A stretch of DNA of 64,000 bases from Mariniblastus fucicola (GTDB lineage: Bacteria > Planctomycetota > Planctomycetia > Pirellulales > Pirellulaceae). Location: the NCBI RefSeq assembly GCF_008087665.1, contig NZ_CP042912.1:62001-126000 (forward strand). Reading direction: 5' to 3'. A program made the translations under genes and the position numbers. Position 1 is the first letter of the stretch; every line of letters begins with the position of its first letter. This document shows positions 1-64,000 of the stretch, in pieces. The notes under the pieces are model-generated. The model did not search any database. It was not told the origin of the DNA and worked only from the letters and a program-made list of their open reading frames with translations.

Positions 1-161
1 AGATGCTTGCCGAAGGCTTCGGCGCCGATTAAGTGCCGCCCGGAGATCTTTTTGGCTTCTGCCTCGAATCTTCCTTGCGGCGAGAGCACGATCATTTTCT
101 GATTGGCAAATGCAAGGCAGTGGTCGCGAGCGACGCGGTGAACGGAATGTCCTTCAGGCAT
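1..161 (-). CDS. Fpg/Nei-family DNA glycosylase, 5' end only
   Basis: The first 53 codons of a minus-strand gene lie at the window edge; the rest is outside. The protein starts with MPEGHS, the hallmark of the formamidopyrimidine/endonuclease VIII glycosylases. In that family the initiator Met is removed, Pro2 is the Schiff-base nucleophile and Glu3 is catalytic. Further along are SPQGRF (about residues 27-32) and EAFGKHL (about 47-53), both typical of the actinobacterial Nei1-like branch. The family excises oxidised bases and nicks the strand. The start ATG at 161 is fixed by the required MPEG sequence. The gene is divergent from the symporter at 538. Family assignment is strong; Fpg versus Nei specificity cannot be decided from this fragment. 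Confidence 0.88.
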   Translation of the reverse strand, partial: MPEGHSVHRVARDHCLAFANQKMIVLSPQGRFEAEAKKISGRHLIGAEAFGKH

Positions 162-537
162 ATTGGATTCGGTAAAACGAACTTGGTGGCTTCGAGTCGA
201 GCTTGTAACGAACGCTGGCGATCCCGGATCGAAAGGTACTCATGGAAACCAGCGGCAGCGATTCGAGATGCTTCGGGTGGGGATACGCCGCCCTTATCTT
301 CCACCAAACCGCCTGGCTTGTATCGTCAAAACGGGAATTCTGTGAATTGGGTTCCAATTTGGCCTCTCGACCTGATAATTGCCTTGCAGAAACCGGTTTC
401 AGGAGCGATCGTATGTCCAACCAAACCACCACTCCGGCACGATACCGTTGGGACGGGGAAAGCGAACTGGCCACCGCTACCTCCGTCGAAATTTACCAGC
501 GATATCCAGAGGAGAAAGTGACGAAAGGCAGTTGTTG
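162..537. other. Divergent intergenic region
   Basis: This 376-base gap separates the minus-strand glycosylase start from the plus-strand symporter start and presumably holds both promoters. Several short open frames cross it, but none has a recognisable sequence or ribosome binding site. I see no convincing hairpin or operator. Confidence 0.5.
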
Positions 538-2283
538 ATGAGCGAAGAAATAAATCCTTACGCAGCCGGTCCCGGCAATAAAGTAACCCCGTCGACGCCT
601 CCAGAAGATCGCATCCCGTTTCAGCAAAAAGCCGCCTACGCGGTCGGCATGTTGGTCAACAATCTTCAGGCGGCCGCGCTGCCAGCGATGATGATCGTGC
701 TAAACCTTGGTCTGGGCATCAACCCGATTCTGGTCGGCATCATCGGCTTCATCCCACGGATCTTTGATGCGGTTTCCGATCCACTGATGGGATACATCTC
801 GGACAACACGCGATCTCGCTGGGGTCGCCGGCGTCCATACATTCTGATCGGAGCCCTGATTTCCGGTTTGGTGTTCGCGGCGATGTGGCAGGTGCCGACC
901 GGCTGGCCGGTGAACTATGAACGCGACGCGGATGCCGATGGCGTCATCGATCGCATGGAGTTGAGAGCCGGTTCGGATCCGAACAATGTGAACAGCCCGG
1001 TCGTCGACGGAGGTCAGGACACGAACGATTCGACGGGACCCGCCGATGACGGGATCTCCGACGCGCTCGAACAGACCATGATCACGCTGGGCTCGACGGC
1101 CCCGATCACGACCGAACTGGATGCTGACGGCGATGAAGTGCCGGACTATGACCAGTCAAGACAGTCGTACTACTTCTGGGCATTTCTGATCGCGCTGGTG
1201 ATCTACTTTCTGACTTACACGATGTACGCGACTCCGTTCGTTGCGTTCGGCTACGAGATGACGCCGGACTATCACGAAAGGACGCGACTGCATGCTTTCG
1301 CCAACGCCGCCGGTCAATTGGCCTGGTTGGGAGCGCCGTGGATCTGGTACTTCATGTCGCTCTATGAAAACAAAGTCGACGGTGCCAGCCAGTTGGGCAT
1401 GATCTTCGGCATCTCGATCATGATCCTGGGCATGGTTCCCGCGATCTTCTGTCGGGAACGAATGAGCGAACTCAAACCGGTCGAATCGAAAGGCGATGGC
1501 GCTTCCGGACTGTTGAATAACTTCAAGGAGTTCTTCAAAAACCTGACTTCGTCTCTTAAGTGTTCACCGTTTGTGAAACTGTGTCTGGCAACGTTTCTGG
1601 TGTTCAACGGATTTCAACTGGGAATTTCGTTTTCGCTTTACGTGATGATTTATTACGTCTTCCAGGGCGGAGAGAACCCGGACGCTTTGGCCGGTGACCT
1701 CAATGGATGGTGGGGATCGTTGACCGCGATTTGCACGATGGCGGTGATTCCGCTGACGGCTGTTATTTCGGAGTGGCTTGGCAGCAAACGTAAGGCCTTT
1801 ATGGTCACGATCGGCCTGTCGATTATCGGCTACGCGTTGAAGTGGATCGGCTACAACCCTGCGTTTCCGTATCTATTACTGATTTCTTGCCCGTTTGTGG
1901 CGTTTGGGACCGGTTCCCTGTTCACGTTGATGGGTTCAATGATTTCAGACGTCTGTGATTACGACGAACTACAGTCGCATCAGCGCCGCGAAGGCGTTTT
2001 CGGTGCAATCTACTGGTGGATGGTGAAGGTTGGCATGGCTTTGGCAGGCTTGCTGACGGGATATTTGTTGGTTGGATCAGGATTTGTTACGCCGCTTCCG
2101 GGGGCAACCGAAGCGGTCGTTCAAACGGATTCAACGTTGCTATATCTGCGAATGTTTGATGTCGTGATTCCGATCGTGACGTCGGTGATCGCGATGGCAA
2201 TTATGGCGAGCTACGAGATTACTGAAGAAAGAGCAAAGTCTATTCGTGCCGAACTGGAACAGCGGCGAGGAAAGCTTGAATAA
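538..2283 (+). CDS. GPH-type MFS sugar:cation symporter with calcium-loop insert
   Basis: A 581-residue integral membrane protein of the glycoside-pentoside-hexuronide:cation symporter branch of the MFS. The signature is the cytoplasmic loop around residues 89-103 (SDNTRSRWGRRRPYIL), followed by about ten further hydrophobic segments. The N-terminus has the NPYAA motif common on planctomycete membrane proteins. Residues about 122-210, between TM3 and TM4 on the predicted outer side, are an acidic insert with two DxDxDG-type loops (near 130-138 and 195-203), like thrombospondin type 3 calcium-binding repeats; ordinary GPH symporters lack this. The ATG at 538 is chosen because the upstream in-frame extension is not protein-like. 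The gene overlaps the next by one base (TAATG), so the pair is probably coupled. The substrate is unknown; a sugar or oligosaccharide is inferred. Confidence 0.85.
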   Translation: MSEEINPYAAGPGNKVTPSTPPEDRIPFQQKAAYAVGMLVNNLQAAALPAMMIVLNLGLGINPILVGIIGFIPRIFDAVSDPLMGYISDNTRSRWGRRRPYILIGALISGLVFAAMWQVPTGWPVNYERDADADGVIDRMELRAGSDPNNVNSPVVDGGQDTNDSTGPADDGISDALEQTMITLGSTAPITTELDADGDEVPDYDQSRQSYYFWAFLIALVIYFLTYTMYATPFVAFGYEMTPDYHERTRLHAFANAAGQLAWLGAPWIWYFMSLYENKVDGASQLGMIFGISIMILGMVPAIFCRERMSELKPVESKGDGASGLLNNFKEFFKNLTSSLKCSPFVKLCLATFLVFNGFQLGISFSLYVMIYYVFQGGENPDALAGDLNGWWGSLTAICTMAVIPLTAVISEWLGSKRKAFMVTIGLSIIGYALKWIGYNPAFPYLLLISCPFVAFGTGSLFTLMGSMISDVCDYDELQSHQRREGVFGAIYWWMVKVGMALAGLLTGYLLVGSGFVTPLPGATEAVVQTDSTLLYLRMFDVVIPIVTSVIAMAIMASYEITEERAKSIRAELEQRRGKLE

Positions 2284-5200
2284 TGATTGTACCTGACCCA
2301 CTTTCGTGTGACGAAAGCGAAAAATCCATGGAAGCCACGGACAACAGTTCGGCGGTAACCGGAGAGTACGTGCGGCTTGATGGAGAGGACTATTTTCGCA
2401 TCGCAAACAGTCACCTGATGGACGACTTTTTCATGTCGCTTGTCGGAGCCAGCGATCACTGGATGTTCGTTTCGAGCAAGGGAGCGTTGACGGCTGGCCG
2501 CCGCAATCCGGACACGGCTCTGTTTCCGTATGCTGCCGATGATCAGATCACAGCGGCGCGATCGCACAGCGGTTCCTTGACGACGGTTCGAACGGTCGAC
2601 AGCGAAGGCAATCAAGCCGTTTGGCAGCCTTGGTCTGCCGATTCCCACAGCGACTTTCGGGTTCGACAGAATCTCTACAAGACACCGTTGGGCAATAAGC
2701 TGGTGTTTGAGGAAGTCAACGACACGCTGGGATTGCTGCTCCGATATCGCTGGACGTTCAGCGAGAAATTTGGCTTCGTTCGCAGTTGCCATTTGGAAAA
2801 TATCGGTGGCTCTGAGCTGACGCTAGAGCTGCTCGACGGAATTCAGAACATCGTGCCGTTTGGTGCCGAGAGTGAATTCCTGATGCGGTACAGCAATCTG
2901 GCCAACGCCTACAAGAAAAACGAGCTGGTTTCGGGCAGCGAAATTGGAATCTACTACCTCAGTTCAATTCCTTCGGATCGCGCCGAGCCAAGCGAAGGCC
3001 TGAAGGCGACTACGGTCTGGCAAGTCGGACTCGATACCGACGCGACGCTGATTTCGAATCAGCAACTTCAGGCGTTTCGCCGCAGTGGAACGGTGAATAC
3101 TGAAAGCGACGTTCGCGGAAAGCCGGGAGCTTACCTCGTGCAGAAAACGTTGACGCTTGATCCCGGCGATTCACAGAATTGGCATGTTGTCGCCGAACTC
3201 TGCCAGGACCATGCGGCGATTGTCTGTCTGGACGAATGGCTCCGTTCAGCCTCTGAGTCCGAAGTCGAAACGGCGATCGAGGTCGATGTCGCGGCCAGCG
3301 AACGGGAGTTCTTTCGCATCGTCAGTTTTTCAGATGGCATTCAGCTTGGTGCGAATCGCAGGCGTTGCAACCGTCACCTTTCGAACACGGTTTTCAATGT
3401 AATGCGGGGCGGATTGCCGCTGGCGAATTACGATGTTCCAACGGCTGACTTTCGGGATCACGTCGCCAAATTCAATCGTCCGGTTGCTGACAGGCATCGC
3501 GAATTTCTCAGCGGGCTGCCGGCAACGCTTCACGCCGAAGAGCTACGCTGGCGCGTGGCGGCTCAGAACGATCCGGATCTGACGCGATTGGGCATGGAGT
3601 ATCTGCCGCTCGCGTTTAGCCGCCGACATGGCGATCCGACGCGACCGTGGAATCGATTTTCGATTGACTTGCGATCTGACGACGGCAGCAGCAATCTGAA
3701 TTACCAGGGAAACTGGCGCGATATTTTTCAGAACTGGGAAGCCCTCGGACTGTCTTTTCCGCGCTTCACGACGGCGATGATTTGCCGGTTCCTCAACGCA
3801 ACGACGGCCGACGGTTACAACGCATACCGTGTGACCAAGGATGGCTTCGAGTGGGAGGAAGCCGATCCGGACGATCCGTGGGCGAATATTGGATACTGGG
3901 GCGATCATCAGATTATCTATCTGCTGAAATTGCTCGAATGGAATCGCCGTTTTGAGCCGCAAGCCCTCGAAGGACTGCTCAATTCGCCGCTGTTCACGCA
4001 CGCGAACGTACCCTATCGCATTAAGTCATTTGAAGAGATCCGCAAGAATCCTCGCGACACGATCGTCTTCGATCACGGCGGCGCGAAACAGATCGAGGAT
4101 CGCGTAGAAGCAATCGGTGCGGACGGGAAACTGCTGCATGACCAGAGCGATCAAATCCACCGCGTGACGATGATCGAGAAACTGTTGACGCTGTCGCTGG
4201 CCAAACTTTCCAACTTCGTGCCCGACGGAGGCATCTGGCTCAATACGCAGCGCCCCGAATGGAACGATGCGAACAATGCACTCGTTGGCAATGGAATGTC
4301 CGTTGTAACGACTTGTTATTTGCACCGCTGGTTTATGTTCCTTGAGGACTGGATTGGAAGTTCCAGCGATGATGCTTTCGAAGTCTCTGAAGAAGTGGCT
4401 GTTTTCTTCAAAGCGATTCGCAGCGTGCTGCAAGAATACGAAAGCGATCTGACCAAGCCTTGCGATTCGACCCGTCGCGCGGAGATCGTGACGGCGCTAT
4501 CACAAGCCGGTAGCCAGTACCGCGATGGGCTTTATGCGACGGCACCCAGCGGCAATCGCGTCTCTGTTTCAAAGGACGATTGTTTAGCTTTGTTTGAAAC
4601 CGCTCGCAGGCATGTCGAAGCCACGATCCGCAGCAATCGCCGCGAAGATGGACTGTATCACGCCTACAATTTGCTCGACTGGAATGAGCAGGGCGCCGAC
4701 GTCGACTACCTTTACGAAATGTGCGAAGGCCAGGTAGCGGTGCTGAGTGCCAAACTGCTTGAGCCCGACGAGGTCGTCGGTCTGCTTGAATCGTTGCGAA
4801 ACAGCGCACTCTATCGCGAAAACCAGAATAGCTATTTGCTGTATCCCGATCGTCGCCTGGCTCGTTTCCTCGACAAGAACAGCATCAGCAAGGCCGCTGT
4901 TGATTCGAGTTCGCTGGTTCAGAAACTGTTGGCCGATGGTAACGAGCAAATCGTAAAGCGCGATGTTCGCGGCGATGTCCATTTCCATGGTGACTTCCGC
5001 AACTCGGGAGATTTACGAAAGGCGCTTGAGAGACTCGACAGTTCGTATGCGGATCTCGTCAATGCGGATCGCGATGCGGTCGTTGCGATCTTCGACGACG
5101 TATTTGCTCATCGCCAATTCACCGGTCGGTCGGGCACGTTTTTCGGCTATGAAGGATTGGGTTCGATCTATTGGCATATGGTTTCCAAGCTGGTTCTGGC

Positions 5201-5765
5201 CGTTTCGGAGAACTTCTTTTGGGCAATCGAGAAAGGTGAGTCGTCAGCGACGGTTGATGCTCTGGCCACGCACTTTGACGAAATTCGATTGGGCGTTGGA
5301 GCTGAAAAGGATCCTGCTCAGTACGGTGCGTTTCCATCGGATGCGTATTCGCACACGCCCGAAAATTCCGGCGTGAAACAGCCTGGAATGACGGGCCAGG
5401 TGAAGGAAGATATCCTTTCGCGATTTGCGGAACTGGGAGTGCAGATCGAGGATTCAACTCTGAGCTTTGGCCTCGACCTATTCGATCGCGATGAGTTGCT
5501 GGAGTCGCCAACAACTTTTTCTTACTGCGATGTCGCTGGAGAAATCAAAACGGAGCCCGTGCCGGCAGGTGGATTTGCCTACACGCTGTTTCAGGTGCCG
5601 ATCATTTACCAGAGCGGCGACAAGGATCAAGTTGAGGTTCACTTCGCGGACGGAAAGGCTGTTTCCTTTGACGGTAAGTCGCTCGATCGAGAAACAAGTC
5701 AGCGACTATTTTCACGAACTGGTGAAGTTGCGAAAATCGTCTGTCAGTTCGAATCACTCGAATAA
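2283..5765 (+). CDS. Large carbohydrate-active-like protein (six-hairpin type)
   Basis: A 1160-residue protein without signal peptide or membrane segment, so probably cytoplasmic. The first ~350 residues look like an all-beta domain. The middle and C-terminal parts are rich in Trp/Tyr/Asp helix-like stretches such as NWRDIFQNW, PWANIGYWGDHQ and RPEWNDANNALVGNG, reminiscent of (alpha/alpha)6-barrel glycoside hydrolases and phosphorylases (GH94/GH15/GH63-like). RPEWNDAN is the best active-site candidate. The ATG at 2283 overlaps the symporter stop, with a GAGGAAAG-type ribosome binding site inside the symporter gene; the ATG at 2329 has no such site. Coupling to a sugar symporter suggests it processes the imported glycan. 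No catalytic family was assigned with certainty. Confidence 0.6.
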   Translation: MIVPDPLSCDESEKSMEATDNSSAVTGEYVRLDGEDYFRIANSHLMDDFFMSLVGASDHWMFVSSKGALTAGRRNPDTALFPYAADDQITAARSHSGSLTTVRTVDSEGNQAVWQPWSADSHSDFRVRQNLYKTPLGNKLVFEEVNDTLGLLLRYRWTFSEKFGFVRSCHLENIGGSELTLELLDGIQNIVPFGAESEFLMRYSNLANAYKKNELVSGSEIGIYYLSSIPSDRAEPSEGLKATTVWQVGLDTDATLISNQQLQAFRRSGTVNTESDVRGKPGAYLVQKTLTLDPGDSQNWHVVAELCQDHAAIVCLDEWLRSASESEVETAIEVDVAASEREFFRIVSFSDGIQLGANRRRCNRHLSNTVFNVMRGGLPLANYDVPTADFRDHVAKFNRPVADRHREFLSGLPATLHAEELRWRVAAQNDPDLTRLGMEYLPLAFSRRHGDPTRPWNRFSIDLRSDDGSSNLNYQGNWRDIFQNWEALGLSFPRFTTAMICRFLNATTADGYNAYRVTKDGFEWEEADPDDPWANIGYWGDHQIIYLLKLLEWNRRFEPQALEGLLNSPLFTHANVPYRIKSFEEIRKNPRDTIVFDHGGAKQIEDRVEAIGADGKLLHDQSDQIHRVTMIEKLLTLSLAKLSNFVPDGGIWLNTQRPEWNDANNALVGNGMSVVTTCYLHRWFMFLEDWIGSSSDDAFEVSEEVAVFFKAIRSVLQEYESDLTKPCDSTRRAEIVTALSQAGSQYRDGLYATAPSGNRVSVSKDDCLALFETARRHVEATIRSNRREDGLYHAYNLLDWNEQGADVDYLYEMCEGQVAVLSAKLLEPDEVVGLLESLRNSALYRENQNSYLLYPDRRLARFLDKNSISKAAVDSSSLVQKLLADGNEQIVKRDVRGDVHFHGDFRNSGDLRKALERLDSSYADLVNADRDAVVAIFDDVFAHRQFTGRSGTFFGYEGLGSIYWHMVSKLVLAVSENFFWAIEKGESSATVDALATHFDEIRLGVGAEKDPAQYGAFPSDAYSHTPENSGVKQPGMTGQVKEDILSRFAELGVQIEDSTLSFGLDLFDRDELLESPTTFSYCDVAGEIKTEPVPAGGFAYTLFQVPIIYQSGDKDQVEVHFADGKAVSFDGKSLDRETSQRLFSRTGEVAKIVCQFESLE

Positions 5766-5780
5766 CTGACAGCGATTTTT

Positions 5781-5804
5781 CGTTTAACGGCAAGCCGAAG
5801 GCGA
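5781..5804. repeat. Half-site copy of intergenic palindromic repeat
   Basis: This stretch, just after the stop of the carbohydrate-active-like gene, matches one arm of the perfect inverted repeat at 40707-40776 with a single C-to-A difference over the core (TTTAACGGCAAGCCG then AAGGCGA). The second arm is not present here. It looks like a degenerate member of a dispersed intergenic repeat family. Confidence 0.6.
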
Positions 5805-5843
5805 TAGCAAGGCACACTGCCCGTCCCGGCGGGGAAGCCCGAA

Positions 5844-8800
5844 TTACTTCACGACTTCGCCGTAGAAGAACGCTTTGTAGAGGTGCAAAATTCCGGCACC
5901 TTTCAAGCTGAACTTCGCGTACTTGATCGGTTCGTCGTGCTTCGTGGTGAATTCCCAATTCGGGTAGGCATTGCGAGCCGTCCAAATTTCTTTCCACTCT
6001 TCGCCATCGGCACTTACCGAGAACGTCAGTCCTTTGGCTCGATCATGAAGATCAGCATCGTTGCGGTTGACGACTTTCACCGTCCGCACGATCGTCGGTT
6101 CATTGAAACGAATGATTACTTCAGGCGAAGGCGTCTGTTCGCTGTTTGGCGAATGGAAAGCAAAACTTGATCGGCGAACACCTTCGTGGCTCAACAGATG
6201 CTCGGCCTCGATGTTCCACTGTGGAGGGAAACTCTGCGGGATGCGAATGTGCGTTTGCCGCGAGACTTCCTTCTGTCCGTTGTAGCTTTGCCGCTTGTAG
6301 TCCAGATTCGGATTCGTCGCGACCCAATCGCCCATCAGAAAGGCCAGCAAGTCCACGAACTCGCCCGGTGAAATCGTTTCCGTCAGACCTTCCGGCATGC
6401 TACTGGCCTTCATGTCTTTGCGTTCTTCGATGTCCTCTTTGAGGATTTCTTTCTTCTTGCCGTCTGCGATTCCAAGAACCACTTTCTCGTCGGTTTCTTC
6501 CAGCACGAATCCGCTGGTCACAACGCCATCGAGATCGGCCACCATAATCGTTTCATAGCCCTTGGAAATCTCCTCGTTCGGCCACAAAATCGAACGGACG
6601 ATATGATCCTTGTTCATCCGATCGCCCAGCCCGGTCAGGTCCGGGCCGAACTTGACGCCCAAGTTTCCGTTTTGGTGACAGTTGGCACAGACTCGCTTGA
6701 AAACAGCGCTTCCGTTTTTCCGATTGCCTTTTTGAGCCGCCACGACCTGCTGAAGGGCCTTGTCCAGATCTTCCTGCTTCGCATCAACGTCGGCCAGAAC
6801 TTTCATTGGTTTGAAAACCTGAGCACCGGGACCTTGCGCGATTCGGGAAAGCTCCAGGTGATCACGCGCGGCTTCGGGAAGCGATTCAACCATCTCCATG
6901 CCTTCGTCCGTAAGCAAGACTGGCTCGAATGATCGAATTGCATGCTCAAGCGTATAGTCGATCCACTTGTCCGTGTTCGACGCAAGCGACAGCAACGCGA
7001 TTCGTGCGTTCTCAATCGTCGGATTCAGACTCGTCGCCCGGATCGTTTCCAAACGCACGCGACCATTGGCATCCGCGACACCCTGCTCAAGTAAAGACTC
7101 GGCGTCAGAAAGATATTCGATCTCATTGCCGACCACATGCATCGCTGCCGAGCGCTGTTTGAAGTCTCCTTTGGCCAGAATCTTGGCGACCAGGTCAGCA
7201 TCTACGCCGTGAAGAGTTTCCTGAACCCAAAGTCCTTCCACCCATGCCTCCGGGCTGTCGGCTTCACTAACCCATTTGCTGACCGACGAAAGTACGGCTT
7301 CGCGTTCGCGTCCGACGAGTTCACGACGGGCTCGATATCGAGTCCGCGGTTCGAAAGCCAATAACTGTTGCAAAAGTTCTTCGTTTGATTTTCCGTACTG
7401 CGTCACTGGCTCCAGCAAAGGCGTGTCTTTGTGAACCAGACGATAAATCCGTCCGTGTTCGTGGTCGCGATTGGGATCCCGCTGCGAGTATTGCATGTGC
7501 CCGATCAGAGCGTTGCACCAATCTCCAAACCACAGGGCTCCATCGGGGCCAATTTTTGGATCGACTGGCCGGAAGAACATGTCAGTCGACGAAATCAGGT
7601 CCTCAACGCGTCTCCCCGTCAGACCCGTCACGTTTTCGTCGCTGTCGTTGACGACGAACGAAGGAAAACCGTGCATGTTGATCACGCAGGAGTAAATCAG
7701 TTTGTCATGGTAGGCCTCAGGGAACTGCCGCGTTTCGAGAAACTCGTTTCCGCAGGACGGACGCATGCCCTCGTTGTTGAAAATCGGATCGATGCCCGAA
7801 CGCGTTTTTGGCTGGCCACCGGAAAACGGACTGGTCCAGTACTGATTCGAATTCGTGCCGTCGCCGACCACACCGTATCCGTCTTTGTTGAAAACAAGAC
7901 ACCACGGATTGTAGGTACCCGGGACGCGAAAATAGCCCATCTTCAACGACTCCAGATCCCAAAAATAACATCCAGATGCACCGATCTGTCGCTTGGGTCC
8001 CCATGGCGTTTCCATCGTCGTTGACATGGCGATGCCCTCAAGCATGTGAAGTCGTCCGCCTTGCGACCACTCCCAGGCTCCCATCGCGTGGTGCGTGTCG
8101 CTCGTGCCGATTCCGTCGAGCATATGAGTCACCTTGTCGGCCTTGTCGTCGCCGTCGGTGTCTTGCAAGAAGAGAATCCGGGGTTCGTCGACGACCAACA
8201 CGCCGTCTTTGTGAAACTCAAATCCAGTTGGGCAAATAAGTTTGTCATAAAAATTCGTGCACTTGTCCGCTTTGCCATCCCCATCGGTATCTTCCAGAAT
8301 CAGCAGCCGATCACTTGGTCGGCTGGAGTTCGGCAACCACTGCGGATAGTTGATCATGCAGGAAACCCACAGGCGCCCTTTGCTGTCGAAAGCGATCTGC
8401 GTCGGATTGGCGAGCTCGGGGAAATCTTTCTCCGAAGCGAAAACCTGGACTTCGAACCCGTCCGGAACAGTCATCTGCGAAATCGATTCTTCAGGCGTCG
8501 GGTACTTGAGCGTTTTCGGTTCGCGAAACTCACGGAAATCATCGTCGCGAGAACCGAACATGGTTTCGGGAATGAAAACATCACCCGTCGTCGAATCGTC
8601 GGGGCGGTCAGGAACCGGTTTGCCCAACACCAGATCGTTGATGTAGTCGTCGCGAATCGAAACCATCGACCGAATTTTCACGAACTCGCCAGGGAACGTT
8701 TCGGTGTCCCATGTTCGGCGTCCGCCGTAAACGTACCACCCATTGAGCATGCGATAGTCCTGCAAGTGCAACCACGCTTTGTCGTTGACGACGGTCCGGA

Positions 8801-9551
8801 CTTTCTCAAAAAGCTGATCGTCGGCCGAGACCGCGTCGCCGAACAGGCCTTTGTCAAGCAATTCTGCGACCGCTTTGTCGCCCGCTTCGTTCAGGTGACA
8901 ACCATTGATCGTGTACTGGGCTCCGGGCTCTGCGGCGAAAAGTTCTTTCGTCGGCGTGAACAAATCAACGAAAGGCAACTTTCGCTCAACCGCGAGTTCG
9001 CGTACGACTTCCGTGTAGGCCGCAAGGTTGGCATTCTCCTGCTGGCCATCAGGCTGGAACTGGTTTCCGGTTGCTTCGAAAGCGATCGGTGAAACGAGCG
9101 CGAATGAGGGCTGTTTGCCACCCGCGTCAGTGATTTTTTTACTGATGCTGGCCAGGTATTTCTCGTAGTTTGCGCGAAACGCAGCCAGTTCCTGCTGCGT
9201 TGTTCCGGCAAAGGATTCGTTGAAGCCAAAAAAGCAAACGAGGACTTCCGGCGAGTAAACCAGGAACGGGTCGTCGATCTTGGTGTAATTTCCCGGGCGA
9301 GCCTGTTGCTCAACCGCATCTGCGGGCCAACCGAAATTTCGAAAAACTGGCTTACTCTCCGCAAAACGAATCTGCAATCGCGTTTCGAAATGTCCGAACA
9401 GGTTCATTCGCTCGGCCAGCGAGTTCCCGACAAAGGCGACTTTTTTACCGGCTTCAATTTCAAAGGCGGGTTCGTCGGCGGTACAGGGTCGAGATGATCC
9501 AAACAGCAACATCGCCATGAATAAAGCAAGCGACGATCGAAAATAGGTCAT
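5844..9551 (-). CDS. PVC-type membrane-bound dehydrogenase with SGNH and haem domains
   Basis: A 1235-residue secreted multidomain protein. It has an N-terminal signal peptide, then a GDSL/SGNH-hydrolase-like domain (about 33-260) with block I around VGNSLAER. A six-bladed propeller of the planctomycete/verrucomicrobial dehydrogenase type follows (about 350-700; repeated DTDGDGKADK-like strands), then HEAT-like helices (about 720-900). A cytochrome-type haem site CANCH sits near residue 953, and a C-terminal beta-sandwich (about 1120-1235) resembles discoidin/F5-8C modules. The propeller plus CxxCH core matches the large PVC dehydrogenase family described in Planctomycetes and Verrucomicrobia; its substrates are mostly unknown, with sugars or alcohols proposed. 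The gene stands alone and is convergent with the preceding plus-strand pair. Confidence 0.9.
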   Translation of the reverse strand: MTYFRSSLALFMAMLLFGSSRPCTADEPAFEIEAGKKVAFVGNSLAERMNLFGHFETRLQIRFAESKPVFRNFGWPADAVEQQARPGNYTKIDDPFLVYSPEVLVCFFGFNESFAGTTQQELAAFRANYEKYLASISKKITDAGGKQPSFALVSPIAFEATGNQFQPDGQQENANLAAYTEVVRELAVERKLPFVDLFTPTKELFAAEPGAQYTINGCHLNEAGDKAVAELLDKGLFGDAVSADDQLFEKVRTVVNDKAWLHLQDYRMLNGWYVYGGRRTWDTETFPGEFVKIRSMVSIRDDYINDLVLGKPVPDRPDDSTTGDVFIPETMFGSRDDDFREFREPKTLKYPTPEESISQMTVPDGFEVQVFASEKDFPELANPTQIAFDSKGRLWVSCMINYPQWLPNSSRPSDRLLILEDTDGDGKADKCTNFYDKLICPTGFEFHKDGVLVVDEPRILFLQDTDGDDKADKVTHMLDGIGTSDTHHAMGAWEWSQGGRLHMLEGIAMSTTMETPWGPKRQIGASGCYFWDLESLKMGYFRVPGTYNPWCLVFNKDGYGVVGDGTNSNQYWTSPFSGGQPKTRSGIDPIFNNEGMRPSCGNEFLETRQFPEAYHDKLIYSCVINMHGFPSFVVNDSDENVTGLTGRRVEDLISSTDMFFRPVDPKIGPDGALWFGDWCNALIGHMQYSQRDPNRDHEHGRIYRLVHKDTPLLEPVTQYGKSNEELLQQLLAFEPRTRYRARRELVGREREAVLSSVSKWVSEADSPEAWVEGLWVQETLHGVDADLVAKILAKGDFKQRSAAMHVVGNEIEYLSDAESLLEQGVADANGRVRLETIRATSLNPTIENARIALLSLASNTDKWIDYTLEHAIRSFEPVLLTDEGMEMVESLPEAARDHLELSRIAQGPGAQVFKPMKVLADVDAKQEDLDKALQQVVAAQKGNRKNGSAVFKRVCANCHQNGNLGVKFGPDLTGLGDRMNKDHIVRSILWPNEEISKGYETIMVADLDGVVTSGFVLEETDEKVVLGIADGKKKEILKEDIEERKDMKASSMPEGLTETISPGEFVDLLAFLMGDWVATNPNLDYKRQSYNGQKEVSRQTHIRIPQSFPPQWNIEAEHLLSHEGVRRSSFAFHSPNSEQTPSPEVIIRFNEPTIVRTVKVVNRNDADLHDRAKGLTFSVSADGEEWKEIWTARNAYPNWEFTTKHDEPIKYAKFSLKGAGILHLYKAFFYGEVVK

Positions 9552-9809
9552 TGGAGATCCGGGACTTGAAGTAATGAACGCGTCTCTACAATCTAGTTGA
9601 CGTCGATTTTGATGCCAAGATTACAGCAGCAGATTGCGCAACATCAGCGTTGAACACCGCGGCCAAGAAAAAAGACCTCCCGTAAAACCGGTTTCGAATC
9701 CAAAAATAAAGAGCCTGCGAAAGCAAACCCCTTCGACTCAAATCACAATCCAGTCGAACCGTTTGGCAAATTCGCTTTCGTCGAATGAAAAGACGCGTAG
9801 GGCTGAGGC

Positions 9810-10838
9810 TCACTTCCCGCCGGTGGGGAAGATCTCAAGCAGCGTTTTGGAGACTTCGTTCCAGCGTTTTGCGGCGGCCTGAAAGTCGACTTTGACGAAC
9901 TTCAGTTCGGCCTCGGGTTCGACGCGACTACGTGCTTCGACGTCGCCAGCGAGTGGGATTTGAGCGCTCGCGCCCCCTGCCAGTCGCGATTCGATATCTG
10001 CGGCAAGCAATCTTTCCACCAGTCGTTTTGCGCGAATGGAATTGGGGCCGTTCTTGATCACGCAAAGTGTGTTGGGAATGAACAGCGTTCCGGTTTCTCC
10101 TTCGCCCTGATCGGGAAACACGATTGCAACCGGGTTGGCGTTTTCGACTTCGATAATTGCGTCGTCGGTATCGGTCAAGCCAAACGCGAATTCGCCAGAC
10201 GCAACTTTCTGAGCCACCTGCTTGTTACCGCCGAGCACGGTCGCGTTTTCGGCCAGGCGGCGATAAAAGTCAGTGGCTGCTTCATCGCCAAGGGTATCGA
10301 ACATGACGGCCGCTTGTGTGGCGGAGGTTCCAAACAGGGGTCGCGCGACGCAGCACTTTTTCTTCCACTTGATGTCCAACAGATCGTTGATCGACCTGGG
10401 ACGCTGAGCCTCTGGAACCAGATCGGTGTTGACGATCAGCACGCGGGCTCGGGCGGCAAAGCCGAACCACTGACCTTGATCCGAAACGAACTCGGACGGA
10501 AATCGCTTCGCCGGTTCGCAAGTCCAGGCTTCCAGCAACCCCTCTTCCTGCAATCGCAGCGTATGCAGGATCTCGTTGTTCCAGAAAATGTCGCAGCGAG
10601 GCCGGTTCTTTTCCGCAATGATTGCGTTGGCCAATCCGACGGTCTTGTTGGATTCAACATCGTAGCGAGGCAGCACATTCAGGTTCAGTTCCGCACCGAT
10701 GTCTTGCAAAATGGGCTCGCTGAATTCACGATCCAAAGCCGCGTAGACGACGACCTCGTTTTCCTTTTCGGCGATGCAGCCCATGACGGAAGCGAACAGA
10801 ATGGCGATTGCGATCAACTTGTTCAATGTGGCTTTCAT
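9810..10838 (-). CDS. Solute-binding lipoprotein (iron/thiamine-type ABC SBP)
   Basis: A 342-residue protein starting MKATLNKL with a lipoprotein signal peptide and lipobox VMGC. The mature part (VVVYAALDREFSEPI, CDIFWNNE, then LFIPNTLCVIKNGPN) matches the family 1/6 extracellular binding proteins used by Fe3+ and thiamine ABC importers. The ATG at 10838 gives a canonical lipoprotein signal; an ATG three codons earlier (10847) is an alternative, and the open frame extends further upstream without a plausible leader. No permease or ATPase gene is adjacent, so the partner must be elsewhere or the protein acts as a stand-alone binding protein. It is divergent from the GH57 gene at 11183. Confidence 0.8.
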   Translation of the reverse strand: MKATLNKLIAIAILFASVMGCIAEKENEVVVYAALDREFSEPILQDIGAELNLNVLPRYDVESNKTVGLANAIIAEKNRPRCDIFWNNEILHTLRLQEEGLLEAWTCEPAKRFPSEFVSDQGQWFGFAARARVLIVNTDLVPEAQRPRSINDLLDIKWKKKCCVARPLFGTSATQAAVMFDTLGDEAATDFYRRLAENATVLGGNKQVAQKVASGEFAFGLTDTDDAIIEVENANPVAIVFPDQGEGETGTLFIPNTLCVIKNGPNSIRAKRLVERLLAADIESRLAGGASAQIPLAGDVEARSRVEPEAELKFVKVDFQAAAKRWNEVSKTLLEIFPTGGK

Positions 10839-11182
10839 GGCCTCCATTGTAACCGTAGAGAGTCCAGGAAAGTAAACCTTGCGGGTCAGCGAGACTTCAG
10901 GGTGCGTTACGGCGGTTTCTTTTCGTTGGATCCGCGAAAAACGTCTATAGGATGGCGTCAAATCCGTTAAAACATGACCAAAGGAAAACAATTGCCGCGC
11001 CGGTTCCGTTTATGTGTGTCGCACCGCCTCAGGTGGAACGACAGATTTTTGATCGGGCAGTTCGACGATGATCTGCGTTTTGTTCGGCGAACACTTCGCG
11101 TTTTCCATGCAAATTGTTGTTACGTTTCGGGTTGGGATTTGCAGTGATCCCACGCTTCACATCAAACCAGCTTCCGCGAACT
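10839..11182. other. Divergent promoter region
   Basis: A 344-base gap between the solute-binding lipoprotein (minus) and the GH57 enzyme (plus). Both promoters must lie here, but I cannot point to convincing -35/-10 boxes or operators, and no small gene is evident. Confidence 0.45.
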
Positions 11183-13354
11183 ATGAGCGATCCACAAATC
11201 AACCTCTGTCTGGTCCTTCACAACCATCAACCGGTGGGCAACTTCGACGGAGTATTCGAAGCCGCCTATCAGGACAGCTATTTGCCGTTCCTGGAAGTTT
11301 TCGAGCCGTTCACGGATCTCAAGATCTCGCTGCACACCAGTGGTCCGCTGATGCAGTGGATGCGCGAAAAACATCCGGACTATCTCAGTCGCATTGCTTC
11401 GCTGGTGGAAGCCGGTCGCATCGAAATCATCGGCGGGGCTTTCTACGAAGCCATCCTGACGATGATTCCGACTCGGGATCGCGTCGGCCAGATCGAAATG
11501 TTTTCAAAGTGGCTGGAAAAGCATGTGTGCCCGAAGGTCAACGGCATGTGGGTTCCCGAACGGGTTTGGGAATCGAATCTCGCTTCTTCGATTGCCGACG
11601 CAGGAATCCACTATACGGTGCTGGACGACTATCACTTTCGCCGTGCGGGCCTGACCAACGATCAGCTTTTTGGCGACTATGTTGTTGAAGACGAAGGCCG
11701 GGTGATTCGCGTCTTTCCGGGAAGCGAAAAATTGCGCTATCTGATTCCGTTTTCTTCGCCCGAAGAAGTCGTGAACTACTGCCGCGAAGTCGCCCAGAAA
11801 CAACCAGGTGGAGTTCTGGTTTTCGGCGACGACGGTGAGAAATTTGGAACCTGGCCGAACACGAAGAAACACGTCTACGACGACGGCTGGTTGAAAGCGT
11901 TCTTCCAGGCGTTGACGGACAATCGCGATTGGATCAACACAACGACGCTGGCAGATGCAATCGAGAGAACCCAACCACTGGGGAAAATCTATCTTCCCGA
12001 CAGCAGCTATCGCGAGATGACAGAGTGGGCTCTGCCGGTGCAGCGTCAAGTCGAGCAGGACGAGTTGGTACATCAACTCGAAGGCGATCCGCGTTGGAAA
12101 CAGATTCAAAGCTTCATGAGCGGCGGGATGTGGCGGAACTTCAAGGTGAAGTATCCGGAAACGAATTTCATGTACTCGCGGATGATGTATGTCAGCGAAC
12201 TTTTGCAGCAAGCCATCGATTCCGGAGCCAGCGATTCGGTGATCGATTCGGCGCGAGACCATCTGTATCAGGGCCAGTGCAACTGCAGCTATTGGCACGG
12301 CGCGTTCGGTGGCATCTATTTGCCTCATCTTCGCAATGCGGTGTATCAGCATTTGCTGTACGCCGAGAATATATTGCGAGGCGTTTTGACGCCTGACGCG
12401 ACGTTCGTCGAAGCTGAATCGCGCGACTTCAACTTTGATGGCCGCTCGGAAGTTCGACTTGCCAACGAGCAGATTTCCGCGTGGATTTCGCCGCATGCCG
12501 GAGGACACGTTTACGAATTGGACTTGATGCAAATCGGCCATAATCTTGGCGCGACGCTGGCTCGCCGCAAAGAGTTTTACCACGCCAAAGTCATGCAGGG
12601 TGAAAACAAAGCCGAAGGCGAAGCGGCCAGCATTCACGATCTGGTTGTGTTCAAACAGGAAGGCCTCGACAAGCGTCTGCAGTACGATAGCCGGTTGCGA
12701 AGCAGCCTGATCGATCACTTCTGGGACGAAGACGTGACACTCGATGCGTTGATGGAAAACAGGGCACTTGAACGGGGTGATTTCGCCGACGGAGACTTCG
12801 GTGCCAAAATCCGGCGCAGCCCTGATCGTATCCAGGTGATGATGGCTCGTGAAGGAAACGCCTGGGGTGTGCCGCTAAAAATTACCAAGGGTCTGACGCT
12901 GGCCAAAGACAGTAACGAAATCGAGATCGCCTATCTGATCGAAGGCCTGCCAACCGATCGCTCGTTCCGGTTTGCGGTCGAGTTCAATCTGGCGGGCATG
13001 CCGGACGGCCAGGACGATCGGTTCTTCAGCGACGCTGCTGGCAATCATCTCGGGCAACTGGGTGAGAAAATAGAACTGCCTTCGGCGAAAGAAATCTCAT
13101 TGACCGATCAGTGGTTGGGTTTGCAGGCGACGCTGTCGGTTGACTCCGATGCGAAACTGTGGGCCTACCCGGTTCAGGCGGTCAGCCAATCGGAATCTGG
13201 TTTTGAACTGGTTCATCAGTGCGTCTGCGTTCAGCCCAGCTGGATCGTCCGCGGCGACGTGACAGGCCGTTGGTCATCGCGATTGAAACTGAGACTGCAA
13301 ACCGAAGCATCGCGTCACTTCCAGGGCAACGAAGAAGCCCTCGCGGCTCAATAG
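11183..13354 (+). CDS. GH57 4-alpha-glucanotransferase/alpha-amylase
   Basis: A 723-residue cytoplasmic protein of glycoside hydrolase family 57. Conserved region 1 is HNHQP (13-17). GMWVPERVWE (121-130) holds the predicted nucleophile Glu126, and VFGDDGEKFGTW (213-224) holds the predicted acid/base Asp217. These positions track the archaeal 4-alpha-glucanotransferases (nucleophile near 123, acid/base near 214). The C-terminal ~350 residues fit the beta-sandwich (DUF1925/DUF1926) found in that subgroup. Retaining GH57 enzymes of this kind move or cleave alpha-1,4-glucan, so a role in glycogen or maltodextrin turnover is likely. The ATG at 11183 is chosen because HNHQP then lies close to the N-terminus, as is usual. 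The transporter pseudogene starts 8 bases downstream. Confidence 0.9.
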   Translation: MSDPQINLCLVLHNHQPVGNFDGVFEAAYQDSYLPFLEVFEPFTDLKISLHTSGPLMQWMREKHPDYLSRIASLVEAGRIEIIGGAFYEAILTMIPTRDRVGQIEMFSKWLEKHVCPKVNGMWVPERVWESNLASSIADAGIHYTVLDDYHFRRAGLTNDQLFGDYVVEDEGRVIRVFPGSEKLRYLIPFSSPEEVVNYCREVAQKQPGGVLVFGDDGEKFGTWPNTKKHVYDDGWLKAFFQALTDNRDWINTTTLADAIERTQPLGKIYLPDSSYREMTEWALPVQRQVEQDELVHQLEGDPRWKQIQSFMSGGMWRNFKVKYPETNFMYSRMMYVSELLQQAIDSGASDSVIDSARDHLYQGQCNCSYWHGAFGGIYLPHLRNAVYQHLLYAENILRGVLTPDATFVEAESRDFNFDGRSEVRLANEQISAWISPHAGGHVYELDLMQIGHNLGATLARRKEFYHAKVMQGENKAEGEAASIHDLVVFKQEGLDKRLQYDSRLRSSLIDHFWDEDVTLDALMENRALERGDFADGDFGAKIRRSPDRIQVMMAREGNAWGVPLKITKGLTLAKDSNEIEIAYLIEGLPTDRSFRFAVEFNLAGMPDGQDDRFFSDAAGNHLGQLGEKIELPSAKEISLTDQWLGLQATLSVDSDAKLWAYPVQAVSQSESGFELVHQCVCVQPSWIVRGDVTGRWSSRLKLRLQTEASRHFQGNEEALAAQ

Positions 13355-13362
13355 GCAAATTT

Positions 13363-14240
13363 GTGGCCTGGCTTTTTCTCACCCTGTTCGTCATTTCGTC
13401 TTCCATCTTCGGACTGTGCATCAAATGGGTGCACGTCCGCGGCAAGGAGGACATCGTCTCTGTCGGCGCGATCAACTACATCGCCGCTGCGTTGATCATG
13501 GGGGCGTGGTGTCTGCTCGACGGAAACCAGACAGGCGACGTTCCGGCACTGCTGGTCGGCGGATCGATGGGCGTCGTTACTTCACGGCTTTCTTTTTTGT
13601 GATCTGGTGCGTTCGCGTCGTCGGCATTTCTGCCACTTCGGTGGTCAGCGTTCTGTCGATGCTGATCCCGATCGTCTTCGCCGCGATGGTTTGGGGCGAC
13701 AAGCCTCAGCTCATCCAGTCGGCTGGGATTGCTCTGGCTTTCATTAGCCTGATTCTGATCGGGGTCAAACCGCAACGGCAGGCAACCGCGATCGCCGATT
13801 CGGCAGCCGAGTCAGCATGGAAGGGACCGCTGATTCTCGGAGGTTTCTTTCTTCTCTGCGGTTTGGCACGCGTGGCCCAGGAAGCTTTCAAACACCTCAG
13901 CCCGGTAACGCAAAAGCCAACCTACCTGCTGGCGGCTTTCCTCGTCGCTGCGATTCCGTCGATGATCGTTCTGTTGTGGCGGCGGCAAAAACTGTTGCCG
14001 ATGGAGCTGATGATTGGTGCCGCAATGGGAATCGCCAACGGATGCCAGACCCTGTTCACGCTCAAGACGCTGGACTACATGGAGGGCTTCATTTTCTTCC
14101 CCGTTTCGAGCGCGGGAAGCATCATCTTCACAATGTTCGTCGCCGTTGTTTGGCTGGAAGAAAGACTTGGTCGCCGAGCGATTATCGGAATCGCGATCGC
14201 TGTCGCCGCATTGATTATGATGAACCTGAAACCAACGTAA
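13363..14240 (+). pseudogene. EamA/DMT-family transporter, frameshifted
   Basis: Two reading frames together encode one ten-helix EamA-type drug/metabolite transporter of about 292 residues. The first frame starts at GTG 13363 (VAWLFLTLFVIS) and runs to GGSMGVV; the second resumes with FTAFFFVIWCVRVVG and continues to the stop at 14240. The break is at 13578-13580, where only two bases (AC) lie between codons GTT and TTC. One missing base, which would restore a Tyr codon, explains it. Both sides have normal transporter composition, so the break is either recent or a sequencing/assembly error. It lies 8 bases after the GH57 gene and is probably co-transcribed with it. Confidence 0.8.
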
Positions 14241-14253
14241 TTATCAGGTATGC

Positions 14254-14883
14254 ATGGTCAATCCCTACCAGTCACCGAAACGATTGCCGACATCCGAAAG
14301 CGAACAAACGCAAAGCTGGTCGGTATACCACCGTCTGTTCGCATCAGTCCTGCTGACCGCTGCCGGCGCACTGCTGGTCATCGGTTTGTATCGCGTTCTG
14401 GGTTTCGAAAAGTCGCCTTCGGGTCACGAAGTCCGACTGTGGTTGCTGCTGGTGTTTTCCGCCGTGCTGACATTTTTTTGTCTCGGAACATCGCGGCGAA
14501 AGGTCGGCCGGCTTGCAAACTTCCGCAACACGTCCTCGGTGTTTCGGTATGCGATCGGCGTCGTCGGCGCGTTCAATCTCGCGGTCTGTTCTGCTCATTG
14601 GCTGGAGATGTTCATGGCGTGGTATAGCGGCGTAGAGTATGAAAACTTCGTGCTGTTCCGCTATCCGTTTGGTCCCTACGCGTGGATCTACTGGGTGAAC
14701 GTAGTCGCGTTGTGCCTCCTTCCACAGACAGTTTGTCTGCACGGGATTGCCAGACGCAAGTGGCTGGTGCTAACGATGCTGATTGGTGTCTTTCTTTTCA
14801 CGGCGGTGAACTTGCGGGGAATTAACTTGATGGTTCACAGAAACCAGATACCTTCTTCATGGTCACAATTCTTTTGGGGTTAG
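14254..14883 (+). CDS. Membrane protein with NPYQSP N-terminus
   Basis: A 209-residue protein of unknown function. It begins MVNPYQSP, a planctomycete motif found at the cytoplasmic N-terminus of otherwise unrelated membrane proteins, followed by about five hydrophobic segments (near 29-48, 64-79, 95-115, 140-160, 170-190). The start ATG at 14254 has a short AGG-type ribosome binding site and lies 13 bases after the transporter pseudogene. No enzymatic motif is visible. Confidence 0.7.
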   Translation: MVNPYQSPKRLPTSESEQTQSWSVYHRLFASVLLTAAGALLVIGLYRVLGFEKSPSGHEVRLWLLLVFSAVLTFFCLGTSRRKVGRLANFRNTSSVFRYAIGVVGAFNLAVCSAHWLEMFMAWYSGVEYENFVLFRYPFGPYAWIYWVNVVALCLLPQTVCLHGIARRKWLVLTMLIGVFLFTAVNLRGINLMVHRNQIPSSWSQFFWG

Positions 14884-14905
14884 CCGGACAGGCGAAACGG
14901 GTCAC

Positions 14906-15577
14906 GTGAAAATCATCAAAGCGCTTCGAGAGAAAGGAATCCGAACCTGTGTGGCAATCGCCTTCGACCGACTCGTCCCTTCGTGGCTGATGCGAATGCG
15001 ACGCTTCAATGTCTATGAGATGGATCCGGAATCGGTTTCGTCACCTGTAGAAGCCGCAGACATCGTCGTACGGTGGAGCACTTCCGAAGCTGAAACTCAG
15101 GCAGTCGAGAAGTTCATGGGTCCGCAACGCAGCGTCGTGGACGTGGGAGCCGAGCACATGAAAGTCTGCTTTGCCGAAGTCGATGGCGAACTGGCGGGTG
15201 CGATTTGGATGACGTCCAACATCTTCATGGAAAGCGGGCTGACGGTCCGCTATGAGTTGAGCGATCAGCAAGTCTGGCTGTTCGGCGCCTACGTGGAGAA
15301 ACGTTTCCGACGGCACGGCGTGTACTCACGCATCCTCGAATTCATCCTTCCTGATCTCGAAGCGGCAGGCAAGAGTCAGATTTTGCTCTCGGTCAATCCC
15401 GACAACATTGCGTCCAGGAAAGTCCACGAGCGTCATGCCCGGCGGACGGTTGGAACGGCTTACGCATTCCGTTTTCTTGGCATCGCAATGTGCACCACGG
15501 TTGGCGACATTGCGATCAATCGACGGTTCACGTGGAACCACCGCTCCAATCCAATCGTGCTTCGTTTCGCGAAATGA
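14906..15577 (+). CDS. GNAT-family N-acetyltransferase
   Basis: A 223-residue protein with a GNAT fold. The acetyl-CoA binding region is the segment YVEKRFRRHGVYSRIL (about residues 130-147), equivalent to the family Q/RxxGxG/A loop with one substitution. It is followed by the typical helix and the strand ILLSVNPDNIASRKVHER. The start is a GTG at 14906, placed 22 bases after the upstream membrane protein gene, so it is likely the last gene of the GH57 transcription unit. The acceptor is unknown. The stop codon lies inside a 15-bp tandem repeat shared with the end of the convergent DUF1501 gene. Confidence 0.78.
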   Translation: MKIIKALREKGIRTCVAIAFDRLVPSWLMRMRRFNVYEMDPESVSSPVEAADIVVRWSTSEAETQAVEKFMGPQRSVVDVGAEHMKVCFAEVDGELAGAIWMTSNIFMESGLTVRYELSDQQVWLFGAYVEKRFRRHGVYSRILEFILPDLEAAGKSQILLSVNPDNIASRKVHERHARRTVGTAYAFRFLGIAMCTTVGDIAINRRFTWNHRSNPIVLRFAK

Positions 15578-15615
15578 TCGAACTCGAAATGATCGAACTC
15601 GAAATGATCAAACGA
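15571..15615. repeat. 15-bp tandem repeat between convergent genes
   Basis: The unit GAAATGATCGAACTC occurs twice exactly (15571-15585, 15586-15600) and a third time with changes in its last third (15601-15615). It contains the stop of the GNAT gene on the plus strand and the stop of the DUF1501 gene on the minus strand, leaving only 30 bases between the two genes. Confidence 0.9.
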
Positions 15616-17065
15616 GGATGTCGCGAATCACGTTGGCTTCCTTGACACCGGTAAGCTTCTGATCGAGTCCCTGGAAGGGAACGGAAAATTTGTGGTGGTC
15701 GATGCCCAACAAATGCAGCAGCGTTGCGTGGAAGTCACGTAGATGCACCGGGTTCTCGACCGCGTTATAGCCGACCTCATCGGACGCACCGTAGGTCATG
15801 CCGGCTTTAACGCCACCGCCAGCCATCCACATCGTGTAGGCTGACGGGTTGTGGTCGCGGCCGTAAAACGCCATCTCTTTGCCGCCGCGATTTTCACGCA
15901 TGGGAGTCCGGCCAAACTCGCCGCTCCAGACGACAAGCGTGTCGTCCAACATGCCGCGCTGCTTCAAGTCAGCGATCAATGCCGACATCGGACGGTCGAC
16001 GGATTTGCACTTGGTGATGAAGCCGTGGTTGAGTGACTCGCCCTTGTTGGAACCGTGCGTGTCCCAGCCCCAATCGAAAAGTTGAACGAAACGGACGCCC
16101 TTTTCGACCAGACGCCGAGCCAGCAGACAGTTGTTGGCGAACGATTGCTTGCCAGGCTGAGCACCGTACATCTCCAGCGTTTCTTTGGACTCCTGTTTAA
16201 TATCCATCGCGTCGGGAACTTCGTCCTGCATCCGGAACGCCAGTTCGTACTGCGCGACCCGGGTCAGCGTTTCGGGATCGCCGAACTTTTCATAGGACTC
16301 GCGATTCAGCTTTCCTAACGCGTCAAGCATTTCGCGGCGACGATCTTTGGTAACGCCTTTCGGGTTGGAAATGTTCAGCACCGGATCGCCCGTCGATCGA
16401 CATTGCACTCCCTGGTAAACCGAAGGAAGAAATCCACCGCTCCACAACGCCTTGCCGACGCGAGGTTGGCGTCCGCCCGAAAGCAGCACGACGAATCCTG
16501 GCAGATTCTCGTTTTCCGCACCCAGTCCGTACGTCACCCACGATCCGATCGAAGGATAACCCAGTCGCGGCTGTCCGGTATGGACCATCAGCTGAGCCGG
16601 TCCATGATTGAACTGGTCCGTCTGCATGGACTTGATGAAGCATACGTCGTCGACGTGTTTGGAAAAGTGCGGCAAGCGGTCGGAAACCCAGGCTCCCGAT
16701 TTACCATACTGTTTGAACGGAAAGCGATGCCCCAACATCTGCGGCGTCCCCTGGATGAACGCAAAACGCTTTCCTTCAAGGAAACTTTGCGGGCAGTTCT
16801 TGCCATCAAGCTTTTTCAGATCCGGTTTGAAATCAAACAGCTCCAATTGGCTCGGCGCGCCAATCATGTGCAGGAAAATCACCCGCTTGGCTTTCGGAAT
16901 CGCCTTCGAAGCATCCGCGTCGCGAAGAACCGTACCAGCTTTGGCTTTGGAAGACTGAGACGCCAACCAGATCGCGCCCAAGCCCGTCGAGCACTGTCCG
17001 AGGAAGTGCCGTCGTGTTGTATTCAGCAGAGTTTTGTACTTCAGTTCGTTTTCGAGTTCGCTCAT
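15608..17065 (-). CDS. DUF1501 secreted protein
   Basis: A 485-residue protein of the DUF1501 family, related to the alkaline phosphatase/sulfatase fold. The N-terminus has TRRHFLGQ followed by a hydrophobic stretch, a Tat-like signal in which only one Arg pair is conserved. Characteristic sequences are RVIFLHMIGAPSQLELFDFKP, DTHGSNKGES and VVWSGEFGRTP. In planctomycetes this gene is almost always paired with a DUF1549/DUF1553 cytochrome protein, as here: its ATG overlaps the stop of that gene by four bases, showing one operon and coupled translation. The substrate is unknown; a role in degrading or oxidising extracellular polymers is commonly proposed but not shown. Confidence 0.93.
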   Translation of the reverse strand: MSELENELKYKTLLNTTRRHFLGQCSTGLGAIWLASQSSKAKAGTVLRDADASKAIPKAKRVIFLHMIGAPSQLELFDFKPDLKKLDGKNCPQSFLEGKRFAFIQGTPQMLGHRFPFKQYGKSGAWVSDRLPHFSKHVDDVCFIKSMQTDQFNHGPAQLMVHTGQPRLGYPSIGSWVTYGLGAENENLPGFVVLLSGGRQPRVGKALWSGGFLPSVYQGVQCRSTGDPVLNISNPKGVTKDRRREMLDALGKLNRESYEKFGDPETLTRVAQYELAFRMQDEVPDAMDIKQESKETLEMYGAQPGKQSFANNCLLARRLVEKGVRFVQLFDWGWDTHGSNKGESLNHGFITKCKSVDRPMSALIADLKQRGMLDDTLVVWSGEFGRTPMRENRGGKEMAFYGRDHNPSAYTMWMAGGGVKAGMTYGASDEVGYNAVENPVHLRDFHATLLHLLGIDHHKFSVPFQGLDQKLTGVKEANVIRDILV

Positions 17066-19998
17066 TTCGTCAGTACCTCATCAAGGTTCAGGAAAACGCT
17101 GGCAAGGGCATTCCAGCCTTCGGCCTTGCTGTCATCATCGTATGCGGCCAACAAATTCACCGACGTTTCAATTTCTTCTGACTCCGGTTCGCGGCAAGTC
17201 GCCAACAGAAATCCTTTGCGAATCTGTTCGTTGATGTCGCCGTCGAATGACTGCATCCGTTTGGCAAATGCTTCAGCGCACTCAATCATCGTTTGGTCAT
17301 TAAGCGTCATCAGAGCCTGAATCGGAGTGTTCGACGGAAGTCGACGCGGCGTACAAACTTCACGCGACGGAGCATCAAAGGCCGCGAACATCGGATACGG
17401 AATGCTGCGTTTGGTGTACGTGTAAATGGCGCGGCGATATCGATCTTCGGAATTGGTATCCGGCGTCGTCCATTTGTCCCAACTGGCGAATGGTTTCCAG
17501 ACGCCATCGGGCAAAGGCGGACGCACCGGCGGACCAAATTTCTTGTCGCTGAGCAAGCCGGCGATTGCCAGGGCCTGATCGCGGACGACTTCGGAAGAAA
17601 GTCGATTACGTGGTCCTCGGGCCAACATTCGATTGGCCGAGTCCTGTTCTTGTAGCTCCGGACGGATCGCTGAACTCTGCCGATACGTGCTCGAAAGGAC
17701 AAGTTGTCGAAGCAATTTCTTCTGGCTCCAACCGAACTCGTTTTGAAACTGCAACGCGAGAAAGTCCAGCAGACTTTGATTCGAAGGCATCTCGCCCGAG
17801 GAACCAAAGTCTTCTTCGGTGGCGACCAATCCATTGCCGAACAGGCGTGCCCAGAAACGATTCACCGCCACCCGTGCGGTGAGCGGATTGTCGGGGCCAA
17901 CCATCCAGTTCGCCAAATCCAACCGCGACTTTTGCGAATCTTCCGGCAGCGAATTGAACGCAGCGGGTGTGTCTCCCGTAACCGTATCGCCCTTGGTCAG
18001 GTACAGCCCGCGAATGAAAACCTGTTGGCTGCGAGCCAGGCTGGCAGGACGCTCTTTGAGCACCGGCACGGAAGTCGACTTGATGGCCCCGCGTCGTTTC
18101 TTCGTCGCCGCCAACTCGCGGCGGTTCGTCTTAAGCGTTTCATCTGATGCAAGTTTGGCGAATTCGTCTGAATCCGTAACCGCGAGGTGACCACGCTTTG
18201 TCACCAACGGAAACGCACCCAGTGCTTCGCCACGGTGCTTGAGCACGATTTGCAGTTTCGCATTTTCAGGAATGTCCGTCGCCGACTCGAGCACTAGCGC
18301 CGCCGTTCGAGGTCGATAAATTCGCGTGTAAGCACCAAATCCGTTCTTGGATTTCTCGCTCAGGCTGTCGTTCGGATTGTGAAACGGATCGGCTTCGTCA
18401 CCAATCAAACGCTCGATCTTAATCGCAACCGGATCCTTCTTGCCAGGAACAATCCAGTGAGCCATGACGTGGGAAAGAATGAATCCCCATTCGGAATCCT
18501 GCAGCGCGCTTTTCGGATTCAGCGGCATCGCCGTGAAGCGGATCGCCGTGATGTTCGACAGGCCTTGCGGCAGCGCGGCGGTCAACGTGATGTCGGTGCC
18601 CTTGCTGACCGTGTCGACAGTGTGGAACTCCGCGTGGTCAGCTTTCGATTCAACGGTGACTTGAGTCTGGTTGCTCGTTTTGGCTTGCAGGTCGACAACC
18701 GCTTTCCAGTCAGCTTTGCTTTCGACGACCGAAAACTGCGGCTCCCAGACCGACTGTTTGAGTTCAGCAATTTTCAGATCCAACTCGGAAGCTTTGTCGT
18801 AATCTTTCGTGTTGTTCGGAGCGTTGATCGTCGGCCAATCCTCACCCAAATCGGAGTCAGCCGTGTTGTTGAAGAAAGCCGCGAACTTGTAGTACTCCTC
18901 GTGGCGAATCGGATCGTAAGGATGGCTGTGACACTGAACGCAGCCAAAAGTCACGCCCTGCCAGGCTTGCCAGGTGGTGTTGGTGCGGTCCAAAACGGCC
19001 GCGATACGAAACTCTTCATCGTCGGTGCCGCCTTCCTCGTTGGTTTGCGTTAGCCGATGCGCGGCCGTCGCGATGTAGTCCTCAATTTGCGGATCAGGCA
19101 ACAAGTCTCCAGCGATCTGCTTGACGGTAAATTCATCGAAAGGCAGATCGCGGTTGTAAGCGTCGATAACCCAGTCGCGATACTTCCAGATCGTCCTTGG
19201 TCCGTCCAGGCCCAGCCCTTTCGAGTCCGCGTAGCGAACCTGATCCAACCACACGCTCGCCCAACGCTCACCATAGGAATCCGATGCGAGCAATCGATCA
19301 GCGACGTCCGCGTAGGCTTGTTCTTTTTGTTCCGCATTCTCGCAAGCAGCCAAAGCTTCGAGGAACTGGTCGCGTTCCTCCAGCGTCGGCGGCAGACCCG
19401 TCAGGTCCAGCGTCGCCCGACGCAGCCAACGTACCGGCTCGGCTTCTGCTGCAGGCTTGATGTCGTTGGCTTCCAGCTTGGCCAGAACGAAATGATCAAT
19501 CGGTTGGCGAGCCCAAGCTTTGTCTTTTGTTTCCGGCAACGTTTGAGGCAACGGCTTTTCGAACGCCCAATGGTTGCTCCACTTGGCACCCTGCTTGATC
19601 CACTGTCTGACCAATTCAACTTCGTCTTCGCTCAGCCCGGCACCGTGATCCGGCGGAGGCATCTTTTCATCCGCGTCGTCGGTAAGAATCCGTTCCATCA
19701 GTAGCGAATCATCCGGTTCGCCCGGTTCGACGATCCAGCCCTCCGGTGCAACGACCTGGTCGCGGTAAACGAAAGAAATATCAGCGGCCTGTTTGACGCC
19801 GCCATGACAGGCCGTGCAATGTCTGTTCAGAATCGGCTGGATGTGGACGTTGAACTGGATCTTGTCCGCATGGTTCGGTTCCTCAGCCGCAAGTTTGTCC
19901 GATTGCAATGTCTGAAAAAGAAGTGCGAAGCAAAGAAGCAACGTCAATTTCGAAACACCGATCGCGATCGATGGCTTTCGTTTTTGCGTGAACATCAT
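17062..19998 (-). CDS. PSCyt1/DUF1549/DUF1553 planctomycete cytochrome protein
   Basis: A 978-residue exported protein. After the signal peptide a C-type haem motif CTACH lies at about 61-65 in the planctomycete cytochrome domain (PSCyt1), with the partner region LSEDEVELVRQWIKQGA. The DUF1549 domain (PSCyt2) covers about 160-370 (PIDHFVLAKLEANDIKP, DQVRYADSKG, FGCVQCHSHPYDPI, with a second CxxCH). The DUF1553 domain (PSD1) covers about 680-950 (RLDLANWMVGPDNPLTARV, VNRFWARLFGNGLV, RRSIPYPMFAAFDAP). The ATG at 19998 is preferred over the in-frame TTG at 20007. It lies between the FecR/LamG gene and the DUF1501 gene in a four-gene minus-strand unit. Confidence 0.93.
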   Translation of the reverse strand: MMFTQKRKPSIAIGVSKLTLLLCFALLFQTLQSDKLAAEEPNHADKIQFNVHIQPILNRHCTACHGGVKQAADISFVYRDQVVAPEGWIVEPGEPDDSLLMERILTDDADEKMPPPDHGAGLSEDEVELVRQWIKQGAKWSNHWAFEKPLPQTLPETKDKAWARQPIDHFVLAKLEANDIKPAAEAEPVRWLRRATLDLTGLPPTLEERDQFLEALAACENAEQKEQAYADVADRLLASDSYGERWASVWLDQVRYADSKGLGLDGPRTIWKYRDWVIDAYNRDLPFDEFTVKQIAGDLLPDPQIEDYIATAAHRLTQTNEEGGTDDEEFRIAAVLDRTNTTWQAWQGVTFGCVQCHSHPYDPIRHEEYYKFAAFFNNTADSDLGEDWPTINAPNNTKDYDKASELDLKIAELKQSVWEPQFSVVESKADWKAVVDLQAKTSNQTQVTVESKADHAEFHTVDTVSKGTDITLTAALPQGLSNITAIRFTAMPLNPKSALQDSEWGFILSHVMAHWIVPGKKDPVAIKIERLIGDEADPFHNPNDSLSEKSKNGFGAYTRIYRPRTAALVLESATDIPENAKLQIVLKHRGEALGAFPLVTKRGHLAVTDSDEFAKLASDETLKTNRRELAATKKRRGAIKSTSVPVLKERPASLARSQQVFIRGLYLTKGDTVTGDTPAAFNSLPEDSQKSRLDLANWMVGPDNPLTARVAVNRFWARLFGNGLVATEEDFGSSGEMPSNQSLLDFLALQFQNEFGWSQKKLLRQLVLSSTYRQSSAIRPELQEQDSANRMLARGPRNRLSSEVVRDQALAIAGLLSDKKFGPPVRPPLPDGVWKPFASWDKWTTPDTNSEDRYRRAIYTYTKRSIPYPMFAAFDAPSREVCTPRRLPSNTPIQALMTLNDQTMIECAEAFAKRMQSFDGDINEQIRKGFLLATCREPESEEIETSVNLLAAYDDDSKAEGWNALASVFLNLDEVLTK

Positions 19999-20074
19999 GT
20001 GGATCAATTCAGTTCGTAGGGTGATGGTTTATTCTTGCAGGTGAGACTCCTTTCCCAGCCCAATCAATTTTTGG

Positions 20075-21757
20075 TCACATGGTAAGCAAACTCAAATCCG
20101 TTTTTGGTCCAGAACTCTTTTTTCGGGCAGCTTCCAAGTGGGCTTTGATCTCGTCATCTGACATTGCCCGTTCGTAGATCGCCACTTCGTCGATTTGACC
20201 GATGAAGGATCGCTCAATTCGGTGTGGGTAAAGTTGTCCAATCACAACAACGAGATTTTCTGCCAATGGCAACTTCTCCTCGATACTGGACACAAATTTG
20301 CCGTCGATGAAAAGCTCAAGTTCCTTACCTCTTTTCCTCGCAACAATGTGTTGCCATACCCGAACCTTGTACTCGTCACCGCCATAGCAGGACGTTCCGC
20401 CCGACGGCGCAGGTGGTGCACGATGAAGAAAACGAAACCGGTTTGGGCGTGTGTGATAGTCAAACTCGTGATAGGGGGCTCCAATTTCAAGCATCAAACC
20501 ATGAATTCTGCTGTTGGGAGCGCATAAGCCAATCATCGCGCCGTTGTGGTAATGCGAAGGCTTTGCCCACAGTTCAATCGTGTATTCTTCGAGAGGTTTT
20601 TCTGGCCAATAATCGGTGGTGACGAAACCACTGCCTTGAGCCGAAAGGCCAAATTCCGCAGTCACATTCTCACCGAACTGCTTGCGGTGCACCTTGCCTT
20701 TCATGTAAGCGTTGAACCTGTCCGACATTTCGTTATGCACGATGTCGCTGCCTTCAAAGCGCCAGTAAATTCTCGGCTCTGACTTCATGACGGCATCGCG
20801 ATAATTTTCATCCAGACCAAGCCGGTCAAAAGACATGCTTCGTTTGGATGCAAAACTACTTTCGTCCGCGACCTTTCTCGAAACCGTAATCTCACCATCC
20901 GGTTTCAATACAAATCCAGCAGACTCACCCTTGGGGATCTCGATTGGTCCAACCGATTCATCGATCGCATAATAGCTTTCGATTTTCGCGACACCGCCGA
21001 AAGAGTGCACGAGGCCTTCCGAAAATCTTGCATCAACGCCAATTGAGGCGTTGCCGGAAAACAGAACCGCACCGTTGGGGATGTCGATGCGAAATTCGCC
21101 CACGCTATGGTTGGCCTTCGCCGTCAGCATGCCATTTCGCAATCCCAGCTGTCCGTCGGAACGTACGTAAAAATTTGCCGGACCTTCGATAAGAATCGTC
21201 GCTGATTCGCCGTAAAGATTTCGAACGCTAAACTCAGCGATCCCCTCAAGCAGTTGAATCGGCTCTCCGAAACTGAGCGATTTGCCGACCGACGCTGAGG
21301 ATTCCGAATCCCACACGCAGGCTGTCGTGGCTACAAGCCGTGGCGTTTTTTTGGAGTCCACGGCAACTTGATTTGCGTCGCTAGAGCCCAGGAATACTGA
21401 AGTAACGCTCCAACACAGATTCGCAAGCAGCAACACGGCAACGGCGCAGGACAGCATTGTCGAAAGTCGCGGCATATTGCCCCACCGAGTCAAAGATCCA
21501 CCCGATCCACAGTTTTTCCTGTCGCTGGCTTCCTTGCGATCCAAGCCAGCAAAGTCCAGTCCGTAAACCGGAGACTGAGCTCCGCTGCGTTCGGTCAGCA
21601 AAGTATCCATTTCCAGATACTGCAAATATCGTCGACGACAATCCTCGGAACCGTCCAACATATCAGCAAGTTCGCCGGATTCCTCAACTGAAAGATCGCC
21701 GTCAACGACGCGACTTACAAGCTGGGACAATCGTTTTAGTTGTTTGTCATTTTCCAT
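20075..21757 (-). CDS. FecR-like/LamG-domain transmembrane protein, likely anti-sigma
   Basis: A 560-residue membrane protein. Residues 1-80 form a short helical cytoplasmic part (VDGDLSVEESGELADMLDG) like the N-termini of planctomycete anti-sigma factors. A single membrane segment lies near 100-125. A FecR-like beta domain follows (about 140-290; LLEGIAEFSVRNLYGESATILIEGPANFYV), then a C-terminal LamG/concanavalin-like domain (about 345-540; EYTIELWAKPSHYHNGAMIG). It sits 2 bases after the sigma factor gene, so the two are a sigma/anti-sigma pair by context. LamG domains often bind glycans; an extracellular ligand controlling the sigma factor is inferred. Confidence 0.82.
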   Translation of the reverse strand: MENDKQLKRLSQLVSRVVDGDLSVEESGELADMLDGSEDCRRRYLQYLEMDTLLTERSGAQSPVYGLDFAGLDRKEASDRKNCGSGGSLTRWGNMPRLSTMLSCAVAVLLLANLCWSVTSVFLGSSDANQVAVDSKKTPRLVATTACVWDSESSASVGKSLSFGEPIQLLEGIAEFSVRNLYGESATILIEGPANFYVRSDGQLGLRNGMLTAKANHSVGEFRIDIPNGAVLFSGNASIGVDARFSEGLVHSFGGVAKIESYYAIDESVGPIEIPKGESAGFVLKPDGEITVSRKVADESSFASKRSMSFDRLGLDENYRDAVMKSEPRIYWRFEGSDIVHNEMSDRFNAYMKGKVHRKQFGENVTAEFGLSAQGSGFVTTDYWPEKPLEEYTIELWAKPSHYHNGAMIGLCAPNSRIHGLMLEIGAPYHEFDYHTRPNRFRFLHRAPPAPSGGTSCYGGDEYKVRVWQHIVARKRGKELELFIDGKFVSSIEEKLPLAENLVVVIGQLYPHRIERSFIGQIDEVAIYERAMSDDEIKAHLEAARKKSSGPKTDLSLLTM

Positions 21758-21759
21758 AA

Positions 21760-22302
21760 TCAGTCACTAATCTCAGCTGCCAGTCGTCGGTTGACACATT
21801 CCAATAGCCTCTCGCGAATTCGGTGCAACAGGATGCTAATCGCATTCGTGGTTCGCCCGAGATCGGCGGCGATCGCTTTGACGGAATTGGAGTCCATATA
21901 GCGTCGCGTAACCAAATTCTGTTGCTCTGTGGGGAGCAGGCTCACACAAACTTCCAGTGCTGATTTTCTGTCAACACATTGTAGCTCGTCCTTGAGTGAG
22001 GCCTCTGTGTGGTTCAGCTTTCGCATGAGTTCATCCGAAAAAACAAGCCTCTCTCGTGCTTGCATCTGCCGGAAGGAAAGCAGTTCAAAGTGGGCCACCG
22101 TAAATGCCCAAGCCATGAAGTTCGAACCCTCGGTGAAGTCACCGGCTTTCTTGCAAATCGCCAAATTGACGTTTTGCAGCACCTCTTGAGCCTGATCAGC
22201 ACGCGCCAGCCTCCGCAGAAGATAGGAATAGAGCCGCGGTTGAGCTTCTGTCAGACCAAGCACGACCTCAACGGTCAGCCCATATTCGTTTTTTTCTGAC
22301 AT
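21760..22302 (-). CDS. ECF sigma factor (Rhodopirellula/Verrucomicrobium type)
   Basis: A 180-residue RNA polymerase sigma-70 family protein. Region 2 includes QPRLYSYLLRRLARADQAQEVLQNVNLAICKK and NFMAWAFTVAHFELLSFRQ; region 4 is LPTEQQNLVTRRYMDSNSVKAIAADLGRTTNAISILLHRIRERL, a helix-turn-helix for the -35 element. It is the first gene of the minus-strand unit that continues with its probable membrane partner, the cytochrome/DUF1549 protein and the DUF1501 protein. This suggests it controls those genes or others of the same kind. The short extracytoplasmic layout (regions 2 and 4 only) defines it as ECF. Confidence 0.92.
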   Translation of the reverse strand: MSEKNEYGLTVEVVLGLTEAQPRLYSYLLRRLARADQAQEVLQNVNLAICKKAGDFTEGSNFMAWAFTVAHFELLSFRQMQARERLVFSDELMRKLNHTEASLKDELQCVDRKSALEVCVSLLPTEQQNLVTRRYMDSNSVKAIAADLGRTTNAISILLHRIRERLLECVNRRLAAEISD

Positions 22303-22668
22303 TCCTACACAACACGCTGGACCAGCCGGTCGTCTACAAAAAGCTTAAACGGTTGCGGACGGCCAGTTGCAAACGTCGATCCCTCCCGCACGATCCAGTA
22401 ACGAAAAACGGATCGCAGGAATTCGGCTTCGAAGCATTGGTCTCAATGGTGGCAGGCACCGCTACGTCTTATTACATCCTCGGCGGTCGCTATCTTTCTT
22501 GCCATTCTGAATTTCTCTTCAAATTTCTGGAAAGATAGCTCAGGTGATTGTTGTTCCCTCAGTATGCGATTCTTGTTTGCCTTAGGGGGTCTCTGTGGCA
22601 TCCCTGGGGACGCTGTGCTTGTTTTCTAATTTCCATTTCTCTATTTTTTCATTTCAGAAGCTGAGCCC
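22303..22668. other. Divergent intergenic region
   Basis: A 366-base gap between the ECF sigma gene (minus) and the DUF1559 gene (plus). It presumably contains both promoters. No small ORF with a credible sequence, hairpin or operator was recognised. The 130 bases before the DUF1559 start are noticeably T-rich. Confidence 0.5.
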
Positions 22669-23727
22669 ATGAGACGAAATCATCCTAAAATCCGAGGTTT
22701 TACCCTCGTCGAGCTCCTCGTTGTTATTGCAATTATCGGAATTCTGATCGGAATGCTGCTTCCTGCGGTCCAGCAGGTACGTGAAGCGGCTCGCAGAACC
22801 GAATGCGCCAACAAGCTGAGGCAAATCACGCTCGCTTGTCACAACTACGAGTCAGCCCATATGGGCTTTCCAGCTGGAGCCAGCTATTCCCCGTCGCCCC
22901 GATCTGAAGGCGGTGGCGGCTACAGCTTTGGCCCCAGTTTTTACGGGAAAATCCTCGCTTTCATCGAGCAGAATTCTCTCTACAGCCAGATGACGTGGCG
23001 AGGACGATCGCCCGGCTACATCCACGAAGGCGGCGGAGACGTCAACAACGCTGGATTCGCCAACCGGGACATCGTGCTTGATGCTGGCGTCCTCCCAATG
23101 ATTCGTTGCCCAAGTTCTTCGGGGCCAGATGCTGCACAGCGAAACGCGGACTTCACGTACTCGCCGTTCGCACACTACGCCGGAGTTTCAGGTTGCGTCG
23201 ATCCGACGACTTTCACCGAATCACGCCTGTTTGACGATGGCTATCTTGGCATCATCTCCGGTAGCGGCATGATGGTCGCCAATACGGAAGTCGGATTTGG
23301 CATGTGTAGTGACGGTTCAAGCAACACAATGCTGTTGGGCGAAATGTCGGGCAAGCTCGAACGTTTGATCACGGGAACGTATTCTCACGTGACCGCTTCG
23401 GGTACAACGCACGGTTGGCTGATGGGTACGCGAGTCGACGGCACGCCTCCAAGCCTCGATCCTTCTGATACGACTGGCGACGATCGTGTCTTCAACACGG
23501 TTTCGATTCGTTACAACATCAATCAGGAGCCGTTTGCGAATGAACTGTTCCCGGGGATGGGAAGTAACGTCGGTGCCAACAATCCGCTCAACTCGGATCA
23601 CGCTGGAGGAGTAAACGTTTCTCTCGCCGATGGCTCTGTTCATTTCCTTGGCGAAGATACCCAGTTGGAGTCATTGAAAAAGCTCGCGACGCGGGATGAT
23701 GGACAGGTTCTTGAATCGATATTTTAG
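22669..23727 (+). CDS. DUF1559 protein with pseudopilin N-terminus
   Basis: A 352-residue protein typical of planctomycetes. It starts with a type IV pilin/type II secretion pseudopilin leader (GFTLVELLVVIAIIGILIG), with cleavage expected before Phe after the Gly, then LLPAVQQVREAARR. The body has the DUF1559 pattern (LRQITLACHNYES, MIRCPSS, the GLY-rich middle). The C-terminus carries the H-X9-DG signature: SDHAGGVNVSLADGSVHF. These proteins occur in dozens of copies per planctomycete genome and are thought to be secreted or surface-assembled; no biochemical role is settled. A small lipoprotein gene follows 34 bases later, the standard arrangement. Confidence 0.95.
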   Translation: MRRNHPKIRGFTLVELLVVIAIIGILIGMLLPAVQQVREAARRTECANKLRQITLACHNYESAHMGFPAGASYSPSPRSEGGGGYSFGPSFYGKILAFIEQNSLYSQMTWRGRSPGYIHEGGGDVNNAGFANRDIVLDAGVLPMIRCPSSSGPDAAQRNADFTYSPFAHYAGVSGCVDPTTFTESRLFDDGYLGIISGSGMMVANTEVGFGMCSDGSSNTMLLGEMSGKLERLITGTYSHVTASGTTHGWLMGTRVDGTPPSLDPSDTTGDDRVFNTVSIRYNINQEPFANELFPGMGSNVGANNPLNSDHAGGVNVSLADGSVHFLGEDTQLESLKKLATRDDGQVLESIF

Positions 23728-23761
23728 CGGACGGTCAAATCTGTCTTGAAAGGACGAATTT

Positions 23762-24226
23762 ATGTACAGAGCGCAGATTGGTTTTACGCTTGCGATCCTC
23801 GGCACCTTGCTGGTTATGGCAGGCTGCGGCGGGAAAGACTTCGGGCCAACGGGATCGATCAGTGGCACGTTGTCGATGGACGAACAACCGCTTCCTGAAG
23901 GTACCAAGTTGATTTTCATGCATCCTTCCGAAGGGCATGCCGGTTTCGGTTTCACCGACGCTTCCGGGCAGTTCTCGATTGAATGGAGAAGAGGCGGCAA
24001 GAATCGAGACAGCATGCCGGTTGGAGTCTATGAGGTGATGATTGTCGAATCGTCAGCGGTTGACGTCGAACAGATGTCAGCGGACGAGATGCTTGAAGGC
24101 AATCTTCCAGAGCCGACGCGGACGACCCGTATCCCGGCGAAGTACCTCCGGGCTTCCACCAGCGGCCTCAGCTACGAGGTCAAGGAAGGTGAGAACAATT
24201 TTGATATCAAGATCTCCAGATCCTGA
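23762..24226 (+). CDS. Small lipoprotein with carboxypeptidase-regulatory-like fold
   Basis: A 154-residue lipoprotein. The signal peptide ends in the lipobox VMAGC, and the remainder is one beta-sandwich of the carboxypeptidase-regulatory type (GSISGTLSMDEQPLPEGTKLIF, then GFTDASGQFSIE and PVGVYEVMIVES). Such proteins follow DUF1559 genes in many planctomycetes and are likely co-expressed with them. An AGGA ribosome binding site precedes the ATG at 23762. The strong terminator at 24251 ends the unit. Confidence 0.85.
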   Translation: MYRAQIGFTLAILGTLLVMAGCGGKDFGPTGSISGTLSMDEQPLPEGTKLIFMHPSEGHAGFGFTDASGQFSIEWRRGGKNRDSMPVGVYEVMIVESSAVDVEQMSADEMLEGNLPEPTRTTRIPAKYLRASTSGLSYEVKEGENNFDIKISRS

Positions 24227-24250
24227 GTGGATGATCCCGATTTTAGAATG

Positions 24251-24288
24251 AGCCAGTGCGTGATCGAGGTCGCGCACTGGCTTTTTTC
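24251..24288 (+). terminator. Rho-independent terminator
   Basis: A 10-bp perfect stem (AGCCAGTGCG at 24251-24260 pairing with CGCACTGGCT at 24273-24282) with a 12-base loop is followed by a T-run (TTTTTT). It ends the DUF1559/lipoprotein unit. Confidence 0.92.
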
Positions 24289-24356
24289 TTGTTTAGCCCA
24301 AGCTTGATAAGCCCAATCTCTCGGGCAAAGCACATCCCGGTCGGAATTGGCTAACT

Positions 24357-24384
24357 TTGCGAAAGCGATTCCAAACGCTAGACT
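24357..24384 (+). promoter_or_regulatory. Candidate sigma-70-type promoter of radical SAM operon
   Basis: TTGCGA at 24357-24362 and TAGACT at 24379-24384 are spaced by 16 bases, after the terminator and before the first gene of the operon. Transcription would start near 24391, which argues that the ATG at 24427, not the GTG at 24391, starts the first gene. Confidence 0.45.
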
Positions 24385-24426
24385 GACAGCGTGACCGTAC
24401 ACAGGGATGAAACGTGCAGGCGCTAT

Positions 24427-25101
24427 ATGGGAACCGCAGATTCACTGAAGCAGAAGAAGAGCCAATGGCTTCCTGCAGCTGCTGATGTTCGCGGCAACCT
24501 GGTGCGAATGATTGCGATTCTGGGCTTCTACGCAGTTCATTTGCTGAACTATTTCTTGCCCGCTCTCGGCGAATCTGCGGTTCGCACCGCTGTCGGACTC
24601 AAAGGCCCATCGGTCTCCGGCGTCGTCCACCTCGCGGTCTCGATTCTCGTTTTCGCCTGGTTGTTGCAGGCCATGGGCGTTCATCTGGCTTCGATGACGC
24701 GGCCACTAACTCGAAAGTTGGCCCTCGCGGTGATTGTCGGCGATGTTGTCTGGCTGACGGCGGCGCTTTGTTTCTCCACCGGAGCTGCCGGACCGATGGT
24801 GGCGGGCTACTTTTTAATCCTTGGACTTTCGGCACTGCGGCTTGATCTGCGGCTGATTCGTTGGGCGACAGTGGCTACATGTTTTGGATACCTGTTCGTG
24901 CTCGGAGCAACTCGCTGGCCGGTCGGTTTGCTGAAAGAAATTCAGGTCGAAGCCGTTCCCCGATATCACCAAATCATGACGATCGTCGCGCTGATCCTGA
25001 TGGGAGTCGTGCTTGGACAAGTTGTCCGTTTGGCTTGGGGCATAGTGGCCTCGCATCGCCGCGTCGAGCTTGGCGGGCAATCGGAGGTCCCACATGAGTA
25101 A
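24427..25101 (+). CDS. Polytopic membrane protein of unknown function
   Basis: A 224-residue protein with about six hydrophobic segments (from RMIAILGFYAVHLLNYFLPAL to IVALILMGVVLGQVVRLAW) and no soluble domain. The layout resembles the membrane input domains of some sensor kinases and cyclases, but no catalytic domain follows. ATG 24427 is preferred, with an AGG ribosome binding site; a GTG at 24391 would add 12 residues. Its 3' end overlaps the next gene by 8 bases, so it is the first member of a three-gene operon with a zinc-ribbon membrane protein and a Tes-like radical SAM enzyme. A membrane-lipid or sensing role is inferred from context only. Confidence 0.7.
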   Translation: MGTADSLKQKKSQWLPAAADVRGNLVRMIAILGFYAVHLLNYFLPALGESAVRTAVGLKGPSVSGVVHLAVSILVFAWLLQAMGVHLASMTRPLTRKLALAVIVGDVVWLTAALCFSTGAAGPMVAGYFLILGLSALRLDLRLIRWATVATCFGYLFVLGATRWPVGLLKEIQVEAVPRYHQIMTIVALILMGVVLGQVVRLAWGIVASHRRVELGGQSEVPHE

Positions 25102-25723
25102 CCCCATCGACCCGGTGGCAGATGTCGTTGTCGCCACGATGCTTTGTCCCGTGTGCGAGGCTGATCTGTCGCCCGACGCAGCGGTCTGTTTTCAGTGCGG
25201 ATGCGTTTCGGTCGATCCGAACGTGAACCCATTCGCGTTGCCTGCCGAACGGCCCGCGAAGGCTCCGAAAGGTATTGAAAACGAAACGAAGTTTACTTCC
25301 TCACTCATCAGCATGCTGCTGACTGGAGGACTGGTCGGCGTTTTGGTTGCCGTCGGTCTGGCGTCGCCGGGACTCGCGATTTTGCTGGCCTTGATGGCGA
25401 TTCCGCCATGGATCCGAACAACTCTGGTCGTTTTTAAGCGATCCAAAACAGGATTGGCGACGGACAACTTCGCCAGAGCAACGCTCTTTTTCGGTTCCGC
25501 AATGGTGAGCTGGCTAGTGCTGGCGGTGTCGCTAGTCAGCTGCTTCTTGACATTCTGTGCAGTTTGCTGGGTGACGCTGATCAATGGTCCGGAACGAATG
25601 AATGATTCATCCACCCAATACCTGCTGTACGGAACTCTGGGCGTTACATTCCTGGTGATCCTGGGAATCTTCAGTCCGTGGATTCTGTACCGTTGGAAAC
25701 GTGACACAACTCGGGAACGATAA
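25094..25723 (+). CDS. Zinc-ribbon membrane protein
   Basis: A 209-residue protein with an N-terminal zinc ribbon (CPVCEADLSPDAAVCFQCG, near residues 18-36; two CxxC pairs), then an NPFALP motif related to the planctomycete NPY element, and four hydrophobic segments (roughly 70-120 and 135-200). The ATG at 25094 follows a strong GGAGG at 25084-25088 and overlaps the upstream gene by 8 bases. Its stop overlaps the start of the radical SAM gene (TAATG). The gene order and overlaps suggest a stoichiometric complex or pathway with the radical SAM enzyme. The function is unknown. Confidence 0.75.
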   Translation: MSNPIDPVADVVVATMLCPVCEADLSPDAAVCFQCGCVSVDPNVNPFALPAERPAKAPKGIENETKFTSSLISMLLTGGLVGVLVAVGLASPGLAILLALMAIPPWIRTTLVVFKRSKTGLATDNFARATLFFGSAMVSWLVLAVSLVSCFLTFCAVCWVTLINGPERMNDSSTQYLLYGTLGVTFLVILGIFSPWILYRWKRDTTRER

Positions 25724-27222
25724 TGGCCGGCCAACTTAATGCACATCTCTATCTCGGCACGACGCAGAGTCTTTGTCCCGATTGCCTCAACGTCGTTCCG
25801 GCAAAGATCGTCAATCGAGATGGCCAAATCTGGTTCGACAAATTTTGTCCGGACCATGGTTCTCGCAGCGACTTCGTCTGCAGTGATGCGAAGTGGTGGG
25901 ATCGCATGGAGTTCAACGTTCCGGGACGCCGACCGGTGAAGTTCGGCGTCGAACCCAATCGCGGTTGTCCTTACGACTGCGGGCTCTGCACTCAACACGA
26001 ACAACACACATGCATCGCGGTTTTGGAGCTAACCGATTCCTGCAATTTGAAATGTCCGATGTGCTACGCCGCCAGCGGTCCCGGCAGAAAGCATCTGACG
26101 TTCGACCAATGTGTTGCCGCGATCGATCGCCTGGTCGAAGTCGAAGGCCGACCGGAAATCCTGCAGCTCTCCGGTGGTGAACCGACCATCCATCCGCAGT
26201 TCGCCGAAGTATTGCAATACGCCTGCGATCAGCCTATCGATTTGGTGATGGTCAACACGAACGGTATTCGAATCGCGAGTGATGAAAGACTGGTCGAAGT
26301 TCTTGCTCAGCAAAAAAACCGTTGCCAGATCTATTTGCAGATGGACGGGCTCAACGATCGCAGCAACGAATATCTCCGCGGCGAATCTTTGCTCGATCGC
26401 AAAATGAAAGCCACCGAAGTCCTGGGTGCCGCTGGCTTGAACGTGACGCTGGTCGCGACGATGCAGCCCGATTTGAACATGGATCAGATCGGTCCGCTGA
26501 TCGAATTCGCAATTCAGCGTCCCTGGATCACAGGAGTCAGCTTTCAGCCGGCAACTTACGTCGGTCGCAGTGCGCTGCCGGAGGACCTCTCGCGTCGCAT
26601 CACGTTTCCGGACATCATCCGCGAAGTCGAATTGCAAACGCAGAGCCGATTCCGTGAAAGCGACTTCTTTCCGATCCCTTGTGCTCATCCCAACGCCCAC
26701 ACGTTGTGTTATGCCTTTCGCAGCGGCACCGAAGTTGTTCCTGTGACTCGGTTCGTCGACATCGAGAAACATTTTGATCTGCTGGCCAATGGAATCAGTT
26801 TGAATCGCGAAAACACGCGGCAAATCGTCGAGCAATTGATGCTCCGCGAGTCCTGCGGTCCGGGTTGCGACTGCAGCGGCGGCGCGGAAATCGAAGGCGG
26901 GCTGGTTTCGCTGATGCAAAGCAGCACAGCGCCGAAAACCAACGGCAGCGACATCGATTGGGCATCTCTTGCAAGCGATTTTTTCAGCCGTGCGATGAGT
27001 GCCGATCTTGGCAACGCCGACATGTTCCGGATCACAACGACCAGCTTCATGGACGTCTACAACTTCGACATCCGTCAGCTGATGAAATCCTGCGTGCACC
27101 ATCTACTGCCTTCGGGTCACCTGGTTCCGTTTTGTGCCTGGAACGTGCTCTATCGAGACGGCCACATTCCGTTGCCGGATCTGGAGAAAGCCAAACTCGC
27201 CGACACGGTTAATCTGTCGTAA
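25723..27222 (+). CDS. Tes/MJ0619-type radical SAM enzyme
   Basis: A 499-residue radical SAM protein. The N-terminal Cys-rich module has CPDC (18-21), CPDHG (42-46) and GCPYDCGLC with a later Cys (82, 86, 89, 97). The canonical SAM-cluster motif follows as C107-x3-C111-x2-C114 (CNLKCPMC). More cysteines lie near 384-392 (CGPGCDC) and in the last 50 residues. This arrangement, including the HEQHTC linker, is that of the MJ0619/tetraether lipid synthase (Tes) group, whose characterised members bind several [4Fe-4S] clusters. One known activity is coupling lipid tails between sp3 carbons; a pterin methylase activity has also been reported for MJ0619. Translation is coupled to the upstream zinc-ribbon gene. 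Whether this protein makes membrane-spanning lipids here is inference. Confidence 0.88.
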   Translation: MAGQLNAHLYLGTTQSLCPDCLNVVPAKIVNRDGQIWFDKFCPDHGSRSDFVCSDAKWWDRMEFNVPGRRPVKFGVEPNRGCPYDCGLCTQHEQHTCIAVLELTDSCNLKCPMCYAASGPGRKHLTFDQCVAAIDRLVEVEGRPEILQLSGGEPTIHPQFAEVLQYACDQPIDLVMVNTNGIRIASDERLVEVLAQQKNRCQIYLQMDGLNDRSNEYLRGESLLDRKMKATEVLGAAGLNVTLVATMQPDLNMDQIGPLIEFAIQRPWITGVSFQPATYVGRSALPEDLSRRITFPDIIREVELQTQSRFRESDFFPIPCAHPNAHTLCYAFRSGTEVVPVTRFVDIEKHFDLLANGISLNRENTRQIVEQLMLRESCGPGCDCSGGAEIEGGLVSLMQSSTAPKTNGSDIDWASLASDFFSRAMSADLGNADMFRITTTSFMDVYNFDIRQLMKSCVHHLLPSGHLVPFCAWNVLYRDGHIPLPDLEKAKLADTVNLS

Positions 27223-27288
27223 GCCAGCAGCGACCGTCACAATAAAATTGCTCTCTCGCTTGTCCGTTTTCCTGATGAAGAATCGACA

Positions 27289-28764
27289 ATGGAACTCAAA
27301 TCAGTTTCACGCATCCGTTTGGTAGTTTGCAGATCGCTGTTGGCCTTCCTGATTGGAGTCGCTGTCCAGACGCAAGCCAATGCAAATGAAGACGCGCCCC
27401 GAAAACCAAACATCATTTTGATCATGGCCGATGATGTGAGCTGGGAAGCGTTCGGGTGCTACGGCGCGGAAGATTACAAGACGCCGCAGATTGATCGGCT
27501 TGCTCGTGAAGGCGTTCGGTTCACCCACTGTTACTCGACGCCGATCTGCACGACGTCGCGGGTGAAGATCATGACCGGGAAGTACAACTTTCGAAACTAC
27601 ACGCACTTTGGCTATCTGAATCCGAAAGAGAAAACGTTTGGCCACATGCTTCAATCCGCCGGCTACAAGACAGCCGTTGCTGGCAAGTGGCAACTGAACG
27701 GACTCTATAATTCGCTGCCCGGACACGACGACGCCGACCGGCCTCACAAAGCAGGTTTTGATGAGTACATGTTGTGGCAGTTGACGACCGGAAAGGGCGG
27801 AGCCAAAGATCTCGGTGGCGAACGTTTCTGGAGCCCGCCGATTGAACACAATGGAAAATTCCTGACCAAGGAGATGAACGAAGGCAAGTACGGTCCGGAT
27901 ATGTTCTGCGAGTTCATTTGTGACTTCATGGAGAGAAACAAAAGCGAACCGTTCTTCGTGTACTACCCGATGGTTCTGGTCCACGATCCGTTCGTGAAAA
28001 CGCCCGATACGATTGGTGACGATGAGCGACTTTACAGCGCCAACGCCCGGCCGAAAGGCAAAGCACAGAAGAAAAAAAACTTTGTCGCCATGGTCAATTA
28101 CATGGATAAAATCGTCGGTCGAGTCGCGAAGAAAGTCGAAGACATTGGCCAAGCCGAGAACACGATCATCCTGTTCACCGGCGACAACGGAACGAACCCT
28201 TCGATCACATCCCGATGGAATGGGCAAAACATCTGTGGCGGCAAAGGAGGCATGAAGGACATGGGAACGCATGTGCCGCTGGTCGCGTATTGGAAAGGCC
28301 ACACGCCAAAGGGCGTTGTCCTGGACGACTTGGTGGACTTCACCGATTTCTACGCGTCGTTTGCAGAAGCGGCAGGCGTTGAGCCTGACTCTGATGATCC
28401 GATTGACGGAAGAAGCTTCTTGCCTCAACTCGATGGCCGCGCTGGCAACCCAAGAGACTGGGTACTGTGCCACTACGAACCCTATTGGAACAAAAAGTCC
28501 GGACAGTTCGTCCGCAACGGCAACTACAAACTTTATCGCGACGGGCGAATGTTCAACGTCCCGGATGACCTCAAGGAAGAAAACGATCTTTCGAAGTCAA
28601 CGGATCCACAGATTCGCGCCGTCCACGATGACTTTTTGAAGTTCCTTGAAAGCTGCCCGCCCGCGCCGACTGGAGAGCGAGCCGGCAGCAAAACCAAACA
28701 ACGACCGGTCTACCCCGATTGGAAGAACCTGTTCGGACCAGGCGAGAAAGAGTCTGATTCCTGA
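27289..28764 (+). CDS. Secreted arylsulfatase-family sulfatase
   Basis: A 491-residue type I sulfatase with signal peptide (cleavage near NANEDA). The metal-binding DD is in NIILIMADDVSWEAFGCYG (48-49). The formylglycine motif is C87-T-T-S-R91 followed by VKIMTGKYNFRNY; Cys87 would be oxidised to formylglycine. The usual CxPSR has Thr in place of Pro here. The second metal site is FTGDNGTN, and the C-terminal region includes GNYKLYRDGRMFNV. Planctomycetes carry many sulfatases for sulfated algal polysaccharides. The gene is single, with 66 bases after the radical SAM gene and no shared overlap, so it is probably separately expressed. Confidence 0.93.
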   Translation: MELKSVSRIRLVVCRSLLAFLIGVAVQTQANANEDAPRKPNIILIMADDVSWEAFGCYGAEDYKTPQIDRLAREGVRFTHCYSTPICTTSRVKIMTGKYNFRNYTHFGYLNPKEKTFGHMLQSAGYKTAVAGKWQLNGLYNSLPGHDDADRPHKAGFDEYMLWQLTTGKGGAKDLGGERFWSPPIEHNGKFLTKEMNEGKYGPDMFCEFICDFMERNKSEPFFVYYPMVLVHDPFVKTPDTIGDDERLYSANARPKGKAQKKKNFVAMVNYMDKIVGRVAKKVEDIGQAENTIILFTGDNGTNPSITSRWNGQNICGGKGGMKDMGTHVPLVAYWKGHTPKGVVLDDLVDFTDFYASFAEAAGVEPDSDDPIDGRSFLPQLDGRAGNPRDWVLCHYEPYWNKKSGQFVRNGNYKLYRDGRMFNVPDDLKEENDLSKSTDPQIRAVHDDFLKFLESCPPAPTGERAGSKTKQRPVYPDWKNLFGPGEKESDS

Positions 28765-28816
28765 CTGATATTTCCCAGAGGGTTGGACGCTAGCCATCCA
28801 AACAAACGTACCCGCC

Positions 28817-28848
28817 TTGACTCAAGTACATTTGTAAATGTATATAGT
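28817..28848 (+). promoter_or_regulatory. blaI-type promoter overlapped by operator
   Basis: TTGACT at 28817-28822 is a near-consensus -35 box; TATATA (28841-28846) or TATAGT (28843-28848) can serve as -10. The first TACATTTGTA operator lies between the boxes, so a bound repressor would block RNA polymerase. Confidence 0.65.
28827..28836 (+). promoter_or_regulatory. BlaI/MecI-type operator box 1
   Basis: TACATTTGTA is an inverted repeat with TACA/TGTA half-sites, the consensus of BlaI/MecI/CopY repressor boxes. An overlapping TGTAAATGTA at 28833-28842 extends the element. It lies between the -35 and -10 boxes of the repressor gene's own promoter. Confidence 0.8.
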
Positions 28849-28857
28849 TGGTCCAGC

Positions 28858-28867
28858 TACATTTGTA
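28858..28867 (+). promoter_or_regulatory. BlaI/MecI-type operator box 2
   Basis: A second exact copy of TACATTTGTA, 31 bp centre to centre from the first (three helical turns). The flanks TCAAGTACA before box 1 and TGTACTTGA after box 2 are also mutually inverted, so the whole region is a large imperfect palindrome. Confidence 0.8.
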
Positions 28868-28898
28868 CTTGAACAGTCGACTGATTGGAAATCCCACG

Positions 28899-29291
28899 AT
28901 GGCAGAACGGCCAGCACTTTCGAAAGGTGAGATGACGGTTGCCAGAGCGCTATGGAAAGTAGGGCCGGCGATTGTCAGAGACATCTTCGAAGAGGTTACT
29001 GCCAATGAGCGCATGAGTTTTTCAACTGTGCAGACCTACCTGCGTCGCTTGCAATCCAAAGGCTACGCGAATTCAAGGCTAAAGGGTCGATTGCGAGTCT
29101 TCTCTGCTCGAACGCGTCCGACGACTGTCATTCGCGAAACCGTTGACGAATTTGTTGATCGACTCTTCGGCGGTGAATCAATGCCTTTGGTACGGCATTT
29201 GATTGAAGAAAGAGGCATCAACAAAGCCGATCTGGATGAACTCCGAAACTTGCTCGAAAGCTACGAAGCGGAAGGAAATAGCGATGAATGA
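28899..29291 (+). CDS. BlaI/MecI/CopY-family repressor
   Basis: A 130-residue winged-helix repressor: LSKGEMTVARALWKVGPAIVRDIFEEV, then MSFSTVQTYLRRLQSKGYA as recognition helix and wing, with a C-terminal dimerisation helix. In the family, dimers bind TACA/TGTA boxes and are removed when a BlaR1-type membrane protease is activated. The ATG at 28899 is chosen over one at 28848 because the longer form would extend through operator box 2 and the -10 region. The gene overlaps the BlaR1-like gene by 8 bases. Two operator boxes lie in its promoter, indicating autoregulation. Confidence 0.92.
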   Translation: MAERPALSKGEMTVARALWKVGPAIVRDIFEEVTANERMSFSTVQTYLRRLQSKGYANSRLKGRLRVFSARTRPTTVIRETVDEFVDRLFGGESMPLVRHLIEERGINKADLDELRNLLESYEAEGNSDE

Positions 29292-31839
29292 TACGAACCT
29301 GTTCTCGCTGCTCACTACGCAGACATGGCAAGTTGTTGTCGTTGCTGTCGTGGCATGGACACTGTCGCGGAAGTTTGCTTCTGACCGGCCACACCTCGCA
29401 CATGCACTCTGGATGCTGGTGCTCCTGAAGGCCATCACGCCGCCGATTTGGTGTAGTCCGACCAGTCCATTCAGTTGGCTCGCGTCGCATAATCCAACGA
29501 CGTCTTTGCAGTCCGTCGAACAATCAGATTTTGAGTTCCCCACACCTTCGCTGGAGTCAAACTCATCGAGGGTAGTGCAGAATCCAACTTCATCGCCCGC
29601 TAAGAAGCTACATCAATTCAACCGGGAAACTGGCACGCATTCGTCACCCAGATGGCTGGGAATTGAGTTTTGGAAGAACTCCCTCAAGGAGGTTCTCATA
29701 GTTGGCTGGTTGGCGGGCTTTGCAGTCAGTTTTCTGCTGTTACTGGTTCGCTACATTGCATTGCTACGGACGATCCAAAAATCTGAATCCGTTGTTCGGC
29801 CGGATATCGATGAGTTGACCGGCAAGCTTTCGAGGCGTCTTGGGATCCGTCGCCGAGTCAGAGTTCTCATTCTGGAAAATGAAATCGGCCCTGTTGTTTT
29901 GGGAATCGCAAGTCCGACCATTGTCCTGCCGGCACTTGTTGTCCGCAAGCTGAACATGAATGAGATATCGCTGTTGCTCGCCCATGAGCTAACTCATCTG
30001 CGCAGAGGCGATTTGTGGTGGGCGGTGGTGCAGGCTCTGGCAAAGAATGTTCTTTGGTTCCATCCGTTCGTCCATCTTGCGGAGCGTCGTGCTACTCAAG
30101 AGGCGGAACGCAGCTGCGATGAGGATACTGTGGCCGCGATGAACTGCAGTCCAATGGCCTACGCGAGATGTTTACTGAAAGTATTGAATCACAAACACCA
30201 GTTGCGTTCTGTCCCGGCATTGCCCGGGGTGCGACCGGTAGATATTACCCTGGCTCGAATGGAGAGAATTATGAAACTTGGACAAGGAAGTCCGCGAAGT
30301 GTTCCGGCGATAATCTGGTTGGTTTTGCTAGTGGGATGTGCACTCACCCTTCCCGGCGCCGGAATTACCCGTGCTCAGGAAAAGCAGGCGACCGATCGCA
30401 CTGAATCCTCGAAGAAAGACAGCAACTCTCAACTTCGCCAAGCCTATTTCGGCTCGGAGCCATTTCAAAAATTTCAACAGTCTATGGCGTCGCTTACCGC
30501 ATCTTCGAAAGCGTCGTCACGTCCAGTCGTGCTGAAGACGAAGTTGTACTCGAAGTTGTACTCGCTGCGGGACTCTGACGTCGAGCAGCTGGATATCGAC
30601 TGGTCTGCGTATCAGGATTGGGATGACGATGAAACCGGTTTGAGCGAGAGACTCCTGGATGTCGAAAAGGAAATATCGATCGTCTACAACAACCCAACGA
30701 AGTATGCCATCCTCGATCACGAGCAATGTGCGAATCTGTTGAGTCAGATCAATCAGCAAAAGCATGCTCGTGAAACGCCGGTTTCTGACGTGACGGTCGG
30801 CAACGAGATGGCATTCGTGACTACCGGCGTCGAATCGGACTACGAAGCTGGAGTCATTGAGTTTGAAAATCGGCCGACTGAAACCCGCAAGGTTTTGCGA
30901 ACTTTCAAAACTGGATTGGATTTGTCTGTGAAGATTGAAACGAAAGAAGACGGGTCTTGTTCAGTCGGTAGCGTCTTTATGTTCTCGGGCGTTACAAATG
31001 TGTCAAAGCCTGGCGAAGCGATGAAAAATACTGGCCAGGATTCCAAACCCGAAAAACCGCGAGTCACACATAAAATCGCCATTTCGAAAATTGATTTTTT
31101 GGCAGACCAAAAAGCCGCTCTTCTGGTCTACGACGAAACTCAATCTCCCTGGTTGGCTGTCTACGAGTGTCGTCCTGCAACAGACGTTAACTCAGATTCA
31201 ATGACGGTCCAGGCGAGCTATGAAGCGGACGCAGACGATCTACCAAAGTACGAATTCGTCATCAGTAGCAACGGCGACGCGACAACTGAATTGGGCGATT
31301 GCCGCACGCTCGACTATTTTGGCCACAAGTTAGCGGTTACCAAAAGTGTTGTGCTTTCGAAAAAGGACGGTCGAACTGTGCTCATTGGTACCGACATTGA
31401 ATGGAGGCGAAAGAACCGGATCGTTGCTTCTGCAAGGAGTGGACAATTTGAATTCTCGGATGACGGAAAGTCTTACGTGATCAGCCTCAAGGGCAAAGCG
31501 CGGTGCTGGATGGGCGAATCGGAGCTTGTCGAAGCTGATGAAATCGACACTAGCTACAACGAGAACTCAGTGAAGATGGATTTCCGTGGGGCAGTGCAAA
31601 TCACCCATGCCGAACCGATCTATTCTGGAGACGATTACCGCGGCCCCAATATTTCTGCGGACCATGTGTGGCAGGAAAATGGATCGGTTTTGAAATGCTC
31701 AGGGAATGTTTGTGTTGTGGAAAGAACCATTGATGGTAGGCCTACAACGACTCGGGCCGAGGAAGTTCAATTGGTTCCCGCAAAGACAAAAACAGCTTTT
31801 GGCAAAAACGTGAAAGTTGAAATTCTCGACCATAAATAG
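29284..31839 (+). CDS. BlaR1-like M56 peptidase with OstA-like tail
   Basis: An 851-residue membrane sensor-protease. The N-terminal ~340 residues hold four membrane segments and the M56 metalloprotease site HELTH (about 233-237, in LLAHELTHLRRGDLWW), plus ERSCDEDTVA downstream as third zinc ligand region. After a further membrane segment (about 342-360) comes a ~500-residue external part that is not a penicillin-binding domain as in true BlaR1. Its last ~100 residues (RGPNISADHVWQENGSVLKCSGNVCV, then a FGKNVKV end) resemble OstA/LptA-type beta-jellyroll strands. The gene overlaps the repressor gene by 8 bases. The likely action is cleavage of the repressor on sensing an unknown envelope signal. 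Confidence 0.85.
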   Translation: MNDTNLFSLLTTQTWQVVVVAVVAWTLSRKFASDRPHLAHALWMLVLLKAITPPIWCSPTSPFSWLASHNPTTSLQSVEQSDFEFPTPSLESNSSRVVQNPTSSPAKKLHQFNRETGTHSSPRWLGIEFWKNSLKEVLIVGWLAGFAVSFLLLLVRYIALLRTIQKSESVVRPDIDELTGKLSRRLGIRRRVRVLILENEIGPVVLGIASPTIVLPALVVRKLNMNEISLLLAHELTHLRRGDLWWAVVQALAKNVLWFHPFVHLAERRATQEAERSCDEDTVAAMNCSPMAYARCLLKVLNHKHQLRSVPALPGVRPVDITLARMERIMKLGQGSPRSVPAIIWLVLLVGCALTLPGAGITRAQEKQATDRTESSKKDSNSQLRQAYFGSEPFQKFQQSMASLTASSKASSRPVVLKTKLYSKLYSLRDSDVEQLDIDWSAYQDWDDDETGLSERLLDVEKEISIVYNNPTKYAILDHEQCANLLSQINQQKHARETPVSDVTVGNEMAFVTTGVESDYEAGVIEFENRPTETRKVLRTFKTGLDLSVKIETKEDGSCSVGSVFMFSGVTNVSKPGEAMKNTGQDSKPEKPRVTHKIAISKIDFLADQKAALLVYDETQSPWLAVYECRPATDVNSDSMTVQASYEADADDLPKYEFVISSNGDATTELGDCRTLDYFGHKLAVTKSVVLSKKDGRTVLIGTDIEWRRKNRIVASARSGQFEFSDDGKSYVISLKGKARCWMGESELVEADEIDTSYNENSVKMDFRGAVQITHAEPIYSGDDYRGPNISADHVWQENGSVLKCSGNVCVVERTIDGRPTTTRAEEVQLVPAKTKTAFGKNVKVEILDHK

Positions 31840-31890
31840 GGTGACTCAAATCCAGTTTGTGGAAATCACATCGACACCATCGGTCAGGAG

Positions 31891-31920
31891 CAAAAGGTGT
31901 TGCGAAAGTGACACCTTTTG
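31891..31920. repeat. Perfect hairpin before Lgt-like gene
   Basis: CAAAAGGTGT (31891-31900) and ACACCTTTTG (31911-31920) form a 10-bp perfect stem with a 10-base loop, ending 3 bases before the ATG at 31924. It could terminate the BlaI/BlaR1 transcript, though no long T-run follows. It could also sequester the AGGTG that would serve as ribosome binding site. Confidence 0.7.
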
Positions 31921-31923
31921 GCC

Positions 31924-32628
31924 ATGAACATCCCTCACTTTTTGACAATGCTGCTCGCGCTCGCGGCCGGGTTTGTGCTTTCGCGGTTTAGCCAAAAGAA
32001 GTTGCCGCTGACGACGGCGCAGAAATTCGGATTAGGCGTTGGCGGTTTGATTGGCGCGATGACCGGAGCGAAGCTTCCGTTTCTGTTTACCGATTGGGAT
32101 CAGTTCATTTCGGGAGCCGCGTGGTTTTCCGATGGCAAGACAATTCTGACGGGACTGGTCGGCGGATACCTTGGCGTGGAAGCCGCGAAGTGGGCGTTCG
32201 AAGTCAAAACGAAAACCGGAGACAGCTTTCTGATTCCGGTAGCCATCGCAATTGCAATCGGAAGAGTCGGTTGCTTCTTCGGCAGTTGCTGTTTCGGGAC
32301 GCCAACAGAGATGCCCTGGGGAGTCGTGTTCCCGAAAGTCGATGCGATCGCTCGACATCCAACGCAGCTTTACGAAACCATGTTCCACCTTTCGGCCGCC
32401 GCGATCGGTTGGTGGGCTCAGTCGAAAAACTGGTGCACGGGAAACCGGATCAAGATCTATATCGCCAGCTACGCCGGCTATCGGTTTGTCAGCGAATCGA
32501 TTCGTCCCGAGGCAAGGATTTTCGCGGGCTTCACGAGTTATCAGATAGCCAGCCTGTTGATCGCCGGGCTGATGATCTGGCTTTGGCTGCGAGACGTTCA
32601 GTCGCAAGAATCATCGGGCAGCGAATAG
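31924..32628 (+). CDS. Lgt-like (prolipoprotein diacylglyceryl transferase family) protein
   Basis: A 234-residue polytopic membrane protein of the Lgt family. The signature RVGCFFGSCCFG (near 115-127) corresponds to the Lgt RxGNFxNxE-type segment but is Cys-rich, and RHPTQLYETMFH and RFVSESIRPE match the conserved C-terminal motifs. True Lgt transfers diacylglycerol to lipobox cysteines. The shorter length and the altered signature make a divergent paralogue more likely than the main Lgt. ATG 31924 is preferred; a TTG two codons earlier lies within the hairpin at 31891-31920. No obvious ribosome binding site is free. Confidence 0.75.
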   Translation: MNIPHFLTMLLALAAGFVLSRFSQKKLPLTTAQKFGLGVGGLIGAMTGAKLPFLFTDWDQFISGAAWFSDGKTILTGLVGGYLGVEAAKWAFEVKTKTGDSFLIPVAIAIAIGRVGCFFGSCCFGTPTEMPWGVVFPKVDAIARHPTQLYETMFHLSAAAIGWWAQSKNWCTGNRIKIYIASYAGYRFVSESIRPEARIFAGFTSYQIASLLIAGLMIWLWLRDVQSQESSGSE

Positions 32629-32708
32629 ACCAGCGGCCCTGCCCTCCCAACGTCTTGCCGGGAGAACACGGACTGCTGCGATCGCAATGTTGCAACGTGA
32701 GTTCGATT

Positions 32709-33782
32709 TTACTTCCGCAAAAACGAATTGAGCGGCGTAAGAAAACGATCGTAGGCTTCGATGTGAGGCAAGTGACCGATCCCGTCCAGCAACACCAGCT
32801 TCGCATCCGGAATTTTGCTGGCCGCGTTTTTCCCGAGCTCCTGATACTGCCCCAGCGTCGCCTTAACTTCAGGACTAACCAGGTCCTTTCCCAACGCCGT
32901 GCGATCGCGGCCACCGATGATCAACAAAGTCGGCGGCTTGATTCGATCGAGATCGTGAACCACCGGTTGTGAGTAAATCATGTCGTAGGTTTGAGCCTGT
33001 ACCAGCGCCAGTTGCGGATAGTTTTCGCCCATCGACATCCCCGCCAACACATCCACCCAAGGTTGGTACTCTGGTTTCCAAACGCCATCGTAGTAGCTTT
33101 CCAGCTGATACTTTTTGATTCCCGCCGCTGACTTTTTGAGTTCGCGTTGGTACCACGCATCGATGCCGCGATAGGGAACTCCTTTGACGGACCAGTCTTC
33201 CAGTCCGATCGGATTAACAAGTACCAACTTCTCAGTCAGCTCCGGATACGTGAGCGCGAAACGGGCCGCCAGCATGCCGCCCATTGAGTGACCAAGAATC
33301 GTCGCCCGTTCAATTTTCAGCTCGTCCAACAGGGACTTCGTCGAAGCCGCCATTCCGATGAACGAATATTGAAAGTCCGTGGGCTTGCTTGATTTGCCAA
33401 ACCCGATCTGATCCGGAATCACAACTCGATAGCCCAACGCAGTCAGGTCCTTGGCGGTGCGTTCCCAGTAGGCACCGGAAAAGTTCTTTCCGTGCAGCAG
33501 GACAACGGTGCCCTTGGATTCACCTTTGGGCGTCACGTCCATGTAAGCCATTTCGAACTCGCGATCGGCGATCGACTCCTTATGCCATCGGACTTCGAAG
33601 GGGTAGTCGTATTTTTCCAAGCGTATGCCCAGTTCGCGGATGGATGAATCGGAGGTTGTCTGAGCGGAACTTTCTGCAAGTCCGGACAGGGCTCCGCATG
33701 CCAAGGCGACAAGAACCGCCACGGGGATGAGGTAACCGGATCGTGATGTCCGCGAAGCGATCAGTTCATGAATTGGCGTCAT
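32709..33782 (-). CDS. Secreted alpha/beta hydrolase
   Basis: A 357-residue alpha/beta hydrolase with an N-terminal membrane/signal segment (YLIPVAVLVALACGAL). HGKNFSG is the oxyanion region and GHSMGGM (about residues 164-170) carries the nucleophile serine. Asp lies in LLIIGGRDRTA and the terminal His in DGIGHLPHIEA, giving a complete catalytic triad. The substrate is not predictable (ester, amide or haloalkane). The gene is convergent with the Lgt-like gene, with 80 bases between them. Confidence 0.88.
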   Translation of the reverse strand: MTPIHELIASRTSRSGYLIPVAVLVALACGALSGLAESSAQTTSDSSIRELGIRLEKYDYPFEVRWHKESIADREFEMAYMDVTPKGESKGTVVLLHGKNFSGAYWERTAKDLTALGYRVVIPDQIGFGKSSKPTDFQYSFIGMAASTKSLLDELKIERATILGHSMGGMLAARFALTYPELTEKLVLVNPIGLEDWSVKGVPYRGIDAWYQRELKKSAAGIKKYQLESYYDGVWKPEYQPWVDVLAGMSMGENYPQLALVQAQTYDMIYSQPVVHDLDRIKPPTLLIIGGRDRTALGKDLVSPEVKATLGQYQELGKNAASKIPDAKLVLLDGIGHLPHIEAYDRFLTPLNSFLRK

Positions 33783-34097
33783 AGGTTTCTCCGATTCTCA
33801 ATCGAATGCGAGGTTTCTGGGGCGTCAGATGCGAAAAGGAAATCGCGACACTAACGAGGAAAAGGCCAATGGGTATTGGCGATACTTGCAAGAATGACCG
33901 CGCTTACAGCGATCTGCAAAGATCGGCCGATTATTAAGAAACTTTCAAAGATGATGTTGAAAAGAGTCGCCTATGGTGCTGCGAAAGTACCTTTGAGAAC
34001 ACTTCGCACCGCGAAGAGCACTATGCGTAACATTAAGACTTTCGCTTCGTGCTTGTATTCTGGCAAACGTTTGTTCGGTGGCAAGAATCGTACTGGA
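33783..34097. other. Intergenic region without recognised gene
   Basis: These 315 bases upstream of the alpha/beta hydrolase hold its promoter and otherwise nothing recognisable. A plus-strand open frame crosses into the Uma2 remnant but is low-complexity basic sequence without homology features. Confidence 0.5.
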
Positions 34098-34524
34098 TTA
34101 GCCCGCCGCGAAGGGTATCCAGTCGCCCGACTTCTCTTTTTGGCCGCCTTCGTGAATGATCGTTTCCATAAATACGTGATGACCAAGCCGCGTGACTCCT
34201 CGCTCCACCAGATCGATCAACGTCCACCAGTCGCGATCCCTGGCATGGTTGGTGGAAAACCAGAGTCCGGGCAGAGCCTTGCTTTTGATGACGCCAATTT
34301 CATCCGGAGGTACCAAGACGAAATTCGATTCGGTTCCAGTGACAAGTCTGATGCTGATCCGCGTATGTCGCAATGTACTCCGCAACACCAAACCGTTCGG
34401 AAATGGCACGACGGAATTTGTGTTCGTTCACTTCATAGGCATCGAAGACATCAAAGATAAAAATCGGCGGACCGGCGAATCCATTTTCCGTTGCATCGCA
34501 CTGTTTTAGTCGACCATGGTTCAC
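34098..34524 (-). pseudogene. Uma2/DUF820-type nuclease remnant, frameshifted
   Basis: Two minus-strand frames each carry half of a Uma2-like C-terminal region. The upstream frame reads GPPIFIFDVFDAYEVNEHKF then SERFGVAEYI, the usual beta strand and helix near the active site. The downstream frame reads FVLVPPDEIGVIKSKALPGLWF then GVTRLGHHVFME, the usual C-terminus. They meet around 34320-34350 with a shift of frame, and the N-terminal ~90 residues of the family, with the first catalytic residues, are not found. It is therefore a decayed gene. Uma2 proteins are putative PD-(D/E)XK endonucleases that often occur in many copies. The identification rests on pattern memory of the family. Confidence 0.6.
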
Positions 34525-34741
34525 CTATGCGACCAGCCCGGGCACGATTCGCGTTTCTGCATTGAGAATTGCGCGTACATGAAAGCACACGTAGATTCCA
34601 GGCGTTGCAAGTCAGTAGCGATTGACACATAGTCGATCGTCCGTAAGCAAAATGGTCTTGGGGGAGGGAGCCCAGGCATGGGAGTTCGATTCGGAGGGCA
34701 AAGAGACCCCAGGAGAATTCCAGCTTTCCTGACAGTCCACG
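34525..34741. other. Intergenic region without recognised gene
   Basis: Open frames exist here on the minus strand but give Cys/Arg-rich sequence with no family resemblance. The sequence may be further decay of the adjacent Uma2-like gene. Confidence 0.4.
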
Positions 34742-34779
34742 AAAAAAGCAGCCGATGGTGAGTGACGTCATCGGCTGCT
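34742..34779 (-). terminator. Rho-independent terminator
   Basis: On the minus strand an 11-bp stem (AGCAGCCGATG with CATCGGCTGCT) is followed by a six-base T-run. It ends the coiled-coil secreted protein gene at 34833. Confidence 0.92.
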
Positions 34780-34832
34780 TCCCGTTAGGCGAAATTCAAT
34801 CAGCAACTACTGGAGTCGCCGACAAAACGTTC

Positions 34833-35681
34833 TCATCCCCCAACTCGTTTCTTCATTCGCTGGTTGATTCGTTCGCGAATCTGATCGTTGATGTTGTTCG
34901 GCTTGTAGTCAAACTTGTCGCCGGAAAGCTCTTTCAGCTTCGCCTGTTGGGTGGACGTCAGCTCCGACAGAAGCTTGCCTTTGATTTCTTCCTTCAGCTT
35001 CTCCATTCGCTCGGCCAATTCCTTTTTCAGTTCCTTCTGGCGATCCTCGATACGCTTCTTCTGTGCCTCATCGATGCCCAGCTCTTCCATCACCTGATCC
35101 GACAGCAGCGTCCTGGCGGCCCCGCTTTTCTGCATTTGAATCTGCAACGCAACCTGCTTCAATCGATCAAGCTGGTGCGGCAACAGCATCGATTCCAGTT
35201 TCGCCTGGCGCCCTTTTTGAAGTTCCGCGATCTCCATAGCGATGTCCTTCATCTGCGACGGATCCAGTTTGCCGCCAGCCATCGATTGAGCCTTCTCCCT
35301 GATCTGTTCCTGTAATTCGTTTTGAGCGCTCTGGAACTGGTCCAGTTGATCGCCAACCAGTTCCAGTTCTTCGCGAACGTCTGTGTTATCAAGCAACGAA
35401 AGCGGATTGATCGCGCCCGCGTTGGGAAGCCAGTCGCCGGCAATGCTGTCTCCAGTGAAAATTTGGAAAGACGATTCACCGCCCTCGAGGTCTCCAGCGA
35501 ACGACATCCGCGAGGAAGAAATCACGACTGGAGCCCCGCCAGAGTTGTCGACCGACATCTGGATCTCCATGACTTCCTCGCCGACAGCCGGTTCATCGTC
35601 CTGAGCCAGGGCCGGAGAAGAAAGTACACCGCCGAGGCAAAGGCCGGAAATGACGAGCGAGTGAATTGCTTTACGAATCAT
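34833..35681 (-). CDS. Secreted coiled-coil protein of unknown function
   Basis: A 282-residue protein with signal peptide (cleavage near PALAQDD). The mature part has a short beta-rich section (to about 95) and then a long charged helical region rich in Lys, Glu, Gln and Leu (about 105-265), predicted to form coiled coils. This is similar in look to periplasmic Spy/CpxP-like or LTXXQ proteins but without a clear LTxxQ signature. The ATG at 35681 has a clear AGGAG ribosome binding site. It is the last gene downstream of a sigma/anti-sigma/PDZ unit and has its own terminator. Confidence 0.7.
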   Translation of the reverse strand: MIRKAIHSLVISGLCLGGVLSSPALAQDDEPAVGEEVMEIQMSVDNSGGAPVVISSSRMSFAGDLEGGESSFQIFTGDSIAGDWLPNAGAINPLSLLDNTDVREELELVGDQLDQFQSAQNELQEQIREKAQSMAGGKLDPSQMKDIAMEIAELQKGRQAKLESMLLPHQLDRLKQVALQIQMQKSGAARTLLSDQVMEELGIDEAQKKRIEDRQKELKKELAERMEKLKEEIKGKLLSELTSTQQAKLKELSGDKFDYKPNNINDQIRERINQRMKKRVGG

Positions 35682-35722
35682 GGTATCTCCTGAGGAAGTC
35701 GAATTTGTTTTGGCAGTGTGTA

Positions 35723-35760
35723 TAAAAAAAATGAGCCCCACTCGGAAACGAATGGGGCCT
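35723..35760 (-). terminator. Rho-independent terminator
   Basis: On the minus strand GGCCCCAT pairs with the GTGGGGCTC region (core GCCCCA/TGGGGC, 6-7 bp) and is followed by an eight-base T-run. It lies between the PDZ protein gene and the coiled-coil protein gene, so the latter may have its own promoter or depend on read-through. Confidence 0.85.
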
Positions 35761-35767
35761 GTTGAAA

Positions 35768-36751
35768 CTAGAAATCTCCGCGATCTTCGCCACGCATTCC
35801 GCGACGCATTTCTTCCATCCGCTCTTCCATTCGGCGGATCTTTTCGTTGAACTCGTCCATCATTTCAAGACGAATGCCGCCGCCAAATCCGTCTGCGAAA
35901 TCGCCTCCCTCACCGAGAATGATTCCGGGTCCAAACTGTTTGAACTCAAAGTTCATGCCGGGACCAAAGCCAGGAAAATTCTGGCCAAAGTCAGGACCAA
36001 GTTCGACCATCATCTGGTTGACGCCTTCGCGTTCGGTTGGCGTGACGGTCAGTGAGATCTCTTCGCCACCGCGTAGAACGGTGAAGACAACATCAAGGCC
36101 CTCAGCGCCGGCTTCATTGACGATCGTCGAAAGATCTTTCTGCGTCATGACCGGTTTCTGATCGGCGTACATCACGATGTCATTTTTTGCAAATCCAGCC
36201 TGCTCCGCAGCACCGCCACGAAGCACGCGAGTGATCACCAAGCCAGTTTCCTCATCGATTTTCAGTTGCGAGCGAAGCACTGCAGAGACGGGTTGGCAGG
36301 AAACTCCGATCATCCAGGTTTTGGGTCCTTTCGATTCGGAAACGACTCCACCGAGCCCACCGGAACCGAGGTCGATTTCACGACGAACTCCGTCGGGGCC
36401 AACCAGAATTGCCTTGCCGGTCGACTCCAGTTTTTGCTGGCCGTCTTCACCGACGACTGTTTTCGAAGACCGCGTGATCGTGACGCTTTTGGCATCCGAC
36501 ATTTTGAATTCTTCGACACTGCCGTCCGGTTTGACCACGGTGATGACGCCATTTTCGATCGTCGCCGATCCCTTCTCGGCATCCCCGTCCGCATCGATCC
36601 TGATTGCCTTGCCGACGACGGTTCCTTTTTCTTCAAGGTCTTTTGCGATGCCTACTTTTTCACCGTCCTGATTTAGCAGGATGATTTCCTGAGCAAACGC
36701 TGACGAGCAGCAAAGAACAACCATGAACAACGGAAGAATACAGGTTTTCAT
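35768..36751 (-). CDS. Secreted PDZ-domain protein
   Basis: A 327-residue exported protein with signal peptide (VVLCCSSAFAQ). Residues about 22-120 are beta-rich (EDGQQKLESTGKAILVGPDG). A PDZ domain covers about 155-245 (QLKIDEETGLVITRVLRGGAAEQAGFAKNDIVMYADQKPV), with no protease domain. The C-terminus is highly charged and helical (EKIRRMEERMEEMRRG). The ATG at 36751 has an AGGAG ribosome binding site. It lies 64 bases after the anti-sigma gene, so the sigma/anti-sigma/PDZ genes are one unit. A role in sensing misfolded or cleaved envelope proteins, as for PDZ modules in RseA-type pathways, is inference. Confidence 0.8.
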   Translation of the reverse strand: MKTCILPLFMVVLCCSSAFAQEIILLNQDGEKVGIAKDLEEKGTVVGKAIRIDADGDAEKGSATIENGVITVVKPDGSVEEFKMSDAKSVTITRSSKTVVGEDGQQKLESTGKAILVGPDGVRREIDLGSGGLGGVVSESKGPKTWMIGVSCQPVSAVLRSQLKIDEETGLVITRVLRGGAAEQAGFAKNDIVMYADQKPVMTQKDLSTIVNEAGAEGLDVVFTVLRGGEEISLTVTPTEREGVNQMMVELGPDFGQNFPGFGPGMNFEFKQFGPGIILGEGGDFADGFGGGIRLEMMDEFNEKIRRMEERMEEMRRGMRGEDRGDF

Positions 36752-36815
36752 TTGAATCTCCTGTGAGGAAATCTGGTTCGTAAATAAGGTGTGAAACGTA
36801 ATCGCGCCGTGCAGC

Positions 36816-37541
36816 CTAATGTCCCTGGTTGAAGCGAATGCTTCTGACCGGAACCACGAACTGACGTCCGTCCTCAAGGCGGCCCGACATATAGTTGGTT
36901 GATTCGTCGATGTCGTATCCCGACTGGCTCAGCCGTTGACGTGCCTCTGGCGAGAAACCCGAATCCGGCAAAATGTCGTCGAGCGAAACTCGTTGCGTCG
37001 CGTCGCCGTTACTGACCAATCGATGTAAATCGTTGTACCGATACAAGTCGACTTCTCCGTTGATCGCTTCGCCGTCCGGCGTCAACAGTTCCATCCGGTA
37101 TTCGGGTTGAAGATCGACCGGCGTGACTTGCGGGCTGACCGGGTCGTTGCTTGCGATCATCGCTGGGCGGTCCGTTGGATCAGGCGACATGGTTGGCCCA
37201 TCGCTCCCTGTCAGATAGCCAACCAGTCCGGCAACGGCGAGGCTGGCGGCTATCGCCAGTTGACGGACCAGAGGCATCGGTTGGGAGGTTGTTTCTTTCG
37301 CTTCAGGCTTGACCGGTTTAGCCGTCTTGGTGGACTTGGCCGGGCCAACCGCGACGTCATCAGCCAGCGTTTCAAATTGTTTGCTGAACAATTGATCTTC
37401 CGCAAACGCACAGGCGATCATTCGCCACTGGTTCGGATGCTGATCGGCAAGCTGCAGCATTTCGCGAACCTCGGCGGCAGAAAGTTCGCCGTCGATCAGA
37501 CGTTGAAGCTGATTCGGATCGGTTGAAGTTTCATTTGACAT
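36816..37541 (-). CDS. Single-pass anti-sigma-factor-like protein
   Basis: A 241-residue protein. Residues 1-60 (LQRLIDGELSAAEVREMLQLADQHPNQWRMIACAF) resemble the cytoplasmic helical part of planctomycete anti-sigma factors. One membrane helix lies at about 88-110 (QLAIAASLAVAGLVGYL), and an external domain of about 130 residues follows. The gene starts inside the end of the ECF sigma gene (11-base overlap), which is the usual layout for a sigma factor and its membrane inhibitor. No zinc-binding HxxxCxxC is present, so it is not a classical ZAS-type anti-sigma factor. Confidence 0.78.
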   Translation of the reverse strand: MSNETSTDPNQLQRLIDGELSAAEVREMLQLADQHPNQWRMIACAFAEDQLFSKQFETLADDVAVGPAKSTKTAKPVKPEAKETTSQPMPLVRQLAIAASLAVAGLVGYLTGSDGPTMSPDPTDRPAMIASNDPVSPQVTPVDLQPEYRMELLTPDGEAINGEVDLYRYNDLHRLVSNGDATQRVSLDDILPDSGFSPEARQRLSQSGYDIDESTNYMSGRLEDGRQFVVPVRSIRFNQGH

Positions 37542-38109
37542 TGGGAAGGTCCTGTGGATCGATGTTCAAAACTTGCAACGAGCTTCTCATCCTGTTGCGG
37601 GCTCGGGCCAGTCTCCTTTCGACGGCCTTCTCCGTGATACCCAAACGATCAGCCAACTGTTTGTAGCTCCAGTTTTCGGTGTACTTGAGCATCAAAATTT
37701 CTCGGCTCTCTTCGTCCAGGGAACCGATCGCAGATTCCAGTGACTGACTCTGTTCCTGTTTCAATAACCAATCCAGCGGTTGTGGTTCCGGAGCCGTCAG
37801 TTCGCTTTGCAGCGTTTCGTTCAGCTCCGGTTTTGCGTGTGATTTACGATTGGCTTTGCGATGAAAATTCGCAGCCTTTCGCACCGCCACGCCGTACAAA
37901 AAAGGAGCCACTTTCGACGGTTCGCTGGGAACCGCGGCGGCCGATCCGTTGCTGGACTGTTGAACCACCGCGAGGGCGACTTCCTGCATCAGGTCATCGA
38001 TCGAGTGCGGGTCTCCAATGCGACTTTGCAGCACCTTGCGCAACCAATTGCGATGCGTCGCAATGGCTTGCAGCCAGTCGATCGTTTGGGGACTCGATGC
38101 GGATTCCAT
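37531..38109 (-). CDS. ECF-type RNA polymerase sigma factor
   Basis: A 192-residue sigma factor. Region 2 includes HSIDDLMQEVALAVVQ and region 4 is SREILMLKYTENWSYKQLADRLGITEKAVERRLARARNRMR. The ATG at 38109 (MESASSPQ) is chosen because the frame upstream of it is not sigma-like; a start at 38211 is possible. Its 3' end overlaps the anti-sigma gene. It probably controls its own unit (anti-sigma, PDZ protein, perhaps the coiled-coil protein). Confidence 0.9.
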   Translation of the reverse strand: MESASSPQTIDWLQAIATHRNWLRKVLQSRIGDPHSIDDLMQEVALAVVQQSSNGSAAAVPSEPSKVAPFLYGVAVRKAANFHRKANRKSHAKPELNETLQSELTAPEPQPLDWLLKQEQSQSLESAIGSLDEESREILMLKYTENWSYKQLADRLGITEKAVERRLARARNRMRSSLQVLNIDPQDLPNVK

Positions 38110-38305
38110 GACGTCTGAGCACGCTCGGTAGTTCAAGTCTGCGTCAGCAATTTGTACGCATTGATAGTTGCGCTGGGAGCATTTTTCCCCCTCGAAAATT
38201 GCAGAAAACATTTTTAGGCCGGTTCTGAACCGAGTTTGGCCCTGTTTTCACCGCGAAAAACGAGGGCTGGGCGCTTTGGTCCTCGCCGAAGTCTTGAAGC
38301 GACAG

Positions 38306-39409
38306 CTACTTTGCCAGCACCCAGCGAGCCACCGAACCTTCGGGGCCGACCGCCCAGCCTGTTCGGCCGGTATCGGAAAAGCCAACCGAGTTGAAACCCT
38401 TGTTGGAAATCCGAACCCATTTGTCGCCAAGATCGGTCGACATGTCCGTGCCGTTGGTACCAACCGCGACAAGTTTGACTTCGCGGCCGTTTTTCCAGGC
38501 TGCGACGCAACTACGATAGCCACTAGGAGCAACGCGAGGAGAAGGCGTCGTCCAGGACTTTCCACCGTCGCGAGTCACCGCGTAATTGCTGCTCGTATCG
38601 TCGGCTTCGAGATAGTTGCCTCCAACCGCGACGCCGTGGCGATCGTCCAGAAAGCAGATCGAGAAAATGCCGCTCGACGGAGAGCGCTCAATCGGGATCG
38701 GACCGCCGAAGGACCAGGACTTGCCGCGGTCTTTGGAGATCAGGATTCGCGAACTGCTGCGGGTCTGGTCTTCTTCGGTTCCGCCAAGCCCGATGAAGCA
38801 CAGGTCTTCACCGACGACACACATGTTGGTTCCGCTGGCCGCAAAGCCGGCCTCTCCTTTTTCGGTAATCGGAAGTTGGTCCGTGTGAAGCGACTTCCAG
38901 GACTTGCCGCCGTCCTTGGTTCGAGCCAGCCAGATTCGGCCATTGATCGGGTCGCTCATCACGATCCCGTAGCGGTGATCCCAGAAAGAGATCGCGTCGA
39001 AGAAGGCGCCTGATTTTGAACCGCAGGAGTTCCACGTGCGGCCTCCATTGGTGGTGCGGAAAATCTTGGCGACATCGCCGGAACTGATGATCACCGCGGT
39101 GCCGTCATCGAAAGCGTGGATGTCGCGGAAGTCAAGTTCTTCGGCGCCTTCGACCGGACGGGATCGCCATGTCTTGCCGCCGTCGGAGGAGACGATGACC
39201 GTGCCTTTGGTGCCCGACGCCCAGATGACTTTGTCGCTGACGACATGCAGTCCGCGAAAGCTGGCGTCGGTGCCAACGTCGACGGCTTGCCAAGGCGATG
39301 TGACGACTCGCTGAGTCGTGCTACCGGCGAGTTCGATGTTCTCTTTTTCCTGCGCGAACAGAGGGGAAGTGATGAAGGCAAGCAGGATAAGTGTGGCGAG
39401 AGTTTTCAT
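38306..39409 (-). CDS. YCF48/BNR-repeat secreted beta-propeller
   Basis: A 367-residue exported protein with signal peptide (FITSPLFAQ) and five to six Asp-box repeats of the form SxDGGxTW (SSDGGKTWRS, TTNGGRTWNS, TKDGGKSWKS, SKDRGKSWSF, TRDGGKSWTT). The arrangement matches YCF48-like photosystem II assembly/oxidoreductase-type propellers, which are common in non-photosynthetic bacteria with unknown ligands. It is not overlapping with neighbours and is probably a single-gene unit. Confidence 0.88.
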   Translation of the reverse strand: MKTLATLILLAFITSPLFAQEKENIELAGSTTQRVVTSPWQAVDVGTDASFRGLHVVSDKVIWASGTKGTVIVSSDGGKTWRSRPVEGAEELDFRDIHAFDDGTAVIISSGDVAKIFRTTNGGRTWNSCGSKSGAFFDAISFWDHRYGIVMSDPINGRIWLARTKDGGKSWKSLHTDQLPITEKGEAGFAASGTNMCVVGEDLCFIGLGGTEEDQTRSSSRILISKDRGKSWSFGGPIPIERSPSSGIFSICFLDDRHGVAVGGNYLEADDTSSNYAVTRDGGKSWTTPSPRVAPSGYRSCVAAWKNGREVKLVAVGTNGTDMSTDLGDKWVRISNKGFNSVGFSDTGRTGWAVGPEGSVARWVLAK

Positions 39410-39468
39410 GGTTTTGAGAATGGGGAGACGTTTGCAAAAGGCACGGTGGTCTCCACCGTGTGCTGGTT

Positions 39469-39546
39469 GATGAATGCAATCACAGGCTGGAAGCCTATGC
39501 CACCGACGATGAATGCAATCACAGATCGAAAGCTTATGCCACCGAC
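39469..39546. repeat. 39-bp direct tandem repeat
   Basis: Two adjacent 39-base copies (39469-39507 and 39508-39546) share 33-35 positions; the differences cluster in the middle. The sequence around AGCCTATGCCACCGAC is reminiscent of a dispersed planctomycete intergenic repeat. The second copy ends just before the pheA stop on the opposite strand. Confidence 0.85.
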
Positions 39547-39553
39547 CGAAATT

Positions 39554-40672
39554 CTACAGCACGGTTTCGCCAGCCGGGAAACTTCCGAGCACGGTCAGGT
39601 TGGAGCAATGAGCGCGGGCTTCGCCGACGACCGTGGCGATGGCGACGTCCTTGCGATGGCCTTCGATCTCAATGAAGAAAGTGTAATCCCAATTCTCCTC
39701 GCGGCTTGGGCGTTTTTCGATGTGCGAAAGATTAATCTGGTTTCGCTTGAAAACGCTCAGCACATCAACCAGGGATCCCGGATGATGGTCCGTGGTGAAC
39801 ATGATTGACGTTTTGTCTTTCTTGGAGATCTCAGTTTCTTCGCGCGACAGGATCAGGAATCGTGTCACGTTCGACTGACGATCCTCGATCGCCTGGAACA
39901 GCGGGTGCAGCCCGTAAATCTCGCCGGCCAACGAAGAGCCAATCGCCGCAGCGCCGCTTTCGGGGTCGATCAGATATTCGTCAACAGCCTGACGCGCCGC
40001 CGCCGCAGTGCTCTCGGCCGGGATGCGTTCCGCGTTCGGGTACTGCGTTGCCAACCAGTTGCGGCACTGGGCAAACGCTTCCGGTCGCGAGTAGATTTTC
40101 TTCACGTCTTCAGGTTTGCCAGTCGAGAGCAAACAGAAGTGAATCCCCAGACGGACTTCGCCGTAAATGTTCAGCCGATCGTGGTAGGTCATGAACGAGT
40201 CGAGCGTTTCGTTGATGCCACCGCCGATGCTGTTTTCGATCGGAACCAGACCATAGTTCACGTGGCCGCGGGCGACTTCTTCGAACACGCCTTCGATCGC
40301 GCGAAGGTCTTCGTACTCGCAGCAGGCGCCGAACTTTTTGGTGGCAGCGAGGTGGCTGAACGTTCCGATTGGACCGAGGTAGCCGATCCGCAGTGGTTGT
40401 TCGAGCTTGAAACTGCCGCTCATCATTTCGCGATAGATGGCTTCGATGGCTTCCTGGGGAAACACGCCTCCCTTGTTGAGCTGAGCGACTTTTTTCATTA
40501 CGGCTGCCTCGCGATGCGGCGCGTAAATCGGAATGCTGGAACCCTGTTTGATCTTGCCGACTTCGATCACGTGGCGAGCACGTTGGTTGATCAGGTCGAC
40601 CAGTTGGCGGTCGACGTCGTCGATGTTTTTCCGTAGTTCCGCCAACGGATCTTCGTTAGTTTCGTCAGTCAT
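39554..40672 (-). CDS. pheA: Bifunctional chorismate mutase/prephenate dehydratase (P-protein)
   Basis: A 372-residue enzyme of phenylalanine biosynthesis. The AroQ-type chorismate mutase domain is at about 8-95 (LAELRKNIDDVDRQLVDLINQRARHVIEVGKIK, with the Arg and Glu/Lys positions of the family). The prephenate dehydratase domain is at about 97-275 (IGYLGPIGTFSHLAATKKF, GLVPIENSIGGGINETLD, ending in the TRF motif of NVTRFLIL). A C-terminal ACT regulatory domain at about 285-365 (HHPGSLVDVLSVFKRNQINLSHIEKRPS) has the GALV/ESRP-like Phe-binding segment. The enzyme converts chorismate to phenylpyruvate and is feedback-inhibited by Phe in characterised relatives. Confidence 0.95.
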   Translation of the reverse strand: MTDETNEDPLAELRKNIDDVDRQLVDLINQRARHVIEVGKIKQGSSIPIYAPHREAAVMKKVAQLNKGGVFPQEAIEAIYREMMSGSFKLEQPLRIGYLGPIGTFSHLAATKKFGACCEYEDLRAIEGVFEEVARGHVNYGLVPIENSIGGGINETLDSFMTYHDRLNIYGEVRLGIHFCLLSTGKPEDVKKIYSRPEAFAQCRNWLATQYPNAERIPAESTAAAARQAVDEYLIDPESGAAAIGSSLAGEIYGLHPLFQAIEDRQSNVTRFLILSREETEISKKDKTSIMFTTDHHPGSLVDVLSVFKRNQINLSHIEKRPSREENWDYTFFIEIEGHRKDVAIATVVGEARAHCSNLTVLGSFPAGETVL

Positions 40673-40706
40673 GAGCGTGGTGTTTGAGGTGATTGGTATA
40701 GGGTTA

Positions 40707-40776
40707 GTTTAACGGCAAGCCGCAGGCGACGGTGTTGGAGTGTAGGAACGCAGTCGCCTGCGGCTTGCCGTTAAAC
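40707..40776. repeat. Large perfect inverted repeat (REP-like)
   Basis: Two 24-base arms (40707-40730 and 40753-40776) are exact reverse complements around a 22-base loop, giving a very stable hairpin with the core AACGGCAAGCCGCAGGCGAC. It lies between the pheA start and the prolyl oligopeptidase stop. One arm recurs with a single change at 5781-5804. Confidence 0.9.
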
Positions 40777-40819
40777 GAAAAGGATTGTGCTTGGGCAATG
40801 CGCTCGCGACGCTACCAAG

Positions 40820-42988
40820 CTACTCTGATTCTGGAAACGATGGTTTCATACCCAGATGTTTCGCCAGAAAAGCCCACTGATCCGCCACTTCTTCGATAAT
40901 TTTCGAAGTCGGCTTGCCCGAACCGTGGCCGGCCGACGTTTCGATGCGAATGATCGTTGGGTTCTCGCCGGATTGAGCTTCCTGTAAACGAGCCGCGAAC
41001 TTGAAGCTGTGACCAGGCACGACACGATCGTCGGTGTCGGCTGTCGTCACCATGGTCGGCGGATAGGCCGTGCCGTCGGTCACATTGTGCAGTGGCGAGT
41101 ATTTATAGAGGGCTTCGAATTCCTCAGCACTGGCCTTGCTGCTGCCGTAGTCGTCAACCCAGAACCGTCCGGCGGTGAATTCCTGGAAACGAAGCATGTC
41201 CATCACGCCGACCGCTGGCAAGCAGGCGCCGTAAAGATCCGGTCGCTGAGTCAAACAAGCGCCGACCAGCAAGCCACCATTGCTTCCGCCCTGAATTCCA
41301 AGGTGTTCAGGAGACGTGTACTTGTTGTCGATCAGATATTCGGCCGCTGCGATAAAGTCATCGAACACGTTTTGCTTTTGCGTCTTCGTGCCGGCCTTGT
41401 GCCAGTCCTTGCCGTACTCGCCCCCGCCGCGGAGGTTTGGCATTGCGAAGATTCCGCCCATTTCCATCCACTGCAAGCGCGAAATCGAAAATCCGGGCGT
41501 GAGTGAAATGTTGAAACCGCCGTACGCGTACAGCAGCGTCGGGTTGGTGCCGTCGAGTTCGATGCCTTTCTTGTGAGCGATGAACATCGGAACACGTGTG
41601 CCGTCTTTACTGTTGTAGAACACCTGGCTGACTTCGTAGTCGTCCGGATTGAAATCCACTTTGGCTTCGCGAAGCAATTTGCTTTCGCCTGTTTTCAAAT
41701 CGTAGCGATACGTTGACGGTGGGCGATTGAAGCTGCTGAACGAGTAGAACGTTTCGTCGTGGTCGCGTCGGCCGCCGAATCCGCCAGCCGATCCGATGCC
41801 CGGAAAGGAAACTTCGCGGACAAACGTTCCGGCCAGATCGAAAATTTTGACCTGAGATTTGGCATCCTTCAGATAGTTCGAGATGATGTTGTCGCCAACC
41901 ATTGAAGCGCTTTGCATCGCTTCATCGGCTTCGGCGATGATCACGTTTCGCTTTTCCGGATCGCTGATGTCGATCGTGAGAATGCACTTCTTGGGCGCTT
42001 CGAAATCGGACTTGAAGTAAAACGTGGAACCTTCGTTGCCAACGAACGAGTATTCGTTTTCAAAATTGTCGATCAGCGTTACCAGCTCTGAATCCGGATC
42101 GCTTAAATCTTTGTACATCACACGATAACGATCGTCGGTGCCCTTCCAGACGGTCAGAATCAAGTATTTTCCGTCCTCGGAAACCTCGGGCGAAAATCCC
42201 CATTCAGGATGGTCCGGATCGGAGTGAATCAGTTCGTCTTCCGATTGGTCATAGCCGAGTTCGTGGTAATAGACTTTCTGGTTCAGGTTCAGCGACGTGA
42301 ACTCGTCTTCCTTGCTTGGTTCGTCGTAACGGTTGTAAAAGAAGCCCTTGCTGTCCTTGCTCCACGACGCGCCACCGAACTTGATCCACTCAAGTTTGTC
42401 AGCCAGCATTTTGCCAGATTCAATTTCCATGACCTGCCAGGTCCTCCAGTCCGAACCGCTTTTCTGGACGCCGTAAGCCAGATACTTGCCGTCGTCGCTG
42501 AAGGCTAGTCCGCCAAGCGCGACGGTGCCGTCTTCGGACCACGTGTTCGGGTCGATCAGCACTTTCGGTTCTGCGTCGAGCGCATCCTGGGAGTACAGCA
42601 CGAACTGATTTTGCAGGCCATCGTTTTTCTGGAAGTAGTACCGATCGCCGCGACGAAACGGAGCACTGTACTTTTCGTAGTCCCAGAGTTTTGTCAGCCG
42701 CTGATCAATTTCTTTGCGAAACGGCAGCGTCTCGATGTATCCAAAGGAGACTTTGTTTTGGGCTTCGACCCAAGCGGCGACGTCTTCGGATTGCCGCACG
42801 TCGTCTTCAAGCCAGCGAAACGGATCGGCGACTTCGACGCCAAAGTATTCATCGACCTGTTCGACTTTTTTGGTTTCGGGATAGGACAAGGTGGGCGAAT
42901 CTTGCGACATAAGCGATTCTGAATTTGTGTTGAACGCGGAAACGAAAACAAGGATCGCAAAATAGAAAGCAATCGATCGGTCGTACAT
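40820..42988 (-). CDS. Prolyl oligopeptidase (S9A)
   Basis: A 722-residue exported serine peptidase: signal peptide, an N-terminal seven-bladed propeller (about 50-430; YPETKKVEQVDEYFG, DPFRWLEDD) and a C-terminal alpha/beta hydrolase domain. The nucleophile is in QGGSNGGLL, the Asp in TADTDDRVVP and the His in ETSAGHGSG. The family cleaves after Pro in oligopeptides. The ATG at 42988 (MYDRSIAF), with an AGGAA ribosome binding site, gives a proper signal peptide; the longer frame to 43168 overlaps the divergent gene at 43157. The gene is divergent from the DUF11-repeat protein. Confidence 0.93.
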   Translation of the reverse strand: MYDRSIAFYFAILVFVSAFNTNSESLMSQDSPTLSYPETKKVEQVDEYFGVEVADPFRWLEDDVRQSEDVAAWVEAQNKVSFGYIETLPFRKEIDQRLTKLWDYEKYSAPFRRGDRYYFQKNDGLQNQFVLYSQDALDAEPKVLIDPNTWSEDGTVALGGLAFSDDGKYLAYGVQKSGSDWRTWQVMEIESGKMLADKLEWIKFGGASWSKDSKGFFYNRYDEPSKEDEFTSLNLNQKVYYHELGYDQSEDELIHSDPDHPEWGFSPEVSEDGKYLILTVWKGTDDRYRVMYKDLSDPDSELVTLIDNFENEYSFVGNEGSTFYFKSDFEAPKKCILTIDISDPEKRNVIIAEADEAMQSASMVGDNIISNYLKDAKSQVKIFDLAGTFVREVSFPGIGSAGGFGGRRDHDETFYSFSSFNRPPSTYRYDLKTGESKLLREAKVDFNPDDYEVSQVFYNSKDGTRVPMFIAHKKGIELDGTNPTLLYAYGGFNISLTPGFSISRLQWMEMGGIFAMPNLRGGGEYGKDWHKAGTKTQKQNVFDDFIAAAEYLIDNKYTSPEHLGIQGGSNGGLLVGACLTQRPDLYGACLPAVGVMDMLRFQEFTAGRFWVDDYGSSKASAEEFEALYKYSPLHNVTDGTAYPPTMVTTADTDDRVVPGHSFKFAARLQEAQSGENPTIIRIETSAGHGSGKPTSKIIEEVADQWAFLAKHLGMKPSFPESE

Positions 42989-43156
42989 GCTCTTTTCCTG
43001 ATAGGTCGAGTTGCCGTAGGTGTCAGCTAGCAACGAGTTGAGACACTTGGGAGCCAACAGTCTAGCGATTTTGTGAAAAAAAATCGATTGTGCGGACTGT
43101 GTGGCCGATAACGACAAGGACCCTACAAGATATGGCACCCCCTTCGGAGAGAAATA
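42989..43156. promoter_or_regulatory. Divergent promoter region
   Basis: A 168-base gap between the prolyl oligopeptidase (minus) and the DUF11-repeat protein (plus). A GGAGAG ribosome binding site lies just before the plus-strand ATG. No clear operator is visible. Confidence 0.45.
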
Positions 43157-45028
43157 ATGTATCGCCACATGTACCGCAAATGCCTTTTGATTGCTGGCCT
43201 GGCGGGAGCATCTTTGTCAGCTGTTCAAGCTCAGGATCACTTGATCGATGGAGCCAAGGAAGAAGCTGCCCGCGTGATTCAGTTGAAAAACCGTATCGAG
43301 ATCGAGGCGGAAGAGACCGCGGCTGACGTGTCGTCTCGCGCAACGCGACTGGCGTCGAATCCGCTCGCACCCGTGAATGCGGGTGGTGCATTTGTTCCAC
43401 CGACAGCGACGAAACTGACAGCACCCCAGGTTGCTTTCGACGAGATCAATTCTCCGCAACCGCTGGTCCCTGCTCCGACATCGGCGCAGGTGAGTGCTCC
43501 ACAAGTTGGCGTTCCACAAATCAAGAACTCGTTCGTTCCGCCAAAGGTGTACGTCGAGAACAAGACACCGGCTTCCAACGCGTCGTTTGCGAAATCTCCG
43601 CGTGCAACGTCACCTGTGGCGGCTCCGGTTCGTCGCAGCGAAAGTGCTCCGTTTGTCACGACGACCATTTCGGCGCCTGAATTTGTTAACGTCAGCGAAA
43701 CCGCACCGGTTCGAATTGACGTGCGAAATCCGGGCAAGTCAACGGTTTACGATGTGACCTTGATTGCGACGCTTCCGCCACATGTTAAAGCAAGCTCACG
43801 ACAGGCTCAGATCGTAGACGGAAAGTGCATCTTCAAGGTTGACTCATTGCAGCCGGGCGAAAACCGACAGTTGTTGTTGGAGATCGTCACCGAAGAAAAA
43901 CAACCACTGAATATTGAAACGGCTTTGACGCTTTCGAACCGCAACAAGGTTCAAGTTGGCGTTCGCAAGCCACAGTTGGTGGTTTCTGTCGAAGGGCCAA
44001 CTCAAACAAACATTGGTTCCAAAGCGACTCATGTCATTACCGTGACCAACACGGGCGACGGGATTGCCAGCAACGTCAACTTGATCGCTGACATTCCAGA
44101 ATCGCTTCGTATCGTTCAGAAGTCCGGCTTTGAAACGCCTGAAAACTTGCGTCCAGGCCAACAGGCTCAGGCTCGCATCGTGACAGTACCTCATCAGCCT
44201 GGACAGGCAGAGCTCGCGTTCGCGGCTGAAGGAAACTTTTGCAAGGCAACGCCTGCAGAAGCCGGGCTACGAGTTACGCAACCGGAACTTCGCGTCGCTG
44301 CGGTTGGTCCAGACATGAACTTCGTGGAACGTGACGGGATCTACACGATCACGATCGACAATCCGGGCGAAGTCGATGTGAACAATGTGGAAGTTCAATT
44401 CGCGATCCCGGAAGGCGTAAAAGTTACGACCATTAGCCGTCAGGCGAAAATGGATGGTCCGCAACGTACGCTGACCTGGAACTTTGATCGAATTCAAGCC
44501 AGCACCGAGCAGACGATTCAGTTGAAGGCCATCGCCAGCAACGAAGGCGAGAAAACGTGCCGAATTCGCGTTGCCAGCGATGAAACGAACGAGAAAGAAG
44601 TATCGCTTAAAACCGTGATCGCGACCCGTGCCGAGTTGAGCATTCAGATGCAGAACGTTGGCGGTCCGGTTCAGGTTGGTAGTGAAGCGACGTTTGTCGT
44701 CATCGTTGAAAACCGCGGTAGCAGCGTCGCCAACGACATGGAAATCGAAGTTCAATTGCCTGCAGGAATGCAGCCAGCAAGTCCGCGTGACGGCGTCGTC
44801 GATGACGATGCGAACTCGATCCTGTTCGCAGACTCCGAGTTGCCTCCGGGCAAAACGCGTGAGTTCAAGTTCTCTGCCGTTGGTGTTGAGAAAGGTGAAC
44901 ACATCGTTCGCAGCTCACTTGAGTCCGTTGGCTCCAAGCAACGCATTATCGTTGAGAATAGCGTATTCGTTTACGAGCCAGCACAGGCTCGCGTCAGCGA
45001 ATCGCTTCAACCTTCGATCCCACGCTAG
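43157..45028 (+). CDS. DUF11-repeat surface protein
   Basis: A 623-residue exported protein. Signal peptide (LAGASLSAVQAQ), a low-complexity Pro/Ala/Val linker (about 60-165), then at least four DUF11/CARDB-like Ig-type repeats: TAPVRIDVRNPGKSTVYDV, GSKATHVITVTNTGDGIASN, RDGIYTITIDNPGEVDVNN and GSEATFVVIVENRGSSVAND, each followed by a (V)xxxP(E/P) strand. Such repeats form cell-surface stalks or bind matrix; in planctomycetes they are common on giant surface proteins. The strong terminator at 45077 follows. Confidence 0.88.
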   Translation: MYRHMYRKCLLIAGLAGASLSAVQAQDHLIDGAKEEAARVIQLKNRIEIEAEETAADVSSRATRLASNPLAPVNAGGAFVPPTATKLTAPQVAFDEINSPQPLVPAPTSAQVSAPQVGVPQIKNSFVPPKVYVENKTPASNASFAKSPRATSPVAAPVRRSESAPFVTTTISAPEFVNVSETAPVRIDVRNPGKSTVYDVTLIATLPPHVKASSRQAQIVDGKCIFKVDSLQPGENRQLLLEIVTEEKQPLNIETALTLSNRNKVQVGVRKPQLVVSVEGPTQTNIGSKATHVITVTNTGDGIASNVNLIADIPESLRIVQKSGFETPENLRPGQQAQARIVTVPHQPGQAELAFAAEGNFCKATPAEAGLRVTQPELRVAAVGPDMNFVERDGIYTITIDNPGEVDVNNVEVQFAIPEGVKVTTISRQAKMDGPQRTLTWNFDRIQASTEQTIQLKAIASNEGEKTCRIRVASDETNEKEVSLKTVIATRAELSIQMQNVGGPVQVGSEATFVVIVENRGSSVANDMEIEVQLPAGMQPASPRDGVVDDDANSILFADSELPPGKTREFKFSAVGVEKGEHIVRSSLESVGSKQRIIVENSVFVYEPAQARVSESLQPSIPR

Positions 45029-45076
45029 GCTTGCTTGCCAAGACTCGCGAGGCGAATCAAAATTTGAAAAAATACA

Positions 45077-45112
45077 ACGCTCCGCAGCAAATGTTGCGGA
45101 GCGTTTTTTTTT
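45077..45112 (+). terminator. Rho-independent terminator
   Basis: ACGCTCCGCA (45077-45086) pairs with TGCGGAGCGT (45095-45104), a perfect 10-bp stem with an 8-base loop, followed by a run of eight T. It ends the DUF11-repeat gene. Confidence 0.93.
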
Positions 45113-45188
45113 CGTGCGCCACGATCAAATTTTTCAATTGGACAGGCCACTTCTTTGCCAGCTTCGAGCACTGGTTTCTGCGTGTACC

Positions 45189-47453
45189 TCAGTTTCGAAA
45201 ATACTTTCGAACAGCGTTTTCCAAATCGCCGATATAGATCCGAGCAGCTTTTATCTTTCCGTTGCGACCAATCAGGTAAAGGTGGTCTCGACCCTTGCCC
45301 AGGTTATGCCAGAGCTTGGCTGATTCGCTGGCTTTGTCGACTACACAGGGCCACTGTACGTCGTATTCGATCAGGTAGCGCTTGAAAAAATCAAGTCCAC
45401 CGCTGCGATGCACGCCGACGACCTGAATGTCGGCGTCTGGGAATTTGGCAATGACTTCGGCAATGTGGTCCGATGGAGGCTTCTCCTGATTGTAAGGTCG
45501 CGACCGCCAAAAATGTACGATCGTGGGTTTTCCGAAGAACTGACTCAGGTCAAATTCGCCGTCCACTGCGACAATTTTTGGTGGTGCTTTGCCAATCAGT
45601 TTAGTCAATCGGCTATGAAACTCTTTGCTTCCTTCGATCACAATTCCGTCGATATTTTCGACCAACTCGCGTGGTTCCCGCTGTGAGAGATTTAGCATTT
45701 GCAGTGAGCTGGAACGCTTTTTCAACGCCGCGATCGACTCCTCAGAAATTTCCTGATTGGCGGAAATTTGCAGAACTCGAAGCGAAGGCAAATCGCCAAA
45801 CGCGAGCACGCTTTCGTCGTTAAACTGGCCGGTCAGGTCGACGATTTCGAGCTTGTCGAGTTGTTTCAGCCTGGCAACTTCTTCCGACGAAAAATGACAG
45901 ACTCCAAGGTCGAGGAACTCGAGATTTTTCATGGATAGAATGGCATCGATCGCAGGCGTTTTCGCAAGGACCCGGGTTTCACATTCAAAGTGCTGCAGAT
46001 TCTTTAGCTGTCCGATCGTTTTCCAGTGCTCTTCGCCAAGCAGCATGCCTCCGATCATTAGCCGTTCCAATTTTTGTAATCGAGCAAGCTGTTTCCACTC
46101 GTTAGCTGGCCAAGTCTGGAAGATTTCATCCGCGATCCCAAATCGTAACGCGACCAGATCAAGTTTCGCAATTGATTCGAAACACTTGGCCGTCGCATTC
46201 GTTCGGGAAATCGCAACGTCTTCCAGTTGTGGCATCGATTCGAGATGTGTGATGCCTTCATCCGTCACCGGGCAGTTCTGTAACGATAGTCGCTTCAGGC
46301 CTTTCATTGTTGCGATCAATTCCATTTCGCGATCGGTGACTGTGTCGGAAAGAGAGATCGATTCAAGCTTCTTCATTTTCGTCAGTTGCTCGATACCCGC
46401 CGGTGTCAGATTCCAATGCGCCGTCACCTTGCGCAAATTCGGAAGTTTGGCCAGTTCTTCAGCAGCACGGTCGCCCAGTTGCCCTCGCTTACGATAGAAC
46501 CTGAGTTTTTCCAGATCTTTCATTCCTTCGAGCGCAGACAGGCCAGCGTCAGTGACGTTGGTATAGTCGAGAGTCAGGCTTTTCAGCATTGTAAGCCGTT
46601 GGATCTGTTTCAGGTCTTCGTCAGAAATGCCTGAACCGGAAAGATTGAGATGCTCCAGTTGAAACAGGTTTCCGAATTTCGTCATTCCTTCCATGTTGAC
46701 GGGCGATCCATCATCGTACGCACCAAGTGACAGCGATTTGAAGTTCTGCAACATCAGTAAACTGTTGATTCCTTTCCCGGTAACCTTGCTGCCATTTAAG
46801 GACAGAGTTTCCAGATCTTCACAACTCGCAAGATGCTTCAGCCCTTCGTCAGTCACCGGGCAGCTTCGCAGCAACAATTTTTTCAGTTTGCGCATCTGTC
46901 CGAAGACTTTCATCGATTCATCGGTCACTCCAAAACCTTTGTCTTCAAATCCGTAAACCGAACACTGGATGGATTCAAGGTTTTTCAATCCGGCAATCTG
47001 TTGAATGTCTTCATCCATCACTGGGCAGCCGCGGAGGTGAAGAACTCGCAATGATTGCAATCTGGAAATGTGTTTCAACTGTCCGGATATTGGAGATTCG
47101 ATATTGAAATAAAGAAAGTGAATCGCATCGGAAGGCAACTGACCCAGCGGACTCAGGTCCTCACAGCCACCAGCGGAAACATCCAGGCGAATAAAGGCAC
47201 CTTTGGGGACCTCAACGAGCCCCTTGGCAGGTCCGAGCGATTTGAACTGGTCGCGGAAAACATCGAGCTCAGTAAACTCAATGTCAGCTGCCGGGCCCGC
47301 GTAGACTATTCCCAACGAGCGGTCGCTTGGAAACTCCAGAGTACGAGTCTCAACAGAAATGCTGCTCGTTGTTTGCGCGTTGGCACTTGGTGAAAGCGAG
47401 AGCAGAAACAGAACTAACACGCATGCAATTTTGCAACTGGTATTGAATGTCAT
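45189..47453 (-). CDS. Leucine-rich-repeat protein with redoxin-fold C-terminus
   Basis: A 754-residue exported protein. Signal peptide (VLFLLSLSPSANAQ), then about twenty leucine-rich repeats of the AMN1/F-box-like type (about 100-600; LKKLLLRSCPVTDEGLKHL is typical). A C-terminal ~130-residue domain with the TlpA/AhpC redoxin fold follows (KPTIVHFWRSRPYNQ, then VVGVHRSGG, VVDKASESAKLWHNLG, HLYLIGRNGKIKAARIY). The usual CxxC of TlpA or the peroxidatic Cys is replaced by SRPYN, so it cannot act as a thiol oxidoreductase in the usual way. Protein or glycan recognition is likely. Confidence 0.85.
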   Translation of the reverse strand: MTFNTSCKIACVLVLFLLSLSPSANAQTTSSISVETRTLEFPSDRSLGIVYAGPAADIEFTELDVFRDQFKSLGPAKGLVEVPKGAFIRLDVSAGGCEDLSPLGQLPSDAIHFLYFNIESPISGQLKHISRLQSLRVLHLRGCPVMDEDIQQIAGLKNLESIQCSVYGFEDKGFGVTDESMKVFGQMRKLKKLLLRSCPVTDEGLKHLASCEDLETLSLNGSKVTGKGINSLLMLQNFKSLSLGAYDDGSPVNMEGMTKFGNLFQLEHLNLSGSGISDEDLKQIQRLTMLKSLTLDYTNVTDAGLSALEGMKDLEKLRFYRKRGQLGDRAAEELAKLPNLRKVTAHWNLTPAGIEQLTKMKKLESISLSDTVTDREMELIATMKGLKRLSLQNCPVTDEGITHLESMPQLEDVAISRTNATAKCFESIAKLDLVALRFGIADEIFQTWPANEWKQLARLQKLERLMIGGMLLGEEHWKTIGQLKNLQHFECETRVLAKTPAIDAILSMKNLEFLDLGVCHFSSEEVARLKQLDKLEIVDLTGQFNDESVLAFGDLPSLRVLQISANQEISEESIAALKKRSSSLQMLNLSQREPRELVENIDGIVIEGSKEFHSRLTKLIGKAPPKIVAVDGEFDLSQFFGKPTIVHFWRSRPYNQEKPPSDHIAEVIAKFPDADIQVVGVHRSGGLDFFKRYLIEYDVQWPCVVDKASESAKLWHNLGKGRDHLYLIGRNGKIKAARIYIGDLENAVRKYFRN

Positions 47454-47546
47454 CTGGAACCTTTCGTTTCGATTCGTGTCTCATCCACGATATCGAGTTT
47501 CGAAAGGCAATGCACTTCGTTGGCGAATAATGACGCAAAAAGGCGA

Positions 47547-48074
47547 CTATGGAGCGTTCTTTTTCAGTTTCCGTTGCAACGTGCGGCGCGGGATGTCCAA
47601 ACGACGGGCGGCTTCTGAAATGTTGCCACCGGCTTCTGCCAAAACGCGTTGAATGTGTTCCCACTGAGCCGACGCAAGCGATGGCGGCGGGAACTCAGGG
47701 TCGGACTCAACCAACTGCTTTTCCTCAAACGAAGCCAGAACTTCGTCCGCGTCCGCCGGCTTGGTGACGTAGCCAACGGCTCCGATCTTAACGGCGTCCA
47801 CTGCGTTGGTGATGCTGCCGTAGCCGGTCAACATAACGACTTTGGTTTGAGGAGAAACATTGACGATCTCCTGCAGCAGATCGAGCCCGGACTTGCCAGG
47901 CATCTTCAGGTCCAGCACTGCCTTGGATGGCTTCTCCGAAGTCACCAGCTCGATGGCTTCGTCATAGTTGGCGGCGACGTAAACTTTGAAGCCGCGATTG
48001 ATGAAGGCTTTCTCAAGACGATTTCGCAGCACGTCATCGTCGTCAACGACCAGAATGGTTTCTTTTCGAATCAC
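47547..48074 (-). CDS. ActR/RegA-type response regulator
   Basis: A 175-residue response regulator: receiver domain with acidic pocket D11-D13, phosphoacceptor D55 (AVLDLKMPG) and Lys in YVTKPAD. A Pro-rich linker and a Fis-type helix-turn-helix follow (GGNISEAARRLDIPRRTLQRKLKK). It has no AAA+ domain. This layout is that of PrrA/RegA/ActR, which respond to redox or electron-transport state together with a RegB-type kinase. No kinase is next to it, so it is an orphan. It lies 92 bases downstream of the BCCT transporter gene on the same strand. Confidence 0.92.
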   Translation of the reverse strand: MIRKETILVVDDDDVLRNRLEKAFINRGFKVYVAANYDEAIELVTSEKPSKAVLDLKMPGKSGLDLLQEIVNVSPQTKVVMLTGYGSITNAVDAVKIGAVGYVTKPADADEVLASFEEKQLVESDPEFPPPSLASAQWEHIQRVLAEAGGNISEAARRLDIPRRTLQRKLKKNAP

Positions 48075-48166
48075 GGGTCTATCGTGGGTTTTGGATGGGA
48101 GGCCATTTCCTGTTCATAATTGTAAACCGAAAACCGGTCCTTTCGCTAACTCAGATTGAATATCTG

Positions 48167-49738
48167 CTATTCCACGACACTCAATTTTTCGTGGAACAGC
48201 ACGACCCGTACAAGCGATCCAATGATGAATAGCTCGAGGATCGCCGCCGGAAAACCGCCCAGATTCGACAGAATTTTGATCCCGTCGGTGCAGCCCGTGA
48301 AGCTGATCATCGTCCACGCGACCGTACCGACAGCAACGCCCCACACGATTTTCAGCCACTGCTGGCCTTCCGGGTTTTCGGGGGAAATGCCGCTTGATGA
48401 GATGCTGGCCATCGCGGACATGTTCGAATCGGACGAAGTCACGAAACACACAAATGCGCTGACCATGTAGAAAATGACAACGGCGGTCGAAAAAGGAAAC
48501 TGCTTGAACACGGCATAGGAAACGGCTTCCTCTTTTTCGGCATCGATGAACTGATACAGGTCGACGCCGTTGATCTCCTGATAGAGCGCCGTGCCGCTGA
48601 AGATCGACATCCACACGATTGCAAACAGCGACGGAAAAATGAAGTTCACCAACATGAACTCGCGAACTGTTCTGCCGTACGAAATTCGTCCCAGAAAGCA
48701 GGCCGTGATCGGTGCCCACGCCAGCCAAACTGCCCAGTAAAAAACCGTCCAGTTCTTTCCCCAGTTTTCCGGGAAGAACTGTGTGTTGCGAGGCACGAAG
48801 TGAACGACGTAGTCGACCAGAGCTGCGCCGCTCTGTGTCAGAATCCAGACCGTCGGCCCGCAGATCAATGCGACTACTGCCAGCAACATCAATAGTTTGG
48901 TGTTGATGTCGGACAGGATTCGGATTCCGTTCATCAAACCTGTGGCACTGGAAACGATAAACGTGGCCACGATCGCAAACGTGATTCCCGCCCACACGGC
49001 CGAGTTCGACGGGATGCCAGCCACGTCGGTGAGGCCACCCGAGAGCATCAGAATTCCGGACCCAAGCGCCGCTGCCATTCCGGCAACCAGCGAGTACAAA
49101 CAGACGGCGTCGATAATGTTGCCGCCTTTTCCCGTCGACCAGTCACCAAACAGTGGTGTCAATGTCGATCCCAGCGAGAAGGGCTTCTTCATGTTGTAGT
49201 AGGCGAACGCGAACATCAGCGAGGCGACACAGTAAAGCGCGTACGGGGTGAACGACCAGTGAAGATACATCGTCGAAAGCGCGAACGTTGCCGCTTCGGG
49301 AGTTCGGGGCTGGGCGATGTCCGCCGGAAGCTCGACATAGTGAGTCACTGGCTCCGCCGTGGACCAGAACAGAATTCCAATCGCGATGGTTGTACAGATC
49401 GTGATCGAGAACCAGTTCCACATGCTCATCAGAGGTTTAGCTTTGCTGCCGCCGATGCGAACTTTTCCGAACTTCGAGAAACAGATCCAGATGCACAGGC
49501 AGAGAGCCAGAAAAGCGCAGAGACTAAACAGCCAGCTGAAGTGATCCAGAATCCAGCCGTTGGCTCCGTTGATGACTTTTGAGAATCCGCCGGGGATGAT
49601 TTTTCCGTCGTCTCCCACTTTGTCTGGCGAAAGGAAATTCAGCCCGACGGCGAACAGCAGTAGCAAAAATGGCGGCCAGAAAACGACATGATTGAGGGCG
49701 ACGGAGTCCAGTTTCGGCCTTGGGGGTTCTTTTGACAT
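48167..49738 (-). CDS. BCCT-family transporter
   Basis: A 523-residue membrane protein with about twelve membrane segments, of the betaine/choline/carnitine transporter family. The family signature is around MYLHWSFTPYALYCVASLMFAFAYYNMKKP, with the Trp-rich substrate segment in TVFYWAVWLAWAPITACFLGRISYGRTVREF. Members import trimethylammonium compounds, often for osmoprotection. The ATG at 49738 (MSKEPPRPK) is preferred; a GTG at 49765 would add nine residues. No choline-degrading enzymes are adjacent; the ActR-like regulator follows. Confidence 0.92.
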   Translation of the reverse strand: MSKEPPRPKLDSVALNHVVFWPPFLLLLFAVGLNFLSPDKVGDDGKIIPGGFSKVINGANGWILDHFSWLFSLCAFLALCLCIWICFSKFGKVRIGGSKAKPLMSMWNWFSITICTTIAIGILFWSTAEPVTHYVELPADIAQPRTPEAATFALSTMYLHWSFTPYALYCVASLMFAFAYYNMKKPFSLGSTLTPLFGDWSTGKGGNIIDAVCLYSLVAGMAAALGSGILMLSGGLTDVAGIPSNSAVWAGITFAIVATFIVSSATGLMNGIRILSDINTKLLMLLAVVALICGPTVWILTQSGAALVDYVVHFVPRNTQFFPENWGKNWTVFYWAVWLAWAPITACFLGRISYGRTVREFMLVNFIFPSLFAIVWMSIFSGTALYQEINGVDLYQFIDAEKEEAVSYAVFKQFPFSTAVVIFYMVSAFVCFVTSSDSNMSAMASISSSGISPENPEGQQWLKIVWGVAVGTVAWTMISFTGCTDGIKILSNLGGFPAAILELFIIGSLVRVVLFHEKLSVVE

Positions 49739-49853
49739 GCCGTCATTGTAGTGCCACGAAGCCACGTATTTTTTACTCTAATTTTTCCGGCATCTCCGTG
49801 TTACATTACCAGCCCGAAATTTACCGACCCAAATTATCATCGATCTGCCGAAA

Positions 49854-51365
49854 ATGGCCACAGACTCGCCGCAAACCGAAACTGAAACGACCGTCGAAAC
49901 GACGCCCGTCCATCGTCTTTATATCGACACGGTCGGTTGCCAAATGAATGTCCTGGACAGCGAAATGGTCGTCGCGGACCTGCGCCGTCAGGGATACGAA
50001 CTCGCCGGTAGCATCGCCGAAGCCGACACTGTTTTGTTCAACACTTGTAGCGTTCGCGAACAGGCGGAAAACAAAACTTACAGCGCTCTCGGCAGGCTCA
50101 AGGACGAAAAGAAAAAGCATCCTGACAAGATCATCGGCGTGATGGGATGTATGGCGCAGAAGGATCAAAAGCTGATTTTTAAAAAGGCGCCCTTCGTCGA
50201 CATCGTCGTTGGCCCCGGTCAACTCAAAGAGATCCCTGGCTTGATCGAAAAAGCACGGACCGAAGGAGGCCAGCACACGGCCGTCGGGCTGGGGCGGAAA
50301 GATGGCAAGCTGGACATCATCAAGCGTTCACACGAGACCTTCGATCCGCTGCGCGATCCGTCGATGCGACCGACTCCGTTTCAGGCTTATCTGCGAATCC
50401 AAATCGGCTGTGACAAGTTCTGCACTTATTGCATCGTGCCGATGACCCGCGGGCCAGAACAGGGACGCGACCCGCAGCAGATCTACGACGAAGCCGTACT
50501 GCTGGCGGAACAGGGCGCGAAAGAGATTACGCTGCTCGGCCAAACAGTGAACAGCTACAAGCACGTCGCCGAAGACAAAACCGTCACGAAGTTGGCCGAC
50601 TTGCTGCACAAGTTGCACGACATCGAAGGCATTGAACGCATCAAGTTCGTGACCAGCTATCCGAAAGACATGACGTACGACTTGCTGTATGCGATTCGCG
50701 ATTTGAAAAAGTGCTCTCCTTACTTGCACGTTCCTCTGCAAAGCGGCAGCGACGCGGTGCTCAAGCGGATGAAACGCGGCTACACCGTGGCCGACTATCG
50801 CGACATGATGTCTCGCATCCATGAAGTGCTGGGCGAGCGGGCCGCGATCTCAAGTGACTTCATCGTCGGTTTCTGCGGGGAGACCGAAGAGGAGTTTCAG
50901 GAAACCATCAAGCTGGTGGAAGAATGCCGCTTCAAGAATAGCTTCATCTTCAAGTACTCCGAGCGTCCCGGTACCAAGGCATCCGATCATTTGCCCGACG
51001 ACATTCCATTCGAGGTCAAGAAGCGTCGGAACAACGAGTTGTTAGAAGTTCAGAACCGAATCAGCGAAGAGGACAACAACAAGTTCATGGGTCGCACGGT
51101 CGACGTTCTGGTCGAAGGCCGCTCGAAGCGGAGCGACAACCCGGTGAATCAAATCGACGGCAACACCGATGCTGGATTGCCAGGCTCCGGACCGGTTCAG
51201 CTAACGGGCCGTACGCATTGCGATCGCATTGTTGTGTTCGATGGCAATGAGCGACTGGCGGGAACCGTGGTTCCGGTCGGAATTTACGACGTTTCGGGCC
51301 AAACATTGTTCGGCACAATCGTCACCGATCACGTCGACAACGCCAGCATTGTGAAGCTGACGTAG
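49854..51365 (+). CDS. miaB: tRNA-2-methylthio-N6-dimethylallyladenosine synthase MiaB
   Basis: A 503-residue radical SAM methylthiotransferase. The N-terminal cluster ligands are GCQMN, NTCSVRE and GCMAQ; the radical SAM motif is GCDKFCTYCIVP (CX3CX2C) followed by TRGPEQGRDPQQI. The C-terminal TRAM domain (about 435-500) contacts tRNA. It converts i6A37 to ms2i6A37 in tRNAs reading UNN codons. A ~20-residue acidic, Thr-rich N-terminal extension precedes the domain. The gene is monocistronic, divergent from the BCCT gene and convergent with the next. Confidence 0.96.
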   Translation: MATDSPQTETETTVETTPVHRLYIDTVGCQMNVLDSEMVVADLRRQGYELAGSIAEADTVLFNTCSVREQAENKTYSALGRLKDEKKKHPDKIIGVMGCMAQKDQKLIFKKAPFVDIVVGPGQLKEIPGLIEKARTEGGQHTAVGLGRKDGKLDIIKRSHETFDPLRDPSMRPTPFQAYLRIQIGCDKFCTYCIVPMTRGPEQGRDPQQIYDEAVLLAEQGAKEITLLGQTVNSYKHVAEDKTVTKLADLLHKLHDIEGIERIKFVTSYPKDMTYDLLYAIRDLKKCSPYLHVPLQSGSDAVLKRMKRGYTVADYRDMMSRIHEVLGERAAISSDFIVGFCGETEEEFQETIKLVEECRFKNSFIFKYSERPGTKASDHLPDDIPFEVKKRRNNELLEVQNRISEEDNNKFMGRTVDVLVEGRSKRSDNPVNQIDGNTDAGLPGSGPVQLTGRTHCDRIVVFDGNERLAGTVVPVGIYDVSGQTLFGTIVTDHVDNASIVKLT

Positions 51366-51396
51366 TCGAACGGCGAGACGGCCGGTTTTCGCGACG

Positions 51397-52092
51397 CTAG
51401 AGGAACTTACGCGGCGAATGATCAAAAGCTTCCGGAAGTTGCTCTGTCAGTGCGACCGCGTGCAGCAGAATTTTGTCAGCGAAGACCGGTCCGAACTTGC
51501 CGCACAGCCACACGAACGACGTGTTGATGATCTTGTGAAGCTCTTCATCGGTCCCGGAAATGGAAGACATTTCAGCACCGGATTTCGCCCACGACACCAG
51601 TTTGGCAGCACAGTCTCGTGACAGATTCATCTTAAGAGCTTCTTTCATGAAGTGCTCTCGATAGGCTGCCGCGCTTTCGGGATGACGCTTGACGACGGCG
51701 GCGCTAATGTTGCCCAACAATGTATTGAACACAAGATCGCGACCGCTCAGGATGACCCTTCGCTGAGGCGACGGACTCGCAGGATTGGCCGTGCTGCCTC
51801 CGGAGTGATTTGTTTGAGGAAGCGACGATGCCGGATCGGGACCGATCTGATCAGCTGGCTTGTTCCGTACCATCATGATACGGCCTAACAGATTGCCGCT
51901 TCGAAATGCCGGGTGCTCGAAACTTTCGCGCAGTCGCTTGATCAGTTGTGTGTAACGAATCTCGGGTTGGGCGCCGAATTCGTTCTCAAGCAGATCGATT
52001 GCGCTTTGGACGACTTCGATTGGAGTGCCCTTGTCCAGTGAATTGAAGAGGATTCTTCGACGTAAAGATTTTTCTGTATCGCTGACGCTCAT
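51397..52092 (-). CDS. Hypothetical protein
   Basis: A 231-residue cytoplasmic protein that I do not recognise. It has a helical N-terminal part (residues 1-75), a Pro/Ser/Gly-rich linker (about 80-108; SSLPQTNHSGGSTANPASPSPQ) and a helical C-terminal part (LVFNTLLGNISAAVVKRH, FVWLCGKFGPVFADKIL). There is no signal peptide. It lies between convergent miaB and the minus-strand ammonium transporter, 83 bases after the transporter stop, with a palindrome in that gap. Confidence 0.65.
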   Translation of the reverse strand: MSVSDTEKSLRRRILFNSLDKGTPIEVVQSAIDLLENEFGAQPEIRYTQLIKRLRESFEHPAFRSGNLLGRIMMVRNKPADQIGPDPASSLPQTNHSGGSTANPASPSPQRRVILSGRDLVFNTLLGNISAAVVKRHPESAAAYREHFMKEALKMNLSRDCAAKLVSWAKSGAEMSSISGTDEELHKIINTSFVWLCGKFGPVFADKILLHAVALTEQLPEAFDHSPRKFL

Positions 52093-52128
52093 TGTGCTGA
52101 TTTCGGTAGGAAAGAGTGAAGGATAGAA

Positions 52129-52155
52129 CCGGGCGAATCGTTTGCGAACGCCCGG
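52129..52155. repeat. Short intergenic palindrome, possible weak terminator
   Basis: CCGGGCG (52129-52135) and CGCCCGG (52149-52155) can pair, with a further TCG/CGA inner pairing. It lies after the ammonium transporter stop. No T-run follows on the minus strand, so it may be a processing or Rho-dependent end. Confidence 0.5.
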
Positions 52156-52174
52156 CTACAATTGACCCGGAAGG

Positions 52175-53413
52175 CTAGTTATGCAACGTTGCCTGGAATT
52201 CCGGATAGCCAACTTCGTGATGCTCGCTGAAATCCAGTCCGCGTTGTTCGTCCGTCGTGCTCACACGAAGTTCGATCACCATCGAGACGACCTTGAAAGC
52301 AGTCCACGCCATCGTGAATGTCCACGCCGCACAGGCTGCGATACCAATAAGTTGCACTGAAACGATGTCCCAGTTGTACATGTCGCCTTTCAGAAACAGT
52401 CCGGCAGCCAACGTTCCCCAGGCACCACAGACGCCGTGAACCGCAACGGCTCCGACGGCATCGTCCCACTTCCAGCGTAGGCAAGCCGCAGACGCAGCAA
52501 CACAGATCACGCCAGCCGCCAGGCCAGTCGCGACCGCATAGGCTGGCGACATCGTGGCACAGCCCGCAGTGATACCAACCAGTCCGGCAAGGCCCCCATT
52601 GACCGTGTCGGTCATCAAGAGCTTGCCATCGAGAAACAGAATTTTTGTCAGAACGAATCCAACGACTCCGGCAGATCCGGCAAGGTGAGTGTTGAGCAAA
52701 ATCTCTCCGATGCGACCGTCGGCCGCGAGTGTACTTCCGCCGTTGAAACCAAACCAGCCGAACCACAGGATCATGCCGCCGAATGCGACCAGCGGAAGAT
52801 TGTGTCCACCGATTTCGCGAACTTCACCATCTTCACCGAAGCGACCAAGACGTGGACCAAGGACGACCAGACCAGCCAACGCACACCAGCCTCCGACCGA
52901 GTGGACGACACTACTTCCAGCGAAATCGATGAAGCCCATTTGTGCCAACCAGCCGCCTTCGTTCCAAACCCAACATCCAAAGACAGGGTATACAAACGCA
53001 GTAATCAGGATCGCAACCAGAACGTAAGCACCAAAGCGAATTCGCTCAGCAAGCGCACCCGACACGATCGTCGCGGCGGTTGCGGCAAACATCATCTGAT
53101 ACATCATCACCATGTAGTCCCATGGCTCGCCTTCTGCCATGAAACCATCGGTACCAAACAGGCCCCAACCATCGGTTGTCGTACCGAACATAATTCCATA
53201 TCCGACAGCCCAGAACACGAGAGCACCGAAACACATGTCGGTGTAGTTCTTCATGATCACGTTGATTGCGTTTTTACTTCGAACCATGCCGCTTTCGAGC
53301 ATCGCGAAACCGGCTTGCATAAAGAAAACCAGCGCCGCACAAATGGCGACCCAAAGGAAATTCATGTTGGTTTGCAGGCTTTCCGCAACCATCTCGATGT
53401 TGTTCGTTTCCAT
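52175..53413 (-). CDS. Ammonium transporter (Amt family)
   Basis: A 412-residue membrane protein of the Amt/Rh family with about eleven membrane segments. The two pore histidines are in GSSVVHSVGGW and VAVHGVCGAWG. Motifs GGMILWFGWFGFNGGS and NTHLAGSAG are conserved. It conducts ammonium from outside the cell. The ATG at 53413 (METNNIEM) starts a protein of normal length; the open frame continues upstream but is not protein-like. A PII (GlnK) gene, often adjacent, is not present here. No sigma-54 promoter was recognised upstream. Confidence 0.95.
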   Translation of the reverse strand: METNNIEMVAESLQTNMNFLWVAICAALVFFMQAGFAMLESGMVRSKNAINVIMKNYTDMCFGALVFWAVGYGIMFGTTTDGWGLFGTDGFMAEGEPWDYMVMMYQMMFAATAATIVSGALAERIRFGAYVLVAILITAFVYPVFGCWVWNEGGWLAQMGFIDFAGSSVVHSVGGWCALAGLVVLGPRLGRFGEDGEVREIGGHNLPLVAFGGMILWFGWFGFNGGSTLAADGRIGEILLNTHLAGSAGVVGFVLTKILFLDGKLLMTDTVNGGLAGLVGITAGCATMSPAYAVATGLAAGVICVAASAACLRWKWDDAVGAVAVHGVCGAWGTLAAGLFLKGDMYNWDIVSVQLIGIAACAAWTFTMAWTAFKVVSMVIELRVSTTDEQRGLDFSEHHEVGYPEFQATLHN

Positions 53414-53841
53414 CTTCGTAACTCTTGAAAGATTGTTAGGTGGGAGAATGTTTGGTTCATTGGTGGCCACAAAAACTAGGTTTCGGATTGAAACAACAAG
53501 CTGGATTTCCTGATTTTCATGACACCGGTCCCTGATTCCCAGTCGGGATTTCCTGCAGTGATCCCCACAAGCCGAAGTGACGGAACATTGGGAACCGCCA
53601 AAAGAGCCACGAAAGTGTCGTTTCTGACGAGCGAATATCTGGAATTCCGGATTCAACGACCAGGTGACCAGTGAATCACGAAAGAGCTGATTTCGGGGTG
53701 GCGAGCTTGATTCGGCTCAAGCTGGACTCAAAAAGAGCCGTTTTGAGCAGTATTTCCCGGTTTTTGGCTCTTAGCGCTTGTTCGCTGTTTGGCTACAATC
53801 CGGAGCTTCAAATTACGAAACACCAAACAAAACACAGCAAA
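53414..53841. other. Divergent intergenic region
   Basis: A 428-base region between the ammonium transporter and rplU. It contains a plausible rplU promoter (separate entry). I saw no riboswitch, small RNA or gene in the rest. Confidence 0.5.
53771..53799 (+). promoter_or_regulatory. Candidate rplU promoter
   Basis: A TACAAT -10 hexamer at 53794-53799 is preceded at 17 bases by TTAGCG (53771-53776), a poor -35 box. It would give a 5' leader of about 40 bases before the rplU ATG. Confidence 0.4.
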
Positions 53842-54153
53842 ATGTACGCAATCATCGCAGACGGCGGCCGCCAATATAAAGTCGAAGAAGGTCAGATTCT
53901 TGAGATCGATTTTCGCGAAGTCGAAGCCGGCTCAGAACTGAAATTTGATCGCGTGTTGGCTGTTTCAGGAACCGATGGGCTCAAGCTCGGTGCACCGACT
54001 CTTGATGGTGCTTCGGTCACTGCCAAGGTTCTGGAAGAAACCAAAGGCGAAAAGTTGGTCGTCCAGAAATTCCGTCGCCGCAAAAACAGCAAGCGACGCA
54101 ACGGCCACCGCCAGAAGTTCGTCAAAGTCCAAATCGGCTCAATCGCTGGCTAA
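53842..54153 (+). CDS. rplU: 50S ribosomal protein L21
   Basis: A 103-residue ribosomal protein: MYAIIADGGRQYKVEEGQ at the N-terminus, KFRRRKNSKRRNGHRQ in the rRNA-binding C-terminal part and the final strand FVKVQIGSI, all diagnostic of L21. The ATG at 53842 gives the normal length. In many bacteria rpmA (L27) follows immediately; here a terminator and then an unrelated minus-strand gene follow. Confidence 0.97.
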   Translation: MYAIIADGGRQYKVEEGQILEIDFREVEAGSELKFDRVLAVSGTDGLKLGAPTLDGASVTAKVLEETKGEKLVVQKFRRRKNSKRRNGHRQKFVKVQIGSIAG

Positions 54154-54183
54154 GCCGCCGAGCTTACAGCTTTAAAAATTAAA

Positions 54184-54225
54184 GAACCCGTGATGTCATA
54201 TTTTTTGACGCCGCGGGTTTTTTCG
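54184..54225 (+). terminator. Rho-independent terminator
   Basis: AACCCG near 54185-54190 pairs with CGGGTT near 54214-54219, with additional wobble pairing towards the loop, followed by TTTTT. It ends rplU. Confidence 0.85.
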
Positions 54226-54288
54226 TAGCTCGATTTGTTGAGCACGTAGCACGAACAGCAAAGCACGAAGCATGAGCTTTGCAGGATC

Positions 54289-57200
54289 TCAGTTTTGAGT
54301 ATCAAGCAGCGCGCTCACTATTTCGACTGCCCGATCGTGGGAGCCAGTGAATCTGACGATTCCTTTTTGGTCGATGACTACGGCCAGCGGAACCGCCCAC
54401 GCCCCGAATTTTGGACAAACGGAATCATGCATTTCCGGATCCACTGAAAACGTTTTGACGTAGCGACTTAGTTCCGGTGGAAACTTTCTGATGAGTTTGT
54501 CCATCGAACTCGGAAAACAATGGAGACTCAGTATCGCTAGCGGGTCGTCGTTCTGGACTGACGACTTAAGAGACTCAATTGCTGCGTTACTGGCAGGAAT
54601 CTGTTTCGAGGTACCGTTCCAGAAGTCCAGTAAAACCACTTTGCCGCGTAGGTCGGCCAAAGACAATCTTTCTTCTTCGCCAACCCCAAGCTCAGCATTG
54701 GGTGCAGGCTCGCCGATGGAAACCGGCGGTTCAAACGGAACATCGATTGACGGCAGTTCGTGGATTCCATCCTTGACATCAAGAGTGCCGTGATAGGACA
54801 GGACCGAACAGATCGTGACGTCGGCCAGCGAAGAAAGCGGTCGACCCTGGAAAGATGCAGCGAACTGATAGGTTCCTGGACCGGAAAGAAAGGCTTCAAC
54901 TGAGCCGTCATCTTTGATGAACCCACTGGTCGATTCGGTGGCATTGGAAAGGATGAAGTACGTTTTCCAGTCCTGATTTTGTCGAGCGAAATCAAGCGTA
55001 TCAGAGTAATTGCCACGATGTGGGTTGGACGCGTTGAAGTCTGCGGGTAGTAGCTCTTCCCAATTCGCCGTTTTGGTAAATGCGCAGTTTGCTCCATCGG
55101 TTCGAACATGTTCAAACAGTTCCGTATTTCGCAGCACGGTCTGGAATGGATAGTCAAAATTAAGGTTTACCGTTGAAGCCTCGCCCGGTTGAGGATTGAA
55201 CGGCACGTTAATTCTGCAGTGGGTTGATTTGCCGTAAGCACCCCGTTTGACGATTGTGAGAGAGGCCGGATGAGAGCCAACTTTGGAGAAGTGAAAATCA
55301 CCGTTGGAGTCGGTGGTTGACGAGCTTCGCGAATGAATCTGATTGACGACCGTGGGGAAATGTGCCAGCGGGCCGTGCGAGATACTTGTGTCTGAAACAG
55401 GCTGTCCGCCGATGGTGACTGTTCCTTTGATGGAGGCCCAGCGATCAATTTCAATTCGCGGGCCTTCTCCTTTCGCCAACTCCGTTTTAGAAAGCTTCCG
55501 TTCTGCAAATCCTTCCTTGTGCAGCACGACCAGAGTCGTCGGATCGACGAGTGCCTCAAATTCAAACTTGCCATTGGAGTCAGTTGTCGCATCGGGGACG
55601 CGAAAATTCACTCGATAGTTGTTAAGCCTAAGCGAATTGAATTTGTCAACCAAAAAGACCTCTGCGCCTGCGACCGGCATTCCTCCAAAGTCGACCACCG
55701 ACCCCGTCGATGGATTGCTTTTTTCCAGGCTAATCTCCATCGTTTCCGGAAACTTTTCAGTGTCAAACGCTTGCGAAATAAATGGTCGGTAGCCCTCTTT
55801 TGAAAACTCAAGACGATATGTGAGATTGCTTCGGCTCAACTGAAACACGAACTCGCCCTGGGCGTCAGCAACGACCGCATCGCTATCCCGGCGGTTGCCA
55901 GGCATGCCGGCACGATGCTCAATGATTGGGGTGACTTTCGTGAATCGAGCTGGCTTTCCGGTGTCAGCGTAGCGGATTGAACCACGCAAACTCGGTTTCT
56001 TCTTCAGTCGGATCACGTGGACGTGATCTCCTGCGGCCAGCGGGGTTTCGTCGCTTGAAAGATAGCCCCTCATGGAGATGCTCCAAACGACATCGTCAGC
56101 TGGAGCCCAATCCCACTCAAAAATACCTTCGTCATTTGCCTTATATGGAATGCCGGTCGGTTTTACATTCGGATGGATTTGAGAGTAAAGACATCGCGAG
56201 TTTCGCCAACGTCGAAGTGACGCGTAAGCGCCGGGAATCGGAATGTCGTTTTCGTCGGTAACTTTAATGCGCAGTTTGCGACCTGGTTTGAGTTCAAAGT
56301 TGACCGGCGGCATGTCGACAGCGATATCGACCATCTTCGATGTGGGTGCGTATCCCTTTGCCACCACGGTGACTCTTTTCTTTGACGGAACCTGTGGTAG
56401 CGTTCGAAACTGACCGTTGTCGTCGATTTCAATTTCCTGCGAGCCAGATTCCAGATACGGATCGTCACCCAAGACGACCAAGCCGTCATCAACCACGTTT
56501 CCATTGATATCCGTGACTTTGCCCGTCACCTCAATGCCGCTGGAAAGAGCTATTTTCGCGGACTTTGCGATCAGGGTATCTCGATCAACCGCCACTGACT
56601 TACGCGGCAAATAGTCCGTGTGCTCAACCTCGGCACTGAAGGTCGCTTTTACGTCGGGCAGCAGATTATCAAACGACCATTTTCCTTCTTTATCTGTCTC
56701 AACTACTCCGTAGATTCCCATGAATCGCGTCGGTCCTTTTATCTCAACGCCGCCGCCTCGCAACGAAACCTTGGCTCCGGCAACAGGCTTGCCTCTCGCA
56801 TCCAGTACAAAGCCTCCGCCAACGCTGCCTCTCAACATCGTCACGGACAGTGTTCTGGGAGGCGTTTTTCCATCGAGGATTTCATGTTCTTCCCACGCCG
56901 CAAACATCGGCACGTAGCCGTCGCCTGTAATCCATAGTCGAACGATGTAGTAGTTGTGTGGAAGTTCAACATTTGTCTGACCGGATTCGTCAGTTATATA
57001 GTTTCGGTTGGGTGGGAAAACTACGTCTGCGATCGTTCCATCACCAGACCAGACGCCGGCATGAATTTTTACTTCAGGAATAGGCTTACCTTCGGAATCG
57101 ACAACCGTGACGGCGATGTCCCGATTTAGGATCATCGGATCTTTTTCCGATTCCTGTTCTTGCATGGCAGTCGATGCGATTGCGACAACACCCGGCAGTA

Positions 57201-58299
57201 AAACCAGCAGAACGCACAGGCCAAGCATCGCCGGAGCAAAACTGGAACGCTGGTTGGTCCTCGTTGAAGGTCGAGTCAGCCGGCGGATCCGTTCAGCCAG
57301 ATTGCCTCCTTCAGCGTTCAGCGCCAACTGACCGTGGCGAAGTCTTGATTGCTCAAGAACCAGCAACGCCTCCGCGTAAGATCTGCGGCTTCCCACGATT
57401 TTTGCAGCCAAATCATCACAGCAGTTTTCTCTTTCGTGCCGCACTTTTGCAGAAGCCCACCAAACACAGGGGTGAAAGAACAGCAGCGTTTCGATGACGC
57501 ACTGCAATACGTTGACGGCAAAGTCGCCACGACGAACATGCGCCAGTTCATGAGCGAGCACTGCTCTGATTTGCAACAGGGAAAGCTCTTCGGAAATGTT
57601 TACTGGCAATAGAATTAGAGGTTGAAACCAACCAATCACGAGCGGATTGGCGATCTTCCTGGAGACTCCAACCACCACGTCGTCAACAAGGCCGAATTGT
57701 TTCTTCAGCGAAGCCATGCACGCGGCCAGTTGAGGAAATTGAGCTTTTGTAGATTCGAATCGCAATCGATTGAGCATCGCCCAACCCGAAAGCAAGCGAG
57801 AAGCAGCCAGAACAACGCCAACGAACCAAAGCAATCCAACCCAGGGAGCCAGCGACTCGAGTTTGGTCTTGGTGGAAGTCAGCAAGTGCAGCGTCCACGA
57901 ACTATTTATCGGCGGGGCAGACGAAGGTGTGCGAAACTTTTCGAAGGTCGATTCCGCAGCCAATGGCTTCTGTTTCGCCGCAGACATTGCCGTGTGCTGA
58001 GCGATCGCGGCACCTTCCGTGCTGACAGCGATAACACGATTCGAAATTGGCAAACTGGCCCTTCCATTGATCGCGCAAAACGTGACCACAGGAGCCAGTG
58101 CCATCACCAACAGCCCTCCGCAGGCGACAGCATAGTGAACCGTGGCTGAATGACGTCGCAGCGTCCTTAGCAGCAACATCGTTGCGGCTGCGATAAGCAA
58201 TCCTTGCCAGAGAAAGTGAATGGAGGTCCATCCGATCGATGTCGCAAGGTCTGTGTAAAAGTCCCAAAAAGAATCTGCTTGCGTGCGGCTCGTGTTCAT
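54289..58299 (-). CDS. Giant BlaR1-like M56 protease with CarboxypepD repeats and redoxin tail
   Basis: A 1336-residue membrane sensor. The M56 domain (about 1-380) has membrane helices and HELAH near residues 249-253 (VLAHELAHVRRGDFA), with ENCCDDLAA further on. It ends in a membrane helix near 362-380. Then come about six carboxypeptidase-regulatory-like beta modules (near 400, 505, 600, 780, 870 and 965; for example VLDARGKPVAGAKVSL). A C-terminal redoxin/TlpA-fold domain (about 1195-1336; GKVVLLDFWNGTSKQIPAS) has no CxxC. It overlaps the repressor gene by four bases. By family analogy the external part senses a signal and the M56 domain inactivates the repressor. The signal is unknown; a penicillin-binding sensor domain is absent. 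Confidence 0.85.
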   Translation of the reverse strand: MNTSRTQADSFWDFYTDLATSIGWTSIHFLWQGLLIAAATMLLLRTLRRHSATVHYAVACGGLLVMALAPVVTFCAINGRASLPISNRVIAVSTEGAAIAQHTAMSAAKQKPLAAESTFEKFRTPSSAPPINSSWTLHLLTSTKTKLESLAPWVGLLWFVGVVLAASRLLSGWAMLNRLRFESTKAQFPQLAACMASLKKQFGLVDDVVVGVSRKIANPLVIGWFQPLILLPVNISEELSLLQIRAVLAHELAHVRRGDFAVNVLQCVIETLLFFHPCVWWASAKVRHERENCCDDLAAKIVGSRRSYAEALLVLEQSRLRHGQLALNAEGGNLAERIRRLTRPSTRTNQRSSFAPAMLGLCVLLVLLPGVVAIASTAMQEQESEKDPMILNRDIAVTVVDSEGKPIPEVKIHAGVWSGDGTIADVVFPPNRNYITDESGQTNVELPHNYYIVRLWITGDGYVPMFAAWEEHEILDGKTPPRTLSVTMLRGSVGGGFVLDARGKPVAGAKVSLRGGGVEIKGPTRFMGIYGVVETDKEGKWSFDNLLPDVKATFSAEVEHTDYLPRKSVAVDRDTLIAKSAKIALSSGIEVTGKVTDINGNVVDDGLVVLGDDPYLESGSQEIEIDDNGQFRTLPQVPSKKRVTVVAKGYAPTSKMVDIAVDMPPVNFELKPGRKLRIKVTDENDIPIPGAYASLRRWRNSRCLYSQIHPNVKPTGIPYKANDEGIFEWDWAPADDVVWSISMRGYLSSDETPLAAGDHVHVIRLKKKPSLRGSIRYADTGKPARFTKVTPIIEHRAGMPGNRRDSDAVVADAQGEFVFQLSRSNLTYRLEFSKEGYRPFISQAFDTEKFPETMEISLEKSNPSTGSVVDFGGMPVAGAEVFLVDKFNSLRLNNYRVNFRVPDATTDSNGKFEFEALVDPTTLVVLHKEGFAERKLSKTELAKGEGPRIEIDRWASIKGTVTIGGQPVSDTSISHGPLAHFPTVVNQIHSRSSSTTDSNGDFHFSKVGSHPASLTIVKRGAYGKSTHCRINVPFNPQPGEASTVNLNFDYPFQTVLRNTELFEHVRTDGANCAFTKTANWEELLPADFNASNPHRGNYSDTLDFARQNQDWKTYFILSNATESTSGFIKDDGSVEAFLSGPGTYQFAASFQGRPLSSLADVTICSVLSYHGTLDVKDGIHELPSIDVPFEPPVSIGEPAPNAELGVGEEERLSLADLRGKVVLLDFWNGTSKQIPASNAAIESLKSSVQNDDPLAILSLHCFPSSMDKLIRKFPPELSRYVKTFSVDPEMHDSVCPKFGAWAVPLAVVIDQKGIVRFTGSHDRAVEIVSALLDTQN

Positions 58300-58694
58300 T
58301 CGTCTGCTCCCATTTCGTCCAGCATTTTTCGAATGTCAGCAATTTCGGCCGGCGTCGCTTTCTTCGTCGACAGAGCATTGAGTACCAGTTTGCCGGTTGA
58401 ACCACCGAAAACTTTTTGCACAAAGTCATTCACAAGTCGTCGCTGCGTGACCTGCGCTTTCTGCCGCGGCCAATACATGTGAGAGCGGCTCGTTTCGTCT
58501 CGATCCAATAACCCTTTCTCAAACATGATTTGCATCAGCTTGAGAACCGTCGTGTAACCGACGTCGCGTTTCCCGGATAGCTCCGTGTAGACCTGTCGCA
58601 CCGTCGCTTTCTCAAGCGCCCACAACGCCGACAGAATTTCCTGCTCTCCGTCAGTCGGCTTCATTTGAGTCGACTTGTTCTGTTTTTTTCCCAT
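58296..58694 (-). CDS. BlaI/MecI/CopY-family repressor
   Basis: A 132-residue winged-helix repressor: TDGEQEILSALWALEKATVRQVYTELSGKR, then DVGYTTVLKLMQIMFEKGLLDRD, with the dimerisation helices in LVNDFVQKVFGGSTGKL. It is the first gene of the pair with the 1336-residue M56 protein, overlapping it by four bases (ATGA). The palindromes at 58730-58766 upstream are its likely operators. It differs clearly in sequence from the repressor at 28899. Confidence 0.93.
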   Translation of the reverse strand: MGKKQNKSTQMKPTDGEQEILSALWALEKATVRQVYTELSGKRDVGYTTVLKLMQIMFEKGLLDRDETSRSHMYWPRQKAQVTQRRLVNDFVQKVFGGSTGKLVLNALSTKKATPAEIADIRKMLDEMGADE

Positions 58695-58729
58695 GACTTC
58701 CTCGCCAAACCCTCAAGACAAGCTCATCA

Positions 58730-58745
58730 TACGAAATCGTTCGTA
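58730..58745 (-). promoter_or_regulatory. Candidate BlaI-type operator box 1
   Basis: TACGAA-ATCG-TTCGTA is an inverted repeat with 6-base half-sites, 36 bases upstream of the repressor start. Its centre is 22 bp (two helical turns) from the second box. Confidence 0.7.
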
Positions 58746-58752
58746 CGTTTCA

Positions 58753-58766
58753 ACGAAAGCTTTCGT
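58753..58766 (-). promoter_or_regulatory. Candidate BlaI-type operator box 2
   Basis: ACGAAAGCTTTCGT is a perfect 14-bp palindrome sharing the ACGAA/TTCGT half-sites of box 1. Together they form a two-box operator like those of BlaI-type repressors, with a half-site different from the TACA/TGTA boxes at 28827 and 28858. Confidence 0.72.
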
Positions 58767-59023
58767 AGTTTGTTTTGAAATTTGAGCCGTGAAGCATTGG
58801 CAGGAATCGAAGCGTCTGGGATCGGATAAAAGGATCAGTCGACGAGCTCGTTTGCTCCAAAAACACATTTTCTCATTCCTGATTTGCCCAACCGGTACTG
58901 CGGTCTTGTGCCATTTTTTCCGGCATAGGTGCCTCTCGATTATGCAAATGAGGCGTTTCTGCCCTTGTCTAAAATTGTACGGCTGCTGAAATAGAGAGGT
59001 CACCACCACCTATCGACCTGACC
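58767..59023. other. Intergenic region, no gene seen
   Basis: Between the second operator box and the sigma-54-type activator. It should contain the promoter of the activator and perhaps that of the repressor. No -24/-12 element or hairpin stood out. Confidence 0.45.
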
Positions 59024-60121
59024 ATGCCGATCGACCCCAAATCTCGTTTTCAGAACGTGGACGATTCGCCGCTTGCTGGACTCATCGGAGAGTCCGTTGC
59101 GATGCGCGAAGTCTATCAACTGACACGCAAATTCGCGGCCAGCGGAGCCTCCGTTTTGCTGATGGGTGAAACCGGGACCGGGAAAGAGCTGATCGCGTCT
59201 TCGCTGCACGAACTTAGCGACCGAGCCAGCGGCCCATTCGTCCGAGTCAACTGCGGAGCTCTCACCGAGACGCTGCTCGACAGCGAGCTTTTCGGACACG
59301 TCAAAGGCTCCTTCACCGATGCGATCCGCGACCGGACTGGACGATTCGAAGCGGCTCACGGCGGCACGATTTTCCTGGACGAAATCAATTCCACGTCGCT
59401 AACGCTGCAGGTCAAACTTCTGCGGGTTCTACAGGAGCGAGAGTTTGAGCGAGTCGGCGATACGCGAACGATTCCCGTTGACGTGCGTGTGATTGCGGCG
59501 TCGAACCGGGACTTGAGCGAGTTGGTCGCAGAAGGCCTGTTTCGAGAAGACCTTTTTTGGCGGTTAAACGTATTGCCGATTCGATTGCCAGCGCTTCGCA
59601 GACGCGGTGCCGATGTCGAACTTTTGGTGACCCATTTTTTGAAAGTTTACTCCGAACTCAATCGCAAAGAGATTTCCAAAGTCGAACCTGCCGCGATGCA
59701 ATCGTTGCTGGATTATGGATGGCCTGGCAACGTTCGCGAGTTGCAAAACTATATCGAGCGGGCTGTCGTGCTTTCGGAAGACAACGTGCTGGAAAAGAAG
59801 CTGCTTCCTGCGGCGGTCACCGGTAACACCGAAGCGGCTCGTACGGCTGTGTTTCGGCCGACTGATGACGAGTCACTGATTCGCGAGTTCGTCTACAACC
59901 ATATCAGCAAGGCCGAAGATGAAGCCGAAGACCTTCACAAGCAAGTCGTGGACCCGGTTGAGAAAGAACTGCTGACTCAGGTGATGGAAAACTGCAACCA
60001 GACACAAACCAAAGCAGCTCAAGCACTGGGCATCAATCGAAACACGCTTTACAAGAAACTGGTCGAACACGGGTTGGCCAAACAGAACGGCAAGGCGTCT
60101 TCGTCAGCAACCCAGTCCTGA
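59024..60121 (+). CDS. Sigma-54-type AAA+ activator with Fis HTH
   Basis: A 365-residue bacterial enhancer-binding protein without receiver or other N-terminal sensor domain. The AAA+ domain has Walker A GETGTGKE (48-55), the GAFTGA-loop equivalent GSFTDA (95-100), Walker B GGTIFLDEIN (113-122), and sensor/arginine-finger region EDLFWRLNVLPIRLPALR. A Fis-type helix-turn-helix is at the C-terminus (NQTQTKAAQALGINRNTLYKKL). The Gly of GAFTGA that contacts sigma-54 is Asp here. The gene is monocistronic or reads into the HemX-like gene 88 bases downstream. Confidence 0.9.
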   Translation: MPIDPKSRFQNVDDSPLAGLIGESVAMREVYQLTRKFAASGASVLLMGETGTGKELIASSLHELSDRASGPFVRVNCGALTETLLDSELFGHVKGSFTDAIRDRTGRFEAAHGGTIFLDEINSTSLTLQVKLLRVLQEREFERVGDTRTIPVDVRVIAASNRDLSELVAEGLFREDLFWRLNVLPIRLPALRRRGADVELLVTHFLKVYSELNRKEISKVEPAAMQSLLDYGWPGNVRELQNYIERAVVLSEDNVLEKKLLPAAVTGNTEAARTAVFRPTDDESLIREFVYNHISKAEDEAEDLHKQVVDPVEKELLTQVMENCNQTQTKAAQALGINRNTLYKKLVEHGLAKQNGKASSSATQS

Positions 60122-60209
60122 GTTTGCCTTGATCCGATTTTAAATCGACCGCTCAGTCGTAGCCTTTGTACGCTGTCATCGTTCCCGAATTTCTCTCAAA
60201 GCCACCAAC

Positions 60210-61064
60210 ATGAATTGGCTCGCGAAAATATCGATCACCTGTTTTGTAGCCAGCTATCTGGTCGTGCTCGCGATCGAATTGTTGCGAATCTACATGCCAA
60301 AGTCAGCGATCCGATCGACCATCAGAATCGGTTTTGCGGCGGCGGGCCTGTTTGCACACTCGGTCTATCTGGCCTATCACACGAACCTGAGTTTTGATCA
60401 GTCACTGTTGTGGTTTGGAGGCTGGTTCGGATGGTCTTTGGCGGGAGCATGGTTGCTGGCCGCTGCGTATTTGTGGCTGGTTTTTCAAAAGCCCAACTCG
60501 TCGATCGGGCTGTTTCTGTTGCCGGTCGTTCTGGGGCTGATTGGCTGGGGCACGTGGTTGGGGAGTGAGTCACTTTTCACGGCGGACCGCGAAAAAACAA
60601 TTTGGAACATGGTCCACGGAATTTCGTTGCTGTTGGGCACAGCAGTCGTAGCATTGGGTTTTGTTTTCGGCATCATGTATCTCGTTCACGCACGGCGGCT
60701 GAAATCGAAAAGTCTTTCAGCGTCCGGCCAGTTTCGCCTGCCGTCGTTGGAATGGCTGCATCAGCAAACGGAACGATCGCTATTGGTTTCAGCGGTCTTT
60801 TTGGGGCTGGGGTTGCTATCAGGGATCGCCTTGAATCTGACAGAGACCCCAGAGGGGATTGTCATTCCGTGGCGTGATCCGGTGATTTGGTCTTCAGCAG
60901 CGCTCTTCGGATGGCTGACTTTTTCCTGTCTTGGCAGTCGCCTGTATCAGCCTGCTCGCAGCGGTCGAAAAGTCGCCTTGCTGGTACTGTTGAGCTTCCT
61001 GTTTTTGGTGATTGAACTGGGCATCGTCTGGTCGGTCGGTCACGGAACAGGAGTCAGTCCATGA
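60210..61064 (+). CDS. HemX/CcsA-like cytochrome c assembly-type membrane protein
   Basis: A 284-residue membrane protein with about eight hydrophobic segments. It is of the CcsA/CcmC/HemX type: VYLAYHT, GWSLAGAWLLAAAYLWLV and the ENxxWxVH-like motif in TIWNMVHGISLLLGTAVVALGFVFG, with conserved His for haem handling. In many bacteria the gene sits directly before hemA, as here, and overlaps it by four bases (ATGA). In Bacillus, HemX affects the level of HemA; a related role here is inferred from context. Confidence 0.85.
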   Translation: MNWLAKISITCFVASYLVVLAIELLRIYMPKSAIRSTIRIGFAAAGLFAHSVYLAYHTNLSFDQSLLWFGGWFGWSLAGAWLLAAAYLWLVFQKPNSSIGLFLLPVVLGLIGWGTWLGSESLFTADREKTIWNMVHGISLLLGTAVVALGFVFGIMYLVHARRLKSKSLSASGQFRLPSLEWLHQQTERSLLVSAVFLGLGLLSGIALNLTETPEGIVIPWRDPVIWSSAALFGWLTFSCLGSRLYQPARSGRKVALLVLLSFLFLVIELGIVWSVGHGTGVSP

Positions 61065-62347
61065 ACATGATGGTCATCGGCTGCTCGCACCATGTCGCCG
61101 ACGCAGCCTTTCGAGAGCGAGTCTCGTTTGCTCCCGATCAGATTTCGGGCTTTCTGGATTCGTACTACTCCAAACATCCGCAAACCGAAGCCCTGTTGTT
61201 GTCGACTTGCAACCGCACCGAGTTGTACGTTCTGTCCGAACAGGCCGGGGCCGTTCCCTCCCGAAGCGAACTGATCGAACTGCTTTCGTCCCGGCACGGC
61301 ATCACGGCGGAAGAGCTCGATTTGGCGTTGTACACGCATCGTGATACCGACGCCATTTCGCATCTGTTTTCGGTCAGCAGCAGTCTCGACAGCATGGTTG
61401 TTGGCGAGTCTCAAATCATCGCGCAGGTCAAACAGGCATATGAGGCGGCGATTGACGCGCGACCGAAAGCTCCGCTGATCCACCGTACTTTCGATGCGGC
61501 GATCCGCGTCGCCAAGCGTGTTTCGACGGAAACCAAAATTCACGAAAACAGAATCAGTGTTCCCAGCGTCGCGATCAATGTGCTGGCCAAACAGATTTTC
61601 GAACGGTTCGACAACAAGAAAGTTCTGGTGCTTGGTGCTGGAGAGATGGCGGAAGAAACGCTGACCTATCTCAAGGCCGCGGGCGCGAGCCAAATCACGA
61701 TCGCCAACAGGACTCACGAGCGAGCCCTCGCGGTTGCCGAAAAGTTTGGTGGCCAAACCGCTCCCTGGTCCGACTTGCAGCAGCAACTTGCTCAAGCCGA
61801 TCTGGTCGTCAGCACCACCGGAGCCAAGCAGCCGATCGTGGACGTCGACAGCTTCAAGCCCGTGATGAAGGCGCGGAATCAGAAAATGTTGTTCGTGCTG
61901 GATCTGGCGATTCCAAGAGATTTCGACGACCGCATCGGGCAGCAATTCGACAATGTGTACCTATATTCTCTGGATGATTTGCAGCGTGAGTGCGAGCGGA
62001 ATATGGACTCGCGAAAAACTCAGTGGCCCAAGGCTCGCAAGATTGTTCAAGACGAAACAGAGTCGTTCTTTCGTGATACGCGTCGCCGCGCCAGCGGATC
62101 GACGATTGCTCAACTGAAGAAACAGGCGAACTCCATCAAGGATGACGAGTTCAAGCGTTTGATGAACCGGCTGGATTCTGTTTCGGATGGCGATCGCCAG
62201 CAAATCGAGAAAGCGTTTCATCGGTTGGTGAACAAAATTTTGCATCCGCCGCTGGAGTCTATTCAGAAGGAATCGAATACGGACGAAGCACAGCCCGAAC
62301 CCGTTGGCTTGGTCGAAGCCATGAAGCGATTGTTTCAGCTGGACTAG
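61061..62347 (+). CDS. hemA: Glutamyl-tRNA reductase
   Basis: A 428-residue enzyme of the C5 haem pathway. The catalytic Cys is C50 in LLSTCNRTELYV. The mid-region SMVVGESQIIAQVKQAYEAA and the NADPH-binding domain VLVLGAGEMAEETLTYLKAAGASQITIANRTHERA follow, with LPRDFD-type AIPRDFDDR, then the C-terminal dimerisation helices. It reduces Glu-tRNA(Glu) to glutamate-1-semialdehyde. It is coupled to the HemX-like gene. HemL or other haem genes are not in the window. Confidence 0.97.
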   Translation: MNMMVIGCSHHVADAAFRERVSFAPDQISGFLDSYYSKHPQTEALLLSTCNRTELYVLSEQAGAVPSRSELIELLSSRHGITAEELDLALYTHRDTDAISHLFSVSSSLDSMVVGESQIIAQVKQAYEAAIDARPKAPLIHRTFDAAIRVAKRVSTETKIHENRISVPSVAINVLAKQIFERFDNKKVLVLGAGEMAEETLTYLKAAGASQITIANRTHERALAVAEKFGGQTAPWSDLQQQLAQADLVVSTTGAKQPIVDVDSFKPVMKARNQKMLFVLDLAIPRDFDDRIGQQFDNVYLYSLDDLQRECERNMDSRKTQWPKARKIVQDETESFFRDTRRRASGSTIAQLKKQANSIKDDEFKRLMNRLDSVSDGDRQQIEKAFHRLVNKILHPPLESIQKESNTDEAQPEPVGLVEAMKRLFQLD

Positions 62348-62459
62348 GGTTGGCCGACAGGCAACGCAGGGACGTGGCCTACTATTCCGCTACGTGATTG
62401 CATCATGTACGTCGCCATGCCTATGCCACCTTCAGCCACTTTCCGATACAATCTCGGCC

Positions 62460-63245
62460 ATGAAGGTGATCTCGCTGCAATCAGGAAGTAACGGCAATTG
62501 CTTTTACGTCGAAACGCCCACAACGCGGCTGCTGTTCGACGCAGGAATCAGTGCCCGGCAAGCACAGCTCAGACTTGCTCAACACGGTCGCGATATCAAC
62601 GATGTCGATGCCTTGTTGATCTCGCATGACCACAGCGACCACGCCAAAGGAATGGGCGTCTTTCAGCGAAAGTTTGGCTTTCCGGTTTACCTGACGCGGC
62701 GAACGCTGGCCGCGTCGCAGCGATTTCTTGGTTCCCGATCAATGAACCGGGTCAGGTTTTTTGCCGCTGGCAGTACGATCGCTTTTCGGGACGTTGCCGT
62801 TCACACCATTCCGACGCCGCATGACAGCGCAGAAGGCGTGGCTTTCGTGGTCGAGCACGCGGGACAGCGAGTAGGAATTCTGACCGATTTGGGGCACGCT
62901 TTTGACGGACTTCGCGACGTTTTGCGATCGCTGGATGCAGTCATCATCGAAAGCAATTACGATGATGGGATGCTGGAGCACGGACGCTATCCGCAGCAAC
63001 TGAAGAAACGGATTCGCGGCAACGGCGGGCATCTTTCCAACGAAGATGCTGCTCAGCTGTTGCGGAACACCGTCGACGAAACCAAAGACAATTTCCGATT
63101 GCAGTGGGCCTGTCTGTGTCATCTTTCGGAAGACAACAACACACCTGACGTTGCCCGCGAAACTCATCAGAAACTGCTTGGTGACCTCGTTGAGATTCAC
63201 GTTGCTTCACGATACGACGTGAGCGATGTGATGGAAGTAAAATAG
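62460..63245 (+). CDS. MBL-fold metallohydrolase (YycJ/WalJ-like)
   Basis: A 261-residue metallo-beta-lactamase-fold protein: SLQSGSNGNCFYVE at the N-terminus and the metal site SHDHSDHAKGM (about residues 58-68), followed by HTIPTPHDSAEGVAF, GILTDLGHAFD and ESNYDDGML. The SGSNGNCFYVE start and these motifs are those of the YycJ/WalJ group, which includes putative exonucleases linked to cell-wall signalling or DNA repair in Firmicutes. The ATG at 62460 is chosen for that N-terminus; the upstream extension is not conserved-looking. Confidence 0.9.
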   Translation: MKVISLQSGSNGNCFYVETPTTRLLFDAGISARQAQLRLAQHGRDINDVDALLISHDHSDHAKGMGVFQRKFGFPVYLTRRTLAASQRFLGSRSMNRVRFFAAGSTIAFRDVAVHTIPTPHDSAEGVAFVVEHAGQRVGILTDLGHAFDGLRDVLRSLDAVIIESNYDDGMLEHGRYPQQLKKRIRGNGGHLSNEDAAQLLRNTVDETKDNFRLQWACLCHLSEDNNTPDVARETHQKLLGDLVEIHVASRYDVSDVMEVK

Positions 63246-63307
63246 ATGCGACTGTAGACCCTGGCAAACTTATTTAGAGTCAAACGAACCTTTAACCCAA
63301 CTTCAAA

Positions 63308-64000
63308 ATGAAACTTCTTCGATACGGAACGCCCGGCTCCGAAAAACCAGGCATGCTCGACGCTGACGGAAAAATCAGATCGCTGGAAAACGTGATTGAT
63401 GACCTCGCCGGTGACGCACTCTCGGATGCCAGCCTGCAAAAGATCGCGTCCCTGGATCCAACTTCGCTTCCCGAAGTCGATGCCTCAACACGGATTGGAC
63501 CGTGCGTCGCTGGCGTCGGAAAGTTCATGTGTATCGGCCTTAACTACAGCGACCACGCCGCAGAATCGGGTATGGAAGTTCCCAAAGAGCCAGTGCTTTT
63601 CATGAAAGCCACCAGCGCGATCTCTGGCCCGAACGACGACGTAGTGATTCCTCGCGGCTCGGAAAAATCGGATTGGGAAGTTGAGCTTGGCGTCGTGATC
63701 GGCAAGCACGCGAAATACGTTTCGGAGTCCGAAGCTCTCGACTATGTCGCTGGCTACTGCGTGGTCAACGATTTGTCAGAACGGGCATTTCAGATCGAGC
63801 GTAGCGGGCAATGGGTCAAAGGCAAAAGCTGCGACACGTTCGCGCCGCTGGGGCCATGGCTGGTTACTCGTGACGAAGTTGCCGATCCGCAAGATCTCGG
63901 ATTGTGGCTTGAGCTCAACGGTGAGAAAGTCCAAAACGGATCAACGAAGACGATGGTCTTTGGTGTCGCTCACTTGATCAGCTATCTCAGCCAGTTCATG
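63308..64000 (+). CDS. Fumarylacetoacetate hydrolase-family protein, 3' end beyond window
   Basis: The first 231 codons of a gene that continues past the edge. The protein starts MKLLRYGTPGSEKPG and has the FAH fold: CIGLNYSDHAAESGMEVPKEPVLFMKATSA, the metal-binding DWEVELGVVIG and DLSERAFQIE. This is the 2-hydroxyhepta-2,4-diene-dioate isomerase/ureidoglycolate lyase/acylpyruvase-type branch. The substrate is not defined. No adjacent catabolic genes are seen inside the window. Confidence 0.92.
   Translation, partial: MKLLRYGTPGSEKPGMLDADGKIRSLENVIDDLAGDALSDASLQKIASLDPTSLPEVDASTRIGPCVAGVGKFMCIGLNYSDHAAESGMEVPKEPVLFMKATSAISGPNDDVVIPRGSEKSDWEVELGVVIGKHAKYVSESEALDYVAGYCVVNDLSERAFQIERSGQWVKGKSCDTFAPLGPWLVTRDEVADPQDLGLWLELNGEKVQNGSTKTMVFGVAHLISYLSQFM

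Follow-up and report, generated by a model that had tools for sequence, protein, structure and literature searches.

A radical SAM enzyme with the predicted fold of Tes and its Lgt-like partner in Mariniblastus fucicola and other bacteria

Genes of the locus

The window (i.e., the whole stretch of 64,000 nucleotides of Mariniblastus fucicola DNA that we analysed) carries a radical SAM gene preceded by two genes encoding membrane proteins, memA and memB, and followed, beyond an insert of three genes, by a gene encoding an Lgt-like membrane protein (Table 1).

Table 1. Features of the locus, in window coordinates
Feature	Position	Strand	Description and basis
memA	24427..25101	+	224-aa membrane protein, opens the coupled operon (ORF and overlap with the next gene)
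memB	25094..25723	+	209-aa zinc-ribbon membrane protein; Cys158 is a possible lipidation target
Radical SAM enzyme (P0001)	25723..27222	+	499 aa from ATG; predicted GDGT-MAS/Tes fold; bacterial clade tied to an Lgt-like gene
Insert between the radical SAM and Lgt-like genes	27289..31839	+	Pfam; judged outside the module
Sulfatase, within insert	27289-28764	+	Pfam
Penicillinase_R repressor, within insert	28848-29291	+	Pfam
M56/BlaR1 peptidase, within insert	29203-31839	+	Pfam
Lgt-like membrane protein	31924..32628	+	234 aa from ATG; a TTG start at 31918 is possible

The original prediction held that overlapping stops and starts couple the radical SAM gene to the two membrane genes. Reading the sequence confirms this, since the memA stop codon (TAA, 25099-25101) lies past the memB start and the memB stop codon (TAA, 25721-25723) shares one base with the radical SAM ATG. 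The membrane context of the radical SAM gene is supported. Neither memA nor memB matched a family in a Pfam search at 1e-3, and memB gave only a double zinc ribbon match, under the Pfam cut-off. The radical SAM gene is single-copy, the two other matches in the genome being weak and limited to the radical SAM core. The insert was judged to lie outside the module because the Lgt-like gene comes directly after the radical SAM gene in the majority of close relatives. This Lgt-like gene, overlooked in the original prediction, is the main conserved partner of the radical SAM gene.

Fold, cysteines and phylogeny of the radical SAM enzyme

The Tes/MJ0619 layout proposed earlier for the enzyme extends, according to sequence comparison and the predicted model, over its full length. 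The N-terminal CPxC/CPDHG module (CPDC and CPDHG), GCPYDCGLC and the SAM-cluster motif CNLKCPMC are all present as claimed, and the protein matches the Pfam families Zn_ribbon_HMPTM (3e-18) and Radical_SAM (2.2e-21). Its best solved relative by sequence is GDGT-MAS (7tol, E 3.6e-70, residues 13-479). An AlphaFold model was used for secondary structure and fold searches; it displays the overall four-domain Tes/GDGT-MAS fold and aligns with 7tom over 425 residues (Z 44.4, rmsd 3.1), the next entry beyond the GDGT-MAS family reaching Z 20.4. Among NCBIfam models, the top match is the TrsS radical SAM (seleno)protein (NF045646, 325.7 bits, below the cut-off of 490). The Tes model NF045702, which as a positive control placed 57 of 61 archaeal genomes above its cut-off, scores 299.5 bits, below the 450 required.

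We compared the enzyme with the motifs and residues of GDGT-MAS given in the available text of PMC9433317. The rubredoxin-type CX2C...CX2H site (C18/C21/C42/H45), the cysteines of the N-terminal cluster (C82/C86/C89) and the radical SAM CX3CX2C motif (C107/C111/C114) are kept; H92 is conserved too, the histidine that ligates the N-cluster being assigned by inference. Differences appear at the [Fe4S4]C cluster, which adjoins the lipid sites of GDGT-MAS according to the same text. Its three positions are occupied by A325, S456 and C471, so that two of the three are not cysteines, and the Met439 and Tyr459 positions are taken by T440 and H460, whereas all 17 archaeal Tes rows read C/C/C/M and all 17 have the tyrosine. 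A new invariant triad, Cys97/Cys320/Cys457, appears instead; it is found whole in 0/17 archaeal Tes rows (a cysteine at position 457 occurs in 1/17). Of the Lgt-linked enzymes, 55 could be read at the three Tes positions, and only 18 of these keep the full Tes triad. Hence, the "extra C-terminal cysteines" reported earlier do exist (C320, C457, C471 and others), but they form a different set from that of Tes. Cys97 is also common to the window enzyme and to 10/10 TrsS rows.

The trees, built without acidobacterial Tes and Mss sequences, place the window enzyme outside the archaeal Tes clade (split supported 100/100 in the thinned tree). An AU test of a group uniting Tes and the window subclade, which was defined with a tree already at hand, returned p 8e-90. 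All 56 Lgt-linked enzymes fall, with 25 others, on one side of a single branch (SH-aLRT 99; 100/100 in the thinned tree). The TrsS rows make up a separate clade (100/100), from which the window enzyme, with its sub-cut-off TrsS score and its Lgt-like neighbour, is excluded. The earlier assignment to the tetraether synthases is not supported, in view of this placement and because two cysteines of the [Fe4S4]C cluster are missing along with Met439 and Tyr459. Judged by its sequence, the enzyme is a Tes by architecture, not by membership.

The Lgt-like partner and the small cysteine proteins

The Lgt-like protein matches PF01790 (8.6e-30, 104.3 bits against a cut-off of 24.9), and its AlphaFold model (pLDDT 91) is closest to E. 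coli Lgt, with 228 residues of 5azb matched at Z 13.9, against 6.8 for the entry ranked second. According to the available text of PMC4728403, E. coli Lgt needs Arg143, Tyr235, Arg239, Glu243, Arg246 and His103. The window protein has equivalents of the first five. Among 33 Lgt-like proteins, Arg143, Tyr235 and Arg239 are kept in 33/33, Glu243 in 31/33 and Arg246 in 28/33 (Lys in the other five), whereas none of the 33 has an equivalent of His103. In the window protein, the positions of His103 (of the HGGL motif) and Glu151 are Val and Cys. However, the canonical-type Lgt of the same genome, of which the Lgt-like protein is a second, shorter paralogue, also lacks both residues. The missing HGGL histidine is thus no proof of inactivity, and we rejected the idea of a dead protein argued from it. 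Unlike Lgt, the Lgt-like protein is tied to a radical SAM gene.

The radical SAM and Lgt-like genes are linked across three phyla. In planctomycetes, an Lgt-like gene lies within 8 kb of the enzyme in 40 of the 59 genomes with a match. The 41 pairs are all on the same strand, with the Lgt-like gene downstream in 22 and upstream in 19, and 38 of them are within 700 bases. Reciprocally, 37 of the best 40 Lgt-like matches have an enzyme gene no more than 8 kb away. The pair is also present in 9 of the 10 best-scoring Omnitrophota genomes and in 3/6 genomes of a Bacillota-type phylum, and the gene set is found in single-contig genomes (e.g., G365, G397, G438). In the remaining 19 of the 59 planctomycete genomes, the 8 kb around the enzyme hold no Lgt-like gene; in many of them, the enzymes are in tandem or methyltransferase-linked, and in at least one, G217, the contig stops 293 bases from the locus. 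In G051, an Lgt-like gene (53% identity) is on another contig, not adjacent to the enzyme; in G017, of the same genus, the enzyme is near a contig end and the assembly gives only a weak Lgt match. Beside 15 loci that came from the TrsS and Bacillota-type searches, the flanks of which mostly span about 1.5 kb, neither an Lgt-like gene nor a small cysteine protein was found. An ICMT/PEMT-like gene accompanies 8 of the 9 Omnitrophota cassettes and, as judged by eye, apparently one Bacillota-type cassette (L239). In another cassette (L238), genes for an ArsP_1 permease and a Se/S carrier come after.

The recurrence of memA and memB beside close homologues is real, though limited mostly to the window subclade. 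The radical SAM gene is preceded by a memA-type gene in 11/56 loci and by a memB-type gene in 12/56 (E below 1e-14), and all clear matches belong to this subclade; weak memB-type matches occur in five more loci (E 6e-6 to 0.008), of which L138 and L148 are outside it. We therefore rejected memA and memB as defining partners. The memB family is nevertheless relevant because it keeps a transmembrane cysteine. In its alignment (n = 23), the ribbon cysteines 18/21/32/35 are kept in 20/19/20/20 sequences and Cys158 in 21. This Cys158 is predicted to sit where a transmembrane helix reaches the outer face, in a topology drawn by eye from the charges, and is internal, another helix coming after it. 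memB is the window's counterpart of the small cysteine membrane proteins found at other loci.

Small membrane proteins in which a transmembrane helix ends in a cysteine are enriched near the gene pair. By rule, they are found in 32/55 Lgt-linked loci, i.e., 12/12 in Omnitrophota and the Bacillota-type phylum and 20/43 in planctomycetes; in the other 23 planctomycete loci, window included, no small protein meets the C-terminal rule. Among 48 related radical SAM loci devoid of the Lgt-like gene, a small C-terminal cysteine protein was found in none. These proteins can be in tandem (three in L206; several in L142, L126 and L127), and none of the 10 scanned with Pfam passed the curated cut-off. 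Four rules were tried on called membrane genes, comparing those near with those far from the pair. The C-terminal cysteine rule, which underlies the 32/55 count, gave 27/59 against 4/58 (p 2e-6), the four far matches being in L126 and L142, in runs adjoining those loci. Any cysteine near the last helix and the C-terminus gave 31/59 against 9/58 (p 3e-5), a lipobox-like cysteine 14/59 against 3/58 (p 0.007) and an internal lipobox 24/59 against 10/58 (p 0.008). On all ORFs, the latter rule gave 41/372 against 24/2399 (26/53 loci). The all-ORF controls, here and for the C-terminal rule, include spurious ORFs and so exaggerate the contrast, and the loci of these comparisons are not independent. 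The test is partly post hoc, since Omnitrophota had shown the pattern first and the rule was chosen among several. With glycine in place of cysteine, the C-terminal rule gave 33/59 against 9/58; membrane genes close to the enzyme are richer in C-terminal helices generally.

Possible functions of the gene set

We tentatively favour, at somewhat less than even chances, a conserved module modifying membrane lipids or lipoproteins, made up of the radical SAM enzyme, the Lgt-like protein and, commonly, small cysteine proteins. The Lgt-like protein would perform diacylglyceryl transfer, with phosphatidylglycerol or a similar lipid as donor and an outward-facing cysteine of a small protein (Cys158 of memB) as acceptor, as Lgt does on the lipobox cysteine. 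The small proteins would be the acceptors; their topology and the order of the steps are those we infer. Lipids would be the substrate of the cytosolic radical SAM enzyme, which may hold their chains in a GDGT-MAS-like tunnel and functionalise or couple C-H carbons, and Cys97/Cys320/Cys457 may bind a re-wired auxiliary cluster. Against this module, the expected sites differ: Lgt acts at the outer face, whereas a cytosolic location is expected for the radical SAM enzyme.

That the enzyme instead synthesizes membrane-spanning lipids is possible but rather unlikely. It would join fatty-acyl tails (of the diabolic-acid or brGDGT type) as Tes does, with the Lgt-like protein only presenting or extracting phospholipid or editing a head group, and the small cysteine proteins as accessories. 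GDGT-MAS is the closest solved relative and has bacterial phospholipids bound when it is produced in E. coli (PMC9433317, available text); bacterial Tes homologues have been proposed as brGDGT makers (PMC8941075) and Black Sea brGDGTs tentatively ascribed to Planctomycetota among others (PMC11868695), in the text available of both. The Mss membrane-spanning lipid synthase is a bacterial case of chain coupling, and Mss models are reported, in the accessible part of PMC13274423, to keep the Tes catalytic architecture. On the other hand, the window enzyme keeps only one of the [Fe4S4]C cysteines and neither Met439 nor Tyr459, which is conserved in archaea, most Lgt-linked enzymes are without the full Tes triad, the tree separates the enzyme from archaeal Tes, and the cited lipid literature, in its available text, holds no lipid data on any Pirellulales isolate.

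A further scheme, which we consider unlikely, would have the Lgt-like protein lipidate outward, often C-terminal, transmembrane cysteines and the Tes-fold enzyme then modify the chains, tethering the protein to a modified, possibly membrane-spanning, lipid. The lipidated proteins would often be zinc-ribbon proteins with an internal or C-terminal lipobox, and the ICMT/PEMT-like gene could finish the pathway, as a functional analogue of CaaX processing. The available text of PMC11980579 describes a parallel in MYXO-CTERM proteins, i.e., an invariant near-C-terminal cysteine at a transmembrane helix, with a proposed Lgt-like lipidation. There, however, the cysteine precedes the helix, the topology is inverted and a CPBP protease (myxosortase) ensures processing; that text mentions no radical SAM enzyme.

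Radical SAM peptide maturases are common, which favours a RiPP-like or protein-modifying system, where the radical SAM enzyme would act on the small cysteine proteins as its peptide substrates and a lipid anchor would be added by the Lgt-like protein. Their tandem copies fit such a role, but the fold match to a lipid enzyme (Z 44) is far over those to SuiB (20.4) and SkfB (19.7), and the conserved cysteine is predicted to face outwards rather than into the cytosol, making this system improbable. We give little credence to the Lgt-like protein being a catalytically altered, lipid-binding scaffold for an enzyme making a soluble product or cofactor, as the TrsS group might: the top NCBIfam match, the genes after the L238 cassette and the missing His103 speak for it, while the separate TrsS clade and the other Lgt residues, kept in all or most of the 33 proteins, speak against it. 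It is very improbable that the enzyme is an ordinary bacterial homologue of Tes whose neighbours are there by chance. Tes homologues are indeed known in Planctomycetota (110/684 MAGs, PMC11868695, available text), but same-strand linkage, in both gene orders and three phyla, already contradicts this reading.

Bacterial Tes homologues are discussed, in the available text of PMC8941075 and PMC11868695, as candidate makers of brGDGTs, which are used in palaeoclimate work. A whole clade of these homologues, Pirellulales included, differs from Tes at the C-terminal cluster and has an Lgt-like partner and, often, small cysteine proteins, so that counting its members as tetraether synthases may mislead. 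No description of the gene pair appeared among the listings of the open-access literature searched. The gene set offers a concrete place to seek a new lipid or lipoprotein modification. The joint inheritance of the pair, often beside small cysteine proteins, points to an undescribed bacterial membrane modification, of putative chemistry.

The radical SAM enzyme and its linkage to an Lgt-like gene

The radical SAM gene of the window (see table) is genuine: it is full length, single-copy in the genome, and carries every motif quoted in the original prediction. Pfam identifies Radical_SAM and an HMPTM N-terminal zinc ribbon in its product, P0001, whose closest named relative is found in Mariniblastus sp. 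ALOHA_ZT_22 (65% identity). A close match occurs patchily in the same-genus genomes (10/27), many of these assemblies being incomplete.

Features of the window
Feature	Position	Strand	Remarks
PSCyt1/PSCyt2/PSD1 protein, Laminin_G_3 protein, sigma-70-family factor	17062-22302	-	planctomycete-typical block (Pfam)
memA	24427-25101	+	membrane protein
memB	25094-25723	+	zinc-ribbon membrane protein
Radical SAM enzyme (P0001)	25723-27222	+	
Lgt-like gene	31924-32628	+	TTG start possible at 31918

As operon partners, two upstream membrane protein genes had been proposed, memA and memB, and their stop/start overlaps were confirmed by direct reading of the sequence; an Lgt-like partner was overlooked. 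An LGT gene (PF01790) homologous to the window's Lgt-like gene directly follows the radical SAM gene in most close relatives. In the window, the two are separated by genes for a sulfatase, a Penicillinase_R repressor, and an M56 peptidase; besides the Lgt-like gene (104 bits), the genome holds a second LGT gene, which is of canonical type (181 bits). We found no account of this radical SAM and Lgt-like pair in the open-access library that was searched.

The planctomycete linkage figures were computed from the matches listed, all 72 for the enzyme and 66 of those for the Lgt-like gene. The enzyme was matched in 59/392 planctomycete genomes (E <= 1e-25), 40 of which carry, on the contig of the enzyme, an Lgt-like gene at most 8 kb away. 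In every one of the 41 pairs the two genes share a strand, with the Lgt-like gene downstream in 22 and upstream in 19, and 38 pairs are separated by less than 700 bases; conversely, 37 of the best 40 Lgt-like matches lie within 8 kb of an enzyme. Among the 19 unlinked genomes are some with tandem radical SAM arrays or methyltransferase-linked enzymes, one with an archaeal-type Tes (G114), and at least one in which the contig ends near the enzyme (G217). G051 carries its Lgt-like gene (53% identity) on a different contig from the enzyme, and the same-genus G017, whose enzyme lies 335 bases from a contig end, gave only a weak match (33.6 bits). Among six same-genus genomes with only a methyltransferase-type paralogue, five gave no Lgt-like match (1e-6) and the sixth, G009, a split one (54.6 bits). 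The same-genus loci L060-L063 (and partly L059) form a second subclade (31-35% identity) with no adjoining Lgt-like gene, in the order DUF547 (Pfam on L060), radical SAM, class I methyltransferase-like with a CC...FHPGG motif, and, by eye, a large RND-like membrane protein. Other planctomycete loci (L141, L143-L147) hold at least two Tes-family radical SAM genes and no adjoining Lgt-like gene.

The pair also occurs in two further phyla. In Omnitrophota, the enzyme was matched in 18/193 genomes; in nine of the best-scoring ten, an Lgt-like gene lies on the same strand at most 2.1 kb away, and the enzyme of the tenth, G480, groups on the side of archaeal Tes in the tree. The eight weaker genomes show no Lgt-like gene in flanks of about 1.5 kb, and one of them, G606, shows none in 20 kb either. 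In the phylum of Tepidanaerobacter, here termed Bacillota-type, 6/398 genomes matched (1e-60) and three hold the pair (G811, G893, G1015), G893 having in addition two tandem enzymes without an Lgt-like gene; a methyltransferase-like gene (by eye) adjoins the unpaired enzymes of G1006 and G858, and the enzyme locus of G1001 has neither gene. The order radical SAM, ICMT/PEMT-like, DUF4395, Lgt-like recurs in 4/9 Omnitrophota cassettes and an ICMT-like gene in 8/9, in either order; the G1015 cassette resembles them, with DUF4395 (Pfam) and a 234-aa gene that is ICMT-like by eye. ArsP_1 permease and Se/S-carrier-like genes (L238:7151-8565) follow one pair, and lookalikes (by eye) lie downstream of the enzyme in L208 and L209.

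The Lgt-like protein

The model of the Lgt-like protein (pLDDT 91) matches E. coli Lgt with Z 13.9 over 228 residues, a value that may be unspecific for mainly helical models, but the gap to the next match (Z 6.8), the Pfam score, and the residues concur. Equivalents of Arg143, Tyr235, Arg239, and Glu202 are present in 33/33 Lgt-like proteins, Glu243 in 31, and Arg246 in 28 (Lys in the other five), and His103, Asn146, and Glu151 are not retained. In the available text of PMC4728403, E. coli mutants of Arg143, Arg239, Glu243, Arg246, His103, and Glu151 are inactive, as are those of Tyr235 except the partly active Y235T. The canonical-type Lgt of the window's genome (L042) likewise lacks His103, Asn146, and Glu151, VYGSMIG replacing its HGGL motif and cysteines occupying the Asn146 and Glu151 positions. 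Residues that E. coli Lgt requires are thus not found in every Lgt, and diacylglyceryl transferase activity of the Lgt-like protein is plausible.

Comparison with the archaeal tetraether synthase

The original prediction assigned the enzyme to the type of Tes (GDGT-MAS). By sequence, the sole close solved structure is indeed GDGT-MAS 7tol (E 3.6e-70), and the predicted P0001 structure (AlphaFold, 29 input sequences, pLDDT 84) matches 7tom with Z 44.4 over 425 residues, ahead of other radical SAM enzymes (Z 20.4 downward). P0001 scores 299.5 bits against NCBIfam Tes and 325.7 against TrsS, a related radical SAM group, under the cut-offs of 450 and 490; in the archaeal positive control, 57/61 genomes exceeded the Tes cut-off.

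Tes membership did not survive the phylogeny. Of the enzymes in a 132-row tree, all 56 that are Lgt-linked share one side of a branch (SH-aLRT 99) with 25 other bacterial rows, apart from the rows for archaeal Tes (17) and TrsS (10), and a 55-row tree splits 37 bacterial from 18 Tes/TrsS-side rows at 100/100, both trees being unrooted and free of acidobacterial Tes and Mss (membrane-spanning lipid synthase) sequences. Forcing the window's subclade into Tes, a grouping chosen after viewing a tree, was rejected (p 8e-90). Tes-type genes are also present in these phyla, since two bacterial rows (L159, L173) group with archaeal Tes; bacterial Tes homologues, possible brGDGT makers, are already described in the available text of PMC8941075 and PMC11868695. 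Four Omnitrophota loci (L174, L175, L184, L214) form a divergent branch without the N-terminal cluster cysteines and with two C-terminal cluster cysteines kept.

The available text of PMC9433317 gives GDGT-MAS a rubredoxin site, an N-terminal cluster, an RS cluster, and a C-terminal [Fe4S4]C, the latter close to both lipid sites and with Met439 as labile ligand. P0001 retains the GDGT-MAS residues for the rubredoxin site, N-terminal cluster, and RS cluster. At the three C-terminal Cys positions conserved in 17/17 archaeal rows, which we take to be the [Fe4S4]C ligands, it has A325, S456, and C471; T440 stands in place of Met439 and H460 in place of Tyr459. The 56 Lgt-linked enzymes divide into 18 with the full Tes triad, 37 that have lost two or all of its cysteines, and one that is C-terminally incomplete. 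Other cysteines are Cys97 and Cys320 (56/56 each; 0/17 in archaeal Tes) and Cys457 (55/56, the exception being the incomplete row; 1/17). In the P0001 model, Cys97 sits just ahead of the first barrel strand, with Cys320 and Cys457 ahead of C-terminal strands; the three are candidate cluster ligands.

Small cysteine membrane proteins and the proposed module

Omnitrophota and Bacillota-type cassettes encode a small membrane protein in which a cysteine comes after the terminal helix, often within a lipobox-like sequence (e.g., PFILLGGC, PLVLLGTC). We searched for ORFs of 60-260 aa, on the same strand and within 1.3 kb, with a Cys 1-20 residues from the C-terminus after 15 hydrophobic residues free of Asp, Glu, Lys, and Arg, a rule devised after the Omnitrophota cases had been seen and three other rules tried, on loci that are not independent. 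Such a protein occurs at 12/12 Omnitrophota/Bacillota-type and 20/43 planctomycete loci, the window being one of the 23 without. In these two sets, ORFs of this kind number 18/81 near vs 2/269 elsewhere and 27/300 vs 7/2121, respectively, with spurious ORFs in the controls; among called membrane genes, they are 27/59 near and 4/58 far, the far four standing in runs beside the same loci. C-terminal helices are commoner overall near the enzyme, a caveat for the rule. Related radical SAM loci without an Lgt-like gene gave none (0/48 loci, 0/172 ORFs), most archaeal and TrsS loci spanning only about 1.5 kb of flank. The window's counterpart is memB, in whose family (n=23) Cys158, internal and not C-terminal, is kept in 21 and the zinc-ribbon cysteines in 19-20.

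Runs of small cysteine membrane proteins stand beside the module at L206:9179-10253, L142:3553-5762, and L051:8986-10681, and such tandem runs fit what substrates might show. Positive-inside topology, read by eye, is predicted to place the cysteine of memB on the outer face, the site of Lgt action. The chemistry proposed for the module is an inference from gene linkage, and our confidence is for this reason moderate. In conclusion, a membrane module of radical SAM enzyme and Lgt-like protein, with or without small cysteine membrane proteins, fits the data better than a stand-alone Tes.
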